The position numbers and the translations under genes were made by a program. From Bacteroidia bacterium (GTDB lineage: Bacteria > Bacteroidota > Bacteroidia > B-17B0 > Aurantibacillaceae), in contig JAEUTQ010000028.1 in assembly GCA_016787445.1 (NCBI GenBank), forward strand, positions 1-64,000: a stretch of DNA of 64,000 bases, given 5' to 3'. Every line of letters starts with the position of its first letter. Positions within the stretch are counted from its first letter, which is position 1. Under the pieces are notes generated by a model. The model worked only from the letters and a program-made list of their open reading frames with translations. It ran no database searches and was not told where the DNA came from. This document shows positions 1 through 64,000 of the stretch, piece by piece.

Positions 1-47
1 ATTTAGCAAGAATGAACTACATAATTTAGCTTTAAACAAATTTTAAT

Positions 48-75
48 AAAAAAACCCCGCATTGGCGGGGTTTAA
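48..75 (-). terminator. Rho-independent terminator of the 94-702 gene
   Basis: A 9-bp stem (52-60 with 65-73) around a 4-base loop is followed, on the minus strand, by a run of T. It lies about 20 bases after the stop codon of the minus-strand gene. The A-run and T-run on the two sides mean it could also act in the other direction. Confidence 0.75.
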
Positions 76-93
76 ATTTAAAAATGAGAGAGA

Positions 94-702
94 TTATTTA
101 GATTTAGCGGCTTTACCTAATTTTTTACCTAAATCTTTACCTGCCTTAGCATAACACTCTTTAATACGAACAGCTACTTCGAAATCGAATCCGCCGTATT
201 GAGAACCCGGAATATTATACATCATACCTTTTGATTTTACAACACTTGGGTTAGCGGTTTCTACAATCATTACTTCAAAGTCGCAAGATGCAGGCATTTT
301 AGAAATACCGATATTCCAACCCGGCTCCATACGAACAGTATGAACAATTAAAGTATATTTTGCACTTGTTTTGTTACGATCGCAAGCAATATTTCCAGAT
401 TCTTTATTGAATAATTCTTCAAATTTTGGTTCGTAGATGCCAGCTCGGTTTTCTACCCAGTCTTTTGCCCACTTATCGCCTTTACCGGCTTCCTTTTTGT
501 TATACTCTTCAGTTTTTTCTTTCACATATTCTGCTTCTGATTTTTTACGACCTGCAGTCATGTTATCATAGGTGAATTTTAAAAGGAGTTCTTTTTCACC
601 TTTTAGGTAAGATAAGTCTTTACCTTCTGTCCATTTTTGTGCGCTTACGTTTAATGCCAAAATCATAATGGCTGCAACGAATAAATTTTTAAAGTTTTTC
701 AT
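94..702 (-). CDS. Secreted hypothetical protein
   Basis: Encodes about 202 aa. I chose the ATG at 700-702 because it opens directly into a classic signal peptide (residues 1-22, basic start, hydrophobic core, ending in SAQ); the longer reading frame adds 20 unlikely residues upstream. The mature part is lysine-rich, has no motif I recognise, and ends in a basic tail. It is probably periplasmic or exported. It stands alone, with its own terminator downstream and a short gap from the acyltransferase gene. The function is unknown. Confidence 0.75.
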   Translation of the reverse strand: MKNFKNLFVAAIMILALNVSAQKWTEGKDLSYLKGEKELLLKFTYDNMTAGRKKSEAEYVKEKTEEYNKKEAGKGDKWAKDWVENRAGIYEPKFEELFNKESGNIACDRNKTSAKYTLIVHTVRMEPGWNIGISKMPASCDFEVMIVETANPSVVKSKGMMYNIPGSQYGGFDFEVAVRIKECYAKAGKDLGKKLGKAAKSK

Positions 703-771
703 AGTTATTGAGTTTGAGACAAATATATGTATAAATAGCACATTTACAATATACCCAACCAAGGGTATATT

Positions 772-1959
772 TTAGGTTTTAGATAACTTATTACTTACCG
801 GATAAGCATACATCTTATAAAACATGGCTTTTAGTACCTCTTGTTCTCCGCTTAAGCTGCTTGTTTTCTCTGTTACATACTTTTCAAAGTTTGTTTTTTC
901 CTCTGAAGTATAATTGTTCTTAAAAACATTGGTTTGAAAGGATAAGTCGTAGGCAACGTAATTTACCGGGTTTAATTGAAAATCATTGTGTATTTGTTTG
1001 TCAATTAGTGCCGTTAATTGTTTAATCTTTTCATTGTCGTTACCCGCTTTGTTTATCTCAGGTAACTCTTCTTGAATCACTTTGCCAAAGGCTAAATGAA
1101 TTTTCCCTTTTGGTTGCTTGATACCTGTGATAATACTATTTAAATCTTCTCCCGGCGCTTTTATATATTTACTATGTAGAGATGATAAATATAACTCCTG
1201 TACTTTTAAATAATCACAAGGTTCGTATTCATAACTAATGCTTAACGGAACAATATTTAAGTTGGAAAAGCACTTTACAAAATCTTTGCCGCCACTTAAT
1301 CCAAGCATTTTTAGTAAACCGGTTTGCGTAAGATCATTTCCGTCTTTTGTTCTTCCATTTCTTTGAGCAATCCAAACACTCACATTTTTATCAATTATGG
1401 TGTGCCTGATGTATGCACTTAATTGCCGTGATATATCATAAAGTTCCTTAGCGTTTCCCTCACGTTTTACAGTAAACATTCTGTTTAGTCTTCCAAAATG
1501 AGTGATGAAACCATTGTCCATTAGGTTAGAACCAAATGTAATTTCAGATGTAGAGAAACCTTCTTTTTCCAATATGATTTGAAGAATGGCACTATCCAGT
1601 AAAATATCACGATGATTTGCAACGAATAAATAAGCTTTGTTTTTATCAAGCTTATCTATACCACTCCAGGTTAAACCTTTTGATGATTCTTTTATGATGT
1701 GCCAAATGGCATGCGACATATAACCTGCCTGAAAGTCGCGTACTTTTTTTGTATTTAAGGCTTTTTCTTTGGCTTCTGATTCGCTCATTTCAGGCCACAA
1801 ATATTTCATTAAACTAAAATAAGTGGGGGCTTGTACCATTTTTTGCATCACCGATTCAACTTCAGAATCATAATAAGGCCTTAGTTCTTCAAAATTAAAC
1901 TCCTTTGCAAAGTCAGATATGTGTGAAGGTTTATCAACCTTGAATTCTCTCATTATCAT
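772..1959 (-). CDS. PlsC-like acyltransferase family protein
   Basis: A 395-aa protein of the glycerolphosphate/lysophospholipid acyltransferase type, which transfers an acyl group to a lipid or polyol hydroxyl at the inner membrane. The key block is N115-H116-R-D-I-L-L-D, where the catalytic His and Asp of acyltransferase block I sit; here the second Asp is one residue further away than in the usual NHX4D spacing, although D118 could also serve. No clear membrane span is visible. Its start lies 3 bases after the stop of the CoA-ligase-like gene upstream (1963-3261), so the two probably form an operon that activates and then transfers an acyl chain. The exact substrate cannot be told. Confidence 0.8.
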   Translation of the reverse strand: MIMREFKVDKPSHISDFAKEFNFEELRPYYDSEVESVMQKMVQAPTYFSLMKYLWPEMSESEAKEKALNTKKVRDFQAGYMSHAIWHIIKESSKGLTWSGIDKLDKNKAYLFVANHRDILLDSAILQIILEKEGFSTSEITFGSNLMDNGFITHFGRLNRMFTVKREGNAKELYDISRQLSAYIRHTIIDKNVSVWIAQRNGRTKDGNDLTQTGLLKMLGLSGGKDFVKCFSNLNIVPLSISYEYEPCDYLKVQELYLSSLHSKYIKAPGEDLNSIITGIKQPKGKIHLAFGKVIQEELPEINKAGNDNEKIKQLTALIDKQIHNDFQLNPVNYVAYDLSFQTNVFKNNYTSEEKTNFEKYVTEKTSSLSGEQEVLKAMFYKMYAYPVSNKLSKT

Positions 1960-1962
1960 GTT

Positions 1963-3261
1963 TTATTTTTTTCTGTAGTCAAAAAACGTAATGGCTTTAC
2001 GGCTCATTTCAGGAAATTGTTTTTTAGTAATATTTTCAGGACTTTCCGTTTTGATATTGGGTGCAACTCTTAATTTAGCTCTGAAGTGGTCTTTTAATTC
2101 TTTCTCAAAGTTAGGAGGAGTTGAGTTAACACCAATGGTGATACTGATTTCATCTGTCCCGATATCATTGGTGAAAACTTCAACAATGTAATTTTTTATG
2201 TATGGTACGTTGTTTAAAATATCATAAAGTGAAGGTGGGTATAAGGTGGTTCCTTTAAATTTAATCATGTGTTGTTTTCGGCCAATAATCGGACTAATCC
2301 TTAATGAGGTTCTTCCGCAACTGCAAGCTTCATAATGCGCGGCACAAATATCCCCCGTTTTAAATCGGAGGAGAGGCATGCCTTCCACACCTAAGGTGGT
2401 GACCGTTAGTTCGCCGGGCTCTCCTTGTTTTACCGGTTTGTTGGTTTCGTCTAAAAACTCAACTATTAAAAGCTCCGGATGGTGATGTCCGCCTTTACCG
2501 GAAGCACATTCCGTAAATGCAGCGCCCATTTCAGTTGAAGCATAAGTACTGTAAAGTTCTATATCCCACTTTTCTTTTATACGTTGACCTAAAGTGTTTA
2601 ATGTGAAATCTTCGTTTCTTAGTGCTTCGCCAATGCAGACAATTTTTTTAATGGAAGATTTTCTATAATCAATGTTATTCTGCTCAGCAAATTCAATCAG
2701 TTTTAAAATAAACGACGGAACCGCAATAGCAATGCTTGGCTTTAAGCGTTTAATTGTGTCCCACTGAAATTCCGGCATCCCATTACCAACTCTTATAACC
2801 CCTGCACCCATCTGTTTTATGCCCATGAAGTAGGCAAGTCCCGCCATAAAACGACGGTCGAGTGTTGTCATTAATTGATAAATGTCTTTGCTGGTTCCTC
2901 CGGCGCATTCTAAAGAAATACGTTCATTATAAGCTAATCGTTCTAAATCTTTATCCGTTAAAGCAAAAGTAAGAGGGTCACCTAAAGTACCGCTTGTGGT
3001 TACATAATCAATAATTTTTTCCGCATCCACACAAATAAAGTCGGAGTTGAATTTATATAAATCATCTTTGGTTGTAACCGGAATCTTGGTTAAATCCTCT
3101 AAGCAACGAATTGTATTAACGTCTATTGTATTGGCATTAAATAAGCTTTTATAGTATTTAGAGTGTGTGTTTAAGTAATTTAAAAGCTCCTGTAATTTTT
3201 TCTCCTGAAATAATTTAATTTCAGAAGAGCTTTTCGTTTCTATGGATGGAATGTTACTCAT
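1963..3261 (-). CDS. Phenylacetate-CoA ligase-like (PaaK family) adenylating enzyme
   Basis: About 432 aa from the ATG at 3259-3261; the longer frame starts with TTG and is less likely. It belongs to the ANL adenylate-forming superfamily: a TTSGTLGDP phosphate-binding loop near residue 85, an STYASTEMG block, a metal-site-like segment with YEACSCGRTSLR, and a final IGRKQHMIKFKG hinge region. PaaK relatives activate a carboxylic acid with ATP and load it on CoA; the substrate here is not known. It is immediately upstream of the acyltransferase and probably co-transcribed, which suggests supply of an acyl donor to that enzyme rather than phenylacetate degradation, since no paa genes are near. 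Confidence 0.8.
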   Translation of the reverse strand: MSNIPSIETKSSSEIKLFQEKKLQELLNYLNTHSKYYKSLFNANTIDVNTIRCLEDLTKIPVTTKDDLYKFNSDFICVDAEKIIDYVTTSGTLGDPLTFALTDKDLERLAYNERISLECAGGTSKDIYQLMTTLDRRFMAGLAYFMGIKQMGAGVIRVGNGMPEFQWDTIKRLKPSIAIAVPSFILKLIEFAEQNNIDYRKSSIKKIVCIGEALRNEDFTLNTLGQRIKEKWDIELYSTYASTEMGAAFTECASGKGGHHHPELLIVEFLDETNKPVKQGEPGELTVTTLGVEGMPLLRFKTGDICAAHYEACSCGRTSLRISPIIGRKQHMIKFKGTTLYPPSLYDILNNVPYIKNYIVEVFTNDIGTDEISITIGVNSTPPNFEKELKDHFRAKLRVAPNIKTESPENITKKQFPEMSRKAITFFDYRKK

Positions 3262-3302
3262 AAATACAACAGCCAAATTAGCAAAATTACCTCATAAAAT
3301 GC

Positions 3303-3330
3303 AAAAAGCCCGGACATTTATCCGGGCTTA
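3303..3330 (-). terminator. Rho-independent terminator of the T9SS cargo gene
   Basis: A GC-rich 8-bp stem (3307-3314 with 3321-3328) is followed on the minus strand by a T-run. It sits about 20 bases past the stop codon of the minus-strand gene that begins at 5335. Confidence 0.75.
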
Positions 3331-3349
3331 TGACAAAAGAAAATAAAAT

Positions 3350-5335
3350 CTAATTCTTTATGATTTTTATGGTAGCAGAATTATGACCTTCTTTTACTAT
3401 TACAAAATAAACACCTTGATCAAATGACTTTAAGTCAATGATAGCTGCATTGGTTTCCGGTTTAATTTGATAAATTGTTTTTCCAAGTAAATCGGTGATC
3501 GTGATTAAATCTGCCGTTTTATTTGTAGTTACTGTAAACAATCCATTATTTGGGTTAGGAAATACATTGATAGGATTTTGTAATGCAAATTCGTTAATAC
3601 CGGTACAAGTTGAAACATTTTGAGTTATAGCTACAGAACTATTACATCCAAGGTTAAAACCTGTTACGCTATAGCTGGTTGTAGCTGTAGGTGTAACTAC
3701 AATCGAAGCTGTTGTGCCACCTGTGCTCCATGAATATGTTGAGGCAGTACCGCTTGCGGTTAACGTTGCAGACTGACCAACACAAATTAAAGAAGCACTA
3801 CTAACTGCTGTTACATTCGGAATGTTTCCAACCGTAACAACTGAATTAGAGTTACATCCACCAATAGAATAATTAACAGTGTGTGTACCTACTCCGGCGG
3901 AAGCAGGTGTGAAAGAGGTAATAGCAGTTGTGGAACTGTTTAAGGTAAATAAACCTCCTGCAGTTACCGGAATCAAAGATGAACTAGCTGCCGGTAAACA
4001 ATAGCTGCTGCTTAAACCGCTAAATGATGCATCAAGAGCTGAAGTTGCAGCGGTAATAATGATGCGAGTAGAATCAGCAGATGTAGCCGGTGAGTATGAA
4101 TCGGCCTGAATGTAATAAGTTGCGCCAGGCGTTAAACAACCTGCATGCACGAATGATGAAAATAATACGCCGCTATTCGCAGTATAATTAGGATCATCGT
4201 CATTAGCAGAAACTAATGTTGCAGTGGATGCGCTAAGTAATCCGTTACAAGTCGCAGCTTTCCATACCGCTAACTGTGTATCAAAGTCTGGGGACTGAAT
4301 GGTAACATAACCTGAACTAGGCGCTACAAATGAAAACCAACGCGTATTATGAAGTGTGTTATTACACCAACTGTATTGGGTATTGCAAATGCCTCCCATT
4401 GGACTAACCTCACCGGGTTGAACAGACGCGCCCATGAATTGATAATAGGTAGATGATGGACCAATCGTTAAAGGAATCGCGTTACACACATTGTCGCCGG
4501 GGAAATTAACGATAACCGGTAATGGATTATTGCTTGTATCGGATAAGCAACCTCCCACGGTTGAGCTGGCAACTACAGCAATATACATGGTTCCACCGGT
4601 AGTTGCAGTAATATTTTGTGGTGTTGTTGTTGCACCCGGAACAGCTGTCCATGGACCTGCTAGAGATGGTGCGGTAATCCATTGAATATTTCCAACAGAA
4701 GGAGAGGCCGTATAAGAATTAGTAGCAAAAATATTAGTTGTAGTTGGACCGGTTACTGAGCCTGCTGATGGTGGGGTAGTGCAGCCGCCCGTTAGTTGTA
4801 TGTTATCGATATACCAATCGTCTCCGTCATCGTTCTCCATCATAAATGCTATATAAATAGTTTGTCCGTTGTAGGCACTTAAATTTACAATGCGATTTCT
4901 GAAATCAGTAGGATTCGTCATTGTTTCGGTATAAGTAACTATCGTTGTAAACGTAGCTGTATTAGTTTGAGAACTGGTGGATACTAATATTTTATATACG
5001 CTACCCCAATTAGAAGTAAAAGTTTCACGCTCCCAAAAGGAAAGTACATTTGCAGTTGGTGTAATAGCCACAGAAGGACTAACCAACCAGTCTTCAGCAA
5101 TTCCTGTCGGTACATTTTCGTATTGTATGTAGGCTGATTGTGTACCGGCTTGTGCGGTAAAAGTAGAACTTGACCAGCTTTCAACTGTACCAATTCCATT
5201 ATCAAACATGGCCCATCCGGTAGGAGGAAAAGTGGCACCTTCAAAGGATTCAGGGAATGCCTGAGCTTTAGAGGTATTTATGGCAAGTACACTGAGTGCA
5301 ACAGCTGCCAGGAATTTTTTGTAGAAATGTTTCAT
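3350..5335 (-). CDS. Secreted T9SS cargo protein with choice-of-anchor J-like domain
   Basis: A 661-aa exported protein. It starts with a signal peptide (about 1-26), followed by a cleaved-adhesin/choice-of-anchor J-type beta domain (about 27-183, ending in DDWYIDNIQL). The middle is made of Ser/Thr/Gly-rich Ig-like segments, and the last 80 residues form a type IX secretion sorting domain (VFPNPNNGLFTV to GVYFVIVKEG). Such proteins pass the outer membrane through the Bacteroidota-specific T9SS and are attached to the surface or released. A role in adhesion is plausible but not shown. It is a single gene with its own terminator. Confidence 0.88.
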   Translation of the reverse strand: MKHFYKKFLAAVALSVLAINTSKAQAFPESFEGATFPPTGWAMFDNGIGTVESWSSSTFTAQAGTQSAYIQYENVPTGIAEDWLVSPSVAITPTANVLSFWERETFTSNWGSVYKILVSTSSQTNTATFTTIVTYTETMTNPTDFRNRIVNLSAYNGQTIYIAFMMENDDGDDWYIDNIQLTGGCTTPPSAGSVTGPTTTNIFATNSYTASPSVGNIQWITAPSLAGPWTAVPGATTTPQNITATTGGTMYIAVVASSTVGGCLSDTSNNPLPVIVNFPGDNVCNAIPLTIGPSSTYYQFMGASVQPGEVSPMGGICNTQYSWCNNTLHNTRWFSFVAPSSGYVTIQSPDFDTQLAVWKAATCNGLLSASTATLVSANDDDPNYTANSGVLFSSFVHAGCLTPGATYYIQADSYSPATSADSTRIIITAATSALDASFSGLSSSYCLPAASSSLIPVTAGGLFTLNSSTTAITSFTPASAGVGTHTVNYSIGGCNSNSVVTVGNIPNVTAVSSASLICVGQSATLTASGTASTYSWSTGGTTASIVVTPTATTSYSVTGFNLGCNSSVAITQNVSTCTGINEFALQNPINVFPNPNNGLFTVTTNKTADLITITDLLGKTIYQIKPETNAAIIDLKSFDQGVYFVIVKEGHNSATIKIIKN

Positions 5336-5414
5336 GTGCTAGGGATTTAATACTGAAAAGATAGGAAAATAATAAATCTATTAACGTAATTCTGATAAAA
5401 ATCAATTAACAATT

Positions 5415-7109
5415 TTATTTTATTCTGTTAAAACAGTAGATAAGATCCTTTTTAATCTGATTTTCCTCTTTTAATGTGGCGATTTCAAACACTAGAGCTT
5501 TTCTGTAATAATCAAATGCTGCTGTGTAATTAAATTTTGATTTATAATAGTCGCCTAATATCTGGTAAGTAAAATAACTCTTAGGATTACTTTCAATAAA
5601 GGCATTTTCAAATTTTGACTTCAAGTATAGATGTCCTGGAGCTTTTGTAATAAATTGTATATAGCTTTTCAGATTCTTAAACTTGACATAATCCTGGTAG
5701 GTTTTTGTATATACAAATGGGTCGGTTGGAATGGTTAATGAATCTATATGTAATTCGGTTTGCAAATCCATTTCAGTAGCTTTTTCGAAAACCGTATTCA
5801 AATCGTAGCACACGAATTTTCCGCATTGATAAGGATTGGTTGAAACCCACATTAACCGACTCTTTGGTTTAAAGATGACACCATGATGAGCGATTAATTG
5901 ATTCATGGCTTTTTCATTTCCTAAGCCAATGTTTTTTTCATTGATACCGGTTTGACTGCGCAAAATATTTGCAGCTTCCAGGTAATTTATTTGCTTATGA
6001 TTTTGCAACAATTGCTTTAAGCGCACTTTTCTATAAAGGGATGAACTTTCAATTTGGTTTTTCAGGTTAGTATACTCTAATGCATATTTTTTCCCCTGAT
6101 AATGATTGGAACACAAAATCTCATTCGTGCCTGCATCGTAAACATCCATTCCATCCGGCGTTTTTTCAATGATAATTGCCTTATTGTCGTTCGCGCTTCC
6201 TATTAAAATACTTTCCGAAACAAAGACATCTCTTTTTTTTGCTATTTCAATCGCGTCGTTAATGTTTTTTGAAAATTGTAGAATTTCTCTGGCCAGTAAT
6301 GCAATGGGTGTAGCTGCGTCGGTGGGAATAGAACTTTTTGCCGCATTGATAGTTACCGTTATTCCCTGATCGTTCATTCCGCTTGCTGCGCCAATAAATC
6401 CGGCCCAGGTAATAGTCGCAAATTTATAACCTCTCTTTGGGTTTGTAAATTGGATGATTTTATTTTGGGCAAATTCATCACCACTGTAAAAATCAAAATT
6501 TCGAGCAATTAATAATTCGCCGTCTTCGCTTTTATCGTTCCATACACCAAAGGAGGTGCATCCAACCGTCATGTTTTTATCTTGCAACGCATGACCAATA
6601 TCGTGAGCGCCATGATAATTTAAAATGCGATGATATTTCGGCCCTACAAAATCATATTTATCGGAGGCAAATCGCGAAATACCGTAAATCTCTTCTTTGT
6701 ATTCGTCTGTAATGTGGTCGGGTAGGTGGCGATTAAAATAAGCCACAAAATATTTTAAGAATTTCAAATAGTTTAAATCAGGAATCAATAATTGTATTTG
6801 CTTAAAAAACGCCTCTTCCTGATAGTTGGCCAATTCCTTGGTGAGATGACCGTTAGCTGCCCCACGTTCAAACCCATCACCTTCTATATACAGCTCCCAT
6901 AAACCGTGTTTGTTCTTTTTAAGAAAACTGTTTTCTATTTTATAAAAATTGTCGCCGTATTGCGTACGTTCTTTTTTTAAGGCAGAATTGTCGGCTATTT
7001 CAGGTTCGCTGATCTGAATGGCTATAATGAAGTAAATGGCAAAACCAATCAGTAATACCAAAAACACCAAGAAGGTGCGTAGCAATATGCGCCCCAGCTT
7101 TTTAAGCAT
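5415..7109 (-). CDS. C45-family autoproteolytic acyltransferase/hydrolase
   Basis: About 564 aa from the ATG at 7107-7109 (the longer frame begins with TTG two codons earlier). One N-terminal membrane span (about 10-32) anchors it, and the catalytic part faces the periplasm. The motif VGCTSFG with C184 is the expected self-cleavage and nucleophile site of Ntn-type hydrolases related to penicillin acyltransferase and acid-ceramidase-like enzymes, followed by ARNFDF. The last roughly 100 residues look like TPR helices. Downstream on the same strand lie envelope genes. The substrate is probably an amide or N-acyl lipid, which is inference. Confidence 0.78.
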   Translation of the reverse strand: MLKKLGRILLRTFLVFLVLLIGFAIYFIIAIQISEPEIADNSALKKERTQYGDNFYKIENSFLKKNKHGLWELYIEGDGFERGAANGHLTKELANYQEEAFFKQIQLLIPDLNYLKFLKYFVAYFNRHLPDHITDEYKEEIYGISRFASDKYDFVGPKYHRILNYHGAHDIGHALQDKNMTVGCTSFGVWNDKSEDGELLIARNFDFYSGDEFAQNKIIQFTNPKRGYKFATITWAGFIGAASGMNDQGITVTINAAKSSIPTDAATPIALLAREILQFSKNINDAIEIAKKRDVFVSESILIGSANDNKAIIIEKTPDGMDVYDAGTNEILCSNHYQGKKYALEYTNLKNQIESSSLYRKVRLKQLLQNHKQINYLEAANILRSQTGINEKNIGLGNEKAMNQLIAHHGVIFKPKSRLMWVSTNPYQCGKFVCYDLNTVFEKATEMDLQTELHIDSLTIPTDPFVYTKTYQDYVKFKNLKSYIQFITKAPGHLYLKSKFENAFIESNPKSYFTYQILGDYYKSKFNYTAAFDYYRKALVFEIATLKEENQIKKDLIYCFNRIK

Positions 7110-7134
7110 AGTCAAATTTACGAATAAATAAAGC

Positions 7135-8670
7135 TTAATCCTTGCGCAAATGCGTAGTGGTAGTGAATTTCTTTCCTACAGCTTTGCAGATGTATTTAGT
7201 AACATCTCGGCCTGTTTTAATGGCAATTGGTAATCCGCCACCGGGTTGATTCCAATGGCTGCTGTAGTAAAAGTTTTTCAAACCCGGTAAAGTAAAATCG
7301 ACAGGACTCGGTGACAATAAGTTTTTTCCGGGAAGCCAACCTTGCGTACTGCCTTTCCAGTTATTGGTGTATCGATAAACAGTGGCAGGTGTAGCCATGT
7401 CACTCATCTCTAATTTGTTTTTAATTCCTCCAAGTCGTTCATCAAGCAGGTCGATAATTTTTTGAGTAAATTCTTTTTTTACTTCTCTGTATTTCGGACG
7501 GTCGTTTTTTCTCAGATCAATCCACCAGTCGCCATTTTTTGTATAGAAACTCACAACAACCGATGTTTTTCCTTCGGGAGCCATGGTGCGATCGTAATTG
7601 TAGATATGAACTTCTAGTCGGTCGTATTTAGTTCCGTCGGGCAAAATCAAATCTTCTTTTAGAGGGAAGCGTGAAAAATGCGGATGGTCTTTTAAATCGG
7701 CATTGATGCCAAATCCTAAGTGAACTATAGAATAAAACACTTCCAGTTTTTTTAAATCGCGCAATTGTAGAATTTTATCATTCACATATTTCCCATCCAG
7801 CAAATTAAACACACTGAAATTCCAATCCGCGGCCGACAAAATAATATCAGAGTGATGAACAACATCGTTACGAACCAACAATCCTTTAGCAGTATTGTCT
7901 TCTACAATTATTTTTTTAACCGGTGTTTTATAATGAATTTTCCCGCCTAATTTTAAATAAGCCTGCTCAATTTTTTTTGCAAATTCCAGTGAACCTCCAA
8001 CAGGATAACCGGCACTCTTTTTATCAAAAACCGATAATGGCATCGTGATCACTAAGATATTTACTTCATTACCATCGTACAATAATTCAAAGCTCTCTCG
8101 TAAAAACGGGTTCTTTAATTTTTTAGCGAATGTATAATTAGTTTCGTTTTTTAGTTTCAAAAACCACCAAACAAATTCGAGATAACGCGTCATTTTTATC
8201 CCTCTTATCATGTTTTGAAAAAAGGGCAAATCATCCATAATGGGAGGCAAGTCAAATTTTTGCATCACGCGCATGGATTTAATTAACTCGTCGATTGGTT
8301 TTTTATCTTCCGGTGATAAGTCCAACAAGTATTCGTGTAGTTTATTTAAATCTGTATAGAGTTTAAATACATGACTACCGTATTTGTCTTTATTCTTTAC
8401 TTCAACTTCAATGCGGATATCGTGGTTGACGAATTCCACTTTTTTCATGTCAAGAATTTCCATCCACATTTGATGAAAGGAACTCCCGGTATCGCTGCCT
8501 AAAATCCAATGAATGCAACCATCAATAGTGTAGCCGTTTTTATGCCAGCTGGTACATAAACCACCGGGAATGGCATGCTTTTCGAAAATCTCAGTTTCAA
8601 AACCGTTCATCTGCAAGTAACAACCTGCAGTTAAACCCGACATGCCCGCGCCTATGATGCTAACTTTCAT
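7135..8670 (-). CDS. Phytoene-dehydrogenase-like FAD-dependent oxidoreductase
   Basis: A 511-aa CrtI-type flavoprotein. The N-terminus has the Rossmann dinucleotide-binding motif G7-A-G-M-S-G12 followed by EKHAIPGGLCTSW, the FAD-contact segment of this family. The C-terminus keeps the typical YYSSHWNQPGGGLP block. Relatives desaturate carotenoids or saturate polyprenyl chains, but this branch is often found without other carotenoid genes, as here, so I do not assign crtI. It ends 26 bases before the C45 hydrolase start on the same strand, so co-transcription is likely. Confidence 0.8.
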   Translation of the reverse strand: MKVSIIGAGMSGLTAGCYLQMNGFETEIFEKHAIPGGLCTSWHKNGYTIDGCIHWILGSDTGSSFHQMWMEILDMKKVEFVNHDIRIEVEVKNKDKYGSHVFKLYTDLNKLHEYLLDLSPEDKKPIDELIKSMRVMQKFDLPPIMDDLPFFQNMIRGIKMTRYLEFVWWFLKLKNETNYTFAKKLKNPFLRESFELLYDGNEVNILVITMPLSVFDKKSAGYPVGGSLEFAKKIEQAYLKLGGKIHYKTPVKKIIVEDNTAKGLLVRNDVVHHSDIILSAADWNFSVFNLLDGKYVNDKILQLRDLKKLEVFYSIVHLGFGINADLKDHPHFSRFPLKEDLILPDGTKYDRLEVHIYNYDRTMAPEGKTSVVVSFYTKNGDWWIDLRKNDRPKYREVKKEFTQKIIDLLDERLGGIKNKLEMSDMATPATVYRYTNNWKGSTQGWLPGKNLLSPSPVDFTLPGLKNFYYSSHWNQPGGGLPIAIKTGRDVTKYICKAVGKKFTTTTHLRKD

Positions 8671-8790
8671 TTAGAATGAGTATAAAAGTAATGAATTACT
8701 TCATAGTTCGGAGTTGTTGGCAATAGATTTTAGGATTTTTGAGAAGAAGTTTGAAAATACAAGATACAAATACAAGAATAAGATGCAATC

Positions 8791-9186
8791 TTACACCTTC
8801 ATCGGGCGGATTTTACTTTTGATTACAAATCCGTTTGGAAATTCAACCTGAATTTTTTTCAAGGCTTCGAAGGCTTCAAGTTTAGTTCTGAAATCACCAA
8901 CTGTAATGATAAAATTCGGCTGATCGTAATCTTCATAGGATGTGTAATCGGTGAATTTTTGCGAGAATTTAGTTTTTATTTCTCTGGCTTTTACACGGTC
9001 AGTACCAAAATGAATTTTAATTCTGTAGCCGTCGTATTCACCATTGTTGAGTTTATTGTATGTAGCTTTTTTCTCCATCAGTTGTTTTACTTTCAACTGA
9101 GTTTGCATTTGATCGTTGTGTGGATTTTCTTGCGCATAATTAGTGCCCGCAATACATATAATCAGAAAAAAAAGTAATCGTTTCAC
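8791..9186 (-). CDS. Secreted SPOR-like domain protein
   Basis: A 131-aa protein that starts with GTG (complement of 9184-9186) and a signal peptide of about 18 residues ending in NYAQ. The remainder, from about residue 52, matches the beta-alpha-beta pattern of a SPOR domain: YRIKIHFGTDR followed by a helix and IITVGDFRTKLEA. SPOR domains bind denuded peptidoglycan, usually at the division site. The gene is monocistronic. About 120 bases between it and the oxidoreductase gene hold nothing I can identify. Confidence 0.72.
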   Translation of the reverse strand: MKRLLFFLIICIAGTNYAQENPHNDQMQTQLKVKQLMEKKATYNKLNNGEYDGYRIKIHFGTDRVKAREIKTKFSQKFTDYTSYEDYDQPNFIITVGDFRTKLEAFEALKKIQVEFPNGFVIKSKIRPMKV

Positions 9187-9396
9187 GATTCAAAGTTAAA
9201 TTAAATTTTAAGAAAGTATTTGTGCTTATGTTTTTTTAGCAAAGCCAAAAGTATCGTAAAATAAGCGAACTAACTTATGCGCATTTTAATTGTAAAATTA
9301 TCAGGCATTTCTAAGGCATCTCAAGTGCTTTATAACATGCTGTTTATCAGTATAATTAATACGCTTTTGTTTCCCGTCACTTCCAATTATTATTCT

Positions 9397-9404
9397 TAAA
9401 TTTG
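9397..9404 (+). promoter_or_regulatory. Candidate Bacteroidota -7 element for sucA
   Basis: The octamer TAAATTTG fits the Bacteroidota -7 consensus TAnnTTTG and lies 22 bases before the sucA start codon. No well-spaced -33 TTTG is obvious, so this is only a candidate. The rest of the 240-base gap between 9187 and 9426 shows nothing else I can support. Confidence 0.4.
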
Positions 9405-9426
9405 GGGCTTACATTAAAAATATAAG

Positions 9427-12147
9427 ATGGACAAGTTTTCTTATGTAGGTACCAGTGATGTAAATGCGATCGAATCATTATTCAATCAGTATTTGCAAGA
9501 CCCCAATTCGGTTGACGCTTCGTGGAGGGATTTTTTTAAAGGTTTTGAATTTGCACGCACATCGTATGATGATGGCGGTGGAATTCCTGAAAATGTAGCG
9601 AAAGAGTTTAAGGTGATTGGCTTAATTGCCGGTTACCGTCAGCGCGGACATTTATTTACCAAAACGAATCCGGTTCGCCAACGCCGTACGTATGAACCAA
9701 CATTAGCGTTAGAGAACTTTGGTTTATCAGATAAAGATTTAGAAACCGTTTTTCAGGCGGGTAACGAAATAGGAATTGGTCCGGCTAAATTAAAAGACAT
9801 AGTTGCTCATTTAAATCAAACGTATTGTCAGAGTATTGGTGCAGAATATATGTTCATGCGTGAACCACAAGTTGTAAAGTGGTTACAAGAGCGTATGGAG
9901 AAAAATAAGAATACACCAAACTTTTCTAAAGAAGAAAAGCGTGTTATTCTGAAGAAATTAACGCAGGCGGTTGTTTTCGAAAATTATTTACACACGAAGT
10001 TTGTCGGACAAAAACGTTTTTCTCTGGAAGGAGGCGAAGCAGTTATTCCGGCTATGAATGCATTAATGGAGCATGGTGCTAATCTTGGTATTCAGGATTA
10101 TGTAATTGGAATGGCACACCGTGGGCGTTTAAATGTTCTTACCAACATCATGAATAAAACCTATAAGGATGTATTCACTGAGTTTGAAGGACGCCCAAGT
10201 GAAGATTCATTATTCGATGGCGATGTTAAATATCACATGGGTTATTCATCGGATCAAATTAGTGATGGCGGAAAAAAGACACACATGAGTCTGACTCCAA
10301 ATCCATCACACTTAGAAACTGTGGATCCTGTGGTTACGGGTATTGCACGCGCTAAAATTGATAACTTACATAACGGTGATAATTCAAAAGTATGTCCTGT
10401 GTTATTACATGGAGATGCGGCTATTGCCGGACAAGGTGTTGTGTATGAGGTGTTGCAAATGAGTCAGCTGGATGGTTATAAAACAGGCGGTACTGTTCAC
10501 TTTGTAATTAATAATCAGGTTGGTTTTACAACTAATTTTTTAGACGCACGTTCATCCACGTACTGTACAGATATTGCAAAGGTTGTTTTATCACCGGTAT
10601 TCCATGTGAATGGTGATGATGTTGAAGCTTTATGCTTTGTTTCAAAATTAGCAATGGAATTCCGTCAGACTTTCCATCGTGATGTTTTCATTGATGTATT
10701 GTGTTACCGTAAATACGGTCATAACGAAGGTGATGAGCCTCGCTTTACGCAACCTGTATTGTATAAGGCAATCGCGGCACATGCTAATCCGAAAGATATC
10801 TATGTAAAAAAATTAGAAACTGAAGGTTCTGAATTAGCTGCAGAGGCGAAGGAAATTGAAAAAGGATTTAAAGCGCAATTGGATGCTAACTTAGATGAAG
10901 CGAAGAAAACAGAGAAAGCTAAAATTACATCTTTCCTCGAAGGAAGCTGGAAAGGCGTAAGAATGGCAACAGAAAAGGATTTTGAATCTTCTCCTGATAC
11001 AGCCATCAGCGAAAAAGTATTTTTAGAGTTAGCTCAAAAAACTACAGAATTACCTAAAGACAAAAAATTCTTTAATAAAATTCAAAAAGTGTTCGACGAC
11101 CGTAAGGCGATGATAGCGAATGATAATTATGATTGGGCTATGGGCGAGTTGTTGGCTTATGCTTCTTTAATGAAGGAGGGTCATCATGTTCGTTTCAGCG
11201 GACAAGACGTTGAGCGCGGAACTTTCTCTCACCGTCACGCGGTAGTAAAAGTAGAAGATAGCGAAGAAGAATATACACCATTAAACAATTTAGGTACCGA
11301 CGGGCAATTACGTATTTACAATTCACATTTAAGTGAGTACGGTGTTTTAGGTTTCGAATATGGTTACGCCTTCGCATCGCCAAGCATATTAACCATTTGG
11401 GAAGCACAGTTTGGTGATTTCTTCAATGGTGCGCAAATCATTATTGATCAATATGTGGCATCGGCAGAAAGTAAATGGCGTCGTATGAATGGATTGGTAA
11501 TGTTATTACCACACGGTTACGAAGGTCAGGGACCGGAACACTCTTCAGCACGTATGGAGCGTTTCTTGCAAATGTGTGCGAATAATAATATTTACATTGT
11601 CAACACAACAACACCGGCTCAACAATTCCATGTATTGCGTCGTCAGTTAAAACGTGATTTCCGTAAACCATTAATTTGCTTTACGCCAAAGAAATTGTTG
11701 CGTTATCCTGCATGCGTAAGTAAAATCACTGATTTTACAAAAGGAGGATTTAAGGAAGTGTTAGATGATAATTTGGCGGACGCAAAAAAAGTAACACGTA
11801 TTGCTTTCTGCAGCGGTAAAGTATATTACGATTTAATTGAACGTCGTGCCAAGGAAAATGCGGATGATATCGCGTTCGTAAGATTAGAGCAATTGTATCC
11901 TTTCCCGCAAAAACAAATAGACGAAATTTTAAAGAAATACAGCAAAGCAAAAGATTTGATGTGGGTGCAGGAAGAAACCGAAAATGCAGGTGCTTGGCGC
12001 TACATTGATGGAAAAATGCGTTCGTTGAATTTAAAATATGTAGGTCGTGATGAATCAGCTTCACCGGCAACAGGATTCAGTAAACGTCATAATGAGGAAA
12101 GTGAGAACATCATGACAAAAATCTTTTCAAAAGTATTAGTGAAATAA
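9427..12147 (+). CDS. sucA: 2-oxoglutarate dehydrogenase E1 component
   Basis: A 906-aa thiamine-diphosphate enzyme that decarboxylates 2-oxoglutarate in the TCA cycle and passes the succinyl group to the E2 lipoyl arm. The start has the E2-binding N-terminal segment (SLFNQYLQDPNSVDASWRD). The centre carries the ThDP fold blocks HRGRLNVL, LLHGDAAIAGQG and INNQVGFTT, and the C-terminal part has the MLLPHGYEGQGPEHSSAR and VQEETENAG signatures. Full length for the family. It lies 29 bases upstream of sucB, forming the usual sucAB operon. The E3 subunit is not in the window. Confidence 0.97.
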   Translation: MDKFSYVGTSDVNAIESLFNQYLQDPNSVDASWRDFFKGFEFARTSYDDGGGIPENVAKEFKVIGLIAGYRQRGHLFTKTNPVRQRRTYEPTLALENFGLSDKDLETVFQAGNEIGIGPAKLKDIVAHLNQTYCQSIGAEYMFMREPQVVKWLQERMEKNKNTPNFSKEEKRVILKKLTQAVVFENYLHTKFVGQKRFSLEGGEAVIPAMNALMEHGANLGIQDYVIGMAHRGRLNVLTNIMNKTYKDVFTEFEGRPSEDSLFDGDVKYHMGYSSDQISDGGKKTHMSLTPNPSHLETVDPVVTGIARAKIDNLHNGDNSKVCPVLLHGDAAIAGQGVVYEVLQMSQLDGYKTGGTVHFVINNQVGFTTNFLDARSSTYCTDIAKVVLSPVFHVNGDDVEALCFVSKLAMEFRQTFHRDVFIDVLCYRKYGHNEGDEPRFTQPVLYKAIAAHANPKDIYVKKLETEGSELAAEAKEIEKGFKAQLDANLDEAKKTEKAKITSFLEGSWKGVRMATEKDFESSPDTAISEKVFLELAQKTTELPKDKKFFNKIQKVFDDRKAMIANDNYDWAMGELLAYASLMKEGHHVRFSGQDVERGTFSHRHAVVKVEDSEEEYTPLNNLGTDGQLRIYNSHLSEYGVLGFEYGYAFASPSILTIWEAQFGDFFNGAQIIIDQYVASAESKWRRMNGLVMLLPHGYEGQGPEHSSARMERFLQMCANNNIYIVNTTTPAQQFHVLRRQLKRDFRKPLICFTPKKLLRYPACVSKITDFTKGGFKEVLDDNLADAKKVTRIAFCSGKVYYDLIERRAKENADDIAFVRLEQLYPFPQKQIDEILKKYSKAKDLMWVQEETENAGAWRYIDGKMRSLNLKYVGRDESASPATGFSKRHNEESENIMTKIFSKVLVK

Positions 12148-12176
12148 AACAAATTCAAACATTCAAAAAATAAGAT

Positions 12177-13430
12177 ATGGCAATCGTAGAATTAAAAGTA
12201 CCTAGTCCCGGAGAATCAATTACTGAAGTTGTCATTGCCCGTTGGGTAAAACAAACTGGCGATGTAGTAGAGAAAGATGATGTATTAGCAGAAATTGACT
12301 CTGATAAAGCAACACTAACCTTAAATGCTGAAGAAAGCGGAAAGATTGAAGTATTAGCCGCGGAAGGCGATACTGTGAAAGTTGGACAGGTAGTAGTGAA
12401 GATTGACACCTCATTTAAACCGGAAGCAAAACCAAAAACAGAAGCTAAAGCTGAAGTAAAGGTTGAAGCAAAGAAGGAAGAAAAGCAAACTGTAACAACT
12501 ACCGTTGAAAAAGCCGGTACTTATGCTACAGGTACACCAAGCATCGCAGCTGCAAAAATGATGGCTGAAAACGGTATTAAATCTAATCAGATTAACGGTA
12601 CAGGTAAAGACGGACGCATCACAAAACAAGATGTGTTAGCTGCTCTATCTAACGGTCTTCCAACAGCGCTTGAAGTTGTTTCAAATAGCTGGAAAGGTGG
12701 TCGCGATAAAGATAAAGTGAAGATGACTTCGTTACGTAAAACGGTTGCAAAGCGATTGGTTTCAGTGAAAAATGAAACAGCGATGTTAACCACATTTAAC
12801 GAGGTTGACATGAGCGCTATTTACGCGATTCGTGCGAAGTATAAAGACAAATTCAAAGAAGTTTACGGAACTAATATTGGTTTCATGAGTTTCTTTACAA
12901 AAGCAGTGACAGAAGCCTTGTATCATTTCCCTGCGGTAAACGCTATGATTGATGGCGAAGAAATTGTTTACAACAAATATTGTGATATCGGTATTGCGGT
13001 GAGTGCACCAAAAGGTTTAATGGTTCCTGTGTTGCGTAATGCTGAGTTAATGAGTTTAGCGCAAATTGAAGCAGGTATTAAAGATTTAGCTATTAAAGCA
13101 CGCGACGGAAAGTTAACTATTCCTGATATGGAAGGTGGAACTTTTACGATAACTAATGGTGGTGTATTTGGAAGTATGATGAGTACGCCAATCATTAATC
13201 CGCCGCAAAGCGCTATTTTAGGCATGCACAACGTTGTGGAACGCCCAATGGCAGTAAACGGTAAAGTAGAAATTCGTCCAATGATGTATGTTGCTTTAAG
13301 TTACGATCACCGTATTATCGACGGACGTGAAAGCGTTGGATTCCTTGTAAAAGTGAAAGAAATGTTAGAGAACCCAACTAAGATGTTATTCGGCGGGAAA
13401 AATCCGGAAGAGATTTTACTTGGACTTTAA
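12177..13430 (+). CDS. sucB: Dihydrolipoyl succinyltransferase (2-oxoglutarate dehydrogenase E2)
   Basis: A 417-aa E2 core subunit that moves the succinyl group from E1 to CoA. Domains in order: one lipoyl domain (1-75, lipoyl-lysine in EIDSDKATL), an Ala/Lys/Glu/Val-rich flexible linker (about 80-115), an E1/E3-binding domain (about 118-155, [14 protein letters not shown]), and the catalytic core with the [13 protein letters not shown] active site at the C-terminus. Complete and in-frame with sucA upstream; a clear terminator follows. Confidence 0.97.
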
Positions 13431-13447
13431 TCATATATTAAATGAAT

Positions 13448-13476
13448 AAACCCCGGCAAAATGTCGGGGTTTTTTG
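13448..13476 (+). terminator. Rho-independent terminator of sucAB
   Basis: A stem of CCCCG (13451-13455) with CGGGG (13465-13469), extended by an A:T pair, is followed by a six-base T-run on the plus strand, 20 bases past the sucB stop codon. Confidence 0.85.
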
Positions 13477-13508
13477 TTACCTTTTCTTTTTAAAGCATTA
13501 TATTTTTA

Positions 13509-14693
13509 TTGAAGAGATTTTTACTCATATTTTTATTAGTTGGACTTGAATTAAGTGCGCAGAAGGCAAAGCCCGATACAGTGTTTTGTGATTGTGACAA
13601 GGCAAGGATTTTATCTATTAACGATAATGCAACCGTAAATAAAACACTTAGCTCTTCCGGTTTCGGAAACATTAAGGAAATTAGTCCGTCTAAACAAAAG
13701 ACTCATTTCGCTTTCGAGCAAGAACATTACAGTGCATGGTACAAATTAAATATAAAATCTGAGGGACATTTATGTTTTGATATAGTGCCAAACAAGCCAC
13801 AAGATGATTACGATTTTATGTTATTTAAAGCCGGAAGTAATTTTTGTGATAGTTTAAGTAAGTATAAAATTAAACCTGTACGAGCATGTATCTCCAGAAA
13901 TAAAGAAGAAATCAAGGGCTATACAGGTTTAAATAATTTAAGCAAGAAAGAATTTGTAAAAGAAGGTATTGGGGATTCGTATGTGAAATCGATTTTAGTA
14001 AAGCCCGGGGAAACATATTATTTGGTTTTGGATAATGTTTATGAAGGAGGAGAGGGGCATTCAATCCGTTTTTATATGGAAGAACCTGTACAAATTAAAG
14101 GTAAGGTCATAAATGAAAACAACAATCCCGTAAAGGCCGATATTACGCTTACTAACCAAAAGGGAGATACACTTTTCACCTCTCAAAGTGACAAAAACGG
14201 AAATTATTTAATTAATGCAAGTCTTAGAAAAAGCACAAATTATGTTCTGAATTTTTATGCGGATAGCAGTTTGATTTTTGCCAAGAACATTAATGTAAAA
14301 TCTCAAGATAGCATTTTAAAAATAGAAACCGTGCTTCCAAAACTAAAGAAGGGATTAAAATATCCCATTGGAAGCATTAACTTTCATGGAGGCTTGGCGG
14401 TTTATATTACGGCAGCTATTCCGTCTTTGTATAATTTAAGAAAATTGATGCGTGCAAATCCAACTTTAAAAATTAAGATCATAGGTCATACCAATGGTTG
14501 TGATGCCGGCGTAGATGAACTGTCTGTTAATCGGGCCAAACGCATCAAACAATTTTTAGTTGAAAATAAGGTAGAAGAGAGCAGAATTGAGGTGGAAGGA
14601 AAGGGCTGCAGGGAAATGCTCTTTCCCAAACCACTTACTTTTAGTCAAATGGAACAAAACCGAAGGGTAGAGGTTATGGTAATTGAATATTAA
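13509..14693 (+). CDS. OmpA family outer-membrane/peptidoglycan-associated protein
   Basis: A 394-aa protein translated from a TTG at 13509-13511; no in-frame ATG precedes the signal peptide (about 1-18, ending in SAQ), so TTG is the best start. The middle (about 195-260) is a carboxypeptidase-regulatory-like beta domain (GKVINENNNPVKADITLTNQKG, shown here in part as GKVINENNNPV). The last 110 residues are an OmpA C-terminal domain (IIGHTNGCDAGVDELSVNRA, ending NRRVEVMVI), which binds peptidoglycan. It is probably tethered between outer membrane and wall. Monocistronic. Confidence 0.82.
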   Translation: MKRFLLIFLLVGLELSAQKAKPDTVFCDCDKARILSINDNATVNKTLSSSGFGNIKEISPSKQKTHFAFEQEHYSAWYKLNIKSEGHLCFDIVPNKPQDDYDFMLFKAGSNFCDSLSKYKIKPVRACISRNKEEIKGYTGLNNLSKKEFVKEGIGDSYVKSILVKPGETYYLVLDNVYEGGEGHSIRFYMEEPVQIKGKVINENNNPVKADITLTNQKGDTLFTSQSDKNGNYLINASLRKSTNYVLNFYADSSLIFAKNINVKSQDSILKIETVLPKLKKGLKYPIGSINFHGGLAVYITAAIPSLYNLRKLMRANPTLKIKIIGHTNGCDAGVDELSVNRAKRIKQFLVENKVEESRIEVEGKGCREMLFPKPLTFSQMEQNRRVEVMVIEY

Positions 14694-14757
14694 AATTATT
14701 TAACTAAACATCGAATTCTGAATCGGTTTTATCTGTGAAAGTCAGTCTTAATCTTCG

Positions 14758-14765
14758 TATATTTG
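14758..14765 (+). promoter_or_regulatory. Candidate Bacteroidota -7 element
   Basis: TATATTTG matches TAnnTTTG exactly and lies 18 bases before the start codon of the Bax-inhibitor-1 gene. A -33 partner at the expected distance is not clear. Confidence 0.4.
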
Positions 14766-14783
14766 TTCTAAAATTTTAGAAAA

Positions 14784-15521
14784 ATGGAAAACACAAATTT
14801 CAGAAGCACCAACATCAACAACATTCAGGATGCAACGATTGTAAACAGCAGCACGCTTTTACGTTCAGTTTTCTCATGGATGACTTTGGCACTAGTAATT
14901 ACAACAATCTCATCTATGCTTTTCGCATTTGTACCGGATTTAGTTCGTATGCTTTTTGTGGAAACTGCAGAAGGTTATAAGTTAAGCATTTTTGCCTGGG
15001 TGGTTATGTTTGCTCCGCTCGGATTCGTTATGTTAATGTCTTTCGGATTTAACAAGCTTTCTTATCCTGCATTAATCGCTGTGTTTTTAGCTTATTCAGC
15101 CGTTAACGGTATTAGCTTAAGTTTCATCTTCATGGTGTATGAGTTGGGGTCAATTTTCAATGTATTCCTAAGCTCTGTAGCTTTATTCGCTGTAATGGCC
15201 ATTGCAGGTTATACTACCAAGACTGATTTAACCAAAATGGGAAGTTTATTAATGATCGGTTTAATTGGAATCATTATTGCTTCAGTAATCAATATTTTCA
15301 TGCAAAGTGATAAAATGAGCTTTATCTGTAGTATTCTTGGTGTAATTATTTTCACAGGCTTAACTGCTTGGGATGTTCAGAAGATTAAAAATTTAGCTGC
15401 TGAAGATGATGGCAGTACACCATTTAGAAAATTAGCCGTAATGGGCGCTCTAAACCTTTATCTTGATTTCATTAATATTTTCTTATACCTTTTACGTTTG
15501 TTCGGAGGTCGTAAGGATTAA
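14784..15521 (+). CDS. Bax inhibitor-1/YccA family membrane protein
   Basis: A 245-aa integral inner-membrane protein with seven hydrophobic spans. It carries the family signature in the last third (GLTAWDVQKIKNLA, then LNLYLDFINIFLYLLRLFG), including the paired aspartates thought to form the pH sensor of calcium-leak BI-1 proteins. The role in Bacteroidota is unclear; relatives affect FtsH-dependent turnover or ion leak. A single gene with a terminator directly downstream. Confidence 0.92.
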   Translation: MENTNFRSTNINNIQDATIVNSSTLLRSVFSWMTLALVITTISSMLFAFVPDLVRMLFVETAEGYKLSIFAWVVMFAPLGFVMLMSFGFNKLSYPALIAVFLAYSAVNGISLSFIFMVYELGSIFNVFLSSVALFAVMAIAGYTTKTDLTKMGSLLMIGLIGIIIASVINIFMQSDKMSFICSILGVIIFTGLTAWDVQKIKNLAAEDDGSTPFRKLAVMGALNLYLDFINIFLYLLRLFGGRKD

Positions 15522-15540
15522 TATTCAATCATGTCGTTTA

Positions 15541-15570
15541 AAAGCCCAAACATATGTTTGGGCTTTTTTA
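15541..15570 (+). terminator. Terminator of the Bax-inhibitor-1 gene
   Basis: A near-perfect inverted repeat AAGCCCAAACATATGTTTGG CTT followed by T6 on the plus strand, about 20 bases after the stop codon. Confidence 0.85.
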
Positions 15571-15576
15571 TGCATA

Positions 15577-15602
15577 AAAAAAACCGCCAATAGGCGGTTT
15601 AA
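15577..15602 (-). terminator. Terminator of the THX gene
   Basis: Inverted repeat AAACCGCC-AATA-GGCGGTTT followed on the minus strand by a T-run. It overlaps the region just after the THX stop codon, so two back-to-back terminators separate the convergent genes. Confidence 0.8.
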
Positions 15603-15603
15603 A

Positions 15604-15753
15604 TTATTTTGCTGCTTTTTTTGTAGCCTTCTTTTTTACTCCGGCTTTTTTAGCAGCAGCCGCTTTTTTTGCAGCCTTTTTGCGCTTACGTAAAACACCA
15701 TAAGTTCCGATATGAATTTTACCGCGCTTCGAACGTTGATCACCTTTTCCCAT
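15604..15753 (-). CDS. 30S ribosomal protein THX
   Basis: A 49-aa very basic protein. The ATG at 15751-15753 gives MGKGDQRSKRGKIHIGTYG, the conserved start of Bacteroidota THX proteins; the 15 extra upstream residues are not part of it. The rest is an Ala/Lys-rich tail that would contact 16S rRNA in the head of the small subunit. It is divergent to rnpA and convergent to the Bax-inhibitor gene. Confidence 0.88.
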   Translation of the reverse strand: MGKGDQRSKRGKIHIGTYGVLRKRKKAAKKAAAAKKAGVKKKATKKAAK

Positions 15754-15857
15754 TTGATAATTTTTATAATTGCCGGTAAAAATAGAAAAATAAATCAAAA
15801 ATCCATAGTCTGCTGCAATTCCTTTCCCACTATCCGTATATTTACTAAAAAAACAAA

Positions 15858-16220
15858 CTGGCTAATTCATTTCATAAGCACGAAAGACTCTGCAGTAAAA
15901 AGCAAATCGAGTATTTGTTTAAGGAGGGAAAATCTAAATCAGCCTATCCTGTAAAGCTCATTTATGTTGCTTTTCCTGATGACCCAAACCCTCAAATCAA
16001 GGCCATGTTTGTGGCACCAAAAAAGAAATTCAGAGATGCGCATCAACGTAATAAGTTAAAGCGTCGCATGCGGGAGGCATATCGTTTACAGAAAACTACT
16101 TTTTATGAAGGCCGCACTCAAGAGGTCGCACTCCATCTTGCTTTTGTTTATATAGGTAGCGAGGCTCAGCCTTATGACGCTATTTATAAGGCCATACAAA
16201 AGCTATTAACAAATCTATAG
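15858..16220 (+). CDS. rnpA: Ribonuclease P protein component, probable non-AUG start
   Basis: The protein subunit of RNase P, which helps the RNA subunit mature tRNA 5' ends. The conserved RNP motif is present as RNKLKRRMREAYR. An ATG-like start chosen by simple rules falls at a TTG (15915), but that would cut the conserved N-terminus. The frame stays open upstream to a stop at 15846 and reads ANSFHKHERLCSKKQIEYLF, which matches the family N-terminus (the FxKxxRL segment). The only usable start there is CTG at 15858, giving 120 aa, the usual length. The family call is firm; the exact start is inference. Confidence 0.8.
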   Translation: MANSFHKHERLCSKKQIEYLFKEGKSKSAYPVKLIYVAFPDDPNPQIKAMFVAPKKKFRDAHQRNKLKRRMREAYRLQKTTFYEGRTQEVALHLAFVYIGSEAQPYDAIYKAIQKLLTNL

Positions 16221-16291
16221 CCATAATTTTACACGAGCGGCAGCACATTTGCTTAAATATTATGTAATTTTAATTATATAATTAGTTAGGC

Positions 16292-17983
16292 ATGCAGTCA
16301 TCAGTCAATAAAAAGCGTTACATCCTTGTTTTTGCAATCGTAGGTGTATTATCGTTGGGCTTTATTAAAACCGATTTGTTTGAAGTATCGAAGAACCTCG
16401 ATATTTTTAATAACCTTTATCGTGTTCTTAACGAATCCTATGTAGACGAGACAAAACCCGGCCAATTAATGAAGACTGCAATTGACGGGATGCTAGAGTC
16501 GCTGGATCCGTACACAAATTATATTACGGAGAATGATTTAGAGGACTTCATGATTATGACTACCGGTGAATACGGTGGAGTAGGAGCGCGTGTAGGTGAT
16601 GTAGATGGTAAAATCATGATTTACGATATATACGAAGGTTTTTCAGCACAGCGTAACGGAGTAATTGCCGGTGATGAAATAGTTGAAATCAACGGACAAA
16701 ATGTAAAGGGTAAAAAATCAGATGATGTGAGTCCACTTTTAAAAGGACAAGCAGGATCGCCACTTAAAATTAAGGTTATTCATCCGGGGCAAACTTCACC
16801 CGTGGAAATTAATTTAATGCGTGAAGAGATTAAACTTAAACCTGTTCCTTATTCAGGAATGATTGATAATAAAACAGGCTACATTAAATTAATTCAATTC
16901 ACCGAAAATTGCAGCGTTATGGTGAAAGACGCGCTCACTAAATTAAAAGAGAGAAATTGTAAATCATTAATTCTTGATATGCGTGGCAACCCCGGCGGTT
17001 TAATGCTGGAAGCGGTGAATATTGTGAATTTATTCGTTGATAAGGGGCGTGAAGTTGTTTCTACAAAGGGTAAAGTGTCTGATTGGGATAAAACCTATAT
17101 TTCCGTTAATCCTCCTGTAGATACAATCATGCCACTTGTTGTTTTGATAGATGAGAACTCAGCTTCTGCAGCTGAAATTGTAGCCGGCGCCTTACAAGAT
17201 TTAGATCGTGCTGCCATTGTTGGTCAGCGTTCATTCGGAAAAGGATTGGTTCAGCAGACCCGCGATTTAACCTATAATGCAAAGCTGAAGGTAACGGTAG
17301 CTAAGTATTACATTCCGAGCGGAAGATGTATTCAAGCTTTGGATTATACACACAAGGATGAAGATGGTCGCGTAGAAAAAGTGCCTGATTCCTTAATCAC
17401 TGCATTTAAAACGAAAAGCGGACGGATTGTTTACGATGGCGCAGGAATTATGCCGGATGTTATAATGGAACCGCAAAAACTGAATCATATTACATTGACT
17501 CTAATCAATAAGAATCACTTTTTTAATTATGCTACTCAATATGTGTTAAATCACGGGAAAATTAATTCGGTGAAAGATTTTCAACTCAATGATCAGGAAT
17601 ACGCTTCGTTTGTAGAGTATTTAAAGGATAAAGATGTGAGTTATAAAACCGACAGTGAGCGGGCTTTGGAAGAATTAAAAAAGCAATCGGAAGAAGAAAG
17701 CTATTATCAAAATATCAAATCCGATTATGATGCTTTAGTGGCAAAAATGCAAGCCGATAAAAAGGACGACTTAAGTAAATTTAAATCTGAGATCAAGCAA
17801 TATTTAGAAGAGGAAATTATATCGCGTTATTTTTATATGAATGGCCGTATTGAACACAATATGAAAACGGATATGGAACTTAAAGCCGCACAGGAATTAT
17901 TGAGTAATGACGGAAAATATAAAGGCATTCTAACGTTAAAAGAGAAAGCAACCCGTCCGTTTAATCCGCGAAAAAAATTCTAG
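16292..17983 (+). CDS. S41 family carboxy-terminal processing protease (CtpA-like)
   Basis: A 563-aa periplasmic serine protease that trims the C-termini of exported proteins. An uncleaved N-terminal membrane segment (about 8-26) is followed by the cap, a PDZ domain (about 88-170) and the S41 catalytic core. The Ser/Lys dyad is visible: S292 in DENSASAAE and K317 in GQRSFGKG, exactly 25 residues apart as in Tsp/CtpA. A long helical C-terminal tail (about 430-563) follows. It sits 71 bases after rnpA and may be co-transcribed with it; its convergent neighbour holA overlaps it by 4 bases. Confidence 0.92.
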   Translation: MQSSVNKKRYILVFAIVGVLSLGFIKTDLFEVSKNLDIFNNLYRVLNESYVDETKPGQLMKTAIDGMLESLDPYTNYITENDLEDFMIMTTGEYGGVGARVGDVDGKIMIYDIYEGFSAQRNGVIAGDEIVEINGQNVKGKKSDDVSPLLKGQAGSPLKIKVIHPGQTSPVEINLMREEIKLKPVPYSGMIDNKTGYIKLIQFTENCSVMVKDALTKLKERNCKSLILDMRGNPGGLMLEAVNIVNLFVDKGREVVSTKGKVSDWDKTYISVNPPVDTIMPLVVLIDENSASAAEIVAGALQDLDRAAIVGQRSFGKGLVQQTRDLTYNAKLKVTVAKYYIPSGRCIQALDYTHKDEDGRVEKVPDSLITAFKTKSGRIVYDGAGIMPDVIMEPQKLNHITLTLINKNHFFNYATQYVLNHGKINSVKDFQLNDQEYASFVEYLKDKDVSYKTDSERALEELKKQSEEESYYQNIKSDYDALVAKMQADKKDDLSKFKSEIKQYLEEEIISRYFYMNGRIEHNMKTDMELKAAQELLSNDGKYKGILTLKEKATRPFNPRKKF

Positions 17984-19047
17984 TGTAGAATTCTAAAAAC
18001 CAATTCTTTCAATAATTCACCATTGGAGGTTCCGCCGTTGTTAACGCCTTTGGTTTTTAAATCACATTCTTTTAAAAGAGTGAAAATCGTTTTTAATTTT
18101 CCGGTATTATAATTAGCAGCGGCTTTTGCGTAGCCGTCAACAAAGAATGGATTTACGCCCAAGGCTTGTGCTGCAGCAAATTTGCTTTTATCGGCTAAGA
18201 AATGATAACGTAAAATTTTAGTGAAGTAACCATACAATGAACCAAGAATCATAACCGGATGATGCTCTTTTTCATTCGATGCAAAATAATTTATGATGCG
18301 ATTGGCTTTTAAAATATCTTTCTTCGCTAAAGCATCTTGAAATTCAAAGATGTTATACTCTTTACTAATGCCGATATTATCCTGCACCATTTCCGCAGTA
18401 ATTTCGCCGCCTTCTTTTAAATTGATGGTTAGCTTTTCTATTTCATTGACAATTTTCGATAAATCATTACCAAGCGATTCTGCCAATAAAAAAGTAGCCT
18501 TCGGATTAATGCTGTATTTTTTTTCTTTAATATGTGAATTAATCCAGTCGGGAAGTTGGTTGTCGTAAAGTGGTTTGAATTCTAAATAAACAGCGTTCTT
18601 CTGAATAGCCTTTGCGATGGCACTTCGTTTATCTAATGTTTTATACTTGTAACAAAAAACTAAAATAGTAGTTGGTTGCGGATTTTGCACATAGTGCAAA
18701 AATTGAGCTGCGGCATTTGATTTGGATGCAGATGATTTTCCTTCATCTTCATCGTCGCCGGCACTCTTATTTAATTCTTTAATGTTTTGCGCTTCCTTTA
18801 CAATTACCACTTGATATTCGCTCATCATGGGGAATTGTTTCGCCAGCGATAATATAGAAGCTAAATCCGTATCTTTTCCATATACAACAGTCTGATTGAA
18901 TTCTCTTTCACCTTCATCTAAAACTGTTTTTTCAAGTTTGTCTGAAATTTGGTCAATATAAAAAGGCTCTTCTCCGCAAAGAAAATACACAGGTTTAAAT
19001 AACCTGCGATTTATATCCAACATAACCTGATTAAATTCCTTCGACAT
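17980..19047 (-). CDS. holA: DNA polymerase III subunit delta
   Basis: A 355-aa clamp-loader subunit that opens the beta sliding clamp at the replication fork. It shows the family start (PVYFLCGEEPFYIDQI), the central RecA-like fold without a catalytic P-loop, and the helical C-terminal collar domain (LYGYFTKILRYHFLADK). A low-complexity acidic/Ser insert near residues 90-115 is unusual but in a loop. It lies 3 bases after the aldehyde dehydrogenase gene, so it is read in the deoC-aldh-holA unit. Confidence 0.88.
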   Translation of the reverse strand: MSKEFNQVMLDINRRLFKPVYFLCGEEPFYIDQISDKLEKTVLDEGEREFNQTVVYGKDTDLASILSLAKQFPMMSEYQVVIVKEAQNIKELNKSAGDDEDEGKSSASKSNAAAQFLHYVQNPQPTTILVFCYKYKTLDKRSAIAKAIQKNAVYLEFKPLYDNQLPDWINSHIKEKKYSINPKATFLLAESLGNDLSKIVNEIEKLTINLKEGGEITAEMVQDNIGISKEYNIFEFQDALAKKDILKANRIINYFASNEKEHHPVMILGSLYGYFTKILRYHFLADKSKFAAAQALGVNPFFVDGYAKAAANYNTGKLKTIFTLLKECDLKTKGVNNGGTSNGELLKELVFRILH

Positions 19048-19050
19048 AAT

Positions 19051-20514
19051 TTAAAACTGCAAATAAGGCATTAAACCATGCAAGCCGCCTTCTCTTCCAA
19101 AACCACTTTCTTTATAACCACCAAATGGTGAGGCCGGATCAAACTTGTTATACGTATTAGCCCACACAACACCTGCGCGTAATTTTGTGGTGAGATTAAA
19201 TATTTTAGAACCTTTATCGGTCCAAACGCCTGCGCTTAAACCATAAGGAATGTTATTCGCTTTCTCGATCACTTCTTCAATCGTACGGAAAGTTTGGATA
19301 GCTAAAACCGGACCAAAGATTTCTTCCTGAACGATACGGTGTGATTGCGATGTATGAAGAAAGAGTGTAGGCTTACAGAAAAATCCTTTTGCCGGAATGT
19401 TGCATGAACTCTGATACATTTCCGCACCTTCATCAATTCCAATTTTTATGTAATCATTAATTTTTTGTAATTGTTCGCGTGAGTTAATGGCTCCAATATC
19501 TGTGTTTTTGTCAAGAGGATTTCCGACGATTAAAGTTTCAAGACGTTGTTTCAGTTTTGCAATTACCACGTCAGCCACATTTTCTTGAACAAACAAACGT
19601 GAACCTGCGCAGCATACATGCCCTTGATTAAAGAAAATGCCATTAATGATTCCTTCAACTGCCTGATCGATGGGCGCATCATCAAAAATAATATTCGCTG
19701 CTTTACCGCCTAATTCGAGGGTTACTTTTTTATTGGTACCGGCAATTGATTTCTGAATGATTTTTCCAACATCCGTACTTCCGGTAAAGGCAATCTTATT
19801 TACTTTAGGGTGATTTACAATGGCGGCGCCGGTGTTTCCAAATCCGGTTACAATATTCACCACACCGTCCGGTAATCCGCTGTCACGAATTAATTCGGCT
19901 AATTTAAGTGCAGTAAGCGGCGTTGTTTCTGCCGGTTTTAAAACCACCGTATTACCTGTAGCTAAAGCCGGTGCAATTTTCCACGCGGCCATTAATAAAG
20001 GAAAATTCCAAGGAATAATTTGTCCGGCAACACCTAAAGATTGCGGTTTTTTATTGGGGAAAGCATATTCTAATTTATCGGCCCAACCTGCGTAATAAAA
20101 GAAATGATTTGCTGCCAATGGAACATCCACATCTCGGCTTTCACGAATAGGTTTACCTCCATTTAAAGATTCAATTACTGCAAACTCACGTGCGCGCTCT
20201 TGTAATAATCGAGCAATTCTGAAAATATATTTTCCGCGTTCAGCGGCCGGCATTTTTTTCCAAACCTTATCGTAAGCATTTTTTGCCGCATTAACAGCTG
20301 CATCTACATCTTTCTCATCAGCCAAAGCTACTTCTGCTAATTTCTCTTCGGTAGCAGGATTAATTGTAGAAAAATATTTTTTACTGTTTGGTTTTACAAA
20401 CTTGCCATTGATGAATAAATCGTATTGTTTATTCAGTTTAATATGATCTGTACTTTCCGGCGACGGAGCGTAAGTCCAGTCGGTGAAGAATTCAGTTTTA
20501 TTTTCTTTAGTCAT
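19051..20514 (-). CDS. NAD(P)-dependent aldehyde dehydrogenase
   Basis: A 487-aa ALDH-superfamily enzyme that oxidises an aldehyde to a carboxylic acid. It carries the cofactor-binding segment (IIPWNFPLLMAAWKIAPALA, FTGSTDVGK), the general-base glutamate in LELGGKAA, and the catalytic cysteine in NQGHVCCAGSR. The gene is 37 bases downstream of deoC; together they suggest that acetaldehyde released from deoxyribose 5-phosphate is oxidised to acetate. That link is inferred from context and the exact substrate is not proven. Confidence 0.9.
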   Translation of the reverse strand: MTKENKTEFFTDWTYAPSPESTDHIKLNKQYDLFINGKFVKPNSKKYFSTINPATEEKLAEVALADEKDVDAAVNAAKNAYDKVWKKMPAAERGKYIFRIARLLQERAREFAVIESLNGGKPIRESRDVDVPLAANHFFYYAGWADKLEYAFPNKKPQSLGVAGQIIPWNFPLLMAAWKIAPALATGNTVVLKPAETTPLTALKLAELIRDSGLPDGVVNIVTGFGNTGAAIVNHPKVNKIAFTGSTDVGKIIQKSIAGTNKKVTLELGGKAANIIFDDAPIDQAVEGIINGIFFNQGHVCCAGSRLFVQENVADVVIAKLKQRLETLIVGNPLDKNTDIGAINSREQLQKINDYIKIGIDEGAEMYQSSCNIPAKGFFCKPTLFLHTSQSHRIVQEEIFGPVLAIQTFRTIEEVIEKANNIPYGLSAGVWTDKGSKIFNLTTKLRAGVVWANTYNKFDPASPFGGYKESGFGREGGLHGLMPYLQF

Positions 20515-20551
20515 GTTGTTAATTTTCTGGTAAAGGAAGAGTGATTAGTAA

Positions 20552-21442
20552 TTAATCGTTGCTGATATAGTCTTTACTGTAATACACTCCTTTTTGCTCT
20601 TTACCCAATTGTAAAATAATATCATTTGCTAAACTGCTGGCTCCAAAACGAAACCATTCATTATTCAGCCATTTGTTTCCTAATGTTTCATGAACCATTA
20701 CTAAATATTGCAGAGCTACTTTTGCTGTAGAAATTCCACCGGCAGGTTTCATGCCAATCATTTGTCCTGTTTTTAGATAATGATCATTGATGGCCTGCAA
20801 CATCACTAGCGTTACTGGCATGGTAGCTGCAGGCTGAATTTTTCCGGTTGAAGTTTTGATGAAATCGGCACCGGCTGCAATAGCAATGTCGGAGGCCTTA
20901 CGTACGTTATCTAATGTAGAAAGTTCGCCGGTTTCTAAAATTACTTTCAAGCGAGCTTTACCGCAAGCGTTTTTAATGGCAGCAATTTCATCATATACAA
21001 AATTGTAATTCCCTTTTAAAAATTCACCGCGACTAATCACCATATCAACTTCATCAGCGCCATCATCTACGGCAAGTTTTGTATCACTTAACTTAATATC
21101 AAGCGTCGAATTTCCACTCGGGAAGGCAGTTGCCACTGAAGCCACCTTAACGCCTGAATTTCCTAAAGCCTTTTTTGCTGTTTTTACAAAATTCGGATAA
21201 ACACACACTGCCGCTACAGTAGGTAAATCTTTTAAATCATCTGCCGGGTGCATGGCTTTATAGCACATTTGAATTACTTTTCCCTCAGTATCTTTACCTT
21301 CCAGCGTTGTAAGGTCAATCATGTTCAAAGCCAGTTTGAGCGCTTGTACTTTACTTTGTTTTTTTATGCTTCTGGTATTAAAGCGAGCCACTCTTTCTTC
21401 AATTCCGACCTGATCTATTTTTGGAGAGTTGTTAAAGTCCAT
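20552..21442 (-). CDS. deoC: Deoxyribose-phosphate aldolase
   Basis: A 296-aa class I aldolase that splits 2-deoxyribose 5-phosphate into glyceraldehyde 3-phosphate and acetaldehyde in deoxynucleoside salvage. The Schiff-base lysine is in DFIKTSTGK and the second lysine in GMKPAGGI; DEVDMVISRGEFL is also typical. Slightly longer than the E. coli enzyme because of an N-terminal extension. It is the first gene of a likely deoC-aldehyde dehydrogenase-holA unit. Confidence 0.94.
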   Translation of the reverse strand: MDFNNSPKIDQVGIEERVARFNTRSIKKQSKVQALKLALNMIDLTTLEGKDTEGKVIQMCYKAMHPADDLKDLPTVAAVCVYPNFVKTAKKALGNSGVKVASVATAFPSGNSTLDIKLSDTKLAVDDGADEVDMVISRGEFLKGNYNFVYDEIAAIKNACGKARLKVILETGELSTLDNVRKASDIAIAAGADFIKTSTGKIQPAATMPVTLVMLQAINDHYLKTGQMIGMKPAGGISTAKVALQYLVMVHETLGNKWLNNEWFRFGASSLANDIILQLGKEQKGVYYSKDYISND

Positions 21443-21509
21443 TTTTGTTCAATTCACTATAAAAATAATTCTTTTTTTGCTTGTATAAGCTTAAATTTAT
21501 TGAATAATT

Positions 21510-22040
21510 ATGCAGCCGGTAAAACCAATTGTATTATGGATGACGGGCCTTTCGGGTGCCGGAAAATCAACTATTGCATATGCCCTGGAGAAGCGATTAC
21601 AGAGTGAAGGGATTTTGTGTGAAGTATTGGATGGAGATGTGTTACGAAGCGGGATAAACTCCAATTTGGGTTTTACAGAGGAAGATAGATTAGAAAATAT
21701 ACGTCGTACGGCAGAGGTATCAAAACTATTGTTGAATAACAATTTTGTAGTGATATGCAGTCTCATTACACCCACCGAAAATTTGAGAGATATTGCCCGA
21801 AATGTATTGGGGAATCATTTTAAATTGATTCATATTTCAACCTCATTGGATGTGTGTAAAGAGCGTGATGTAAAAGGATTATACAAGAAAGCCTTAAAAG
21901 GCGATATACCACATTTTACCGGAATTTCTGCTCCCTTTGATACACCAAAGTCGGCCGATTTAACAATTGACACATCTAATCAAACAGAGGCTCAGAGTGT
22001 TGAGGCGCTTTACGCTTTTTTAAGAAATTTAACTAAATAG
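21510..22040 (+). CDS. cysC: Adenylyl-sulfate kinase
   Basis: A 176-aa kinase that phosphorylates adenosine 5'-phosphosulfate to PAPS in sulfate assimilation or sulfation. The P-loop is GLSGAGKST near the start (residues about 14-22), followed by LDGDVLRSGINSNLGF, the APS-contact region, and GLYKKALKG. No sulfate adenylyltransferase gene is adjacent, so it may serve sulfation or work with genes elsewhere. It may share a transcript with the acetyltransferase 33 bases downstream. Confidence 0.9.
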   Translation: MQPVKPIVLWMTGLSGAGKSTIAYALEKRLQSEGILCEVLDGDVLRSGINSNLGFTEEDRLENIRRTAEVSKLLLNNNFVVICSLITPTENLRDIARNVLGNHFKLIHISTSLDVCKERDVKGLYKKALKGDIPHFTGISAPFDTPKSADLTIDTSNQTEAQSVEALYAFLRNLTK

Positions 22041-22073
22041 TTCCTCTGTACTTGGTAACTTTATCATTCCAAC

Positions 22074-23333
22074 ATGTTTTTTTGTAAGCAAATAGAGAAG
22101 TTAAAGTCGCATTATAAGCGCGAGAAACTGGAAAAGAACTTCGATTTTATTACCTATGATTCGGCATCTGAGGTGGACGTAGATAGTTGGAACGAGGTGC
22201 TACAAAATAAAAATTTGTATTTAGATTTAAATTATTTGGGTTTGCTGGAAAACACACCTTCCGGAAATTTTGTATCACGCTTCGTTATTTTATTTCATAA
22301 CAATAAGCCAGCTGCAATTGCTTATTTTCAGGTAATAGATTTTAAAGCTTCTGTTTTTGGAGATATACTTGATTCAAAAGTAAATCAAATTAAATCGCAT
22401 CGCGCTCGTTTATTTGAGCATTATATCGATAAAAGCGGCGATGATGTAGTGATGCGTTTATTAACGTGTGGAAATAATATTGTGAGCGGCGAGCATGCGT
22501 TTTTATTTAAAGATAAGCTTTCCGATTCGCATCAATTTAAAATTATTGAAGAGTTAATCGAAAGAATTGGTAAGCGTGAAAAATTGAGAGGGAAAATTTC
22601 CGCAATTCTTGTAAAGGATTTTTATGCGCCTGTAAAAGGCACGCCTAAATGTTTTTTTAATACAGATAAATTTGTAGAATTCAGCGTGGAGCCTAATATG
22701 GTTGTTGATATTCCTGCAGGAGTAAATTCTCTCGAAAATTATATCGGATTATTTTCTAAAAAATACAGAAACAGAGCGAAATCGATATTAAAAAGTGGTG
22801 AGGTTTTACAGGCCAAACAATTAAGCTTCGAAGAAATTCAAAAGCATGAAAAAGCCATTTACTCTCTGTATGAGCAGGTTTATAATCATGCTAAATTTAA
22901 ATTAGTAAAGCTACCTGTGAATTATTTCTCGGAGTGCAAACAAATATTCGGCGATAAATTCATATTCACTTTATTTTATTTAAATAACGTTCCTGTTGCT
23001 TTTACTTCCGGTATTGATTTAAACGCCGGCTGTTTGGAGGCGCATTATATTGGTTTTGATTATGAACTCAATAAAGAAAATGAGTTGTATCAAAACATAC
23101 TTTATCATTTTTTGAAACAGGCCATCGAATTAAAAAAGCAACGCTTAAACTTAGGCCGAACAGCAGCCGAAATAAAGAGTACCATAGGTGCAAAGGCACA
23201 AGATTTAATCTGTTATGTTCGTCCACAAAACACAGTTTCGAAAGTCATCTTAAAACCCTTTATTAATTTTCTGCAGCCGGGTGAATGGATACCAAGAAAT
23301 CCATTCAAAGAAGAAACAAGTCTTAGCTATTGA
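22074..23333 (+). CDS. GNAT/FemAB-like acyltransferase family protein
   Basis: A 419-aa soluble protein whose second half (about 220-390) has the pattern of BioF2/FemAB-like GNAT folds: a YIGLFSKKYRNRAKSILKSG segment, a strand-helix core (FIFTLFYLNNVPVAFTSGID) and a final LNLGRTAAEIKSTIGA block that lines the acyl-donor pocket. The first half is a second, less clear GNAT-like lobe. Relatives transfer amino-acyl or acyl groups in cell-envelope synthesis. The substrate is unknown. Its 3' end overlaps the convergent DUF983 gene by 11 bases. Confidence 0.65.
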   Translation: MFFCKQIEKLKSHYKREKLEKNFDFITYDSASEVDVDSWNEVLQNKNLYLDLNYLGLLENTPSGNFVSRFVILFHNNKPAAIAYFQVIDFKASVFGDILDSKVNQIKSHRARLFEHYIDKSGDDVVMRLLTCGNNIVSGEHAFLFKDKLSDSHQFKIIEELIERIGKREKLRGKISAILVKDFYAPVKGTPKCFFNTDKFVEFSVEPNMVVDIPAGVNSLENYIGLFSKKYRNRAKSILKSGEVLQAKQLSFEEIQKHEKAIYSLYEQVYNHAKFKLVKLPVNYFSECKQIFGDKFIFTLFYLNNVPVAFTSGIDLNAGCLEAHYIGFDYELNKENELYQNILYHFLKQAIELKKQRLNLGRTAAEIKSTIGAKAQDLICYVRPQNTVSKVILKPFINFLQPGEWIPRNPFKEETSLSY

Positions 23334-23712
23334 TTTTTTTAGCAGTGTCGGGTTTGTGTCCAACAAACAAGTTTATCCAAACTAGTCTCGATTTTCTGAA
23401 GATCCAAGGAAATAAAACTAAACTTACGCTTAGAAAAGTAAACAAATAAGTTACTACATCTATATCCAATAAAACTACCATCAGCAGGAACATGCCAATT
23501 CCTAATCCAATGTTCAATCCGTAGCTGATGTACATTGCTCCATAATAAAAGCCTGTTTCCCGCACAAAACTTTCATCGCAATGCGGACAGTGTTCATTCA
23601 TTTCCGAAAAGGACGTTAAATTGTAAGGATTATTTGTTTTAAAAAATTGTCCTTTATGACATCGAGGGCATTTATTAAATAGAATGCTGTATAACCGGGT
23701 TCCTTCTAGCAT
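23323..23712 (-). CDS. DUF983 family zinc-ribbon membrane protein
   Basis: A 129-aa protein with two CxxC pairs (CPRCHKGQ near residue 14 and CPHCDES near residue 44) that form a zinc ribbon, and two hydrophobic helices behind it (about 62-85 and 90-108). This is the DUF983 layout. In other bacteria such proteins appear with cytochrome oxidase genes, but no such genes are here. It is 4 bases downstream of the MBL-rhodanese gene and probably co-transcribed. Confidence 0.82.
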   Translation of the reverse strand: MLEGTRLYSILFNKCPRCHKGQFFKTNNPYNLTSFSEMNEHCPHCDESFVRETGFYYGAMYISYGLNIGLGIGMFLLMVVLLDIDVVTYLFTFLSVSLVLFPWIFRKSRLVWINLFVGHKPDTAKKINS

Positions 23713-23716
23713 AAAA

Positions 23717-25120
23717 TTATTTAGAGCTGCTGCAAGTTTGTTCGCAGGTTAAAGGCACATTTGTTTTTTGTATCGCAGAAAATCCGCCGGCTACATCTAC
23801 CAAACGTTCATAACCTCTTGCTTTTAAAATGGAAGCTGCGATCATACTGCGGTAGCCTCCTGCACAGTGAATATAATATTCTGTATTCTTATCAAAGTTA
23901 TTGGTCCATTCGTTAATATAATCTAACGGTTGATTAGGAACGTTTTCAATATGCTGGTTGTTATATTCTCCCGGCTTACGTACATCCAATACTCGAACAT
24001 TATCTTTTAAGCGATTTGAAAATTCTTCAGCACTGATAGAAGTGATGGTGGAAATTTCCTTGCCTGCATTTTTCCAGGCCTCAATGCCTCCGTCTAAATA
24101 ACCTAAGCAATTGTCATAACCAACACGGCTTAGTCGGGTGATAATTTCCTCTTCACGTCCACTCGGAGCAATCAGAATAATTGGTTGTTTTAAATCTGTA
24201 ATTAAGGCACCAACCCAAGGCGCAAATTGCCCGTCAATTCCAATGAAAATAGAATTAGGAATATGACCTGCTGCAAATTCCTGAGGTTTGCGCACATCCA
24301 AAATCATGGCGTTAGCCTCGTTGGCAAAATCCTCTACTTGTTGAGGTGATAAAGCGGTGTAACCTTTTTCAATCACTACATCAAAAGCATCGTAACCGGT
24401 TTTGTTCAAAAATGCATTTTTTGCAAAATATTGAGGTGGGGGTAATATGCCGGTCGTTAGTTCTTTTATGAAATCTTGCTTGTTATTTATAACAAGAGCA
24501 TAATTTTTTTGTTTCTGATTTCCTAATGAGTCAAAAGTTTCCTTGCTCATGTTTTTTCCGCATGCAGAGCCTGCACCGTGAGCCGGATAAACAATCACGT
24601 CATCGGGTAATGTTTTGATTTTTGTTTGTAAACTATCAAATAGCATTCCGGCCAGATCTTCCTGGGTTAAATCACTTTTGATGGCTAAATCAGGACGGCC
24701 TACATCTCCAATAAATAAAGTATCTCCGCTAAAAATACAATGCGGCTTTTTGTTTTCATCTAACAGTAAAAATGTACTTGATTCAAGTGTATGACCGGGT
24801 GTGTGTAAAACCTTAATGGTGATTTTACCAATTTTAAATTCTTCACCATCTTTTGCAACATAACTTTCGTAGGAAGTAGAAGCGTTAGGTCCGAAAATAA
24901 TTTTAGCGCCGGTTTTTTTTGCTAAATCTACATGCCCGCTCACAAAATCGGCATGAAAGTGTGTTTCAAAAATATATTTAATTTTTACACCGTCCTTTTC
25001 GGCACGGGAAGTATAAGGTTTAGTTTCGCGAAGTGGGTCAATAATAGCGGCTTCGTTTTCTGAACGGATATAATAAGCACCTTGCGCTAAGCAGCCGGTA
25101 TAAATTTGTTCGATGTGCAT
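23717..25120 (-). CDS. MBL-fold hydrolase with two rhodanese domains (persulfide-dioxygenase-like)
   Basis: A 467-aa cytoplasmic protein. Residues about 1-205 form a metallo-beta-lactamase domain with the metal motif THFHADFVSGH, H in LHTPGHTLESS and the final metal site VYPAHGAGSACG, as in ETHE1/Blh persulfide dioxygenases, which oxidise glutathione or other persulfides to sulfite. Two rhodanese domains follow. The first (about 265-355) has Ser in place of the catalytic Cys (APSGREEE) and is probably inactive; the second (about 365-460) keeps it in HCAGGYRS. The role is probably sulfide detoxification. Confidence 0.88.
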   Translation of the reverse strand: MHIEQIYTGCLAQGAYYIRSENEAAIIDPLRETKPYTSRAEKDGVKIKYIFETHFHADFVSGHVDLAKKTGAKIIFGPNASTSYESYVAKDGEEFKIGKITIKVLHTPGHTLESSTFLLLDENKKPHCIFSGDTLFIGDVGRPDLAIKSDLTQEDLAGMLFDSLQTKIKTLPDDVIVYPAHGAGSACGKNMSKETFDSLGNQKQKNYALVINNKQDFIKELTTGILPPPQYFAKNAFLNKTGYDAFDVVIEKGYTALSPQQVEDFANEANAMILDVRKPQEFAAGHIPNSIFIGIDGQFAPWVGALITDLKQPIILIAPSGREEEIITRLSRVGYDNCLGYLDGGIEAWKNAGKEISTITSISAEEFSNRLKDNVRVLDVRKPGEYNNQHIENVPNQPLDYINEWTNNFDKNTEYYIHCAGGYRSMIAASILKARGYERLVDVAGGFSAIQKTNVPLTCEQTCSSSK

Positions 25121-25285
25121 AAGGGATGTTTTTACTCATTAAATGTACAAAATTTAATCATTTAGATTGAAGTCAATTATTGACATGGATTGTGAAGCTA
25201 AGATTGTCAGGCATATAAAACAACAAAATAGTACGGCATAATTCGGTAAAAATCATTAAATTAGTAATCTGTCATTGTGTATTAG

Positions 25286-27277
25286 ATGATTCGTAGTTTA
25301 CTTTTAATTTCACTTTATTTAACGACATTTTTCGTTAAGTCGCAGAACGTAGATTCGTTATGGAAAGTGGTTAATAATGTAAAGAATCATGATACGATCC
25401 GCTTAGCTACTTTGTACGATCTCGCTTGGGTATTTGTGTATGATAATCCGGATTCAACATACACAATAGCAGAAATGCAAAGAGAACTTGCTCAACAAAC
25501 CAAAAATAAAAAATGGGAAGCAAAGGCTTATAACGCCATGGGCGCTGCATTGCAAATTCGTTCGGCTTATCCAAAAGCTGTAGAGCATTATCAGAAGGGT
25601 ATGAAGATTTTTGAGCAATTGGGCGATAAATCAAATATGGCCGGTGCCTTAGGAAACATTGGAAGTATTTACATTGAATTGCAAAAATTCGATGTAGCGC
25701 TTGATTATCAATTAAAATGTTTGAAGCTGGTACAGGAAATGGGTAATCTGGAGGGTGTGGCGAGTAGTTTGAATAATACCTGTGTGATCTATACTAACAT
25801 GAAGCAATTCGATAAGGCTCTCTTGTATGGCGAGCAAGCGGTTGAAATGTACCAGCATTTAAAAGACTATCACGGACAAGCATCAGGTTATCTCAATCTT
25901 GGTAGTGTGTATTCGGCTATGAATAAATATTCGGAGGCGATTCTAAATTTAAACAAAGCACTAAAGATTGCAGTAGCGAATGAAATCACCACTTTGGTTA
26001 CAAAATGTAAGTTGGATTTAGCCGCGGTTTATTTAAAAACCGAAGACTGGTTAAAGGTTATTGTATTGGCTTCGCAAGCTGAACGGGAAGCGAAGGAGCA
26101 GGAGGATTTAGATTCGCACTTAGCTGCCGTTAAATATTTAGCAAGCGCTTACAATAAAAAACAAAATCATAAGGAAGCTTACAAATATGGTTCATTAACT
26201 ATGGAGTTGACCGATTCATTGAATAAAATGAAGAATGAATCGGAGATTGCAAGAATGGAAGCTCAGTTTTATTATGAAAAAAAGGCAGAAGCCGATAGTT
26301 TGAGAAATGCAGAGCAGCAAAGTATGAAGGATGCTTTGATATTTGCTAAAGAAGCACAAATCGAAAAGGATAGAATACAAAAAATAGCATTGTATGGCGG
26401 TATTTTGCTGATGCTTATTTCCGGTGGAGTGATGTATAATCGTTTCCGTTTTATCAGAAAACAGAAAAATATTATCGAAGCAAAAAATAAGGAAACTGAA
26501 GAGCAAAAAATTATTATTGAAGAAAAGCAGAAAGAAATTCTTTCTTCTATTTCCTATGCGAAGCGATTACAGGAGGCTATTCTTCCTCCTCGTCATGAGA
26601 TTGCACAGCATTTACCAGATTCTTTTATTCTATATAAACCAAAAGATATTGTGGCTGGTGATTTTTATTGGATGGAAGCTGTACAGGGTAAAGTGATGAT
26701 TGCCGCGGCCGATTGTACCGGACATGGTGTGCCGGGGGCGATGGTAAGTGTGGTTTGTTCAAATGCATTAAATCGTGCAGTAAATGAGTTTAATGTTTCT
26801 GAACCGGGTAAGGTATTAGACAAAACCCGTGAATTGGTGGTGGAAACTTTTGAACGTAGTGAAACGGATGTAAAAGACGGAATGGATATTAGTTTGTGTT
26901 TATTTGATTTAAAGAATAAATCCTTGCAATGGGCAGGGGCTAATAATCCCTTATGGATTGCGCGTAAAGGCGAAATTTTACAGTTTAAACCCGATAAGCA
27001 AGCTATCGGAAAAGTCGACAATCCTTCGGGTTATACAACACATAATATTGCTTTAGAAATAAATGATTGCGTGTATATTTTCACTGATGGCTATGCCGAT
27101 CAATTTGGCGGTCCGAGCGGTAAAAAATTTAAGTACCATCAATTAGTCGAATTGATGAAAAGCATTTCAGTTTTACCTTTACAACAACAGCAGGCAAAAC
27201 TGGAAAAAGAGTTTAATAATTGGAAAGGACCTCTAGAGCAAGTAGATGATATTTGCGTAATTGGTATTAAAATATAA
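25286..27277 (+). CDS. TPR-SpoIIE serine phosphatase signalling protein
   Basis: A 663-aa membrane signalling protein. It has a signal peptide (1-19), a TPR array of about six repeats (about 50-330) facing the periplasm, one membrane span (about 368-386), a coiled coil (about 390-425) and a SpoIIE/PP2C-type phosphatase domain (about 430-663) in the cytoplasm with metal motifs VAGDFYWME, DCTGHGVPGAMVS and a final D. Such proteins dephosphorylate STAS-type anti-anti-sigma proteins or others; the partner is not in the window. This TPR-phosphatase layout is common in Bacteroidota. Confidence 0.88.
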   Translation: MIRSLLLISLYLTTFFVKSQNVDSLWKVVNNVKNHDTIRLATLYDLAWVFVYDNPDSTYTIAEMQRELAQQTKNKKWEAKAYNAMGAALQIRSAYPKAVEHYQKGMKIFEQLGDKSNMAGALGNIGSIYIELQKFDVALDYQLKCLKLVQEMGNLEGVASSLNNTCVIYTNMKQFDKALLYGEQAVEMYQHLKDYHGQASGYLNLGSVYSAMNKYSEAILNLNKALKIAVANEITTLVTKCKLDLAAVYLKTEDWLKVIVLASQAEREAKEQEDLDSHLAAVKYLASAYNKKQNHKEAYKYGSLTMELTDSLNKMKNESEIARMEAQFYYEKKAEADSLRNAEQQSMKDALIFAKEAQIEKDRIQKIALYGGILLMLISGGVMYNRFRFIRKQKNIIEAKNKETEEQKIIIEEKQKEILSSISYAKRLQEAILPPRHEIAQHLPDSFILYKPKDIVAGDFYWMEAVQGKVMIAAADCTGHGVPGAMVSVVCSNALNRAVNEFNVSEPGKVLDKTRELVVETFERSETDVKDGMDISLCLFDLKNKSLQWAGANNPLWIARKGEILQFKPDKQAIGKVDNPSGYTTHNIALEINDCVYIFTDGYADQFGGPSGKKFKYHQLVELMKSISVLPLQQQQAKLEKEFNNWKGPLEQVDDICVIGIKI

Positions 27278-28028
27278 ACGGGAATACAATTTTTCTTTCG
27301 GCAGGGTAATCTTCAAAATGCTTTTTGTACCAATCATGATGGTTTTTTGCGCGGGGCACTAAATTAGCGTAAGTCCAAACTGCAAATGTTAGCGCGGGTA
27401 TATTCCAGGCCATAACGGCAAAGCCAATCCATTCAATTATTTCACCAAATAGATTGGGTGAAGAAATGTATTTGAATAAAAATCCGACCGGAATTTTATA
27501 ACCTGTTTCTCCCGGTTTTCTTAAGTGGATTAAAATCGAATCTGATTTAAGATTAATGTAAGCACCAATAATAAATAAGAATAGTCCAATGTAAAAATGT
27601 AATGAGCATAACCATTTTTCATTATAAAGTCCGTCTGAAAGCTCCGCTAAAAAATAGCCATTAAGTCCTGCATTCATTAGATTGAAAAGAATGGCATTTA
27701 AGACAATTAATACCGGCATTTTTTTTGGCGTTGATTTAATTCTGAATGGATAAATAAGCGTGCGATGCGTATAATGAAGAATCCAGAGTAAAAATAAAAT
27801 CCAACTGTAATTCGTTAGTGAGTAAGTGCCATAAATAAGAAAGTAAAGCATAATACCAAGTGATGGCATCTCCATAATAATCCATCCTAATTTATTATTG
27901 ATGCTAAATCCCCATTTGGTAGTGGTGTGTCTTCCAAAGGGAGCGGTCACAAAAAACATGGTGATGTGCACAAGAGCTGCAATGCCCATCCATATATAAC
28001 AAATCTGAAGTATATTTTGTAACGACAT
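27267..28028 (-). CDS. Steroid 5-alpha-reductase-like membrane protein
   Basis: A 253-aa protein with about six to seven membrane spans. The C-terminal part matches the 3-oxo-5-alpha-steroid 4-dehydrogenase/DUF1295 group: GYKIPVGFLFKYISSPNLFG, then EIIEWIGFAVM and RAKNHHDWYKKHFEDYP. Relatives reduce a double bond of steroid-like or polyprenyl lipids with NADPH. The natural substrate in Bacteroidota is unclear. Its start overlaps the DUF3820 stop codon by one base (TAATG), so the two genes are translationally coupled; the 3' end overlaps the SpoIIE gene by 11 bases. Confidence 0.85.
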   Translation of the reverse strand: MSLQNILQICYIWMGIAALVHITMFFVTAPFGRHTTTKWGFSINNKLGWIIMEMPSLGIMLYFLIYGTYSLTNYSWILFLLWILHYTHRTLIYPFRIKSTPKKMPVLIVLNAILFNLMNAGLNGYFLAELSDGLYNEKWLCSLHFYIGLFLFIIGAYINLKSDSILIHLRKPGETGYKIPVGFLFKYISSPNLFGEIIEWIGFAVMAWNIPALTFAVWTYANLVPRAKNHHDWYKKHFEDYPAERKIVFPFIF

Positions 28029-28252
28029 TACTTATTCTTCAAAGGTTTTAGCAAATCCTCTAATCCGTTTAATTTTATTTCGTAGATGGTTTGTAATTGC
28101 ATGCCTAATTTTCCTTGCGGAAATCCTTCGCGTGCAAACCATTCTAAATAGCTTACTGGTAAGTCGCAAATAAGTCTGCCTTTATATTTCCCAAACGGCA
28201 TTTGACTTTTAACAAGGCTTAATAGTATTGTTGGGTCGGGTCCCTGATTCAT
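28028..28252 (-). CDS. DUF3820 family protein
   Basis: A 74-aa protein with the DUF3820 signature MPFGKYKGRLICDLPVSYLE and a following WFAREGFPQGKLG. The fold is a small domain often found fused to DNA polymerase III epsilon-like exonucleases or standing alone. The role is unknown. It is the first gene of a two-gene unit with the reductase-like gene. Confidence 0.85.
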   Translation of the reverse strand: MNQGPDPTILLSLVKSQMPFGKYKGRLICDLPVSYLEWFAREGFPQGKLGMQLQTIYEIKLNGLEDLLKPLKNK

Positions 28253-28404
28253 TTTAGATTTTAGGAAATAAAAATTAAATATAAGATTTATCGTTTAAAA
28301 TCACCTATTTAAAGGGGTTATACTTGTTTTGTTATATAATATCCCAAATTAGTCGAAATACTATTGTTTAGCCAATAGCTTTTAATAAATTTGATAAAGG
28401 CATC

Positions 28405-29805
28405 ATGATGCAAGACGACAACATCGAAAAATATTTGGAAGGTCTTAAATACGTGGCCAACGATAGTTATTTCAGAAGTCTTGCCGAAACAATTCCACAT
28501 TTTTTAATTGTAATTGATCCGGAAACTTACCGCATTCAATATTTAAACAGGTTAGATCAGGGTTTTACATTAGAAAGCGTAATAGGACGTGAGGCTTTTG
28601 AATTTGTATGGCCAGAACATGTTGATTTGTACAGGCAAAAATTCAATGAAGCAAAATCTACACGTACAACGCAGGTATTTGAATCTGTTGGACAATCGGC
28701 ACATGGTAAAGCGTGGTATCGTACTTATATTTCTATATTACCTGGACCAAATAATTCCATTGCCAGCTTAATGTTATTAGCAGAAAACATTACCAATAGT
28801 AAGTTAAAGGAAATTGAAGTATTTGAGAAGGGAGAAAAGCTAAAGGCAATTATCAACAATACAAATGATATTATTTGCTCTATCGATTTAAATTATAATC
28901 TGACGGAATTTAATAGTGTTTTTGTACAGTTAGTGAACCGCGGATACAAAACAAATCCTGAAATTGGCATGAGTATCTTCTCATTTGTTGAACCTTCCTC
29001 ACATCCGCATTTAAAAAACATATATAAGCGAATTGAAAGCGGTGAATCGCATTACGAGGTTCAAAGTTTTAATACTTCCATTGGGTTAGTGTACAACGAG
29101 ACGAATTATCATCCGATATTAGACGCCAATAAGAAAGTGATTGGGATTAGTGTGTTCTCAAAGGATATCACCAGTCGTGTAAAACAGGAAACTGAAATTA
29201 AACGCGCTTTAAAAGAAAAGGAAGTTTTGCTCGCAGAAATACATCACCGCATAAAAAATAATTTAGCGATGGTATCGAGTATGCTGCAGTTGCAAGAGAT
29301 GAATATTAATAATTCAGAGGCACGCGAAGCTTTAAGTTACAGTCGTAAACGTATTAAATCAACCGCTTTAATTCACGAACTACTTTATAAAAATGAATCA
29401 TTTCAGGATATTAGTCTGATGGACTATATCAAGGAGCTCTTTAAACACGTTAGTGTGAATGATAATATTCACCTGGAACTCAAAGGAACGGATGTGAAAA
29501 TGGATATTGTGCGCGCCATGCCATTAGGTTTAATGCTCAATGAAATCATGATGAACTCGTTTAAGCATTCTTTCAAAAATGCGGATGAAGGTAAAACGAC
29601 AATACAGACTAAAGTGAGTAACCAATTTTTGGATTTGGAGTATTGCGATTGCAAAGGTGAATTTCCAAACCACATCGATTTCAAAAACTCTAATACGACG
29701 GGACTTACTTTAATTCATACTTTTGCCGAGCAGTTAAATGGTTCTATTGAATTAGTAAGTTTTGCCCCGCCAAAATATATAATTAGTATACCACTCAATG
29801 GGTAA
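28405..29805 (+). CDS. PAS-domain sensor histidine kinase (HisKA_2 type)
   Basis: A 466-aa soluble histidine kinase with no membrane span. Two PAS domains (about 20-135 and 145-262) precede a HisKA_2/HWE-related dimerisation region with phospho-acceptor His at 280 or 281 (AEIHHRIKNNLAMVSSMLQL) and a C-terminal ATPase domain (about 345-466). It would sense a cytoplasmic or ligand-bound signal. The last 8 bases overlap the response-regulator gene, so they are translated together and are likely partners. ATG occurs twice at the start (28405, 28408). Confidence 0.9.
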   Translation: MMQDDNIEKYLEGLKYVANDSYFRSLAETIPHFLIVIDPETYRIQYLNRLDQGFTLESVIGREAFEFVWPEHVDLYRQKFNEAKSTRTTQVFESVGQSAHGKAWYRTYISILPGPNNSIASLMLLAENITNSKLKEIEVFEKGEKLKAIINNTNDIICSIDLNYNLTEFNSVFVQLVNRGYKTNPEIGMSIFSFVEPSSHPHLKNIYKRIESGESHYEVQSFNTSIGLVYNETNYHPILDANKKVIGISVFSKDITSRVKQETEIKRALKEKEVLLAEIHHRIKNNLAMVSSMLQLQEMNINNSEAREALSYSRKRIKSTALIHELLYKNESFQDISLMDYIKELFKHVSVNDNIHLELKGTDVKMDIVRAMPLGLMLNEIMMNSFKHSFKNADEGKTTIQTKVSNQFLDLEYCDCKGEFPNHIDFKNSNTTGLTLIHTFAEQLNGSIELVSFAPPKYIISIPLNG

Positions 29806-30157
29806 AATCAAAAAGATATTGTTGGCAGAAGATGAATTACTAATTGCAAAAGTGTTAAGAATGCAGTTGGAAAAGAAGGGTTTTGAAGTTAACAGCGTGA
29901 CAAGCGCTCCGGATGCCGAATCATTGGCAAGCACCTGGCATCCCGATTTAATCATTCTGGATGTTCATTTAAAAAATCACACCAGTGGAATAGAGGCAGG
30001 TTTCAATATCAGGAATTCAGGAGTTGATTGTCCGATTATATTCACAACAGGGAATTCCTATGAAAGTACTTTGAAGGAAATTGAAAACATAAAGAATGTT
30101 GAATTACTCAGTAAGCCGGTCGAGTTTGAATATCTTATGACTTTTATTCATAAATAG
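29798..30157 (+). CDS. Single-domain response regulator
   Basis: A 119-aa CheY-like receiver without an output domain. The phospho-acceptor is D55 in LIILDVHL, the acidic pocket is AEDE near residue 10-13, and the conserved lysine is in LLSKPVEF. It overlaps the kinase gene by 8 bases. With no DNA-binding part, it must pass the signal by protein contact or act as a phosphate relay. Confidence 0.92.
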   Translation: MGKIKKILLAEDELLIAKVLRMQLEKKGFEVNSVTSAPDAESLASTWHPDLIILDVHLKNHTSGIEAGFNIRNSGVDCPIIFTTGNSYESTLKEIENIKNVELLSKPVEFEYLMTFIHK

Positions 30158-30277
30158 CTGAATAAAGAGTTCACTTTTCTATTCAACAACCCAATAAAAT
30201 TTAAATCAATATAAATAAAAATTTCAAAAACAAAATTTGGAATTTCTGCTTAAGTATTCTATACCTTTACACTAATT

Positions 30278-32587
30278 ATGGAAAGTGCAGAGAAGAGTCC
30301 GGCCGAAATAGCAGCAGCATTTATTAACCGAACCAATAAGAATGTTTTTTTAACCGGAAAAGCAGGAACAGGAAAAACAACATTTTTAAAACACATTGTT
30401 AGCAGCACACATAAGAAGTGTGTTGTGGCGGCTCCAACCGGTATTGCTGCAATTAATGCCGGAGGTGTTACTTTGCATTCACTTTTTCAACTTCCTTTTG
30501 GTGCTTTCGTTCCCGGGCCTTTACCTGCAGGCGGATTGTCGCAATACATAAAAGTAAACGACAAAAATTCTCTTTTAAAGGAACTGCAGTTAAATTCTGT
30601 AAAACGGAATCTGCTCCGTGAAATAGAATTACTGATTATTGATGAAGTCAGCATGCTTCGTTCGGATTTGTTAGATGCCATTGATGTTATTTTACGTAGT
30701 GTGCGCAGAAATTATAATTCTCCTTTTGGCGGATTACAAATTCTGTTTATTGGTGATTTATTACAGCTGCCTCCCGTGGTGAAAGAAGAAGAATGGCAAT
30801 TATTACAAAGGTATTATAACAGTCCGTATTTTTTTGATGCACTTGTTTTACGACAACACAAACCGGTTTATGTAGAGTTAAACAAAATTTACAGACAAGA
30901 TGATGAAACCTTTATACAACTGTTAAATCATCTTCGAAGTAATAAGTTAACGGTGGATGATATAGCATTACTGAACTCTTATTATAAGGAAGGATTTAAG
31001 CCAAAGCCGGAAGAGAATTACATTACCTTAACCACACATAACATAAAAGCTGACAGGATTAATAAGGAGTATTTAAATGAATTAAAATCTTCATCCTATT
31101 TTTATAAAGCGATTATTGAGGGCGACTTCAACGAAAATTCTTTTCCGGTTGAATTAAACATGGAATTAAAAGTGGGTGCACAAGTCATGTTTGTGAAAAA
31201 TGATCCGAGTGGTGCGCAGCGGTTTTTTAACGGAAAAATTGGCGTGGTTGAAAATCTTACGGAGAAAGAAATTTGGGTTGCATGTAATGACTCAACGAAA
31301 CCCATATCAGTTGAAAGGTATGAATGGCAAAATATTAAATATTCCTTAGATGTTACAAGCGGTGAGATTACTGAAAAGGTAGTGGGTAAGTTTCTACAGT
31401 ATCCTTTAAAGTTGGCTTGGGCCATTACTGTTCATAAAAGTCAGGGACTCACATTTGATAAAGCAATAATTGATATTGATAAGGTGTTTGCGCCTGGACA
31501 AGCATACGTGGCTTTGTCGCGTTTGCGGAGTTTAAATGGATTGGTATTAAATGAGCGGATTAATTACAAAGGGATAGAAACAGATGCGCATGTAAAATCG
31601 TTTTCCGATTCAAAGCAAGATCAAGATGAATTGGTTAAGCAAATCGATAATTCACAAACGGATTATTTACGGGATGTTTTACTCAAGGCCTTCGATTTTT
31701 ATAATTTAAATAATGTGTTTCAAAATCATGCCATTTCTTATGATCAGGATAAAAAGAAATCAGCGAAAACACCGCAGAAGGAGTGGGCACTACAGCTAAA
31801 GGATAAGACAGAAAGTTTGCAAACCAATGGCAGTAAATTTTTAACACAAATAAATGCTATACTTGGATCGGGTGTTCCTGATTTCAAATTATTAAATGAG
31901 CGGGTAGAAGCTGCCATCAATTATTTTGAACCGATTTTGTCTGATTTGCAAGAGCAAATCTTGAATAAAATTAAAGAGCTCAATGCAGAGAAGAGAATCA
32001 AAGTGTATTTAGAAGAATTATTAGAACTTGAAGCGGTTTGCTTTCTGAAGAGTGTTGAGTTAAAGAAGGCCTTTTTATTTTCTAAAAATATTCCGGAGGG
32101 AAAATCAGTACTAAAAGAAGAAATTAAAGCTTTAGTTAATTCTAATGTGAGAGAACAAAGATTGGCTGCGTGTTTACAGCGAGATGCCGAATATGAAATG
32201 GAGCGGGAGGAAAAATTGCAGGCACGCAGAGAACGAAGAAAAAAGCGAAAGGAAAAATCAAGTGAAGAAGAAGAATCAACATTAGAAAGTAAAGTCTCAA
32301 CGCAAGAGCAAAGTTTTCTCTTATTCAAGGATGGTCACGATGTGGAAAGTATTGCCAAAATGCGTGGCATGGCTCTGAGTACCATCGAAGGACATTTAGT
32401 TCCATATGTAGCAAAGGGTTTTTTAAGTGCGTCGCAATTTGTAAGTGATGAAAAGTCCAGTCACATCCTGGAAGTCGCGAAAAAGTTGAATACCTACAAA
32501 TTGGGTGAAATTAAAAACGCTCTGGGCGACGAATACACTTATACGGATATAAAATTCGCGCTGGCTGCCGCTTTATCAGAATCTTAA
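30278..32587 (+). CDS. PIF1/RecD-like helicase with C-terminal HTH domain
   Basis: A 769-aa superfamily 1B helicase. Walker A is GKAGTGKT at residues 27-34, Walker B is LLIIDEVSM, and later motifs include IGDLLQLPPV, LNKIYRQDD and the UvrD-like AITVHKSQGLTFDKAIIDI. The C-terminal third contains coiled-coil Lys/Glu-rich segments and a helix-turn-helix domain (about 690-769, GMALSTIEGHLVPYV), as in HTH_40/RQC-like helicases. A role in replication or repair is likely. It is separated from the response regulator by 120 bases and overlaps the convergent DUF218 gene by 4. Confidence 0.88.
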   Translation: MESAEKSPAEIAAAFINRTNKNVFLTGKAGTGKTTFLKHIVSSTHKKCVVAAPTGIAAINAGGVTLHSLFQLPFGAFVPGPLPAGGLSQYIKVNDKNSLLKELQLNSVKRNLLREIELLIIDEVSMLRSDLLDAIDVILRSVRRNYNSPFGGLQILFIGDLLQLPPVVKEEEWQLLQRYYNSPYFFDALVLRQHKPVYVELNKIYRQDDETFIQLLNHLRSNKLTVDDIALLNSYYKEGFKPKPEENYITLTTHNIKADRINKEYLNELKSSSYFYKAIIEGDFNENSFPVELNMELKVGAQVMFVKNDPSGAQRFFNGKIGVVENLTEKEIWVACNDSTKPISVERYEWQNIKYSLDVTSGEITEKVVGKFLQYPLKLAWAITVHKSQGLTFDKAIIDIDKVFAPGQAYVALSRLRSLNGLVLNERINYKGIETDAHVKSFSDSKQDQDELVKQIDNSQTDYLRDVLLKAFDFYNLNNVFQNHAISYDQDKKKSAKTPQKEWALQLKDKTESLQTNGSKFLTQINAILGSGVPDFKLLNERVEAAINYFEPILSDLQEQILNKIKELNAEKRIKVYLEELLELEAVCFLKSVELKKAFLFSKNIPEGKSVLKEEIKALVNSNVREQRLAACLQRDAEYEMEREEKLQARRERRKKRKEKSSEEEESTLESKVSTQEQSFLLFKDGHDVESIAKMRGMALSTIEGHLVPYVAKGFLSASQFVSDEKSSHILEVAKKLNTYKLGEIKNALGDEYTYTDIKFALAAALSES

Positions 32588-33303
32588 TTGCTTTTGTTTT
32601 TCGATTTTCTTTGCGCGCGTTTCCTTTTTCTAATCTCCTTTTTTACTTTGTGTCCGCGTGTTCCTCTCAAGCGTTGTATTTTCGATTGTCTTTTTTCAAT
32701 AGAAACAAAATCGGGAACAAATGCCTCTTGCGCATTTACTGTAGTAAATTGGTGCGGAATTGTATTGACGCTATCTAGAATTGCGGGTAACATATCGCAG
32801 GTGAGGCCATATCTTTTCGGGAAAGCTTTCATGAAGCTGGTGTGTGCTGTTTGTGAAGCGAATCCTATTTTTTTAAAGCCCAATTCCTGTGCCATTAAAC
32901 AGCTATAGTACAAGTTTTCTGTGGTGTGTTCGGCTTTGGTTTCGGTAAATAATATAGTTTCTGGGAGGCCGAGTTGTTGGGCATACAGTTTTAAAACAAC
33001 AGCTTCTTTATAAGGCGTATAAACTGCAGCACCGGAAAAAATAATGTTTTTGGTGTAGCCATTTTTATAAAGATAAGCGGCCCAACGGAGCCGTTCACTT
33101 AAAACATTATTTATTTTTCCCGAATCACTAGGGTATCCCGGAACAATAATCACATCGTATGGTTTTTGGAGGCGGGCTTTCGCCATACATTCATCCGGCT
33201 CGGAGTAAAATTTCTTGTAATAGAGTTTACATCCGCTAAGCCAAAGCAAAGCGATTGAAAATAGTACGATTCGTTTTAAGGGATGAAGAGCGCAAAAGTT
33301 CAT
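32584..33303 (-). CDS. DUF218/YdcF-like protein, probable lipoprotein
   Basis: A 239-aa protein with an N-terminal membrane/lipoprotein segment (hydrophobic run followed by LWLSGC, a lipobox-like Cys) and a DUF218 (SanA/ElyC/YdcF) domain: DVIIVPGYPSDSGK, LSERLRWAAYLY, IIFSGAAV and the EHTTENLYYS block. DUF218 proteins act in envelope homeostasis; the reaction is not settled. The C-terminal tail is strongly basic (Arg/Lys). It is the last gene before the integration site. Confidence 0.8.
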   Translation of the reverse strand: MNFCALHPLKRIVLFSIALLWLSGCKLYYKKFYSEPDECMAKARLQKPYDVIIVPGYPSDSGKINNVLSERLRWAAYLYKNGYTKNIIFSGAAVYTPYKEAVVLKLYAQQLGLPETILFTETKAEHTTENLYYSCLMAQELGFKKIGFASQTAHTSFMKAFPKRYGLTCDMLPAILDSVNTIPHQFTTVNAQEAFVPDFVSIEKRQSKIQRLRGTRGHKVKKEIRKRKRAQRKSKNKSN

Positions 33304-33331
33304 GATGGGCTGATAAAGCGAATATAAACAA

Positions 33332-33356
33332 AAAGCCCCTCTTGTGGAGGGGCTTT
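33332..33356 (-). terminator. Orphan terminator, probably of the interrupted tRNA gene
   Basis: AGCCCCTC pairs with GAGGGGCT and is followed, on the minus strand, by five T. No minus-strand gene ends just upstream of it. The nearest item is the tRNA 3' fragment at 33385-33402, whose transcript would run into it, so it is best explained as the tRNA's old terminator. Confidence 0.65.
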
Positions 33357-33384
33357 GCTATTACTGAAGTAGCATTTCTGCTGT

Positions 33385-33402
33385 TGTGATCCCGCTGGGA
33401 CT
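33385..33402 (-). other. tRNA 3'-end fragment; likely attachment site (att)
   Basis: On the minus strand these 18 bases read as the 3' half of a T-stem (CCCAG), the 3' acceptor strand (CGGGATC) and the discriminator base of a tRNA gene. On the far side (to the right) the sequence departs from a tRNA, and the integrase gene begins 183 bases further on. Tyrosine recombinases often use tRNA 3' ends and leave such a copy at the distal end of the element. The amino-acid identity cannot be read from this fragment. Confidence 0.6.
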
Positions 33403-33584
33403 AATTTAACTACTTTCCATTTTTTCAATTTTCACCCAAATATCCCGTTTTCATTGGGTAATCAGGATATTATCGGAATAATCGGTTACATCAAAAAACA
33501 TCAGAATGTTGAAAATGTTTCCCACAATGTTTCCCACAAACGCCAATTTTCATTAATTTAGTCTTGCAACAAATTTCACTCGTT

Positions 33585-34793
33585 ATGGCTACAGTATCAA
33601 TAGTTTTAAGAACCGACCGCATTAATAAAAAGGGCGAAGCACCAATCAACTTCTTTGTATTAAAGCACCGAAAATTAAGCAAAATTGCGACCGGCATATT
33701 AATCAATCCCAAGTTTTGGGACGAAAAAAACAAGCGAGTTAAGGGTACACACAAGAGTTCCGGAAGGTTGAACGCCTTCCTTTCAAACAAATTTGCAGAG
33801 CTTAATGATAGTGTCCTGGAGAACGAAACAATTTCAAAATCGTTAACCGTAAAGCAGATTAAAAATAAGATTTACGGTCAGGCGCCAACTAATTTCTTTG
33901 ACTTTGCCAAAGACGTACTTGCCGGATATGAAGCGCAAAAAATGTTTGGCACTTATGACAAGGCGGCCGCCATCGTGAACAAGATGAAAAAGTTTGTTGG
34001 CTCCGAAACACTTTTCATGCAGGAAATAAATGCAGAGTGGTTAACCAAGTATGATAACTACTGCCGCGAAGAATGGGAAAACAAAACGAATACCGTTCAC
34101 AAAGACATGAAGTTTATTCGCAAAGTGTTTAACGATGCTATCCGCATGGATAAAGTGGACATGAAAGACAATCCATTTTTGAAATACAGACTAAAAGTTG
34201 AAAAAACACAACGTACATTTTTATCCGAAGATGAATTGACCGCATTTGCCAAAGTGAAATGTACTCCCGGCACAAGAATGGAATTGCATCAAGATATGTT
34301 TGTATTTGCAGCGCACACCGGTGGCTTACGTGTTTCGGATGTGCTTCAATTGAAGTGGAAGAACATTGATAAAACACATATCAATTTCACCATTCAGAAA
34401 ACAGGTACGCAATTGTCTATTCGGGTTCCTGATAAAGCCATGGCAATAATAGATAAGTACAGAAGCAAAAATCAAAACAAGGAACACTACATTTTTCCGA
34501 TGTTGAGTAATTCTCTGAAAGAAGATGATCTTCGATTGATGGATAGAGAAATTTCCGGAGCCACCGCCTACATCAATAAGAACCTGAAAGAAATTGCAAA
34601 GGCAGCTGAAATAACTAAACCTATCAGCTTCCATATTTCACGCCATACTTTCGCTACCCGGGCACTGCGGAAAGGCATTAGCATCGATAAAGTTTCTAAA
34701 CTCATGGGGCATTCTGCCATTCGCGAAACACAGGTCTATGCAAAAATCGTAAATGAGGAACTGGATAAAGCTATGCTTGTGTTTAATGATTAA
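33585..34793 (+). CDS. Tyrosine recombinase (integrase)
   Basis: About 402 aa from the ATG at 33585; the longer frame opens with TTG and is not needed. It has an N-terminal arm-binding segment (1-90), a SAM-like core-binding domain (about 100-200) and the catalytic domain with R249 (GGLRVSD), H350, R353 (HISRHTF), H376 (GHSAIRETQ) and nucleophile Y385 (VYAKI). All five catalytic residues are present, so it is likely active. It is the first gene after the tRNA fragment, in the position expected for the integrase of the element. It is convergent with the peptidase-like gene, 4 bases apart. Confidence 0.93.
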   Translation: MATVSIVLRTDRINKKGEAPINFFVLKHRKLSKIATGILINPKFWDEKNKRVKGTHKSSGRLNAFLSNKFAELNDSVLENETISKSLTVKQIKNKIYGQAPTNFFDFAKDVLAGYEAQKMFGTYDKAAAIVNKMKKFVGSETLFMQEINAEWLTKYDNYCREEWENKTNTVHKDMKFIRKVFNDAIRMDKVDMKDNPFLKYRLKVEKTQRTFLSEDELTAFAKVKCTPGTRMELHQDMFVFAAHTGGLRVSDVLQLKWKNIDKTHINFTIQKTGTQLSIRVPDKAMAIIDKYRSKNQNKEHYIFPMLSNSLKEDDLRLMDREISGATAYINKNLKEIAKAAEITKPISFHISRHTFATRALRKGISIDKVSKLMGHSAIRETQVYAKIVNEELDKAMLVFND

Positions 34794-34797
34794 ACAC

Positions 34798-35223
34798 TTA
34801 AATTTCCTTGCCTGCATATACTATATTGTCCCTATCCTTTTTATTCCATGAATAGTTTAAGGTTAGACCATCTCCTTTTACATTATCTTCCGAGCCCCAC
34901 CATCCAGTTGGGTATTTATCGTGGGCAAGCTCACCCTTTACCACAATGGCTACATGGCCGCTTTTTCTAGGTGGATCATGCTTATCACTTCTTAGCCCTG
35001 CGACAACGAACCATCCGTTGTCAGCTTTTTCCTTGGCAGTTTTCCCATCCTTTATTAACGTCCAACCGTCCTTTTTCAGTCCTTTAACAATTTCATCCGC
35101 ATCTCCGGATAGCGTTACCCCAAATTTTTTCGCTACTTCAATTACAAACTCATTACAAAAGGCTTTATGAGTTTTGTATTTCTTTTCGCATTCCTCGATG
35201 ATTTCTTTTGCCTTATTTGCCAT
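34798..35223 (-). CDS. Small CHAP/NlpC-P60-like cysteine peptidase or amidase
   Basis: A 141-aa protein without a signal peptide. C23 in FCNEFVIEVAKKFG and H90 in RKSGHVAIVV have the spacing and setting of the papain-like CHAP/NlpC-P60 catalytic pair; a later NYSW could hold the third polar residue. Such enzymes cut peptidoglycan peptide bonds and appear as lysins or as secreted effectors. It is 20 bases downstream of the 809-aa gene on the same strand and is most likely co-expressed with it. The family call is by motif only. Confidence 0.55.
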   Translation of the reverse strand: MANKAKEIIEECEKKYKTHKAFCNEFVIEVAKKFGVTLSGDADEIVKGLKKDGWTLIKDGKTAKEKADNGWFVVAGLRSDKHDPPRKSGHVAIVVKGELAHDKYPTGWWGSEDNVKGDGLTLNYSWNKKDRDNIVYAGKEI

Positions 35224-35243
35224 ATTACAATATTAACTATTAA

Positions 35244-37673
35244 TTACAATGACCATCTGTGACCAAATATTTTGCCCGAAGGTTTTTTTACTCTAACCTT
35301 AACGTGTAAAATATCTCTAAACGATTTTTCTATCTGGCTAGCATCAAATTTTGCCTCCTTCAGTAGCTTGACTAAAGCTTTGTTATCGGTTATATCAAAT
35401 CTCTTTGTAAGAATTTTTACGGCTTCATCGGTTGATTTGCCCATTCCGTTCAACATTTCTGTGACATGTTTAATATCCAAGTTTATTTTTTTAGCATAAG
35501 AAATGAGTTGGGAGCTCATTCCACTAAACGCTTTACCAATTTCCTTATAGGTAAAGTCAGCCCCGCGAAGAATTTTTAAGATTTCTTTTGGAGAATCATC
35601 AACAAATTCTTTAATCGCAGAAGCTATTTCTCTCACTTTGAATTCAGATTCTTTCAAAAGCTTTGCAACCTCCTCGGGGCCTTTTTCCAATCCTTTACTA
35701 ATCACTAAATATGCAAGCTTACATCCTACTTCGGCCTTTTTCAAGAGGTCTAAAATCATCTTAGCATTATTACCTAACTCGTCCTTTAAACGTTGAGCTA
35801 TAATCAATGCCTGGTCTTTTAAATTGTTTGCAATATCTATCACTCCATGAACTATCCCCTTAAGCCAAGCCAAAGTGTCATTGAAAATCGATTTCAATTT
35901 TTCTTTGATAGCTTCTAATACCATTGTAGGTAAATCATAGAATTTTTCCAGGTCTTCAGTTTTTATTTTTACAGGGATCGTAATTGGTTTACCAAAGAGC
36001 TTGAAAGTGCAATCGAAACTAAACGATTCAGGAACTCCTTTTCTAATTACTAATTTTCCAGCACAACCTACAGAAAAACTAATTTTGATTTTTCCAAAGG
36101 GCTCAACCTTCATTTGTATTTTAGGCGTAGAGAGTTTTAGTTTTACATCAATATCTATATCTCCTTTTTTAGAAATTACACCTTTAAATGAAGCAGGTGC
36201 GAATGGTAAAGATTGTTTAAAAGAAAAACTTATGCCATTTTTATTAAATTTTGAAGTAGCATTCAAGGCTTCTATTTTATCAAAAATCTTTACTTTTAAG
36301 GCCGATTCGAATTGCGGATCACCGTCATCAACTCTGAAATCAAACTGCATTCCTCCTGGCTTTACTTTCCCTTTATGCCCTTCAGAATTGCCTCCAATTT
36401 CTATTATGTGTGGAATTGAAATAGGCTCAACTAAGAATAACCCTTTTACCTCTTTAGCTTCTTGGTAATAATTAAGCTCCGTGTAACCGTGAATACCAAG
36501 TAATTTGAATTCCGAAAAAATACCGAAACCGACTGGTGCAATTTCCCCAGATCTCAAGATAAAGCCCGGCTGGTCGCACCAATAAATATTGAGATCATTA
36601 AATGAAAGTACATCGTCAATAAATTTAGGAAATCCTGGCGCTACACCTGTTAGCATTTCGATTCCTTTACTAAATGTAAGTTCCTTAATTTTTCCATCGA
36701 ACAATGCCGGGACAGGCGTGGAGCTTAGATTAGAATATTGTAACTCAAAATTATTACTTTCTAAATCTGAACTCTGTTTTGATTTATCTGACTTTGTTCC
36801 AAAGTTACCAAATGCCCCATACGTATATGTTTTTTTAATCAATGATCCTCCGAACTTAATATTCACATTCCACACTTTAATTCCTGGTAACTCGTTCGAT
36901 ATCATCAGTTCGTTCGGAACTTTTGCTTGTAAGGTAAATAAGTCTAATGCCAATGAAATATCACCGTTTTTAACCTCAATAGGTTTCTGTTCCGGCATAA
37001 GATTAATGGAATAATCACCTCTAATGGTAATTGAATCGGATGAATGAACAATAATTTCTTTGACCTCAAAAGCGATAATATCCAGTAAAGAAAGTTCCCA
37101 ATGTACTTTTTTTGAAATGGTTTTATCTAATGGATTAATCTGAAATAAATTATCTTTTAAACCGAGATCTTCTAAGATTTCATTTTTAAAATGAGTTGCA
37201 ACGTTATATACTCCGTTCGGTATAACTTCATACAACAGTTTGTCGCCATTATCATCAAATTCTAGTTCAATCGGACTTTTTAAAGAAGTAAAATAGAAAA
37301 TAGTGTTATCTAAGTTTGCTCCGATTTCATGAAGAATATTAACCACTCCATCACCAATAAACGAGCCCCAGCTTCCTTCCGGTTCTACTGATATTACGTA
37401 TTCTATTTTATTCATATTATTAAAAAAAGCGACCGTGATATCAACATCTGCTTTTTTGAACCATTTTTTAAACCAAAACGTACTTGTTATAGTTATTTCT
37501 TTATCCGTGAATTCCGAATAGATAGGTTTTTTTAATTCAATTATTCCATCATTTAGGTCAAAGAAATTTTCTAAATCTTTTATAATATTGGGGGCAACTG
37601 TTTTTAGATCAAATGCAAACTGATTATTGGCCTTCTGACCAGCAAGGTTCAGGGATAATTCTTTAAAAGTCAT
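35244..37673 (-). CDS. Large uncharacterised protein with beta-rich body and helical C-terminal repeats
   Basis: An 809-aa protein that I do not recognise. No signal peptide or membrane span. Residues 1 to about 570 are rich in strands with many alternating hydrophobic residues (FGKIKISFSVGCAGKLVI). From about 580 there are amphipathic helices, and about 650-790 holds degenerate 30-35-residue units of the type LLKEAxFxxxxIxKxF. The small peptidase-like gene follows in the same operon, which suggests a carrier, scaffold or partner for that enzyme. It could be a secreted toxin-like or injection-type protein, but no direct evidence shows this. Confidence 0.6.
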   Translation of the reverse strand: MTFKELSLNLAGQKANNQFAFDLKTVAPNIIKDLENFFDLNDGIIELKKPIYSEFTDKEITITSTFWFKKWFKKADVDITVAFFNNMNKIEYVISVEPEGSWGSFIGDGVVNILHEIGANLDNTIFYFTSLKSPIELEFDDNGDKLLYEVIPNGVYNVATHFKNEILEDLGLKDNLFQINPLDKTISKKVHWELSLLDIIAFEVKEIIVHSSDSITIRGDYSINLMPEQKPIEVKNGDISLALDLFTLQAKVPNELMISNELPGIKVWNVNIKFGGSLIKKTYTYGAFGNFGTKSDKSKQSSDLESNNFELQYSNLSSTPVPALFDGKIKELTFSKGIEMLTGVAPGFPKFIDDVLSFNDLNIYWCDQPGFILRSGEIAPVGFGIFSEFKLLGIHGYTELNYYQEAKEVKGLFLVEPISIPHIIEIGGNSEGHKGKVKPGGMQFDFRVDDGDPQFESALKVKIFDKIEALNATSKFNKNGISFSFKQSLPFAPASFKGVISKKGDIDIDVKLKLSTPKIQMKVEPFGKIKISFSVGCAGKLVIRKGVPESFSFDCTFKLFGKPITIPVKIKTEDLEKFYDLPTMVLEAIKEKLKSIFNDTLAWLKGIVHGVIDIANNLKDQALIIAQRLKDELGNNAKMILDLLKKAEVGCKLAYLVISKGLEKGPEEVAKLLKESEFKVREIASAIKEFVDDSPKEILKILRGADFTYKEIGKAFSGMSSQLISYAKKINLDIKHVTEMLNGMGKSTDEAVKILTKRFDITDNKALVKLLKEAKFDASQIEKSFRDILHVKVRVKKPSGKIFGHRWSL

Positions 37674-37798
37674 GAGTTGGATTTGGTTGTCAAGATATTA
37701 AAAAATAATTATTCAAGTGCTCCCGATTGCCTTAATATGACCTTTGCTTATAATATAAATAGTCTCAGGTCGTTCATGACTGATTTTTAATCGAATAG

Positions 37799-37885
37799 CC
37801 CTAAAATCTTGCTATAAAACATAGCAAGCCGTTGCTATATTTTTTAACAATCAGGTGAATTTCAATGCAATTTAATATTTTAGGG
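37799..37885. promoter_or_regulatory. Nested inverted repeats in a divergent intergenic region
   Basis: The 280-base gap between the divergent genes at 37673 and 37954 holds CCCTAAAAT (37799-37807) and its exact inverse ATTTTAGGG (37877-37885), and, inside, CTTGCTAT (37808-37815) and its inverse ATAGCAAG (37821-37828), with a third TTGCTAT at 37832-37838. Both neighbouring promoters must lie here, so these are candidate regulator-binding sites. Confidence 0.45.
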
Positions 37886-37953
37886 TGTCGATTTTTGATT
37901 AAAATACAATCAATGATTGACAAATATTCAGTCAACTTGAATCAAATAACCCA

Positions 37954-38829
37954 ATGCTCAAAGGCCCGGTACAGGTTGCTCCTTTTAAGGAGCATAACAT
38001 ATTGGATATTGCACACTCTGAACCACATGAGTTCGATGTGATAACCTATTTACCTGAACAGCCTTCAAATTTTATTCTTTCCGGAAAATTTTCTCTGCAG
38101 CAATACTGCCAGTGTTTGCTTCGCAAACTTTTTTCATTGAATAAATCCAAAATCAAACCATTCATTCAATATCAATGCGAACAATTGCAAGATCCTTTTG
38201 TATGGCTAAACAAATTTGAAAAACTCATTGACCTTAACCGGGAATTATTTACCACCAAAGAGGAAAACATAAAAGTTGAAAAAGCATTGATGGTAATTGA
38301 ATTATTACGTCAGGAGATTGAATGCAATAAATTCAATAAAGCTGCTCGATTTGATTTTGATAGAGTAAAAGGAAAATTGAAACAGTATTCTTCACCCGAA
38401 GAGCAATTGAGTTTTTTATACGAAGCCCAAGCAGAATATTTACAAAACAAACCGAAATTAGTTGACCCTTCTGAAATTCCTTTTGATCAAAAGTGTTCGA
38501 TTGAGATTGAAAAAATAGAACGATTAGAACAATTGAAAAAAAGAACAACACAACGAACAGCAGTATTAATTGGCAAAAGCATAAAGGAAAAAATTGCAAT
38601 TCGCGGACATCTGAATATTTTGGTGGATGCATTTTATCAAATGCTACATGAGAAAAAGACAAACGGTTTGCCTTACATTGATGCAACTGCCTCTGAAATT
38701 ACCGATTTCATCGTAAATAATTTTGTAGATAAAGATGGTCATCCAATTTCTGAAAGCACAGTCCGTACCATGCTATCACCTAATAAACCGGAGAAAAGAC
38801 CCAAAAATGATAACCGAATTCAACTTTAA
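37954..38829 (+). CDS. Uncharacterised helical protein, possible DNA-binding C-terminus
   Basis: A 291-aa, mostly helical protein of a type I associate with Bacteroidota mobile elements but cannot name. A long Lys/Glu-rich helix runs about 150-215 (coiled coil, IEIEKIERLEQLKKR). The C-terminal 75 residues (LNILVDAFYQMLHEKK, then ISESTVRTMLSP) look like a winged-helix or HTH domain. It is first in a two-gene unit, 3 bases before the 567-aa gene. A regulatory role is a guess from layout only. Confidence 0.65.
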   Translation: MLKGPVQVAPFKEHNILDIAHSEPHEFDVITYLPEQPSNFILSGKFSLQQYCQCLLRKLFSLNKSKIKPFIQYQCEQLQDPFVWLNKFEKLIDLNRELFTTKEENIKVEKALMVIELLRQEIECNKFNKAARFDFDRVKGKLKQYSSPEEQLSFLYEAQAEYLQNKPKLVDPSEIPFDQKCSIEIEKIERLEQLKKRTTQRTAVLIGKSIKEKIAIRGHLNILVDAFYQMLHEKKTNGLPYIDATASEITDFIVNNFVDKDGHPISESTVRTMLSPNKPEKRPKNDNRIQL

Positions 38830-38832
38830 GAT

Positions 38833-40536
38833 ATGAGTGAAAAAAAAGAAAAAGAGAGGGACGAAAAAGGCGATGTAAAATTTGATTATAAAATCGATTG
38901 GCAAAAAATTCGAGAAGATAGATATACTTACATTTTTCATTATTACGATGAAGATAAAAAGCGCTACTTCCCCTACTTTGGTTTGTTTAGCACTACAGAT
39001 GAAGTTTTAGTGAAAGCAAAGCAAGATTCAAATTTTTACGAAAAGCAATTGTATTGGACACCTGATAACCCACCTTATGATTTTTTTATACGATATCATA
39101 ACTGGCAACTCGAATTATTGGTAGAACACTTTAAAGAAGTATTTGAAGAAAGGGCATTTCTTGATGGTTATCAACCGAGCCATAAATATTTCAAAATTAT
39201 TCTTCCGAAGCCCGTGCATGATGAAATAATTAATTGCATTAATGATTTTGAACTATTGCAAATAAGAGATTTGTTATTTGAGATTATCTCAGTTGCACAA
39301 GATAAGTACATTGATGATGTTGTTTTCTGGGAACAACCTGAAATGCAAAAGTTAATTACAAGTGCAGAAAAGGAAACACAGAAAGCAATTGACATAATTC
39401 AACGTTTGGATGAAAAACCATGGATGCGAGGCGATACTGGGGCAAAAAAACCATCCGAACTACTTCACATAAATTTTGCATTCAATGACGGCACAGTAAA
39501 AATTGAACACTCCTGGCTTGCAAAAGAGTTTATTGATCACTTCAAAAGACATTATTCTGATTTGCACTACAAAAACTGGAAATTGGATTTGGAGCAATAT
39601 CCTGATCGTTTTAAGGATAATATTAAAAAGCAGCAATTCAAATATAGACTGGCAAAGTCATTTTACAACCTGCTCACCAAAGGGAAATTCTTTGAAGTAA
39701 CCAGAAAGGAACCAACGCCTAACAGATTAATGCTATGCATTGCCAAGCTACTGGAGTTCTGTTCCATTTCGGTGGCAGGTCCGGATGAATTAGACGAAAT
39801 AAAAATAAAGAACGTAAGAAACTGGTTAAATCGTAATGAACTGCAACCTGCAATTACTTTTTTAGAAGTTCCCGCAAATAAGGAAAGACTCCTTAAATAT
39901 TTCGAGCCGGAATTTATCAATATAACCGATGATGTAAAAAGAGCAGATGCTCTTTCCCTTGCTGCTTTTTTGAGTAAGAAGTATAACGTTGATCACATGC
40001 TTTCTGATCTTGCTCATATAACCCAGGCAATAATAGAAGGGAATTGGTTAATCGGGCACCAGATGTTTGCAGGTGGTATTCCGAGAGAAGCACCGTTTGA
40101 AGAATTCCAAAGTTTTAGAAAATTGATCAAAGGTGTAAAGAGTAAACAAAAAATTACATCATTGAAATTTAAGATTGAAGGTGATGAAGCCGAATATGAA
40201 TTGGAACAACGTTTACCAATATACTTAATTGAGGAAGCGTTAAAAGAATATTCGGAAGATCATCAGGTTGAAATGGACACCGATCTGATAAATACGAATT
40301 CCGCCCAATTTAATCAACCTGAAGAACGTTTCATGGTCCGTTTTGTAAACTCATTTTATAACTATTTGCTGACCGAAGCACCGCCAGCAGAAAACGAATA
40401 TATGCCATCAGAGCGGTATTACGGTATTATTGCTGATATGCTACAAAAGACTTGGTTTTTCTATCACCAACGTCATCCGGATTGGTTCATTATTGCTAAA
40501 GTGAAGCAGTGGCATAAGCTGGCATTAAAAAAATAA
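38833..40536 (+). CDS. Uncharacterised 567-aa protein with internal duplication
   Basis: No known domain is recognised. The protein shows two similar blocks: LHINFAFNDGTVKIEH with RLAKSFYNLLTKGKFFEV and, about 220 residues later, TSLKFKIEGDEAEYELE with RFVNSFYNYLLTEAP. Each block pairs a short beta segment with a following helical segment, so the protein seems to have arisen by duplication of one module. It has no signal peptide or membrane span. It is 3 bases after the 291-aa gene and probably acts with its product. Confidence 0.65.
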   Translation: MSEKKEKERDEKGDVKFDYKIDWQKIREDRYTYIFHYYDEDKKRYFPYFGLFSTTDEVLVKAKQDSNFYEKQLYWTPDNPPYDFFIRYHNWQLELLVEHFKEVFEERAFLDGYQPSHKYFKIILPKPVHDEIINCINDFELLQIRDLLFEIISVAQDKYIDDVVFWEQPEMQKLITSAEKETQKAIDIIQRLDEKPWMRGDTGAKKPSELLHINFAFNDGTVKIEHSWLAKEFIDHFKRHYSDLHYKNWKLDLEQYPDRFKDNIKKQQFKYRLAKSFYNLLTKGKFFEVTRKEPTPNRLMLCIAKLLEFCSISVAGPDELDEIKIKNVRNWLNRNELQPAITFLEVPANKERLLKYFEPEFINITDDVKRADALSLAAFLSKKYNVDHMLSDLAHITQAIIEGNWLIGHQMFAGGIPREAPFEEFQSFRKLIKGVKSKQKITSLKFKIEGDEAEYELEQRLPIYLIEEALKEYSEDHQVEMDTDLINTNSAQFNQPEERFMVRFVNSFYNYLLTEAPPAENEYMPSERYYGIIADMLQKTWFFYHQRHPDWFIIAKVKQWHKLALKK

Positions 40537-40664
40537 TTACTCAAAAGAAGACCATCTTAATTTACTGATTTGCAATAGGAACAAAGGCCTCCAAAATTGG
40601 TCATCTTGTGTTCCTGCCAACCTTCTCCCTTCTATGTTTCTTTGCTATAAATAATTTAATTAGC

Positions 40665-40784
40665 ATGGAAAAAAAGAAAAAACCGGGCAAAAGTAAAAGG
40701 ATCGGCAAATGGTGGGAGACGAATAAAGATATTCTGAAATCAGTTCTCGATTTTTTAAAAATTATAATTAGCCTCCTATTTTAA
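40665..40784 (+). CDS. Small basic/hydrophobic ORF of 39 aa
   Basis: An ATG-to-TAA frame reads MEKKKKPGKSKRIGKWW, then a hydrophobic, probably helical end (ILKSVLDFLKIIISLLF). Such a basic head plus short hydrophobic helix is seen in type I toxin peptides and small membrane peptides. It ends 5 bases before the first GGTCA palindrome. No homolog is known to me, and a chance ORF is possible. Confidence 0.35.
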   Translation: MEKKKKPGKSKRIGKWWETNKDILKSVLDFLKIIISLLF

Positions 40785-40788
40785 GCAC

Positions 40789-40804
40789 AGGTCAAAAATG
40801 ACCT
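40789..40804. repeat. Palindrome AGGTCA-N4-TGACCT, copy 1
   Basis: A perfect 16-base dyad, followed 8 bases later (start to start) by another TGACCA and then TTGCC. The same arrangement recurs at 41014-41038. The copies flank a 560-base gap that holds otherwise only the 39-aa frame and a terminator. Confidence 0.6.
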
Positions 40805-40852
40805 CCTGACCATTGCCAATTCAGGGATTCATCCTTTTTGGCAAAAATCTTT

Positions 40853-40889
40853 AACCGCATTTCAGCTCCGCTGTCTTGCGGTTTTTTTT
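40853..40889 (+). terminator. Rho-independent terminator
   Basis: AACCGCA pairs with TGCGGTT around a 17-base loop and is followed by a run of T on the plus strand. It would end transcripts of the 37954-40536 unit or of the 39-aa frame. Confidence 0.6.
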
Positions 40890-41013
40890 CGTGAAACTCA
40901 AGTTTTATTTTGCTGCTCAATTAAAACTTGTTAGTTGAACAATACCGATCGCTTGCGCATCGGGAATTTCCAAAAATCAAACTTCCATACACCTCAACAA
41001 CTTAGATAAACTC

Positions 41014-41027
41014 GGTCACATGTGACC
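41014..41027. repeat. Palindrome GGTCACATGTGACC, copy 2
   Basis: A perfect 14-base dyad with the same GGTCA-N4-TGACC plan as at 40789, followed 10 bases later by TGACCAATGC, resembling TGACCATTGC after copy 1. It lies 69 bases before the start of the excisionase-like gene, a plausible operator or replication-initiator site. Confidence 0.6.
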
Positions 41028-41095
41028 TCTTTTGACCAATGCGACCCTTCGCGATTTTATTGTTTTGCTCCATAAACATTTAAAAAGCACAAATT

Positions 41096-41374
41096 ATGGA
41101 AGCAGTAATCTTAACCAAAGAGCAATTCACCGAATTGAAGGGTTCACTCGATGAAATCAAAAACAAAATCGAGAACCAAAACAAAAAACCACACGAAGTA
41201 TTTATCGATAATCAGGAGTTCCTGATCATGATGAAAATTTCAAAACGCACAGCTCAAACCTGGCGCGATGAAGGTAAAATTTCATTCTCTCAGGTAGGAA
41301 ACAAAATCTACTACAAGTTATCCGATGTAGAAGCATTATTGAGTCAGCACTATGTAAAAAGTTTCAAAAAGTAA
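41096..41374 (+). CDS. HTH protein, excisionase-like
   Basis: A 92-aa protein. A short coiled coil (about 8-30) precedes a MerR-type helix-turn-helix with the wing (FLIMMKISKRTAQTWRDEG, then ISFSQVGNKIYYKLSDVEAL), the layout of Bacteroidota excisionase-like and HTH_17 proteins. It may control element excision or bind the palindromes upstream. Its TAA stop is part of the Shine-Dalgarno sequence TAAGGAGG of the next gene. Confidence 0.8.
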   Translation: MEAVILTKEQFTELKGSLDEIKNKIENQNKKPHEVFIDNQEFLIMMKISKRTAQTWRDEGKISFSQVGNKIYYKLSDVEALLSQHYVKSFKK

Positions 41375-41384
41375 GGAGGTCATA

Positions 41385-41771
41385 ATGGAAAAATACAGAG
41401 AAACATTAAATGACCTCACTTGGCCGGAACTACTGCAACAAGTTGCAGCGGTCCTTGCCCGTGATGAAAAAGCATTGGAGAACAATGTAAACTACTACAA
41501 AAAAATGTTAGGCGATAGTAATGCAGACAAAGAAAAGTTGAATCGTTTGTTTGATAAACTGCAACTCGATAAGCTTCGTTTATCTTATTTCTCCGAACTG
41601 TTTTTTCGTATTGATGAAGGCAATTACAAATTCATGATTATGAATTTAGAATCTTGTATCAAGCAGGAAACTGAATTGCAAAACCGTTCCCCAAAAGATT
41701 GGGTCGCAACAGTTCGATACGAGAACGGTGAAATCAAAGTGTATTTCATGGCATTGTCTTACTATCAATAA
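41385..41771 (+). CDS. Hypothetical 128-aa protein
   Basis: Helical protein of 128 aa, no recognised domain, ending in a short beta hairpin (VATVRYENGEIKVYFMALSYY). Translation is preceded by AAGGAGG five bases before the ATG, which is unusual in Bacteroidota. It lies between the HTH gene and the ATPase gene in a tightly packed operon (gap of 8 bases to the ATPase) and so is likely part of the same replication or mobility unit. Confidence 0.65.
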   Translation: MEKYRETLNDLTWPELLQQVAAVLARDEKALENNVNYYKKMLGDSNADKEKLNRLFDKLQLDKLRLSYFSELFFRIDEGNYKFMIMNLESCIKQETELQNRSPKDWVATVRYENGEIKVYFMALSYYQ

Positions 41772-41779
41772 CCGTAATC

Positions 41780-42934
41780 ATGATCGATATACCAGCACCA
41801 CCTTCTAAAAATGGCGATTCTCAGTTACCTGCGGTAACTCTCGAATCTGCCAAAAGCAAGCTTGCAAGGCTGCTGGCCTCACAACAGCAGATCAAAGAAA
41901 ACAAAGGCAAGCCTATTTCATTTAGCCAGCCGATATTATGGCAAAAAGAAAATCCGGTTTTCTTTCCGAAAACCATTAACGTAATCCAGGGCAAAGCCGG
42001 TGTACACAAATCACGATTGGCAGAAACCATTTGCGCTTCGCTTCTAAAAACTCCTGAAAGTAATCGCGACCTTTTAGGATTCAAAAGAAGTTTGCTCAGT
42101 CGTTACGCTGTGTGCTATGTGGACACCGAACGAAATCTTTCCGACCAATTACCTTATTCCTTACAGCAAATTCAATTAAAAGCAGGGTTCACTATTCAAG
42201 ACCATCCGTACGGTTTTGATTATATCTCACTACTTGAATTTGCCCGTGAAGAGCGTTTTGAAATGCTCAATATGTACATCGACCATATTCGTAAAAAATT
42301 TCCAATGCATTTATTTATTGTATTGGATGTAATTACCGATTGTGTTTTCAATTTCAACGATACAAAAGACAGCATGAAATTGATTGATATGATGAATCAA
42401 ACCATCAACAGGTATGATGTTACATTTCTTGCACTCATTCACGAAAATCCGGGAAACACAGATAAAGCGCGAGGACATTTAGGAACCGAAATTTTGAACA
42501 AAGCAAGTACAGTGGTGCAAATCGGATTTGAAAAAGATGCCGAGAACCACAACACCAACTTGATTAAAGTAGCTTTTCTCAAATGTAGAAGTTCCAAAAA
42601 GCACGAACCGTTTTATGTGCAGTATTCCGATACGGAAAAAGGATTGGTCATTGCAGACTTAACTACCATACAGGAAACAATGGATAGCCGAAATCAGAAA
42701 GCATCATTGGATAGCACCCTTGAATTTATTGGGGCATTCCTAACCGAACCAATGCCGCGAAAAGAATTCATTGAAAAACTGTGTGCAGAAATGAACTGCA
42801 AAGAGAGAACCGTTGAAGCCCGGCTTAAATCAATCATCACTCATAGCTTCGCTATTCCTGTGGGTGATGGCAAAGCGAAAACGCTTTGCAAAAAAACCGA
42901 GAATAGAGAAATCATTTATTATCTAACCGATTAA
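41780..42934 (+). CDS. RecA/RepA-like AAA ATPase
   Basis: A 384-aa P-loop ATPase, similar in plan to hexameric RepA-type helicases of plasmids and Bacteroidota elements. Walker A is GKAGVHKS at 71-78, where His replaces the glycine before the lysine of the usual GxxGxGK[ST]; a Walker B strand is FIVLDVITD, preceded by YVDTERN. The C-terminal part (about 315-384) resembles a winged helix. It is the third gene of an operon with the HTH protein and may drive replication or partition of the element. The role is inferred. Confidence 0.75.
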   Translation: MIDIPAPPSKNGDSQLPAVTLESAKSKLARLLASQQQIKENKGKPISFSQPILWQKENPVFFPKTINVIQGKAGVHKSRLAETICASLLKTPESNRDLLGFKRSLLSRYAVCYVDTERNLSDQLPYSLQQIQLKAGFTIQDHPYGFDYISLLEFAREERFEMLNMYIDHIRKKFPMHLFIVLDVITDCVFNFNDTKDSMKLIDMMNQTINRYDVTFLALIHENPGNTDKARGHLGTEILNKASTVVQIGFEKDAENHNTNLIKVAFLKCRSSKKHEPFYVQYSDTEKGLVIADLTTIQETMDSRNQKASLDSTLEFIGAFLTEPMPRKEFIEKLCAEMNCKERTVEARLKSIITHSFAIPVGDGKAKTLCKKTENREIIYYLTD

Positions 42935-42945
42935 AAATTCAAATT

Positions 42946-43722
42946 ATGCAAAACAAAAATGAATCAAAATTCTGTGAATTCCTTCGCAAACTAAAAACAG
43001 TTTTCGGAGGCAAAGGTCAAATACAAGACCCAACTGAAGCTCGTGAGTACGAGCAACTCGAAAAAGAAAATAAACTGGTGCTATCGTACCTTACGGTACG
43101 TAAGCTCATAGGTATTCTCGGTTTTTTCCTGCCGTTTGTACTTTTGATTGGTCCGTTTATTCTTTCTGCTTGCTGTTACATTCAGCCGTCAATCAGCAAC
43201 TATTACCACACAATTATGCGTGATGTGTTTGTGGGTTACATGTGTGCACTTTCAATTTTCCTGCTCTCTTACAAAGGCTATGATATTGTTGATCGTGTTC
43301 TCACATTCCTTGCAGGAACGTTCGGTTTGTTGGTCGCTTTGCTTCCAACCACTTTCAAAATTCCAATCTTGCCTTGCAACATTGAATGTTCACGTTTCAT
43401 TCCGGATATAGTTGGCACCATTCATTTAATTTCTGCCGGTCTGTTTTTACTTTGCCTGGCATTTATGAGCTTGTTTCTTTTTACAAAAGGTGAAACCACA
43501 CCAACACCTCAAAAACTCATCCGAAACAAAATCTACAAGGCTGCCGGGTACATTATCCTAATCTGTGTTGGCTTGCTCGTTCTCTATTTTGCTTTGCCGG
43601 ATTCTGTGACCGATCACCTGATAGTCTTAAAGCCGATTTTCTGGTTAGAAACCATCGCGGTAATGGCATTCGGTATTTCATGGCTTGTAAAAGGCGGAAT
43701 GTTCTTTGCAGACCACGAATAG
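42946..43722 (+). CDS. Polytopic membrane protein of unknown function
   Basis: A 258-aa protein with a charged cytoplasmic start (about 1-45) and about six hydrophobic spans. SNYYHTIMRDVFVGYMCALS and the FLLSYKGYD that follows are like segments I have seen in Bacteroidota DUF998-type proteins, which is a weak link. It follows the ATPase gene by 11 bases, so it may be in its operon; it is followed by a hairpin and a terminator. Confidence 0.65.
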   Translation: MQNKNESKFCEFLRKLKTVFGGKGQIQDPTEAREYEQLEKENKLVLSYLTVRKLIGILGFFLPFVLLIGPFILSACCYIQPSISNYYHTIMRDVFVGYMCALSIFLLSYKGYDIVDRVLTFLAGTFGLLVALLPTTFKIPILPCNIECSRFIPDIVGTIHLISAGLFLLCLAFMSLFLFTKGETTPTPQKLIRNKIYKAAGYIILICVGLLVLYFALPDSVTDHLIVLKPIFWLETIAVMAFGISWLVKGGMFFADHE

Positions 43723-43748
43723 TAAATTATTGAAAAAGAGATAATTAC

Positions 43749-43802
43749 CACTTTTGCAAGTTTGCAGACCCTTATATATGGGTGTGCAAGACTGCAAAGG
43801 TG
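43749..43802. repeat. Long imperfect hairpin
   Basis: Two 23-base arms (43749-43771 and 43780-43802) match in 18 positions when inverted, around the loop TTATATAT. It lies between the membrane protein gene and the restriction operon, in a 248-base gap. Confidence 0.5.
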
Positions 43803-43805
43803 CTT

Positions 43806-43824
43806 CCCTGAGCCAGTCGAAGGG
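43806..43824. repeat. Short palindromic repeat of the CCCTTCGACTGGCTCAGGG type
   Basis: The motif CCCTGAGCCAGTCGAAGGG sits immediately after the long hairpin. Sequences of this kind recur as short interspersed palindromes in many bacterial genomes. Only one copy is present in this window. Confidence 0.4.
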
Positions 43825-43855
43825 TGAAAGCCAAAATTTACTCTCTATTTCATTT

Positions 43856-43890
43856 GCGGTTTACTACGAATTCTGTAGTAAACCGCTTTT
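43856..43890 (+). terminator. Rho-independent terminator
   Basis: A perfect 12-bp stem (GCGGTTTACTAC, 43856-43867, with GTAGTAAACCGC, 43875-43886) is followed by T4. It isolates the restriction operon from the upstream ATPase/membrane operon. Confidence 0.85.
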
Positions 43891-43921
43891 CATTTATTTG
43901 CACCTCAATATATCATTTTGT

Positions 43922-43955
43922 GAGATAGATATATAAATTTCCATATATTTATCTC
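43922..43955. promoter_or_regulatory. Inverted-repeat operator upstream of the XRE regulator
   Basis: GAGATAGATATAT (43922-43934) and ATATATTTATCTC (43943-43955) are inverted copies with one mismatch in 13 and an 8-base spacer. They end 15 bases before the regulator start codon, overlapping the likely promoter (TTTG at 43917-43920; TATATTTA at 43944-43951). This is where an autoregulating XRE protein would bind. Confidence 0.55.
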
Positions 43956-43970
43956 TGCAAAAAGTGCAAA

Positions 43971-44171
43971 ATGAATCGTATCAAAGAAGTATTGGAAGAA
44001 AAAGACCTAACTCAAACCTGGTTATCCGAAAAACTCGGCAAGAGTTATAACATGGTTAACTCGTATGTTCAGAACAGAAGACAGCCCAGCATTGAAGTAC
44101 TTTTTGAGATAGCGAAGATTTTGAAGGTGGACCCTAAAGAATTATTAAAAACGAAAGAAAAAATTAAATGA
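43971..44171 (+). CDS. XRE-family HTH regulator of the restriction operon
   Basis: A 66-aa single-domain lambda-repressor-like HTH protein (LTQTWLSEKLGKSYNMVNSY, recognition helix about 25-40). Its TGA overlaps the ATG of hsdM (ATGA), so both are translated as a unit. It probably acts like a C protein or small repressor that sets restriction-modification expression, using the inverted repeat upstream. Confidence 0.88.
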   Translation: MNRIKEVLEEKDLTQTWLSEKLGKSYNMVNSYVQNRRQPSIEVLFEIAKILKVDPKELLKTKEKIK

Positions 44172-45955
44172 GTTTAAATACCCACTCCCTTCAACCTATA
44201 ATCAACTTCCTTTGGACAGTTGCTGATGATGTATTAGTGAATACCTATCAAAAAGGAAAATACAAAGATGTTATTTTGCCAATGGTAGTCATCCGTAGGT
44301 TGGATCTATTATTAGAACCTACAAAGGATAAAGTCCTTTCAACCTTTAAGGAGTATAATAAAAAATTACAAAACCTTGAAAATTTACTTACGAGTAAAAA
44401 GCACGGTACCGGATTGGCATTTTATAATACTTCAAAGTTTACCTTGAAGAAATTATTGGATGATCCGAAAAACCTTAGAAGTAATTTTGAAAATTACCTG
44501 AATGGCTTTTCTGATAACGTGCAGGATATTATCAAGCAATTCAAATTCAGAAATGAAATTGAAACTTTAGCCGATGCAGATATTCTATTTTCATTAATTG
44601 AAAAATTCTGTTCTCCAAAAGTTGAATTACATCCTGATAAATTACCACCATTGGCAATGGGTTATGTTTACGAAGATTTGGTAAGACGTTTCAATGAGGA
44701 AAATAACGAAGAAGCAGGAGAACACTTTACCCCGCGAGAAATTATTGATCTAATGACGCACCTTGTCTTTCTTCCGGTGAAAGATAAAATTAAACAAGGA
44801 ACATATTTGTTTTACGATCCATGTGTTGGTAGTGGCGGGATGTTAACCATTGCAAAGAATTTTATGCAAGATCCTAGCGGATTAATTAAAAGCGATGCAA
44901 CAGTTCATTTGTATGGTCAGGAAAGCACTCCGTTTATTTATGCAACATGTAAAAGCGACATGCTGATTAAAGGAGAAGATCCTGATAAAATTGCTTACGG
45001 CAGTACATTAAGTGCTTATGGATTTGATAAAGATTTGAAGTTCGACTTTATGCTTACCAATCCGCCTTATGGTAAAACCTGGGCACCTGATAAAAAGGCC
45101 TTAAGTGTTGGATCTAAAGGAGCAATCATTGATAAGCGCTTTATGCTAAAAGGCAGCTACAAAGAAGAAGCAGTTACAAGTCGAGTGAATGACGGCCAGT
45201 TAATGTTTGTTTTGCACATGTTAAGCAAGATGAAAGATACTGAACTTGGCAGCCGCATTGCATCCGTTCATAATGGTTCCGCTTTATTTACTGGTGACGC
45301 AGGACAAGGTGAAAGTGAAATTCGTAAACACATTATCGAAAATGATTTACTAGAAGCAATTATTGCTTTACCTCATGACATGTTCTACAATACTGGTATT
45401 CCTACTTACATTTTCTTTATTACAAACAGAAAAAGCAAAAAAAGAAAAGGGAAAGTTCAGTTGATCAATGCAACGTCCGAAAAGTTCTACAGTAAGATGC
45501 GTAAACCTTTGGGCAAAAAAAGAGTTGAGTTTTTACCGGAGCATATTAAGTTGATCGAAACCATGTACCTCAATTTTGAGGAAAATGAATATAGTAGAAT
45601 TTTCGACAATAAGGACTTTGGTTATGCTCAAATTACCGTCAACCGTCCTTTAAAGGATGAAAAAGGCAAAACTGTTTTCGCGAGTAAGGGAAAACCAAAA
45701 CCTGATCCGAAATTAAAGGATACTGAAAACATACCTTTGAAAGAAGATATACAGGAATTCTTTGAACGGGAAGTTTTACCTTTTGCACCTGATGCTTGGT
45801 GGGATAAAAAAGACACCAAAATTGGCTATGAAATAAATTTTGCCAAATACTTCTATAAACACCAACCGCCAAGACCATTGACAGAAATTGCCAAAGACAT
45901 TTTTGCCATTGAGCAGGAAACAGACGGTTTACTAAAAGAGATTATACAAGCATGA
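44168..45955 (+). CDS. hsdM: Type I restriction-modification, DNA methyltransferase subunit
   Basis: A 595-aa N6-adenine methyltransferase. Motif I (S-adenosylmethionine binding) is D217-P-C-V-G-S-G-G-M, motif IV is N298-P-P-Y, and the N-terminal HsdM helical domain is complete (about 1-150). It methylates the target adenines together with HsdS so that host DNA is protected from HsdR. The ATGA overlap with both the regulator and hsdS marks a compact operon. Confidence 0.95.
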   Translation: MSLNTHSLQPIINFLWTVADDVLVNTYQKGKYKDVILPMVVIRRLDLLLEPTKDKVLSTFKEYNKKLQNLENLLTSKKHGTGLAFYNTSKFTLKKLLDDPKNLRSNFENYLNGFSDNVQDIIKQFKFRNEIETLADADILFSLIEKFCSPKVELHPDKLPPLAMGYVYEDLVRRFNEENNEEAGEHFTPREIIDLMTHLVFLPVKDKIKQGTYLFYDPCVGSGGMLTIAKNFMQDPSGLIKSDATVHLYGQESTPFIYATCKSDMLIKGEDPDKIAYGSTLSAYGFDKDLKFDFMLTNPPYGKTWAPDKKALSVGSKGAIIDKRFMLKGSYKEEAVTSRVNDGQLMFVLHMLSKMKDTELGSRIASVHNGSALFTGDAGQGESEIRKHIIENDLLEAIIALPHDMFYNTGIPTYIFFITNRKSKKRKGKVQLINATSEKFYSKMRKPLGKKRVEFLPEHIKLIETMYLNFEENEYSRIFDNKDFGYAQITVNRPLKDEKGKTVFASKGKPKPDPKLKDTENIPLKEDIQEFFEREVLPFAPDAWWDKKDTKIGYEINFAKYFYKHQPPRPLTEIAKDIFAIEQETDGLLKEIIQA

Positions 45956-47217
45956 TAGCAACGGCAATTGAAAATAAGAATACAGCTTGGCTTGGTGAGT
46001 TTCCTTCACATTGGGAAGTGCTTCGAATTAAAAATCTCTTTACGGAAATGGACAGCCGAAGTGAAACAGGCAGCGAGGAACTCCTCTCGGTTTCGCATTA
46101 TACCGGTGTAACTCTTAAAAGGGAAAGCTTGGAAAGTGAAGATGATCATTTAACCAATGCGGAGAGTTTAGTCGGGTATAAATTAGTACAGAATGGTGAT
46201 TTGGTCATCAACATAATGTTAGCATGGAATGGAAGTTTAGGAATTTCGCCTTACAATGGTATTACAAGTCCCGCATATTGCGTTTACCGAATAAAAGGTG
46301 ACAACAACCCCGAGTATTTTGGTTATTTGTTTACGACCAATTTATTTAAAGCGGAGTTTCGTAGGCACAGCACTGGAATTATTGATAGCCGTTTAAGATT
46401 ATACTCCGATAAATTTTTCGCAATCTTTTCAGTGGTTCCCCCCAAAGACGAACAAGACGAAATTGTGCAATACATCAAAGCACAAGAAGATAAGATAAAC
46501 TTGTTTATACAGAAGAAACTAAGGTTTATTGAGTTGTTGAAGGAGCAAAGGCAGAGCGTCATTGATCTAGCAATTACACGAGGAACAAACAGGAATACCA
46601 AACTTGTAGATAGTGGAGAAAAATGGATTGGTAAAATTCCACACAGTTGGCAATTGCGAAAATTGAAATTCTGCGTTTCGCTGAACAGTAACGAAATTCA
46701 GGAAAACGAAATAGATGAAGAAGTTTTTAAAATAGCTCTTGAGAACATTGACAATTGGACTGGGAAATTTATTGACACAGGCAACCCACAATTTGAAGGA
46801 AAAGGAGTTCCATTTAAAGCAGGAGATGTTTTGTTCAATAAGTTAAGGCCTTATCTAGCAAAAGCATTTATTGCTAAATCTTCAGGTTTTTGTGTTGGTG
46901 AATTATTAGTTCTCACTCCAAATGCAGAATACTTCACTAGCGAATTCTTATTTCAACGGCTAATGACTTCTGAATTTATTGATATTGTAAACAGTTCAAC
47001 TTATGGTGCGAAAATGCCAAGAGCAAGTTGGAATTTCATTGGTAATTTGAAAATCCCAATTCCACCTATTGAAGAACAAAAGCAAATTGTATCACACATA
47101 AAAACCGAAACCGCAACTATAGACAAAGCAATAGCTAAAGCCGAACGGGAAATAGAACTGATGAAGGAATACAAAGAGGCCATGATAGCCGAGGCTGTAA
47201 TAGGTGTAACAAAATAA
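45952..47217 (+). CDS. hsdS: Type I restriction-modification, specificity subunit
   Basis: A 421-aa HsdS with two target-recognition domains (about 8-150 and 205-345), each followed by a long conserved helix (QDEIVQYIKAQEDKINLFIQ; EEQKQIVSHIKTETATIDKA). Each TRD reads half of a bipartite DNA target; the sequence cannot be predicted here. IGKIPHSWQLRKLK and LGEFPSHWEVLRIK are the typical TRD starts. It overlaps hsdM by 4 bases. Confidence 0.94.
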   Translation: MIATAIENKNTAWLGEFPSHWEVLRIKNLFTEMDSRSETGSEELLSVSHYTGVTLKRESLESEDDHLTNAESLVGYKLVQNGDLVINIMLAWNGSLGISPYNGITSPAYCVYRIKGDNNPEYFGYLFTTNLFKAEFRRHSTGIIDSRLRLYSDKFFAIFSVVPPKDEQDEIVQYIKAQEDKINLFIQKKLRFIELLKEQRQSVIDLAITRGTNRNTKLVDSGEKWIGKIPHSWQLRKLKFCVSLNSNEIQENEIDEEVFKIALENIDNWTGKFIDTGNPQFEGKGVPFKAGDVLFNKLRPYLAKAFIAKSSGFCVGELLVLTPNAEYFTSEFLFQRLMTSEFIDIVNSSTYGAKMPRASWNFIGNLKIPIPPIEEQKQIVSHIKTETATIDKAIAKAEREIELMKEYKEAMIAEAVIGVTK

Positions 47218-47222
47218 ATGCA

Positions 47223-50200
47223 ATGAAAACAGACACAACTGAAAAAGGTTTAGAAGCACATATTACACAGCACTTGTGTTTGGTGAATGCTTTTGAAGAA
47301 AGGCACTTTAATAATTATAACAGAACAGATTGTGTTGATGAGGATGTGCTTTTCAATTTTCTGCAAAGTACGCAGGAAATGGAAGTAGCAAAGCTACAAA
47401 CTATTCACGGTAGTAATTTTAAAAGCAAATTATTATATCGCATCAACAGCCAAATTAAAACCTTTGGCATTATTGAAGTTTTACGTAAAGGGATTACGGA
47501 TAACAACATAAAACTCAAACTCTTTTTTGATAAACCCGTATCAAATTTAAATGAAGAAGATTTAGCGCTTTACAATAAAAATTTTTTTTCGGTAACTCGC
47601 CAAGTCCACTACAGCAATCAAAATGAAAATTCCTTAGACCTTGTTGTATTCATTAATGGCTTACCAATAATTACTTTTGAATTAAAAAACGAACTCACCA
47701 AGCAAACAGTAAAAGATGCCATCAAGCAATACAAAAATAATCGTGATCCAAAGGAAGAATTATTTCGGTTAGGTCGATGTCTAGTTCATTTTGCTATTGA
47801 TTCGGAACAAGTTTGGATGACTACCCATTTAAAGGGTGAAAGCACGTATTTTTTACCGTTCAACAGAGGTTATAATAACGGAGCAGGTAATCCGCCAAAC
47901 CCAAATGGAATTAAAACAGATTATCTCTGGAAGGAAATTTTAACTAAGGATCGTTTAACTAACATCATTCAAAATTACGTTCAGTTATTTGAAGAAGAAA
48001 CTGAGAAAATATTGCCTGATGGAAAAATAAAGAAGGAAAATGTTAAAAAACTAATCTTCCCAAGGTATCACCAAATTGATGCGGTTGACCAGCTTTTAGC
48101 TAATGCCAAAACAAATGGTGCCGGGCGTAGATATTTAATTCAGCATTCGGCTGGTTCCGGGAAATCCAATTCTATTTCTTGGCTGGCGCATCAGTTAGTA
48201 GGCTTATTTGACAATACAAATTCACATACGGTATTTGATACTGTAATTGTTGTAACCGATCGTAAAGTACTGGATGCACAAATCCGTAATAATATCAAGC
48301 AATTTGAACAAGTAAAGGGAGTTGTTGAAGCCATTACTGAGGGAAGCAAACAACTAAAAACTGCATTAGAAGAAGGAAAAAAGATCATCATTACCACTAT
48401 TCAGAAGTTCCCTTACATTGTAAATGAAATCGGAGACTTACCGGGTAATAAATTCGCTATTATCATTGATGAAGCCCACAGTAGTCAAAGTGGCAACACA
48501 GCAGGAAAGCTAAATGAAACATTAGCCAAGGAATTTGAAAAAGTCCAAGTTGATGGTGATGAATATATCTATGTTGAGAAAGACCAATATGATGAATTAA
48601 CTTCGGAAGATTTGGTAGTGGATATTGTTAAGGGTAGAAAGATGTTGCCAAATGCGAGTTATTTTGCTTTTACAGCCACTCCAAAGAACAAAACACTTGA
48701 ATTGTTTGGTGAGAAATTTAATGACGGTGGCAAAGAGAAATTCAAGGCATTTCATCTTTACTCAATGAAACAAGCAATAGAAGAAAACTTCATTTTGGAT
48801 GTATTGCAAAATTATACAACCTACCAAAGCTATTATGCCTTGTTAAAGAAGATTGAAGATGATCCTGCTTATGATAAAGTAAAAGCACAGAAGAAGCTCA
48901 GAATATTCGTTGAAAGCCATGAGCATGCTATTACAAAAAAGACGGCACTCATTATTGATCACTTCATGGATAGTGTAATGCGTAAAGCAAAAATCAATGG
49001 ATTGGCAAAAGCAATGATTGTTACAAGCAGTCGCAAAAATGCAGTAAAATATAAAAAGGCATTCGATAAATATTTAGCTGAAACGGGTAATCCATATAAA
49101 GCAATTGTAGCATTCTCAGGTGAAATTGATGGACAAACCGAAGCAGCCTTAAATCATTTTTCAAGCGCGGCCATCCCCGATGAGTTCAAAAAATCAGAGT
49201 ATCGTTTTTTAATTGTTGCAAGCAAATTTCAGACAGGATTTGATCAACCTCTTCTGCATACCATGTATGTAGATAAAAAATTAGGTGGTGTAAATGCAGT
49301 ACAAACATTATCACGTTTAAACAGAACTACGGCCGGGAAGAAGGATACCTTTGTTTTGGACTTTGCCAATGATGCTGATGAAATTAAACGATCATTCGAT
49401 CCGTTTTATGAAACAACAATTTTGGGCGAAGCAACTGATCCTAACAAACTTTTTGACCTACAAAGTTCATTAGATGCCTTTCAGGTTTATACCCCCGAAC
49501 AAGTACAGGAATTTTCAGAAAAACTCGTTTCTAATGTTCCGGTAGATGAATTACACAGTATACTGGATGCAGCAGCAGAGGTTTTCAGAACTGCGCTAAC
49601 CGAAGAACAGCAAGACGATTTCAGAGCAAAATGCAAAACCTATGTCCGGTTGTATGTATTCCTTGCTCAAATTGTACCATTCGTGAACCCATATTTGGAA
49701 AGGCTCTATTTATTTCTGAATCATTTACAAAATAAGTTAGGTAAAAAACGAGATGAGGATTTAGCTCAGGGTATTTTAGATAATATCGATATGGATAGTT
49801 ATCGCTTGCAAAAAGAGGGAGAATTTAATATTAAGTTAGAGCAAGGAGATGAATTGAAGCCAATACCAACCGATATGAAGGGAGGCGCAGCTGAACCGGA
49901 AATGGAGTACTTGTCTAATATAGTAAAGGCGTTCAATGATAGATTTGGGACAACTTTTACTAACGAAGATAAGGTTCGCAAAATGACAGCCGAACTTATG
50001 CGAGATGTAACGGATGATAAGGCAGCCATGGACAATATAAACGCCTCACTTCAAAAGCAAGACTTCCAAAACGCTGAAATAACCTTTACCGACATTTTAA
50101 AGGAGAAAATGATAAATCACATTGATAGTAATTTTGAAGTATTCAAAGAGTATAATGATAACCCTGAGTTCCGTTCCTTCTTAGCTGGGCAGCTATTTAA

Positions 50201-50240
50201 AATAATGCTTCAAGATTTTAGAAACGTATATAGGAAATAG
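47223..50240 (+). CDS. hsdR: Type I restriction enzyme, endonuclease/translocase subunit
   Basis: A 1005-aa HsdR. The N-terminal nuclease has D139 and E153-L-K155 (PD-(D/E)xK). Two helicase lobes follow: Walker A GSGKS at 311-315, DEAH at 416-419, and FAFTATPKNKTLELFGE. The C-terminal HsdR_C-like region binds the methylase core. It cuts unmethylated DNA after ATP-driven translocation. Complete and close in length to characterised HsdR proteins. It begins 5 bases after hsdS. Confidence 0.95.
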   Translation: MKTDTTEKGLEAHITQHLCLVNAFEERHFNNYNRTDCVDEDVLFNFLQSTQEMEVAKLQTIHGSNFKSKLLYRINSQIKTFGIIEVLRKGITDNNIKLKLFFDKPVSNLNEEDLALYNKNFFSVTRQVHYSNQNENSLDLVVFINGLPIITFELKNELTKQTVKDAIKQYKNNRDPKEELFRLGRCLVHFAIDSEQVWMTTHLKGESTYFLPFNRGYNNGAGNPPNPNGIKTDYLWKEILTKDRLTNIIQNYVQLFEEETEKILPDGKIKKENVKKLIFPRYHQIDAVDQLLANAKTNGAGRRYLIQHSAGSGKSNSISWLAHQLVGLFDNTNSHTVFDTVIVVTDRKVLDAQIRNNIKQFEQVKGVVEAITEGSKQLKTALEEGKKIIITTIQKFPYIVNEIGDLPGNKFAIIIDEAHSSQSGNTAGKLNETLAKEFEKVQVDGDEYIYVEKDQYDELTSEDLVVDIVKGRKMLPNASYFAFTATPKNKTLELFGEKFNDGGKEKFKAFHLYSMKQAIEENFILDVLQNYTTYQSYYALLKKIEDDPAYDKVKAQKKLRIFVESHEHAITKKTALIIDHFMDSVMRKAKINGLAKAMIVTSSRKNAVKYKKAFDKYLAETGNPYKAIVAFSGEIDGQTEAALNHFSSAAIPDEFKKSEYRFLIVASKFQTGFDQPLLHTMYVDKKLGGVNAVQTLSRLNRTTAGKKDTFVLDFANDADEIKRSFDPFYETTILGEATDPNKLFDLQSSLDAFQVYTPEQVQEFSEKLVSNVPVDELHSILDAAAEVFRTALTEEQQDDFRAKCKTYVRLYVFLAQIVPFVNPYLERLYLFLNHLQNKLGKKRDEDLAQGILDNIDMDSYRLQKEGEFNIKLEQGDELKPIPTDMKGGAAEPEMEYLSNIVKAFNDRFGTTFTNEDKVRKMTAELMRDVTDDKAAMDNINASLQKQDFQNAEITFTDILKEKMINHIDSNFEVFKEYNDNPEFRSFLAGQLFKIMLQDFRNVYRK

Positions 50241-50251
50241 ATTTTGTTTTA

Positions 50252-52339
50252 ATGGATGCTAGCCTTTTTATAGATCTTGTCAAACAATTTGATGCAATCT
50301 CAATTATTGAGAAAGATGTCACTACACCGACTGAAAAGAGTAATGGCCTGTTAGTCGTTGAAGTAACGTACAACGTAAATGGCAAATCTTATACGACACA
50401 AAAGCTCTATTACAAAGATATTACAAGCCTTGATCGTATTGATAATAAGCAAGCACTAATCGATTATTTTGGGAGTCCAATCTATTGGTTGGATTTAGAC
50501 CACCATGATTGGCCACAAGGTGCTGGGGAAAGTGATTTAGAAAAAATAGTAATCCCGGAAATTGCCTCGAAAGGCGACACAGAATTTATTACTTTCTTAA
50601 CTTCTCTTGCCAACAATAAGCAAACAGGACTAATTCAGCAGATCACTGCTGATGGTCGTTCTGCACAGTATTACCACAATCTTGAAAATAATAATCATTG
50701 GCATGATTTAATTGTTCTAATTAAAGCCTTTATTAATTCAGGTGGCGAGGAAATAGATAAAAAATATTTTTCAAGATTAATTTTTAATTGGTCAGGAGAT
50801 AAAAACACACAGCGTGCTCGTGCAACACTTACAAATAAGGCCTTTCCATGTAGTCGAAAAATCATAGAAGAATTAAAGAAGAATATTAAAAGCATAAAAT
50901 CTGAAATCATGAAATCAGAAGTGATCGAATTATTAAAGCAGAAAAAGCAAATCATTTTACAAGGTCCTCCAGGTACCGGTAAAACAAGATTGGCAAAAGA
51001 ATTAGCAGCGGAGTTATGCTCCGATTTTTTGTTACAAGAATCACATCGAAATCAAATCAACTCTATTTTAACTACTGGATTAACAATAAATACTGTTGAA
51101 GGAAGTCCATTTTTAATTGAAAGTGCAGAAAACGGTAGTTATAAATTGAAAATAGGAGCTGGCACTGCACCTTACTCAATAACTACTGATCAAATTATAA
51201 AAGTTGATAACGAACCTACAGGCGGTATCTCCGGTAAAAGTTATGCTAGAGGTTTGGCTGCATATGTGAAACCAAAAATTGCAGAGCAAAACATTGAATT
51301 GATTCAATTTCATCCTGCATATTCCTATGAAGATTTTGTGAGAGGTATTTCAATAAAAACAGAAGATGGTGTGCCAAATTATTTTTCTGAGAACAAGACG
51401 TTAGGACTTTTAGCAGCTAAAGCATTGGCTAATTATGAGAAAAGCCAAATGAAAACGACAGAACTATCGAAAGAATATTGGGTGGAAAATAAATTTGATG
51501 AGTTTAAATTCTTTCTGGAAAGTGATTTAGAAATTACAGGTCCTTTACAATTAACAGAGAGCGTTAAATTAAAAAAAATCGAAGATGATGCTTTTAGATA
51601 CAGTGGTTCTGACTGGGGCAATTCATCAAGAATAAATTTCAAGGATTTTATAAAATTAGCAATTCATAACCTCGAAAGACAGGGTGATATTGAAATAACA
51701 AAAGAACTTTCGCTTCACGCGTTTTATCGTAAAACATATTATACGGCATTACTAGACCACTTTTATGATAAGGCAGGCCAATATACTCCAACGATCAACG
51801 CTGTTGAGCCCCTTAAAAACTATGTTCTTATTATCGATGAAATTAATAGAGCAAATTTACCAAGTGTTTTGGGTGAATTAATTTATGCCCTTGAATACAG
51901 AGGTGAACCTGTAAAAAGTATTTACAAAATTGCTGATGATGGTTCATTAGTTTTACCTCCAAACCTTTTAATCATCGGAACAATGAATACGGCCGACAGA
52001 AGTGTTGGTCATATTGATTATGCTATACGCAGAAGGTTTGCATTCGTTGAAGTATTGCCATCAGATGAAGTAATTGATCAAGTGGTTACAGATGCAGCAT
52101 TAAAGCAAAAATCTAAAACATTATATTCTTCAATTGCATCTCTATTTACCAAAGACAAAATCGCCTCTGATTTTAATGCAAAAGATGTTCAATTAGGTCA
52201 CAGCTATTTTCTTGCTCAAACAGAACCTGAGTTAAGACGAAAATTAGAATTTGAAATTAAACCAATACTTCGCGAATATTTGAAGGATGGTATTTTACTA
52301 AACGAAACAGCTTCTGAAATAGAAAAATTGAGTGTATAA
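50252..52339 (+). CDS. mcrB: McrB-like GTPase/AAA subunit of a methyl-dependent restriction system
   Basis: A 695-aa protein. The AAA+ domain has Walker A GPPGTGKT (238-245), Walker B/sensor LIIDEINRAN (D529, E530) and the McrB signature GTMNTADRSV (N579 in it) with HIDYAIRRRFAF. The N-terminal 220 residues should read modified DNA but differ from the E. coli McrB domain. It starts 11 bases after hsdR and overlaps mcrC by 8, so type I and McrBC form one transcription unit. It drives cleavage of methylated foreign DNA together with McrC. Confidence 0.9.
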   Translation: MDASLFIDLVKQFDAISIIEKDVTTPTEKSNGLLVVEVTYNVNGKSYTTQKLYYKDITSLDRIDNKQALIDYFGSPIYWLDLDHHDWPQGAGESDLEKIVIPEIASKGDTEFITFLTSLANNKQTGLIQQITADGRSAQYYHNLENNNHWHDLIVLIKAFINSGGEEIDKKYFSRLIFNWSGDKNTQRARATLTNKAFPCSRKIIEELKKNIKSIKSEIMKSEVIELLKQKKQIILQGPPGTGKTRLAKELAAELCSDFLLQESHRNQINSILTTGLTINTVEGSPFLIESAENGSYKLKIGAGTAPYSITTDQIIKVDNEPTGGISGKSYARGLAAYVKPKIAEQNIELIQFHPAYSYEDFVRGISIKTEDGVPNYFSENKTLGLLAAKALANYEKSQMKTTELSKEYWVENKFDEFKFFLESDLEITGPLQLTESVKLKKIEDDAFRYSGSDWGNSSRINFKDFIKLAIHNLERQGDIEITKELSLHAFYRKTYYTALLDHFYDKAGQYTPTINAVEPLKNYVLIIDEINRANLPSVLGELIYALEYRGEPVKSIYKIADDGSLVLPPNLLIIGTMNTADRSVGHIDYAIRRRFAFVEVLPSDEVIDQVVTDAALKQKSKTLYSSIASLFTKDKIASDFNAKDVQLGHSYFLAQTEPELRRKLEFEIKPILREYLKDGILLNETASEIEKLSV

Positions 52340-53609
52340 TCTTGTAAAATATAAAGAACACTTTTGCGGAGAAATTCCGCTTGATTCCTTACAAATATCG
52401 GGTGAGCATGAATTTTATTTCCCTAAGAGGCGTGAAAATTCAAGATACAAATGTGTTGGTATTTATCCTGGAGAGACAAGCTGCCGGGTAGAGTTATCAT
52501 ACTTCATAGGCGTTGATTGGATCAGCAAAAATCAACCCATTTACATTGAACCAAAGTTAAATTCCGGTAGCAATCAAACCAATTATCTTAAAATGCTCTT
52601 TGAGTCGTTAAGGTTTCAAGAGGCAAGTGAATCCCTATCTGAATTATTTCTGATAAAGTTTGATGAAGAGCATATTGAAATAGATCAGAAAGACGATTTG
52701 CTTACACCCTTATTAATTGTCCAATTCCTTCAATTGGTAAAAGCAATTGTTCGTAAAGGAGTGAAAAAGTCATATTATAAAGTTGAGCAAAACATTCATA
52801 GTAGAGTAAAAGGAAAAATTCAAGTATCAAAAACCATTAAATTAAACCATTCTAAAAGTAAGTTATTAGATACTTATTGTTCCTTTGAACAGTTTGGAGT
52901 GAATGGAATTGAAAATCGCTTGATTAAAAAGGCTTTACTATTTACACAAAAATTCTTGCCTACATTAAGATCATTCAACTCGGACAAATACACAATAGAA
53001 GCGTTTAATTACATCATGCCTGCCTTTGAGCATGTTACTGATGAGGTAAATCTAAATGAAATCAAATTCAGTAAAGCAAATGCTTTCTACAGGGAGTATG
53101 AGTCAGCCATTAAGTTAGCTAAACTAATTTTAAAAAGATTTGGTTATAATATTTCAAACACCCAAAAAGATGGAAAAATTAAAACACCTCCTTTTTGGAT
53201 TGACATGTCTTTACTGTTTGAATTATATGTATTAGGGCTACTGAAAGAAAAATATGGCAATGCTATCAGCTACCAGGAAAAAGCGAATTATGGTTACCTT
53301 GATTTTATGCTTAATGACCCTGATTCAAAAATAGTGATAGATGCAAAATACAAGCCTCAGTATTCGAACGAATATATCATTGATGATATCCGTCAGATCA
53401 GCGGTTATTGTCGCGATAAACGAATCCTAAACAAAATGGGGTATTTGCCACCAGATTACAATAAAACTGTCTTAAAAGGCCTTATTATTTATCCTGATGG
53501 CGAATATTTAGACAAAGATCAGAAAGAAACGATAATGATAGAGAAAGTCGAACCAATAGAAGAATTTGTTGAATTATACAAGATGAAGGTACGGCTTCCG
53601 GCTTTGTAA
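52332..53609 (+). CDS. mcrC: McrC-like nuclease subunit
   Basis: A 425-aa endonuclease subunit that starts with GTG at 52332, inside the end of mcrB (8-base overlap). The PD-(D/E)xK active site is D324 (LDFML) with D337-A-K339 (IVIDAKYKP). The N-terminal half is the McrC-specific beta region that contacts the McrB hexamer. It lies 119 bases upstream of the sigma factor gene of the Argonaute operon. Confidence 0.9.
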   Translation: MYNLVKYKEHFCGEIPLDSLQISGEHEFYFPKRRENSRYKCVGIYPGETSCRVELSYFIGVDWISKNQPIYIEPKLNSGSNQTNYLKMLFESLRFQEASESLSELFLIKFDEEHIEIDQKDDLLTPLLIVQFLQLVKAIVRKGVKKSYYKVEQNIHSRVKGKIQVSKTIKLNHSKSKLLDTYCSFEQFGVNGIENRLIKKALLFTQKFLPTLRSFNSDKYTIEAFNYIMPAFEHVTDEVNLNEIKFSKANAFYREYESAIKLAKLILKRFGYNISNTQKDGKIKTPPFWIDMSLLFELYVLGLLKEKYGNAISYQEKANYGYLDFMLNDPDSKIVIDAKYKPQYSNEYIIDDIRQISGYCRDKRILNKMGYLPPDYNKTVLKGLIIYPDGEYLDKDQKETIMIEKVEPIEEFVELYKMKVRLPAL

Positions 53610-53728
53610 CCTGAAAGCATAGATAAATGTATTATCAGTACCTCATGATTACAAATACTATTGCAAATCAATTAGTTATGATTATTGTAACCCGTTTTCA
53701 TATATATAGTTAGAGAGAAGTTCAAGAA

Positions 53729-54343
53729 ATGAAATACAACGAGATCATACAGTTAATTGATGCCAGGGATAAGAAGGGATGGGAAGCTCTTTATATATTG
53801 TATGGTAAAAAGTTTTACGGCTTTGCGGTAGATAAGTGGTTGTTTTCAGAAGATGAAGCCTGGGACATCGTTTATCAGACACTTGAAACAATTGTCCTTA
53901 AAATAGGAGAATATGAGATTGAATCGCAATCGCATTTTGACAATTTGATCTATAAGATATTTACCAATTTCCTTCGGCAGTTTTATAGAAAAAAGAAAGT
54001 GAAATCCGAGCAAGTGCAATTACTTCCTTTAAAAGAGATGGATATTTACGAAGGTATTGAAGAAGATGAAGGGTGGAATGATTCAAACATTAAAGTTCCT
54101 TTTAACGAAGAGTTTTTTAATGACAATGAAACCGAAATCTCAGAAAACCCGAATCTCAATTTATTGTCAATAGCACTGAGTAAATTAACTCCTTTAGAAA
54201 GGGATTTACTCTTATTGAAAGCGAATGATTTTACCTATGATGAAATTGCAAAAATGCTGAAAATTGAAAACAATCAGTTAAAGGTTAAACATCATCGGGC
54301 AAAACGAAAATTATTACAAATACTACAATCAGAACAAAAATAA
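53729..54343 (+). CDS. ECF-like RNA polymerase sigma factor
   Basis: A 204-aa sigma-70-family factor. Region 2 (about 10-95; FYGFAVDKWLFSEDEAWDIV, the -10-binding and polymerase-contact part) and region 4 (about 150-204; LSKLTPLERDLLLLKA and YDEIAKMLKIENNQLKVKHH, an HTH for the -35) are present; region 3 is missing, as in ECF factors. An acidic linker lies between. It heads the six-gene Argonaute operon, 5 bases before the 198-aa gene. It may switch on the operon or defence genes. Bacteroidota house-keeping sigma is not like this. Confidence 0.85.
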   Translation: MKYNEIIQLIDARDKKGWEALYILYGKKFYGFAVDKWLFSEDEAWDIVYQTLETIVLKIGEYEIESQSHFDNLIYKIFTNFLRQFYRKKKVKSEQVQLLPLKEMDIYEGIEEDEGWNDSNIKVPFNEEFFNDNETEISENPNLNLLSIALSKLTPLERDLLLLKANDFTYDEIAKMLKIENNQLKVKHHRAKRKLLQILQSEQK

Positions 54344-54348
54344 TAGCT

Positions 54349-54945
54349 ATGAAAAATCAAAATAAAAAAATGGATCCTGTAGATGAAGCGCTAAAGCTTT
54401 TGATGCTTTCTGAAAATTCAGGGGATGCAAAAGCTATTGACACTTCTGACCAGTTGAATTATATTACAACTGCCATCTACAGTAAAGAACTTTCAGATGA
54501 AGGTGCTAAAAAAATGATCGGTAAACTCTATGAAAACTTAGCAGTTGATTCATTAGGAGTATTAATTGAAAATGCTTTAGCTAAGGTTAATCCGGATATT
54601 AATGCAATTGCTGGTAAAACCAACTTGCCGGAAAATAGCATTGAGCAACTGAAATCAGACGCGATATTCGCCAACAGTATTCCTGTTATATCATTAAGGA
54701 ATCTGTTAAAGGAATTGCAAATTCCCTTTGAGAAAGCGGAACAGGCAATTTTAAAATCATTCCATATTTTAAAGAGTGACCTTGCCTTCTCTGCATCTTC
54801 AATGAGCAATTTGCGTTTGGCGTATCGTAGAAGAAATTCAAAATTGTCTTCAAATACAAAATCAGGAAAATCTGATAGTCAGTATTTGTTTGAAAATGAA
54901 GAAGCACTTTCAAAATATTTGAAAAGATTAAGCGAACTCTATTAA
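54349..54945 (+). CDS. Small helical protein, possible sigma partner
   Basis: A 198-aa soluble protein of unknown family. Helices fill it except for a basic, Ser-rich region (about 155-175, YRRRNSKLSSNTKSGKS). A central block ISLRNLLKELQIPFEKAEQAI looks like a small helical domain. No membrane span or zinc-binding anti-sigma motif (HxxxCxxC) is visible. Because it sits directly after the sigma factor gene, I suspect an anti-sigma-like or protease-substrate role; this is inference. Confidence 0.6.
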   Translation: MKNQNKKMDPVDEALKLLMLSENSGDAKAIDTSDQLNYITTAIYSKELSDEGAKKMIGKLYENLAVDSLGVLIENALAKVNPDINAIAGKTNLPENSIEQLKSDAIFANSIPVISLRNLLKELQIPFEKAEQAILKSFHILKSDLAFSASSMSNLRLAYRRRNSKLSSNTKSGKSDSQYLFENEEALSKYLKRLSELY

Positions 54946-54957
54946 ATAAGTAAAACG

Positions 54958-55983
54958 ATGAGAGGTAATAAACTTGAATGGTCATTTTCTGCACTTAGTA
55001 CACTTCGCAAGTGTAATAGGATGTACTATTTCCAGTATTTAACACCATCTCATCATTTTACTCATCCTTTTAGAAGGAAGGCTCACGAGTTGAAGAAATC
55101 TAAAAATCTTCTGATGTGGCGCGGTTCCATTATTGATAAAATAATGGAAATAGAAATCATGCCATTGATAAAAGAAAAGAAAGATATTGACTTTGAACAG
55201 GTAACTACGAATGCTGTAGAATTGGCAAAAAGACAATTTAAGTTTTCCGAACAAAAGCTGTATCGCATTAAAGAGAACTCAGAAAGTAAAGTAGGCAATG
55301 ATTATTGCATTCTTGACATACACGAAGCAAATGTTCCATATACGGAAGAACAATTGCAGAACGTGTATGATTCTGTGAAGCAAATTATCATAGGTATTCC
55401 TGAAATCAAAATGCCCAATGGAGAAACAGTACTTACCTTCTTAAAAAAGGCATCTTTTATTGTGCCAAACTTAAGGGGCTGGAGCTTTGAATTTGAAAAT
55501 ATTAGAATTAGTCCGCAAATTGACTTATTCATGTTTGTCGAAAATAAAGCGGTCGTACTTGACTGGAAAGTTTCTGAAAGTGCAGTGAGCGATTATTCAA
55601 GACAGTTGGTAATGGGAGGTATTACAGTAATGGATACCTACCGTAAAAAATCAGAAGCCGGAACTGGTAAACGATTAACCTTTTCCGATATCAGGCTTTT
55701 AGAAGTTAATTTATTTAAGAAATCTGCGGTTGAACACAGCTTTAATAAAGAAGTGGTGAACGAGTGTGTCGATTATATTTATTTGAATAGCGAAGACATT
55801 GAATTATTGACAGAAGGAAAATCGTTTGATCAATTAAACATTGAGGATTTCCCAATAACAGATAAAGAAGGGACATGCTTTTTTTGCAAGTTTCGCCCAT
55901 TATGTGCACACATTTTAACGAATAAAAATCAATACCATGAAGAGACATACTACAACTCTTTTCAAGCTGAACAACCTGCATAA
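54958..55983 (+). CDS. Cas4/RecB-like PD-(D/E)xK nuclease with Fe-S cysteines
   Basis: A 341-aa exonuclease-type protein. C19 (RKCNRMYYFQYL) and C307, C310, C316 (CFFCKFRPLCAH, CX2CX5C) match the four cysteines of Cas4/AddB-type 4Fe-4S clusters. The active site is D189 (PQIDLF) with D202-W-K204 (VLDWKVSE), and SRQLVMGGITVMDTY fits motif IV (QxxxY). It is thus likely an active nuclease of the Cas4 type. Its end overlaps the Argonaute reading frame by 47 bases, showing tight coupling. It may make or trim DNA guides. Confidence 0.88.
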   Translation: MRGNKLEWSFSALSTLRKCNRMYYFQYLTPSHHFTHPFRRKAHELKKSKNLLMWRGSIIDKIMEIEIMPLIKEKKDIDFEQVTTNAVELAKRQFKFSEQKLYRIKENSESKVGNDYCILDIHEANVPYTEEQLQNVYDSVKQIIIGIPEIKMPNGETVLTFLKKASFIVPNLRGWSFEFENIRISPQIDLFMFVENKAVVLDWKVSESAVSDYSRQLVMGGITVMDTYRKKSEAGTGKRLTFSDIRLLEVNLFKKSAVEHSFNKEVVNECVDYIYLNSEDIELLTEGKSFDQLNIEDFPITDKEGTCFFCKFRPLCAHILTNKNQYHEETYYNSFQAEQPA

Positions 55984-58324
55984 TTTAAAATTCCCTTTTA
56001 AATTAATGCAATTGGAACTTCAAGAAATTGAAAATGATCCGGCTTTAAATAATAGAAACATTCAGAAGGTGCTAATGAAATTGGCATCAGAAACTTCTGG
56101 ACCTGTTGCCCTTTATTATAAGGACGGAATTAAGTATGTAGCAGTAAAGGCAGATACAACAGTAGAAAGTAAAGAAATTCATCTTTCTCCAATGATTGCT
56201 AAGGTGACGCTTCTAAAAGATGTCTATGAATTAAATTTTGATGCCCTAACCGCTGAAAACCGAGAGTTGGCCGTTAGATTTTTGGAATTTTCAATCAAGG
56301 AGCACGTTGGGAATCACCCGAAACTTTGGAGATACTCAAGTAACCAATATTTTTTACGTAAACCGATCTTTCAGGAACCATATTCGAATATTGACGTTTA
56401 TAGTGGTTTTACTTTTAAAGTTATTCCTCAGCCTGATGGCAATTTCTATATCGGATTGGACTTATCATATAAATATACCGATAAGAAATTCCTTCACGAA
56501 CATTTAAAGGGAAGCGACTTGACAGTATTAAAAAAGCGATTTAAAGGGAAAAGATGTTTATATTTTGGAGGCGACAGTTGGTATCCGGTTCAAATTGCAG
56601 ATTTCGGAAAGGCAATTAAGGAGCAGGAGTTTTCTTTAAATGGTAAAAAACATACCGTTTACAATTGGGCTTTGAACAACACCAAGTCTGAAACTTTTAA
56701 CATGCAAAAGCATTTGTTTCCCGATTCACCAGCACTAATCTTTAATTATCCGGGAAATACATCCAAATATTTTAATGGTGCAGCCTGTCTTGCGAAGTTT
56801 TTACATACCACCTCTGATAATTTTGTTAACGGGATGCATAATAAGACAATTCAGATACCTGGTAGTAGATTTCATTATTTGAAGGGGTTTGTAAAACATA
56901 ATTTACAAGGGATAAATTTCAATGGCGTTACTTTGGATATTTCGCTATATCCGTTAAAAGAAACTCTTAAAGTATTCCCTTTACCAGGTTTGAAATTTAA
57001 TAAAGGTCAGGAAATTAAAGCCGTTCCAATTTCTGAAAAATATGAAAGCCTTGTTGATGGTTTCGGAAAAAACAGACGAGTGAATATTTTAAGAAACGGA
57101 ATTTTAAATACATCCCAGTTCGGCCCACAATATTTATTGGTACCTGATTCGGTTGACTTCCGTCTTGCCAAAGCAATTCAGGAGTGTTTCACGAAAGATC
57201 TCAAAATTATTGCTCCGAACTTTGATAAGTTTGAACTTGTAATTTACAAAGATCTGAAAGGTACTAGTGCGCTAAAGCAATACAACGAAATTAAAGCTAC
57301 ATTACAGAAGCATAATGCTACCCACGGTTCTGCTATTTTTCTTTTACCAGAGGTAGATGATGATATTACAGGATACATAAGAAATCTGCATGATTGTGTA
57401 AAAAAGAAATTTTATAAGAACATAAGATTTCAGTGTGCCTCGGTTTCAAAAGTGGCTTCTTTTTTCAGAAGTTTCACAAATAAAGATTCTGGTTATGAAT
57501 TTCGCTTGACTCAGGATAAATTGAAAGCGTACAGATCATATAGCAGTAATTTATTTTTTGAGTATTTAATTGTCAATCAGAAATGGCCCTATGCTTTAAC
57601 TCAAGCGTTGAACCATGATATTTATATAGGGCTGGACGTTCATGATCATTATGCCGGTTTCATTTTCTTCTACAAAAATGGAGAAAAAATAGTGTTTGAT
57701 TACAAAGAGGTTTCGGATAGGACTGGTACGTTCCGTAATGAAAAAATTAGTGCGAAGGTCATCATTGAAGTTTTATTAAGCAATTTGAAAAGGCACATTC
57801 CTTCACATGCTGTAAATCCCAATAGTATCGTTTTATTACGTGATGGAAGAAGTTTTGGAGAAGAGGGCAAGGCAATGCGTGCAGTCATTGAGGAATTAGC
57901 AACAGCTAATCTAATTGATAAGAGCAAAGTTAAGTGGGGAATAGTTGACGTACATAAGAATACAGCTATACCGTATAGGGCGGCAATTGATAATGGAGGG
58001 TACAACGGCCTAACAAATCCATTGGCTGGTACATATAAGCTTTTTGATGAGAAAAGTGGATTTCTATTTAACACCGGCTTTCCATTTAAAGTTCCGGGAA
58101 CGGTACAGCCCATTTACGTCTCGTTAATAGAAGGTGATGTTCACTTTGAAACAGTAATGCAGGATATTTTTCATCAATGTATTTTAGCCTTTTCTGCTCC
58201 TGACAAAGGAGGTTCTTTACCAGTTGTACTTAAACTGATTGATACGATGATTAGACCATTTGCACATCAAGTAACTGAAAAATTATTGGAAGAGCAAGAG
58301 GAAACATTAGCGACATTAAACTAA
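55937..58324 (+). CDS. Long prokaryotic Argonaute with predicted catalytic tetrad
   Basis: A 795-aa pAgo, a guide-directed nuclease. Order: N domain (about 1-110), L1/PAZ region (about 140-330, FKVIPQPDGNFYIGLDLSY), MID (about 400-540) and PIWI (about 555-795). The DEDX tetrad is readable: D567 (YIGLDVHDH), E602 (glutamate finger), D636 (LLRDGRS) and H777 (RPFAHQ). Spacing D-E 35 and D-D 69 is within one residue of TtAgo (34 and 68), and His in the last place is as in human AGO2. Candidate 5'-phosphate contacts H485, K489, Q499 are less sure. The next ATG (56006) would shorten the N-terminus by 23 residues. Confidence 0.92.
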   Translation: MKRHTTTLFKLNNLHNLKFPFKLMQLELQEIENDPALNNRNIQKVLMKLASETSGPVALYYKDGIKYVAVKADTTVESKEIHLSPMIAKVTLLKDVYELNFDALTAENRELAVRFLEFSIKEHVGNHPKLWRYSSNQYFLRKPIFQEPYSNIDVYSGFTFKVIPQPDGNFYIGLDLSYKYTDKKFLHEHLKGSDLTVLKKRFKGKRCLYFGGDSWYPVQIADFGKAIKEQEFSLNGKKHTVYNWALNNTKSETFNMQKHLFPDSPALIFNYPGNTSKYFNGAACLAKFLHTTSDNFVNGMHNKTIQIPGSRFHYLKGFVKHNLQGINFNGVTLDISLYPLKETLKVFPLPGLKFNKGQEIKAVPISEKYESLVDGFGKNRRVNILRNGILNTSQFGPQYLLVPDSVDFRLAKAIQECFTKDLKIIAPNFDKFELVIYKDLKGTSALKQYNEIKATLQKHNATHGSAIFLLPEVDDDITGYIRNLHDCVKKKFYKNIRFQCASVSKVASFFRSFTNKDSGYEFRLTQDKLKAYRSYSSNLFFEYLIVNQKWPYALTQALNHDIYIGLDVHDHYAGFIFFYKNGEKIVFDYKEVSDRTGTFRNEKISAKVIIEVLLSNLKRHIPSHAVNPNSIVLLRDGRSFGEEGKAMRAVIEELATANLIDKSKVKWGIVDVHKNTAIPYRAAIDNGGYNGLTNPLAGTYKLFDEKSGFLFNTGFPFKVPGTVQPIYVSLIEGDVHFETVMQDIFHQCILAFSAPDKGGSLPVVLKLIDTMIRPFAHQVTEKLLEEQEETLATLN

Positions 58325-58335
58325 AAAAACTAACC

Positions 58336-58779
58336 ATGAGCGAAATATCTTTAATAACAAAACGGTATGATGATATTGTTGATTTTACTTCTAAAGTCAA
58401 TAAATCCGTAATCGTATTCAAGAAAAAAACTCTCTTGAATGAAAGGGGTATTTCTGATAAATACCCAAAACTGAAACTTAAACAAGAAGAAGTTGACAAA
58501 GCGGAAGCTGAACTTTTAGACTCTTTATTGCAACTTGAGCAATTGGCAAAGGAAACCGAATATAGCAATAAGCTTACTGGTTTATCTGAAAGCTCTGTAC
58601 TGCGGCAAATGGTATTTAATAACGAAACGGATAGAAAGGAAATTGAATCGATAATTCAAAATTTAAAAGAACATAAACCGTTTGAAAAATTTCACTTTGT
58701 AATGCTTGATAAAATCATCTCAGCATTAGATAACGAAAGAAATTTATTATTCAGAAAACTACGCACTGCAAGAGGATGA
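58336..58779 (+). CDS. Coiled-coil protein of the Argonaute operon
   Basis: A 147-aa hydrophilic helical protein with a long coiled coil (about 40-80, KQEEVDKAEAELLDSLLQLE) and no known domain. It starts 11 bases after the Argonaute gene, and its stop codon overlaps the start of the metallopeptidase gene (ATGA). It is a plausible substrate, inhibitor or scaffold for the metallopeptidase or for Argonaute. I know no homolog. Confidence 0.6.
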   Translation: MSEISLITKRYDDIVDFTSKVNKSVIVFKKKTLLNERGISDKYPKLKLKQEEVDKAEAELLDSLLQLEQLAKETEYSNKLTGLSESSVLRQMVFNNETDRKEIESIIQNLKEHKPFEKFHFVMLDKIISALDNERNLLFRKLRTARG

Positions 58780-59903
58780 TTTCATTTATAAATGGGCTAT
58801 ATTATGATTTAGATTGCCGGGTAACTCGGATGATAGATGCATTAAATTCAAAAACGCATCATCCGGATATTCAAAAAAGTTTTGTTCCAAAAACTTTAGA
58901 ATATCTTGACACACTCAAAAGTCATTTGAATATAATTCTTCAGTCAGGTGATTTAGATATTGACATACTTGCCAATAATAATTTATACCAGTTTAATGAG
59001 TTGAATGAAGCTTTTCAGACAATTGAATTATACAGATACGAAGTAATTGAAAATTATGATGGTCCTGAAATATATTTCAGTAAAAAGATTGCCCGGATTT
59101 ATAATGAAATCAGAAATCTTTCCATTCCTCCAATCATTACAACAATAAGTAATTCTGAAAATTATTATTGGGCACACCCGGTTTTTGAAATAATCGCAGT
59201 TCCTTACGGTGAAGAAAACAACTTATTGAATTTGCCTGATTTGTTTCATGAAATAGGTCACTTGATTTGTAAACAATATCCGAACATTGTTGATAGTAAA
59301 TTCGTTCCTTCGCTTGATAAATATTTTAAAGATGAAATAGATAGATCATACGATGAAAAGACGCATGAACATTATGTTCCATTCTATACTGAAAAATTAA
59401 GTAAATGGAAGGATTATTGGATTGAAGAATTTACGTGTGATCTTATCGCTACTTTTCTTTGTGGTCCGGCATTTGCTAACGCAAACATGAAGATGTCTGC
59501 CTTAAGTAATGGCAGCAGTGCAATTTATGCAGACTCTCCAAGTCACCCATCTGACGAAGCAAGAATGCGGGCTGTTTTTTTGATGTTAGATAAGTTAGGT
59601 TTCAATAATGAATGCGCGAAAATTAAAGCCGACTGGGAATTATTCTTACACCATACAAATAATCCTAAACATCCCGATTATAAATTTATTTTTCCGAACG
59701 ATCTTCTTGCTGAGTTAACAGAAATAGTTTATGATTACTGTGTTGGAATTGATCTAGCATCATATAATGAGCAACTTAAAAATCATAAAGAACCAATTTC
59801 TAAGCATATTAATGATGCATGGAATTTGTTGCACTCTAAGCCGAAAGAATTTGAAGATTGGCAAAAGAAAATAATAGATCAGATTTCAAAGGAAATATCA
59901 TAA
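58776..59903 (+). CDS. HEIGH zinc metallopeptidase of the Argonaute operon
   Basis: A 375-aa soluble protein. H158-E-I-G-H162 (LFHEIGHLI) is a zinc-protease motif; the likely third ligand is E217 or E218 in WIEEFTCDL, 56 residues later, as in gluzincin-like ImmA/IrrE or related peptidases. A conserved-looking HPSDEARMRAVFL follows. Such proteases cleave repressors or partner proteins in phage and stress responses. It overlaps the coiled-coil gene by 4 bases and closes the operon. The target may be the 198-aa or the 147-aa protein; not shown by sequence. Confidence 0.75.
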   Translation: MISFINGLYYDLDCRVTRMIDALNSKTHHPDIQKSFVPKTLEYLDTLKSHLNIILQSGDLDIDILANNNLYQFNELNEAFQTIELYRYEVIENYDGPEIYFSKKIARIYNEIRNLSIPPIITTISNSENYYWAHPVFEIIAVPYGEENNLLNLPDLFHEIGHLICKQYPNIVDSKFVPSLDKYFKDEIDRSYDEKTHEHYVPFYTEKLSKWKDYWIEEFTCDLIATFLCGPAFANANMKMSALSNGSSAIYADSPSHPSDEARMRAVFLMLDKLGFNNECAKIKADWELFLHHTNNPKHPDYKFIFPNDLLAELTEIVYDYCVGIDLASYNEQLKNHKEPISKHINDAWNLLHSKPKEFEDWQKKIIDQISKEIS

Positions 59904-60661
59904 TCCTGCACACAAGTCCCCCCACAGGTTATAAGGTGTTCGTCATCGGGCGTCAGCAAAAAATCACGCCAAGCCATTGCCACATTTGTTTTAGAGTATG
60001 TATTTGTTTTAAAGGCATAAACAAAAGTGGCAATGCCCTTCGGGTTGCTATCGCAAGCTTGTCATGCTTTTTGCGTTCCTCCCTCTTCCTCACGGCAGCC
60101 TCCTTTGTCCTGCCAAGCCACTTCATTCATTGCATTGCGGTTGCCCGGTCATTCGCAAAATAAATTTTAAATAGCGGTGCTCATTCCCCGGGCAATCCTC
60201 ATTCCATTCATTTCAGTCGCTTGTCAGTCCACCGGCTGCCCATAATTTGGCTCGCCTGCTGGTCGCCTCGGGCTGCGCCACACCCGAAAAAATGCAAACC
60301 TCTTGTCGGCAGATAATTTATCTATTTGTTTGCATTTTTCGGGTGTGGCTTGTGTTGTCTATCGTGTGGCATAAACTAAGGTCGCTTCGCGGACTTTGTT
60401 TATTTTGCCACACTTGCAACATAGGTCGCCCCCGCTTTCGTACCTCAAGCTCCCGGTCTCCCACCCTCGGCTCCACTCGCAGGACGGCTCGCTAAAGCTG
60501 CACAAGTGTCCGCAATCCGTTCATTTCGCTACGTTGCACTTCGCTCCATTCTCTCATTGCAGCCACTTCTCCCACCGCTTGCCGCAGGCGCTATAACCTC
60601 CGACACACAATACGGAAATGAGCTACGTAAAAATTTAGTAAATTCGATTAGATAAAATATC
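59904..60661. other. GC-rich noncoding block with three stem-loops
   Basis: This 758-base stretch has clearly higher GC than its neighbours and no believable gene. It contains at least three inverted repeats: 59973-59993 with 60018-60037; 60277-60299 with 60328-60349 (22 of 23 bases match); and 60364-60383 with 60391-60413. It may hold a structured RNA, a recombination site or a decayed transposable sequence. The short reading frames in it are of low quality. Confidence 0.55.
60277..60349. repeat. Strong 22-bp inverted repeat
   Basis: Arms at 60277-60299 and 60328-60349 differ by a single extra A, with a loop of 28 bases. The GCCACACCCG end is the strongest stem of the block. Confidence 0.7.
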
Positions 60662-61573
60662 ATGACATTAATTAGTCGATTAGTCTTCTTTACCGAAAAG
60701 AAGACGCAAAACAAATCGTCTTGCAGTATTAAAACGAATGAAATTTCAATCGTTATACCAGTAAAAGACAATCAGAAAGGTATTAACAAATACCTCGATT
60801 CATTATTTCAAGTTCTCTCAGCAGATGAACTTCCTAAAGAAATAATTATCGTAGATAATAATTCTCGCAACGAAATTACTCTATCTAAAAAGTATATTTC
60901 ATCAGGAAAGGTAAAATTGATTCAATGCAAAAATCTTGGTCCTGCAGCTGCAAGAAATCATGGTGCCTCAATTGCCTCAGGTGAATGGCTTTTGTTCAAC
61001 GATAGCGATTGCGTTCCTTCAAGAAAAATTCTCTCAGGTTTTTTAAAAGCCGATAATGGTTCAGTAGCCTATGCGGGTAACATAAAATCACTTGGTAAAG
61101 ACAAACTTTCAAAATATTATGAAAGTCAGGAAATATTAATTCCATTAAAAACATATAATGAATCGGGTGATTTTGTTCCTCAATATTTAATTACAGCGAA
61201 TACTTTAATTTGGAAAGAAGCATTTGATGAAGCAGGTGGTTTTAACGAATCAATTTCAATTGCAGGAGGTGAAGATGTTGATCTTGGATTAAGACTTTCA
61301 CAAATCGGCAAACTATCATACGCATTCGACAGTATTGCTTATCATGATTTCAATGATGGTATCGTTGGATTTTACAAACGATTTAAAAGGTATGGGTATG
61401 GCAATCGTTTAATTGAGGAATTATGGAAAACCAATATGAAACCTGAGAAGTTTTATCCAAATGAAAAAAGCTTTTTTAATAATGTAGTAGCAACACTTCA
61501 ATTCTATTTTCTATTATTCGGTTACAAAAAAGCAGATAAAGATCTTCGTAGAAATTCAGTTAACCATAAATAA
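60662..61573 (+). CDS. Family 2 glycosyltransferase
   Basis: A 303-aa GT-A fold enzyme that moves a sugar from a nucleotide sugar. Sequence: a SIVIPVKDNQKGINKYLD start, the nucleotide-binding strand IIIVDNNSRN, the metal DxD-like NDSDCVPS, and GGFNESISIAGGEDVDLGLR, the catalytic-base ED motif. It has no membrane anchor. It stands alone between two structured noncoding blocks on the element, so its role is probably surface polysaccharide or protein modification, but it may be a passenger gene. Start at ATG 60662. Confidence 0.88.
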   Translation: MTLISRLVFFTEKKTQNKSSCSIKTNEISIVIPVKDNQKGINKYLDSLFQVLSADELPKEIIIVDNNSRNEITLSKKYISSGKVKLIQCKNLGPAAARNHGASIASGEWLLFNDSDCVPSRKILSGFLKADNGSVAYAGNIKSLGKDKLSKYYESQEILIPLKTYNESGDFVPQYLITANTLIWKEAFDEAGGFNESISIAGGEDVDLGLRLSQIGKLSYAFDSIAYHDFNDGIVGFYKRFKRYGYGNRLIEELWKTNMKPEKFYPNEKSFFNNVVATLQFYFLLFGYKKADKDLRRNSVNHK

Positions 61574-61610
61574 AAAAAGTCAGCAAATGTAAGTCGGTGT
61601 GCCAATGTCC

Positions 61611-61686
61611 GCAAGGTCAAGCCCTCCGGGTTTTGCAAAAAAAATCTCCACCCTGCGGGTAGTATTTTTTTAGTCAAAAACCTTGC
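61611..61686. repeat. Nested hairpin between the glycosyltransferase and the next gene
   Basis: GCAAGGT (61611-61617) pairs with ACCTTGC at 61680-61686; inside, TTTTG/CAAAA, A-rich/T-rich arms and ACCC-TGC-GGGT continue the stem. It fills much of the 241-base gap between 61574 and 61814. The rest of that gap (about 61700-61800) is T-rich and G-rich and shows no gene. Confidence 0.55.
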
Positions 61687-61814
61687 AAACCTTGTCCCAC
61701 CTCCTTGAGCGATGGCTTTCTTTTTTATTTTTTTCGGTTTTTGTTTTTTGTTTTAAAAATTATTGGGGGTTGGGGCGTAGCGCAGCGCAGCATAAATTTT
61801 TTAATGCTGAAGCT

Positions 61815-62237
61815 ATGCTTAAACACAAAATTAAAACACACAAGCTCGGTTATCAATATAACCAACCGCATTTTTTCATTTTGAATAAAGGAAGAAACGC
61901 AGGTAAACCATGTACAGAATGTTATACTAATTCATTCGTATTTCTTGCGGATGATGAGGAAGAAAGATGGCATTTTTATTACCTATGTCAAGCCTTATGG
62001 CAGGGCAAGTTTTTCCATTCGCTGTTAATCGGCTCCGTAATTGAGTTTATACGCATTGATGAGTTTGCAATGGCGCTACATCATGCAAACATCACAATCT
62101 CTCAAAATAAGGCAGATTATAGCGAATTTATAGGGTATTTTAAGCAGTTGGATGAACATCAGGCTAACCTCAACAAACAAATTAAATTAATTCATCAGGT
62201 GAGGCAAAGTATGGTTTACAAAATGCTCCAAAAATAA
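61815..62237 (+). CDS. Hypothetical protein, DUF6943-like
   Basis: About 140 aa from the ATG at 61815; the longer frame would start with TTG and include a low-quality hydrophobic segment. The sequence HKLGYQYNQPHFFILNKGRN, CTECYTNSF and WQGKFFHSLLIGSVIEFIRI resembles a small Bacteroidota family found in mobile elements that I remember as DUF6943; this match is from memory only. No function is known. It is convergent with the minus-strand cluster. Confidence 0.65.
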   Translation: MLKHKIKTHKLGYQYNQPHFFILNKGRNAGKPCTECYTNSFVFLADDEEERWHFYYLCQALWQGKFFHSLLIGSVIEFIRIDEFAMALHHANITISQNKADYSEFIGYFKQLDEHQANLNKQIKLIHQVRQSMVYKMLQK

Positions 62238-62263
62238 AAGGGCCGCCCTTCCGGACGACCCTC
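62236..62263 (-). terminator. Terminator of the minus-strand small-protein cluster
   Basis: On the minus strand GGGTCGTCC-GGAA-GGGCGGCCC (62240-62261) forms a 9-bp stem with two G-U pairs and a GNRA tetraloop, followed by a T-rich tail. It lies 22 bases after the stop of the 62-aa gene. Confidence 0.8.
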
Positions 62264-62283
62264 CTTCATGTTCTTTGAAAAAC

Positions 62284-62472
62284 TTACTTACGCAATTTTT
62301 TTGCAAGCCATTTCAACGATACAGACACGCAGAAACTAACCACGGCACCGATAGCCGCAAGGACAACAGTTTTTAAAATGTCTGACGAACCAACGTTCGC
62401 CAATACGGTTAAGCCCGTTCCGGAAACTGTGCCCAGGATTGTTCCACTTTCTATATGATGATTGGTTGCCAT
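62284..62472 (-). CDS. Small single/double-span membrane protein
   Basis: About 62 aa from ATG 62470-62472. A hydrophobic run (about 8-55; TILGTVSGTGLTVLANVG, then VVLAAIGAVVSFCVSVSL) with a basic end (KWLAKKLRK) suggests two short membrane helices, like a holin or small transporter subunit. Its start overlaps the stop of the upstream 154-aa gene (TAATG). It is the last gene of the cluster before a terminator. The function is unknown. Confidence 0.6.
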   Translation of the reverse strand: MATNHHIESGTILGTVSGTGLTVLANVGSSDILKTVVLAAIGAVVSFCVSVSLKWLAKKLRK

Positions 62473-62936
62473 TACTTGATAAGTGTTTCTTTCGAATTGT
62501 AATAAGCATCGGTTACATTGCAACCGCCTTCGCAGTTACCTTCAACCTTTAACTTAAAATACTCTTCGAGTTTTTTATCGAGACTACGACCTGCATCAGC
62601 TTTGGTAAGCTTGGCACCGGCAGAAAGCGCATCAATCAACTCACCGTTTTCAGGATTCAGTTTTTGTGTTTTCACATCTACCTCAATGGTAGACGACTTT
62701 TTTCCTTCACCGGTAGTAGTTGAATTCACACCGATTTCCAATTTACCACAACCGCATCCGTCCTGATGAAAAGTCAATGACTCCTCATCCGTATAACCAA
62801 CGCGTCCCGCGTCAGCTTTCGACAGTTTAGCACTTGCAGCAATGGCATCGATTAATTCGCCTTTGCTGTTATAGTTCTTAGTTTTGATCTCGATTAAAAC
62901 TTTCGAACTCATTTCATTGTTTTCACACTCTTGCAT
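62472..62936 (-). CDS. Protein with two tandem HU-like helical motifs
   Basis: A 154-aa protein with an internal repeat: ELIDAIAASAKLSKADAGR (about 28-46) and ELIDALSAGAKLTKADAGR (about 98-116). Both match the helix pair at the N-terminus of HU/IHF-family DNA-bending proteins (xELIDAIAxxAxLSKADA). The DNA-binding beta arm of HU is not evident. Cys residues cluster at C69, C71 (GCGCGK) and near C134-C138 (CEGGC). It could be a nucleoid-like, cargo or surface protein; the role is not known. Part of the minus-strand cluster. Confidence 0.65.
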   Translation of the reverse strand: MQECENNEMSSKVLIEIKTKNYNSKGELIDAIAASAKLSKADAGRVGYTDEESLTFHQDGCGCGKLEIGVNSTTTGEGKKSSTIEVDVKTQKLNPENGELIDALSAGAKLTKADAGRSLDKKLEEYFKLKVEGNCEGGCNVTDAYYNSKETLIK

Positions 62937-62956
62937 GGTTACAAAAATTTTAATGA

Positions 62957-63214
62957 TTAATACTCTTTTTTTTTCGGCTCGCAGTCTTCTACTGCTGCCT
63001 GACTAACTGCAGTCGCTACCGCTCCTGCAGTGATCAGATAACCACCGGCTGTTACAAGCGCAGCAGGTAAGGCGACTGGTGCTGCCACCAGAACGCCACC
63101 TGCTGCGGCAAGAATTAAACCGACAGTCCGCAGTTTTTTGAAAAACTTTGGAGTTGGACCTGACAATCTTTCCAAGATGTTCATGTCGTTCGGATTTTTT
63201 TGTGCTTTGTTCAT
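62957..63214 (-). CDS. Small Ala/Gly-rich membrane protein
   Basis: An 85-aa protein with a charged start (1-25), two Ala/Gly/Val-rich hydrophobic helices (about 32-50 and 54-74) and an acidic-then-basic tail. The gene is preceded by TAAGGAGG, in which TAA is the stop codon of the upstream gene, an unusually strong Shine-Dalgarno for Bacteroidota. No function known. Confidence 0.6.
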   Translation of the reverse strand: MNKAQKNPNDMNILERLSGPTPKFFKKLRTVGLILAAAGGVLVAAPVALPAALVTAGGYLITAGAVATAVSQAAVEDCEPKKKEY

Positions 63215-63226
63215 ACTGTTTCCTCC

Positions 63227-63976
63227 TTACGCTACTTCAACAACAGTTAATGAATTATGAGCGCCATCCTTCAATGAATACTGAACAGCATTCACTTCCT
63301 GGAAGAACTCAATTTGTAACAGATAAACATCAGTTCCTGCACCTGCTGGTACACCTGCCGGTGTAAGAACAACGTTTGAAGAAACTGCATCGATAGGAAG
63401 ATTCACAGCGTTGGACGCTTGCAAATCATACAATCCTGTAGCGAAATCCAATTTCAACCATGCACCTTTAAAAGTTACGTGAGTAGCTCCCGCAGGGAAG
63501 TTGAGATGATTTACCGGCTCAAGACCGTTGATAGTGATTACACCTGTTCCGGTGTTCACGCTGTATGGTTTAAACAAGATGCTGCCAAGGATAGCTTTTT
63601 TGTTGAAGTTGAAATTCTTCAACAAAGCTTTTGCCGCTGGCAAAGCAATTGCTACACCAACATTACGTTCTCCACGAGCTGAAGTAGCATCGAGATTTTT
63701 TATGTCGGTCATTACTTTGGTTAAACGAGATACAACACGATTATCGGAAGCAGTTTGAAGCATTGCGAACAATGCTGTGCGCAGGTTTTTACCTGCTACC
63801 GCAGACGAGCCAAATTCAGCACCGTTTTCCCTCGTACGAACGAAGGCAGGATCGTTGGCGATGCGTTCCGCATCTACGCCACCTTTCTCACGGGCCAAAT
63901 GGCCATCTTGCGTTTTGTAAAAGGAAATATCTCCGATTTTTCCTTTCAACTTAATGATGCCCTTTTGACGTGCCAT
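63227..63976 (-). CDS. Conserved Bacteroidota element protein, unknown function
   Basis: A 249-aa protein opening with MARQKGIIKLKGKIGDISFY followed by KTQDGHLAREKGG, then ERIANDPAFVRTREN, a start I have seen in uncharacterised Bacteroidota proteins. The first 100 residues are basic and helical; the rest is beta-rich (TGTGVITINGLEPV). A structural or coat-like role is possible. It is first in a four-gene minus-strand cluster (63976 to 62284), with a stop codon that forms part of the next gene's ribosome binding site. No family name is certain. Confidence 0.65.
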   Translation of the reverse strand: MARQKGIIKLKGKIGDISFYKTQDGHLAREKGGVDAERIANDPAFVRTRENGAEFGSSAVAGKNLRTALFAMLQTASDNRVVSRLTKVMTDIKNLDATSARGERNVGVAIALPAAKALLKNFNFNKKAILGSILFKPYSVNTGTGVITINGLEPVNHLNFPAGATHVTFKGAWLKLDFATGLYDLQASNAVNLPIDAVSSNVVLTPAGVPAGAGTDVYLLQIEFFQEVNAVQYSLKDGAHNSLTVVEVA

Positions 63977-64000
63977 TTTGTTTGTTTTTTTAAAGTGATT

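Follow-up and report, generated by a model that had tools for sequence, protein, structure and literature searches.

A conserved six-gene Argonaute operon with a putative peptidase-controlled sigma factor switch

Two groups of Argonautes (pAgos) that are guided by DNA and cut RNA have been distinguished (PMC9360449). In the main-text passages of that paper, the PnyAgo group combines in its operons a sigma-70 factor with a Cas4-related nuclease, and the PliAgo group an HTH regulator with the nuclease. Circuits similar to the one considered here are found in CRISPR systems, namely CalpL/T/S of type III (PMC11417357) and Craspase with Csx30-RpoE of type III-E (PMC9729208). Like the locus described below, they encode a protease and an ECF sigma factor in company with guided RNA recognition and a small protein that binds sigma (candidate or proven). 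They differ from it in that here the guided component is an Argonaute and not CRISPR, the protease is a HEXXH zinc peptidase and not CHAT or Lon, and the candidate inhibitor has an XRE fold; no match to a CHAT or Lon protease was found in the six genes, where the HEXXH peptidase is the only peptidase.

CapH, ImmR and DdrO are cut by metallopeptidases, CapH regulates an immune operon and, to our knowledge, the known cutters of XRE proteins are of the ImmA/IrrE type. The cutting of the XRE protein in CapP/CapH and PprI/DdrO is triggered by ssDNA (PMC10904395). The pairs CapH-CapP, ImmR-ImmA and DdrO-PprI/IrrE share with our locus an XRE-fold protein encoded with a HEXXH metallopeptidase, and our locus differs from them by an added sigma factor, M48-like motifs and a pAgo payload.

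We analysed a stretch of 64,000 nucleotides (hereafter the window) containing an operon that resembles those of PnyAgo and HpeAgo as presented in the main text of PMC9360449, with a pAgo of the same group (DEDD, His), a Cas4-related nuclease before it and a sigma-70 factor. The initial annotation knew of no described system that adds a sigma factor and a metallopeptidase; PnyAgo-group operons have the sigma factor and, since their nuclease and sigma neighbours are published in that text, a pAgo with a nuclease and a sigma factor is not new. The main-text passages of PMC9360449 make no mention of the peptidase, the small protein, gene 2 or the cis-element, no mention of the peptidase with pAgo operons was found in PMC6299218, and no description of this peptidase-pAgo operon was found in the open-licence literature. 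Beyond that main text are the peptidase with its small gene, the XRE-type gene 2, the element and a four-gene set devoid of pAgo.

Gene order and distribution of the operon

The operon consists of the following genes:
53729..54343, plus strand: gene 1, ECF-type sigma-70 factor, 204 aa (TIGR02937 3.4e-14; Sigma70_r4_2 8e-9)
54349..54945, plus strand: gene 2, diverged XRE/Cro-type HTH protein, 198 aa (hhalign and structural comparison of the model)
54958..55983, plus strand: gene 3, Cas4-like PD-(D/E)XK nuclease with four conserved cysteines, 341 aa (PADLOC; PDDEXK_1)
55937..58324, plus strand: gene 4, long pAgo of the PnyAgo group by its sequence, intact catalytic tetrad, 795 aa (PADLOC pAgo_II; phmmer)
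58336..58779, plus strand: gene 5, small helical/coiled-coil protein, 147 aa (homologues elsewhere)
58776..59903, plus strand: gene 6, HEXXH zinc peptidase, probably an M48-like gluzincin, 375 aa (invariant motif residues; model)

The coordinates agree exactly with the six plus-strand reading frames initially annotated, which are separated by gaps of 5 and 12 bases, an overlap of 47, a gap of 11 and an overlap of 4. The identities then given to three products also hold: the sigma factor scores above the cut-off of TIGR02937 (52.8 bits against 42.9), the nuclease matches the PADLOC profile Aga_Cas4-like_Nuc (1e-54) as well as PDDEXK_1 (3e-8), and the pAgo matches PADLOC pAgo_II with E=0. No family exceeded its cut-off for genes 2, 5 and 6 in the profile and PADLOC searches. 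The operon is preceded by McrBC (50252-53609), and further upstream in the window lie an integrase-like gene (33564-34793) and a type I restriction-modification system (44168-50240), both identified from their translations and not by family search. This segment of the window is a defence island.

Iterative HMM searches that started from the window gave 12 loci with all six genes in identical order (the window, L001, L002, L003, L015, L016, L043, L045, L046, L047, L051 and L052), their pAgos being 26-81% identical. They are located on chromosomes, on plasmids (for example in Emticicia, L043, and Spirosoma, L051) and in an ICE-like region; L001 is surrounded by mobilisation and integrase-like genes, and the genes flanking the six vary from locus to locus. 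Co-occurrence in close pAgo homologs had been proposed beforehand as the test of the gene set, and these 12 loci support the view that the six genes are one functional unit. Mean identity per gene is 27-38% and every pairwise distance correlation lies between 0.75 and 0.93, which indicates common descent of the gene set and not interaction. The highest partial distance correlations are those of the Cas4-like nuclease with pAgo (0.56), the sigma factor with pAgo (0.52) and, third, gene 2 with the peptidase (0.49).

In the operons of the PliAgo/RslAgo group an HTH regulator gene comes first and is followed, in the order seen here, by the genes of the nuclease, pAgo, the small protein and the HEXXH peptidase; they differ from this operon by an XRE repressor and palindromes where the window has the sigma factor, gene 2 and a TGTAACC element. 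The nuclease, pAgo and peptidase are kept in these XRE-type operons (L013, L044, L048, L054, L017 and L055) and in a cyanobacterial plasmid locus (L012), in which no regulator was found; L010, L011 and L014 are also plasmids, as is L013. A small gene lies between pAgo and the peptidase in the XRE-type loci and L012, and the gene 5 profile matches it in L012, L044, L048 and L054. The peptidase and its preceding small gene are common to PliAgo-group operons too.

Strong peptidase matches were obtained in 18 genomes over all searches, in 16 of them beside a D-R-type pAgo. The remaining two (G506, locus L050, and G507, locus L049) have the peptidase beside the sigma factor, gene 2 and gene 5, and the nuclease and pAgo are absent from both loci. 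The sigma factor, the HTH protein, the small protein and the peptidase thus also form a four-gene set without pAgo, which is followed by a convergent caspase-like gene and a hydrolase-like gene. The sigma gene is conserved in the 12 six-gene loci and in these two. Among 395 genomes of the class, strong peptidase matches and substantial pAgo matches fall in one and the same set of five genomes, and among 222 genomes of the family of L049 and L050, gene 2 occurs in nine, all of which have the peptidase, so that gene 2 was never found without it. A virus origin of the operon was rejected: the virus sets searched contained no pAgo relatives (phage records and viral contigs) and no peptidase relatives (phage records).

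Features of the encoded proteins

The catalytic tetrad of the pAgo, initially read as DEDH, is DEDD (D567/E602/D636/D769) in all 20 aligned pAgos. Its matches by phmmer include the PDB entries 8xih (8e-186) and 7r8k (3e-45). Two residues after the first catalytic Asp the window pAgo has a His (LDVHD), where the pAgos of L013, L044, L048 and L054, as PliAgo-group members, have a Lys (IDVK). This sequence criterion places the window protein in the PnyAgo group, whose Argonautes are guided by DNA and cut RNA. In L015 and L052 the tetrad positions (563/598/632/765) equal those given for PnyAgo in the main text of PMC9360449, and these two pAgos may be PnyAgo itself or a very near relative. The nuclease residues D189 and D202-x-K204 and the cysteines C19, C307, C310 and C316 are invariant in the 12 loci.

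In 23 sequences the peptidase shows no variation at its motif residues, namely H158, E159 and H162 of HEIGH (158-162), E218, D222 and H257, P258 and R263 of H257-P258-x4-R263, and its model has a pLDDT of 93. The order and spacing of these motifs (HEXXH, a downstream Glu, HP-x4-R) resemble those of M48 peptidases, such as the host's own M48 (HEIAH..ESEAD..THPSDETR) and Escherichia coli BepA (HEISH..EQEAD..THPLPESR). Rows of BepA, an M48 member, were present in the structural comparison (Z 7.7 over 165 aligned residues and 7.0 over 172), among unrelated helical rows. Foldseek gave nothing significant for the model, only unrelated helical proteins, and the profile search of solved-structure sequences returned helical proteins only, mostly designed. 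Pfam M48 remained below its cut-off (one of 12 members at E 0.011; the distant relative L056 at 14.8 bits against 20.3) and hhalign aligned only 13 columns, so that the motifs fit and the profile does not reach its threshold; we therefore call gene 6 probably an M48-like gluzincin, and do not file it as M48. No ImmA/IrrE identity was detected either, with no family match and a P of 0.068 in the hhalign comparison with one ImmA-like protein. Gene 5, which has homologues in 18 further loci, stands immediately ahead of the peptidase gene, in most cases with an overlap, and its product is a candidate partner of the peptidase. In the distant peptidase relatives L056-L058, the peptidase gene is flanked by a small gene on one side and a dCTP deaminase-like gene on the other.

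Gene 2, initially described as a helical protein, codes for a diverged XRE-type HTH protein. It consists of an N-terminal extension, the HTH at about 66-135, a disordered linker at about 154-174 and a C-terminal helix at 184-197 with invariant Y190 and L194. Its profile aligns with the XRE regulators of the sister operons with a P of 4.3e-5 and a score of 34.8, compared with 17.6 for the best of 200 column-shuffled decoys, 17.8 for gene 1 and 14.6 for gene 5. With a moderate mean pLDDT of 70, the model reaches about 83-88 for most of residues 70-140 and is weak elsewhere, and its top structural rows are mostly XRE/Cro HTH proteins, the first being CapH (7t5u, Z 7.8, rmsd 1.9, 65 aligned residues), with further matches to ImmR (7t8i, Z 7.1) and DdrO (6rnx, Z 7.1). 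Since Z values below 8 are weak taken alone, the XRE fold is assigned because the profile comparison beats the decoys and the structural rows are XRE HTH proteins. Profile searches of solved-structure sequences gave no match for gene 2, and Pfam matches such as ydhR, weak and limited to a single member, were dismissed as noise. Gene 2 occupies the place of the XRE regulator of PliAgo-group operons. The region of its recognition helix is not basic in any of 14 sequences, and no XRE-type palindrome precedes gene 1 in the window. By analogy with the XRE proteins cut by metallopeptidases, we infer that gene 2 is a candidate inhibitor of the sigma factor and a candidate substrate of the peptidase, which might cut it in the disordered linker.

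A promoter-like element upstream of the sigma gene

Two copies of a short element lie upstream of gene 1:
53605..53621, plus strand: element copy 1, TGTAACCTGAAAGCATA, overlapping the mcrC stop codon
53686..53702, plus strand: element copy 2, TGTAACCCGTTTTCATA, 43 bases upstream of the sigma start codon

These are the exact matches in the window, against 0.11 expected. With at most one mismatch, TGTAACC-N6-CAT precedes the sigma gene in all 12 six-gene operons; in shuffled regions it was present in 0.1 loci on average and in two at most. A second copy is also found in L001, where the upstream one has one mismatch. Column statistics delimit the blocks TGTAACC and [GT]CATA and, 18 bases downstream, a third and weaker one, TA-x-A. 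TGTAACC and CAT do not form a standard -35/-10 pair; the TA-x-A block lies at a fitting distance and is marginal.

A search of 12 whole genomes for a stricter pattern, TGTAACCYNNWWKCATW, gave 10 exact matches, every one of them at this operon (one inside the sigma gene, another directed towards a divergent operon at a distance of 50 bases), and two for the reversed control. A wider regulon was considered and rejected, the looser element having five matches in the host genome, two of them at the operon, against three for the reversed control; the three matches off the operon share no common gene set. The element is missing in L049 and L050, though the sigma gene, gene 2 and the peptidase are kept. 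Palindromes are found in its place in XRE-type loci, TTTGCTTGA-N4-TCAAGCAAA in L054 and TTGAGTTG-N5-CAACTCAA in L017 and L055. From its sequence and position, the element fits an autoregulated sigma promoter with its own operon as sole target, and may be read by the sigma factor. Because it occurs only at the operon in the 12 genomes, any response looks like self-induction and not like a wider programme.

A possible peptidase-controlled switch and alternative explanations

As the whole set moves together between bacteria, it appears to be an Argonaute that brings along an on-switch of its own, under the control of a protease. The operon would be a mobile, inducible anti-invader unit of the PnyAgo type, whose payload is an Argonaute guided by DNA to cut RNA, plus a Cas4-like nuclease that may make guides or degrade invader DNA. 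At rest, the ECF sigma factor would be kept inactive by the XRE-fold gene 2 protein. Infection may be signalled by target-bound pAgo or, as for CapP and PprI, by ssDNA; the HEXXH peptidase would then cut gene 2, probably in the disordered linker, and the gene 5 protein would either help the peptidase or hold it in check. The freed sigma factor would then transcribe its own operon from TGTAACC-N6-CAT, yielding more pAgo and nuclease. PliAgo-group operons would achieve this control through a DNA-binding XRE repressor that acts on palindromic operators, with no sigma factor involved. The reading as a pAgo defence operon induced in this way is the one we favour, and has in our estimate slightly less than an even chance of being correct. 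The narrower proposal that binding of target RNA by pAgo activates the peptidase, leading to cutting of the XRE-fold anti-sigma factor and release of the dedicated ECF sigma factor, is doubtful.

The initial annotation had suggested guided interference coupled to a transcription response driven by proteolysis, which the findings support in part. The combination of protease and sigma factor fits the XRE-fold partner, the element and the conserved peptidase; any response would appear confined to the operon itself, given the restriction of the element to it. The pAgo-free loci keep the switch, which argues for some independence of the peptidase switch from pAgo and favours a self-contained switch, or another sensor, in L049 and L050.

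DNA-guided RNA-cutting Argonautes gain here a defined gene set, formed by the nuclease, pAgo, small protein and zinc peptidase with one of two interchangeable regulators, together with a putative on-switch that can be put to the test and the specific DNA element on which to do so. Should the peptidase be triggered by pAgo, both proteolysis and transcription would be governed by guided recognition of RNA in a system other than CRISPR. This would be an independent invention of the guided nuclease-protease-sigma circuit of Craspase and CalpL/T/S, and the anti-sigma factor would derive from an XRE repressor. If pAgo is not the trigger, the locus would still hold an undescribed proteolysis-type regulator of defence genes in which a repressor was swapped for a sigma factor.

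The peptidase could instead be the effector, degrading host proteins when pAgo recognises its target so that growth stops (abortive infection); gene 5 would then inhibit or activate it, and the sigma factor and gene 2 would only set expression of the operon. Although unlikely, this explanation keeps a sizeable share of the probability, as the peptidase and its preceding small gene persist under a different regulator in PliAgo-group operons and with no regulator found in the cyanobacterial plasmid locus, and a small gene directly precedes even the distant peptidases beside the dCTP deaminase-like gene. It fits less well with the pAgo-free loci, where the peptidase is still accompanied by the sigma factor and gene 2, with the constant presence of the peptidase wherever gene 2 occurs, or with the third-highest partial distance correlation of these two. 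We hold it rather improbable that the sigma factor, gene 2, gene 5 and the peptidase are a self-contained stress switch, for instance one sensing ssDNA like CapP/CapH, for which pAgo and the nuclease are payload and not trigger. The four-gene module of L049 and L050 and the activation of CapP and PprI by ssDNA (PMC10904395) speak for it, as does the position of Cas4 and pAgo in the middle of the operon like an insertable pair, with the highest partial correlation; yet pAgo is missing in only two genomes, both of a single genus, where the neighbouring caspase-like gene may act as sensor or effector, and the close peptidase family is otherwise found beside pAgo.

In every D-R pAgo type the peptidase is conserved alongside the nuclease and pAgo, and it could also serve with gene 5 in the maturation or turnover of one of these two proteins and not of a regulator; this is very improbable because the peptidase is kept in L049 and L050 where both are absent. 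Finally, unrelated genes pile up in defence islands such as this one, with its type I restriction-modification, McrBC and integrase genes, and the six could have met by chance; this idea, to which we attach a negligible probability, is refuted by their fixed order in 12 loci with differing neighbours outside.

Defence genes around the pAgo operon

The region around the pAgo operon is a defence island, and it is probably mobile:
window 33564-34793: integrase-like gene
window 44168-53609: genes for type I restriction-modification and for McrB-McrC, immediately preceding the operon

Related operons with and without pAgo

L017 and L055 are among the comparison loci with XRE-type pAgo operons, and L049 and L050 harbor a sigma/gene 2/gene 5/peptidase module free of pAgo:
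L017 6805-12000: XRE-type pAgo operon
L055 7117-12324: XRE-type pAgo operon
L049 12426-15886: pAgo-free module and downstream genes
L050 12294-15700: pAgo-free module and downstream genes

The L017 and L055 pAgos, which have IDVS at the first Asp and lie outside both published D-R groups (PMC9360449), possibly represent a third group of this type; their operons contain an XRE regulator, a nuclease, a small ORF and a peptidase of the same family as that of the six-gene operon. Downstream of the pAgo-free module, L049 and L050 each have a convergent gene for a caspase-like protein (Peptidase_C14) as well as one for a hydrolase-like protein, while the upstream genes of L049 are unlike those of L050. 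Module and downstream genes may constitute a separate mobile defence cassette.

Distant relatives of the six-gene-operon peptidase, with a HELGHF motif, occur in a candidate defence operon of three genes (small protein, peptidase, dCTP deaminase-like protein):
L056 7270-9392
L057 8146-10253
L058 6942-9048

Near the L058 set, an XRE and ImmA-like pair adjoins a ubiquitin-like/JAB/E1-like gene group (9057-13344).

Further copies of the TGTAACC element

L010 5682-5747 (= L051 11270-11335): second element in Spirosoma, opposite orientation
G712:C24:38925-38941 (L052): extra exact match to the element pattern, within the sigma coding sequence, ~98 bases in

The Spirosoma copy points at a divergent multiubiquitin-ThiF-DUF6527 operon, and the same ubiquitin-like genes lie next to the pAgo operon of Runella (L014). 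The L015 sigma gene carries a counterpart of the intragenic L052 element at the same place, with two mismatches.
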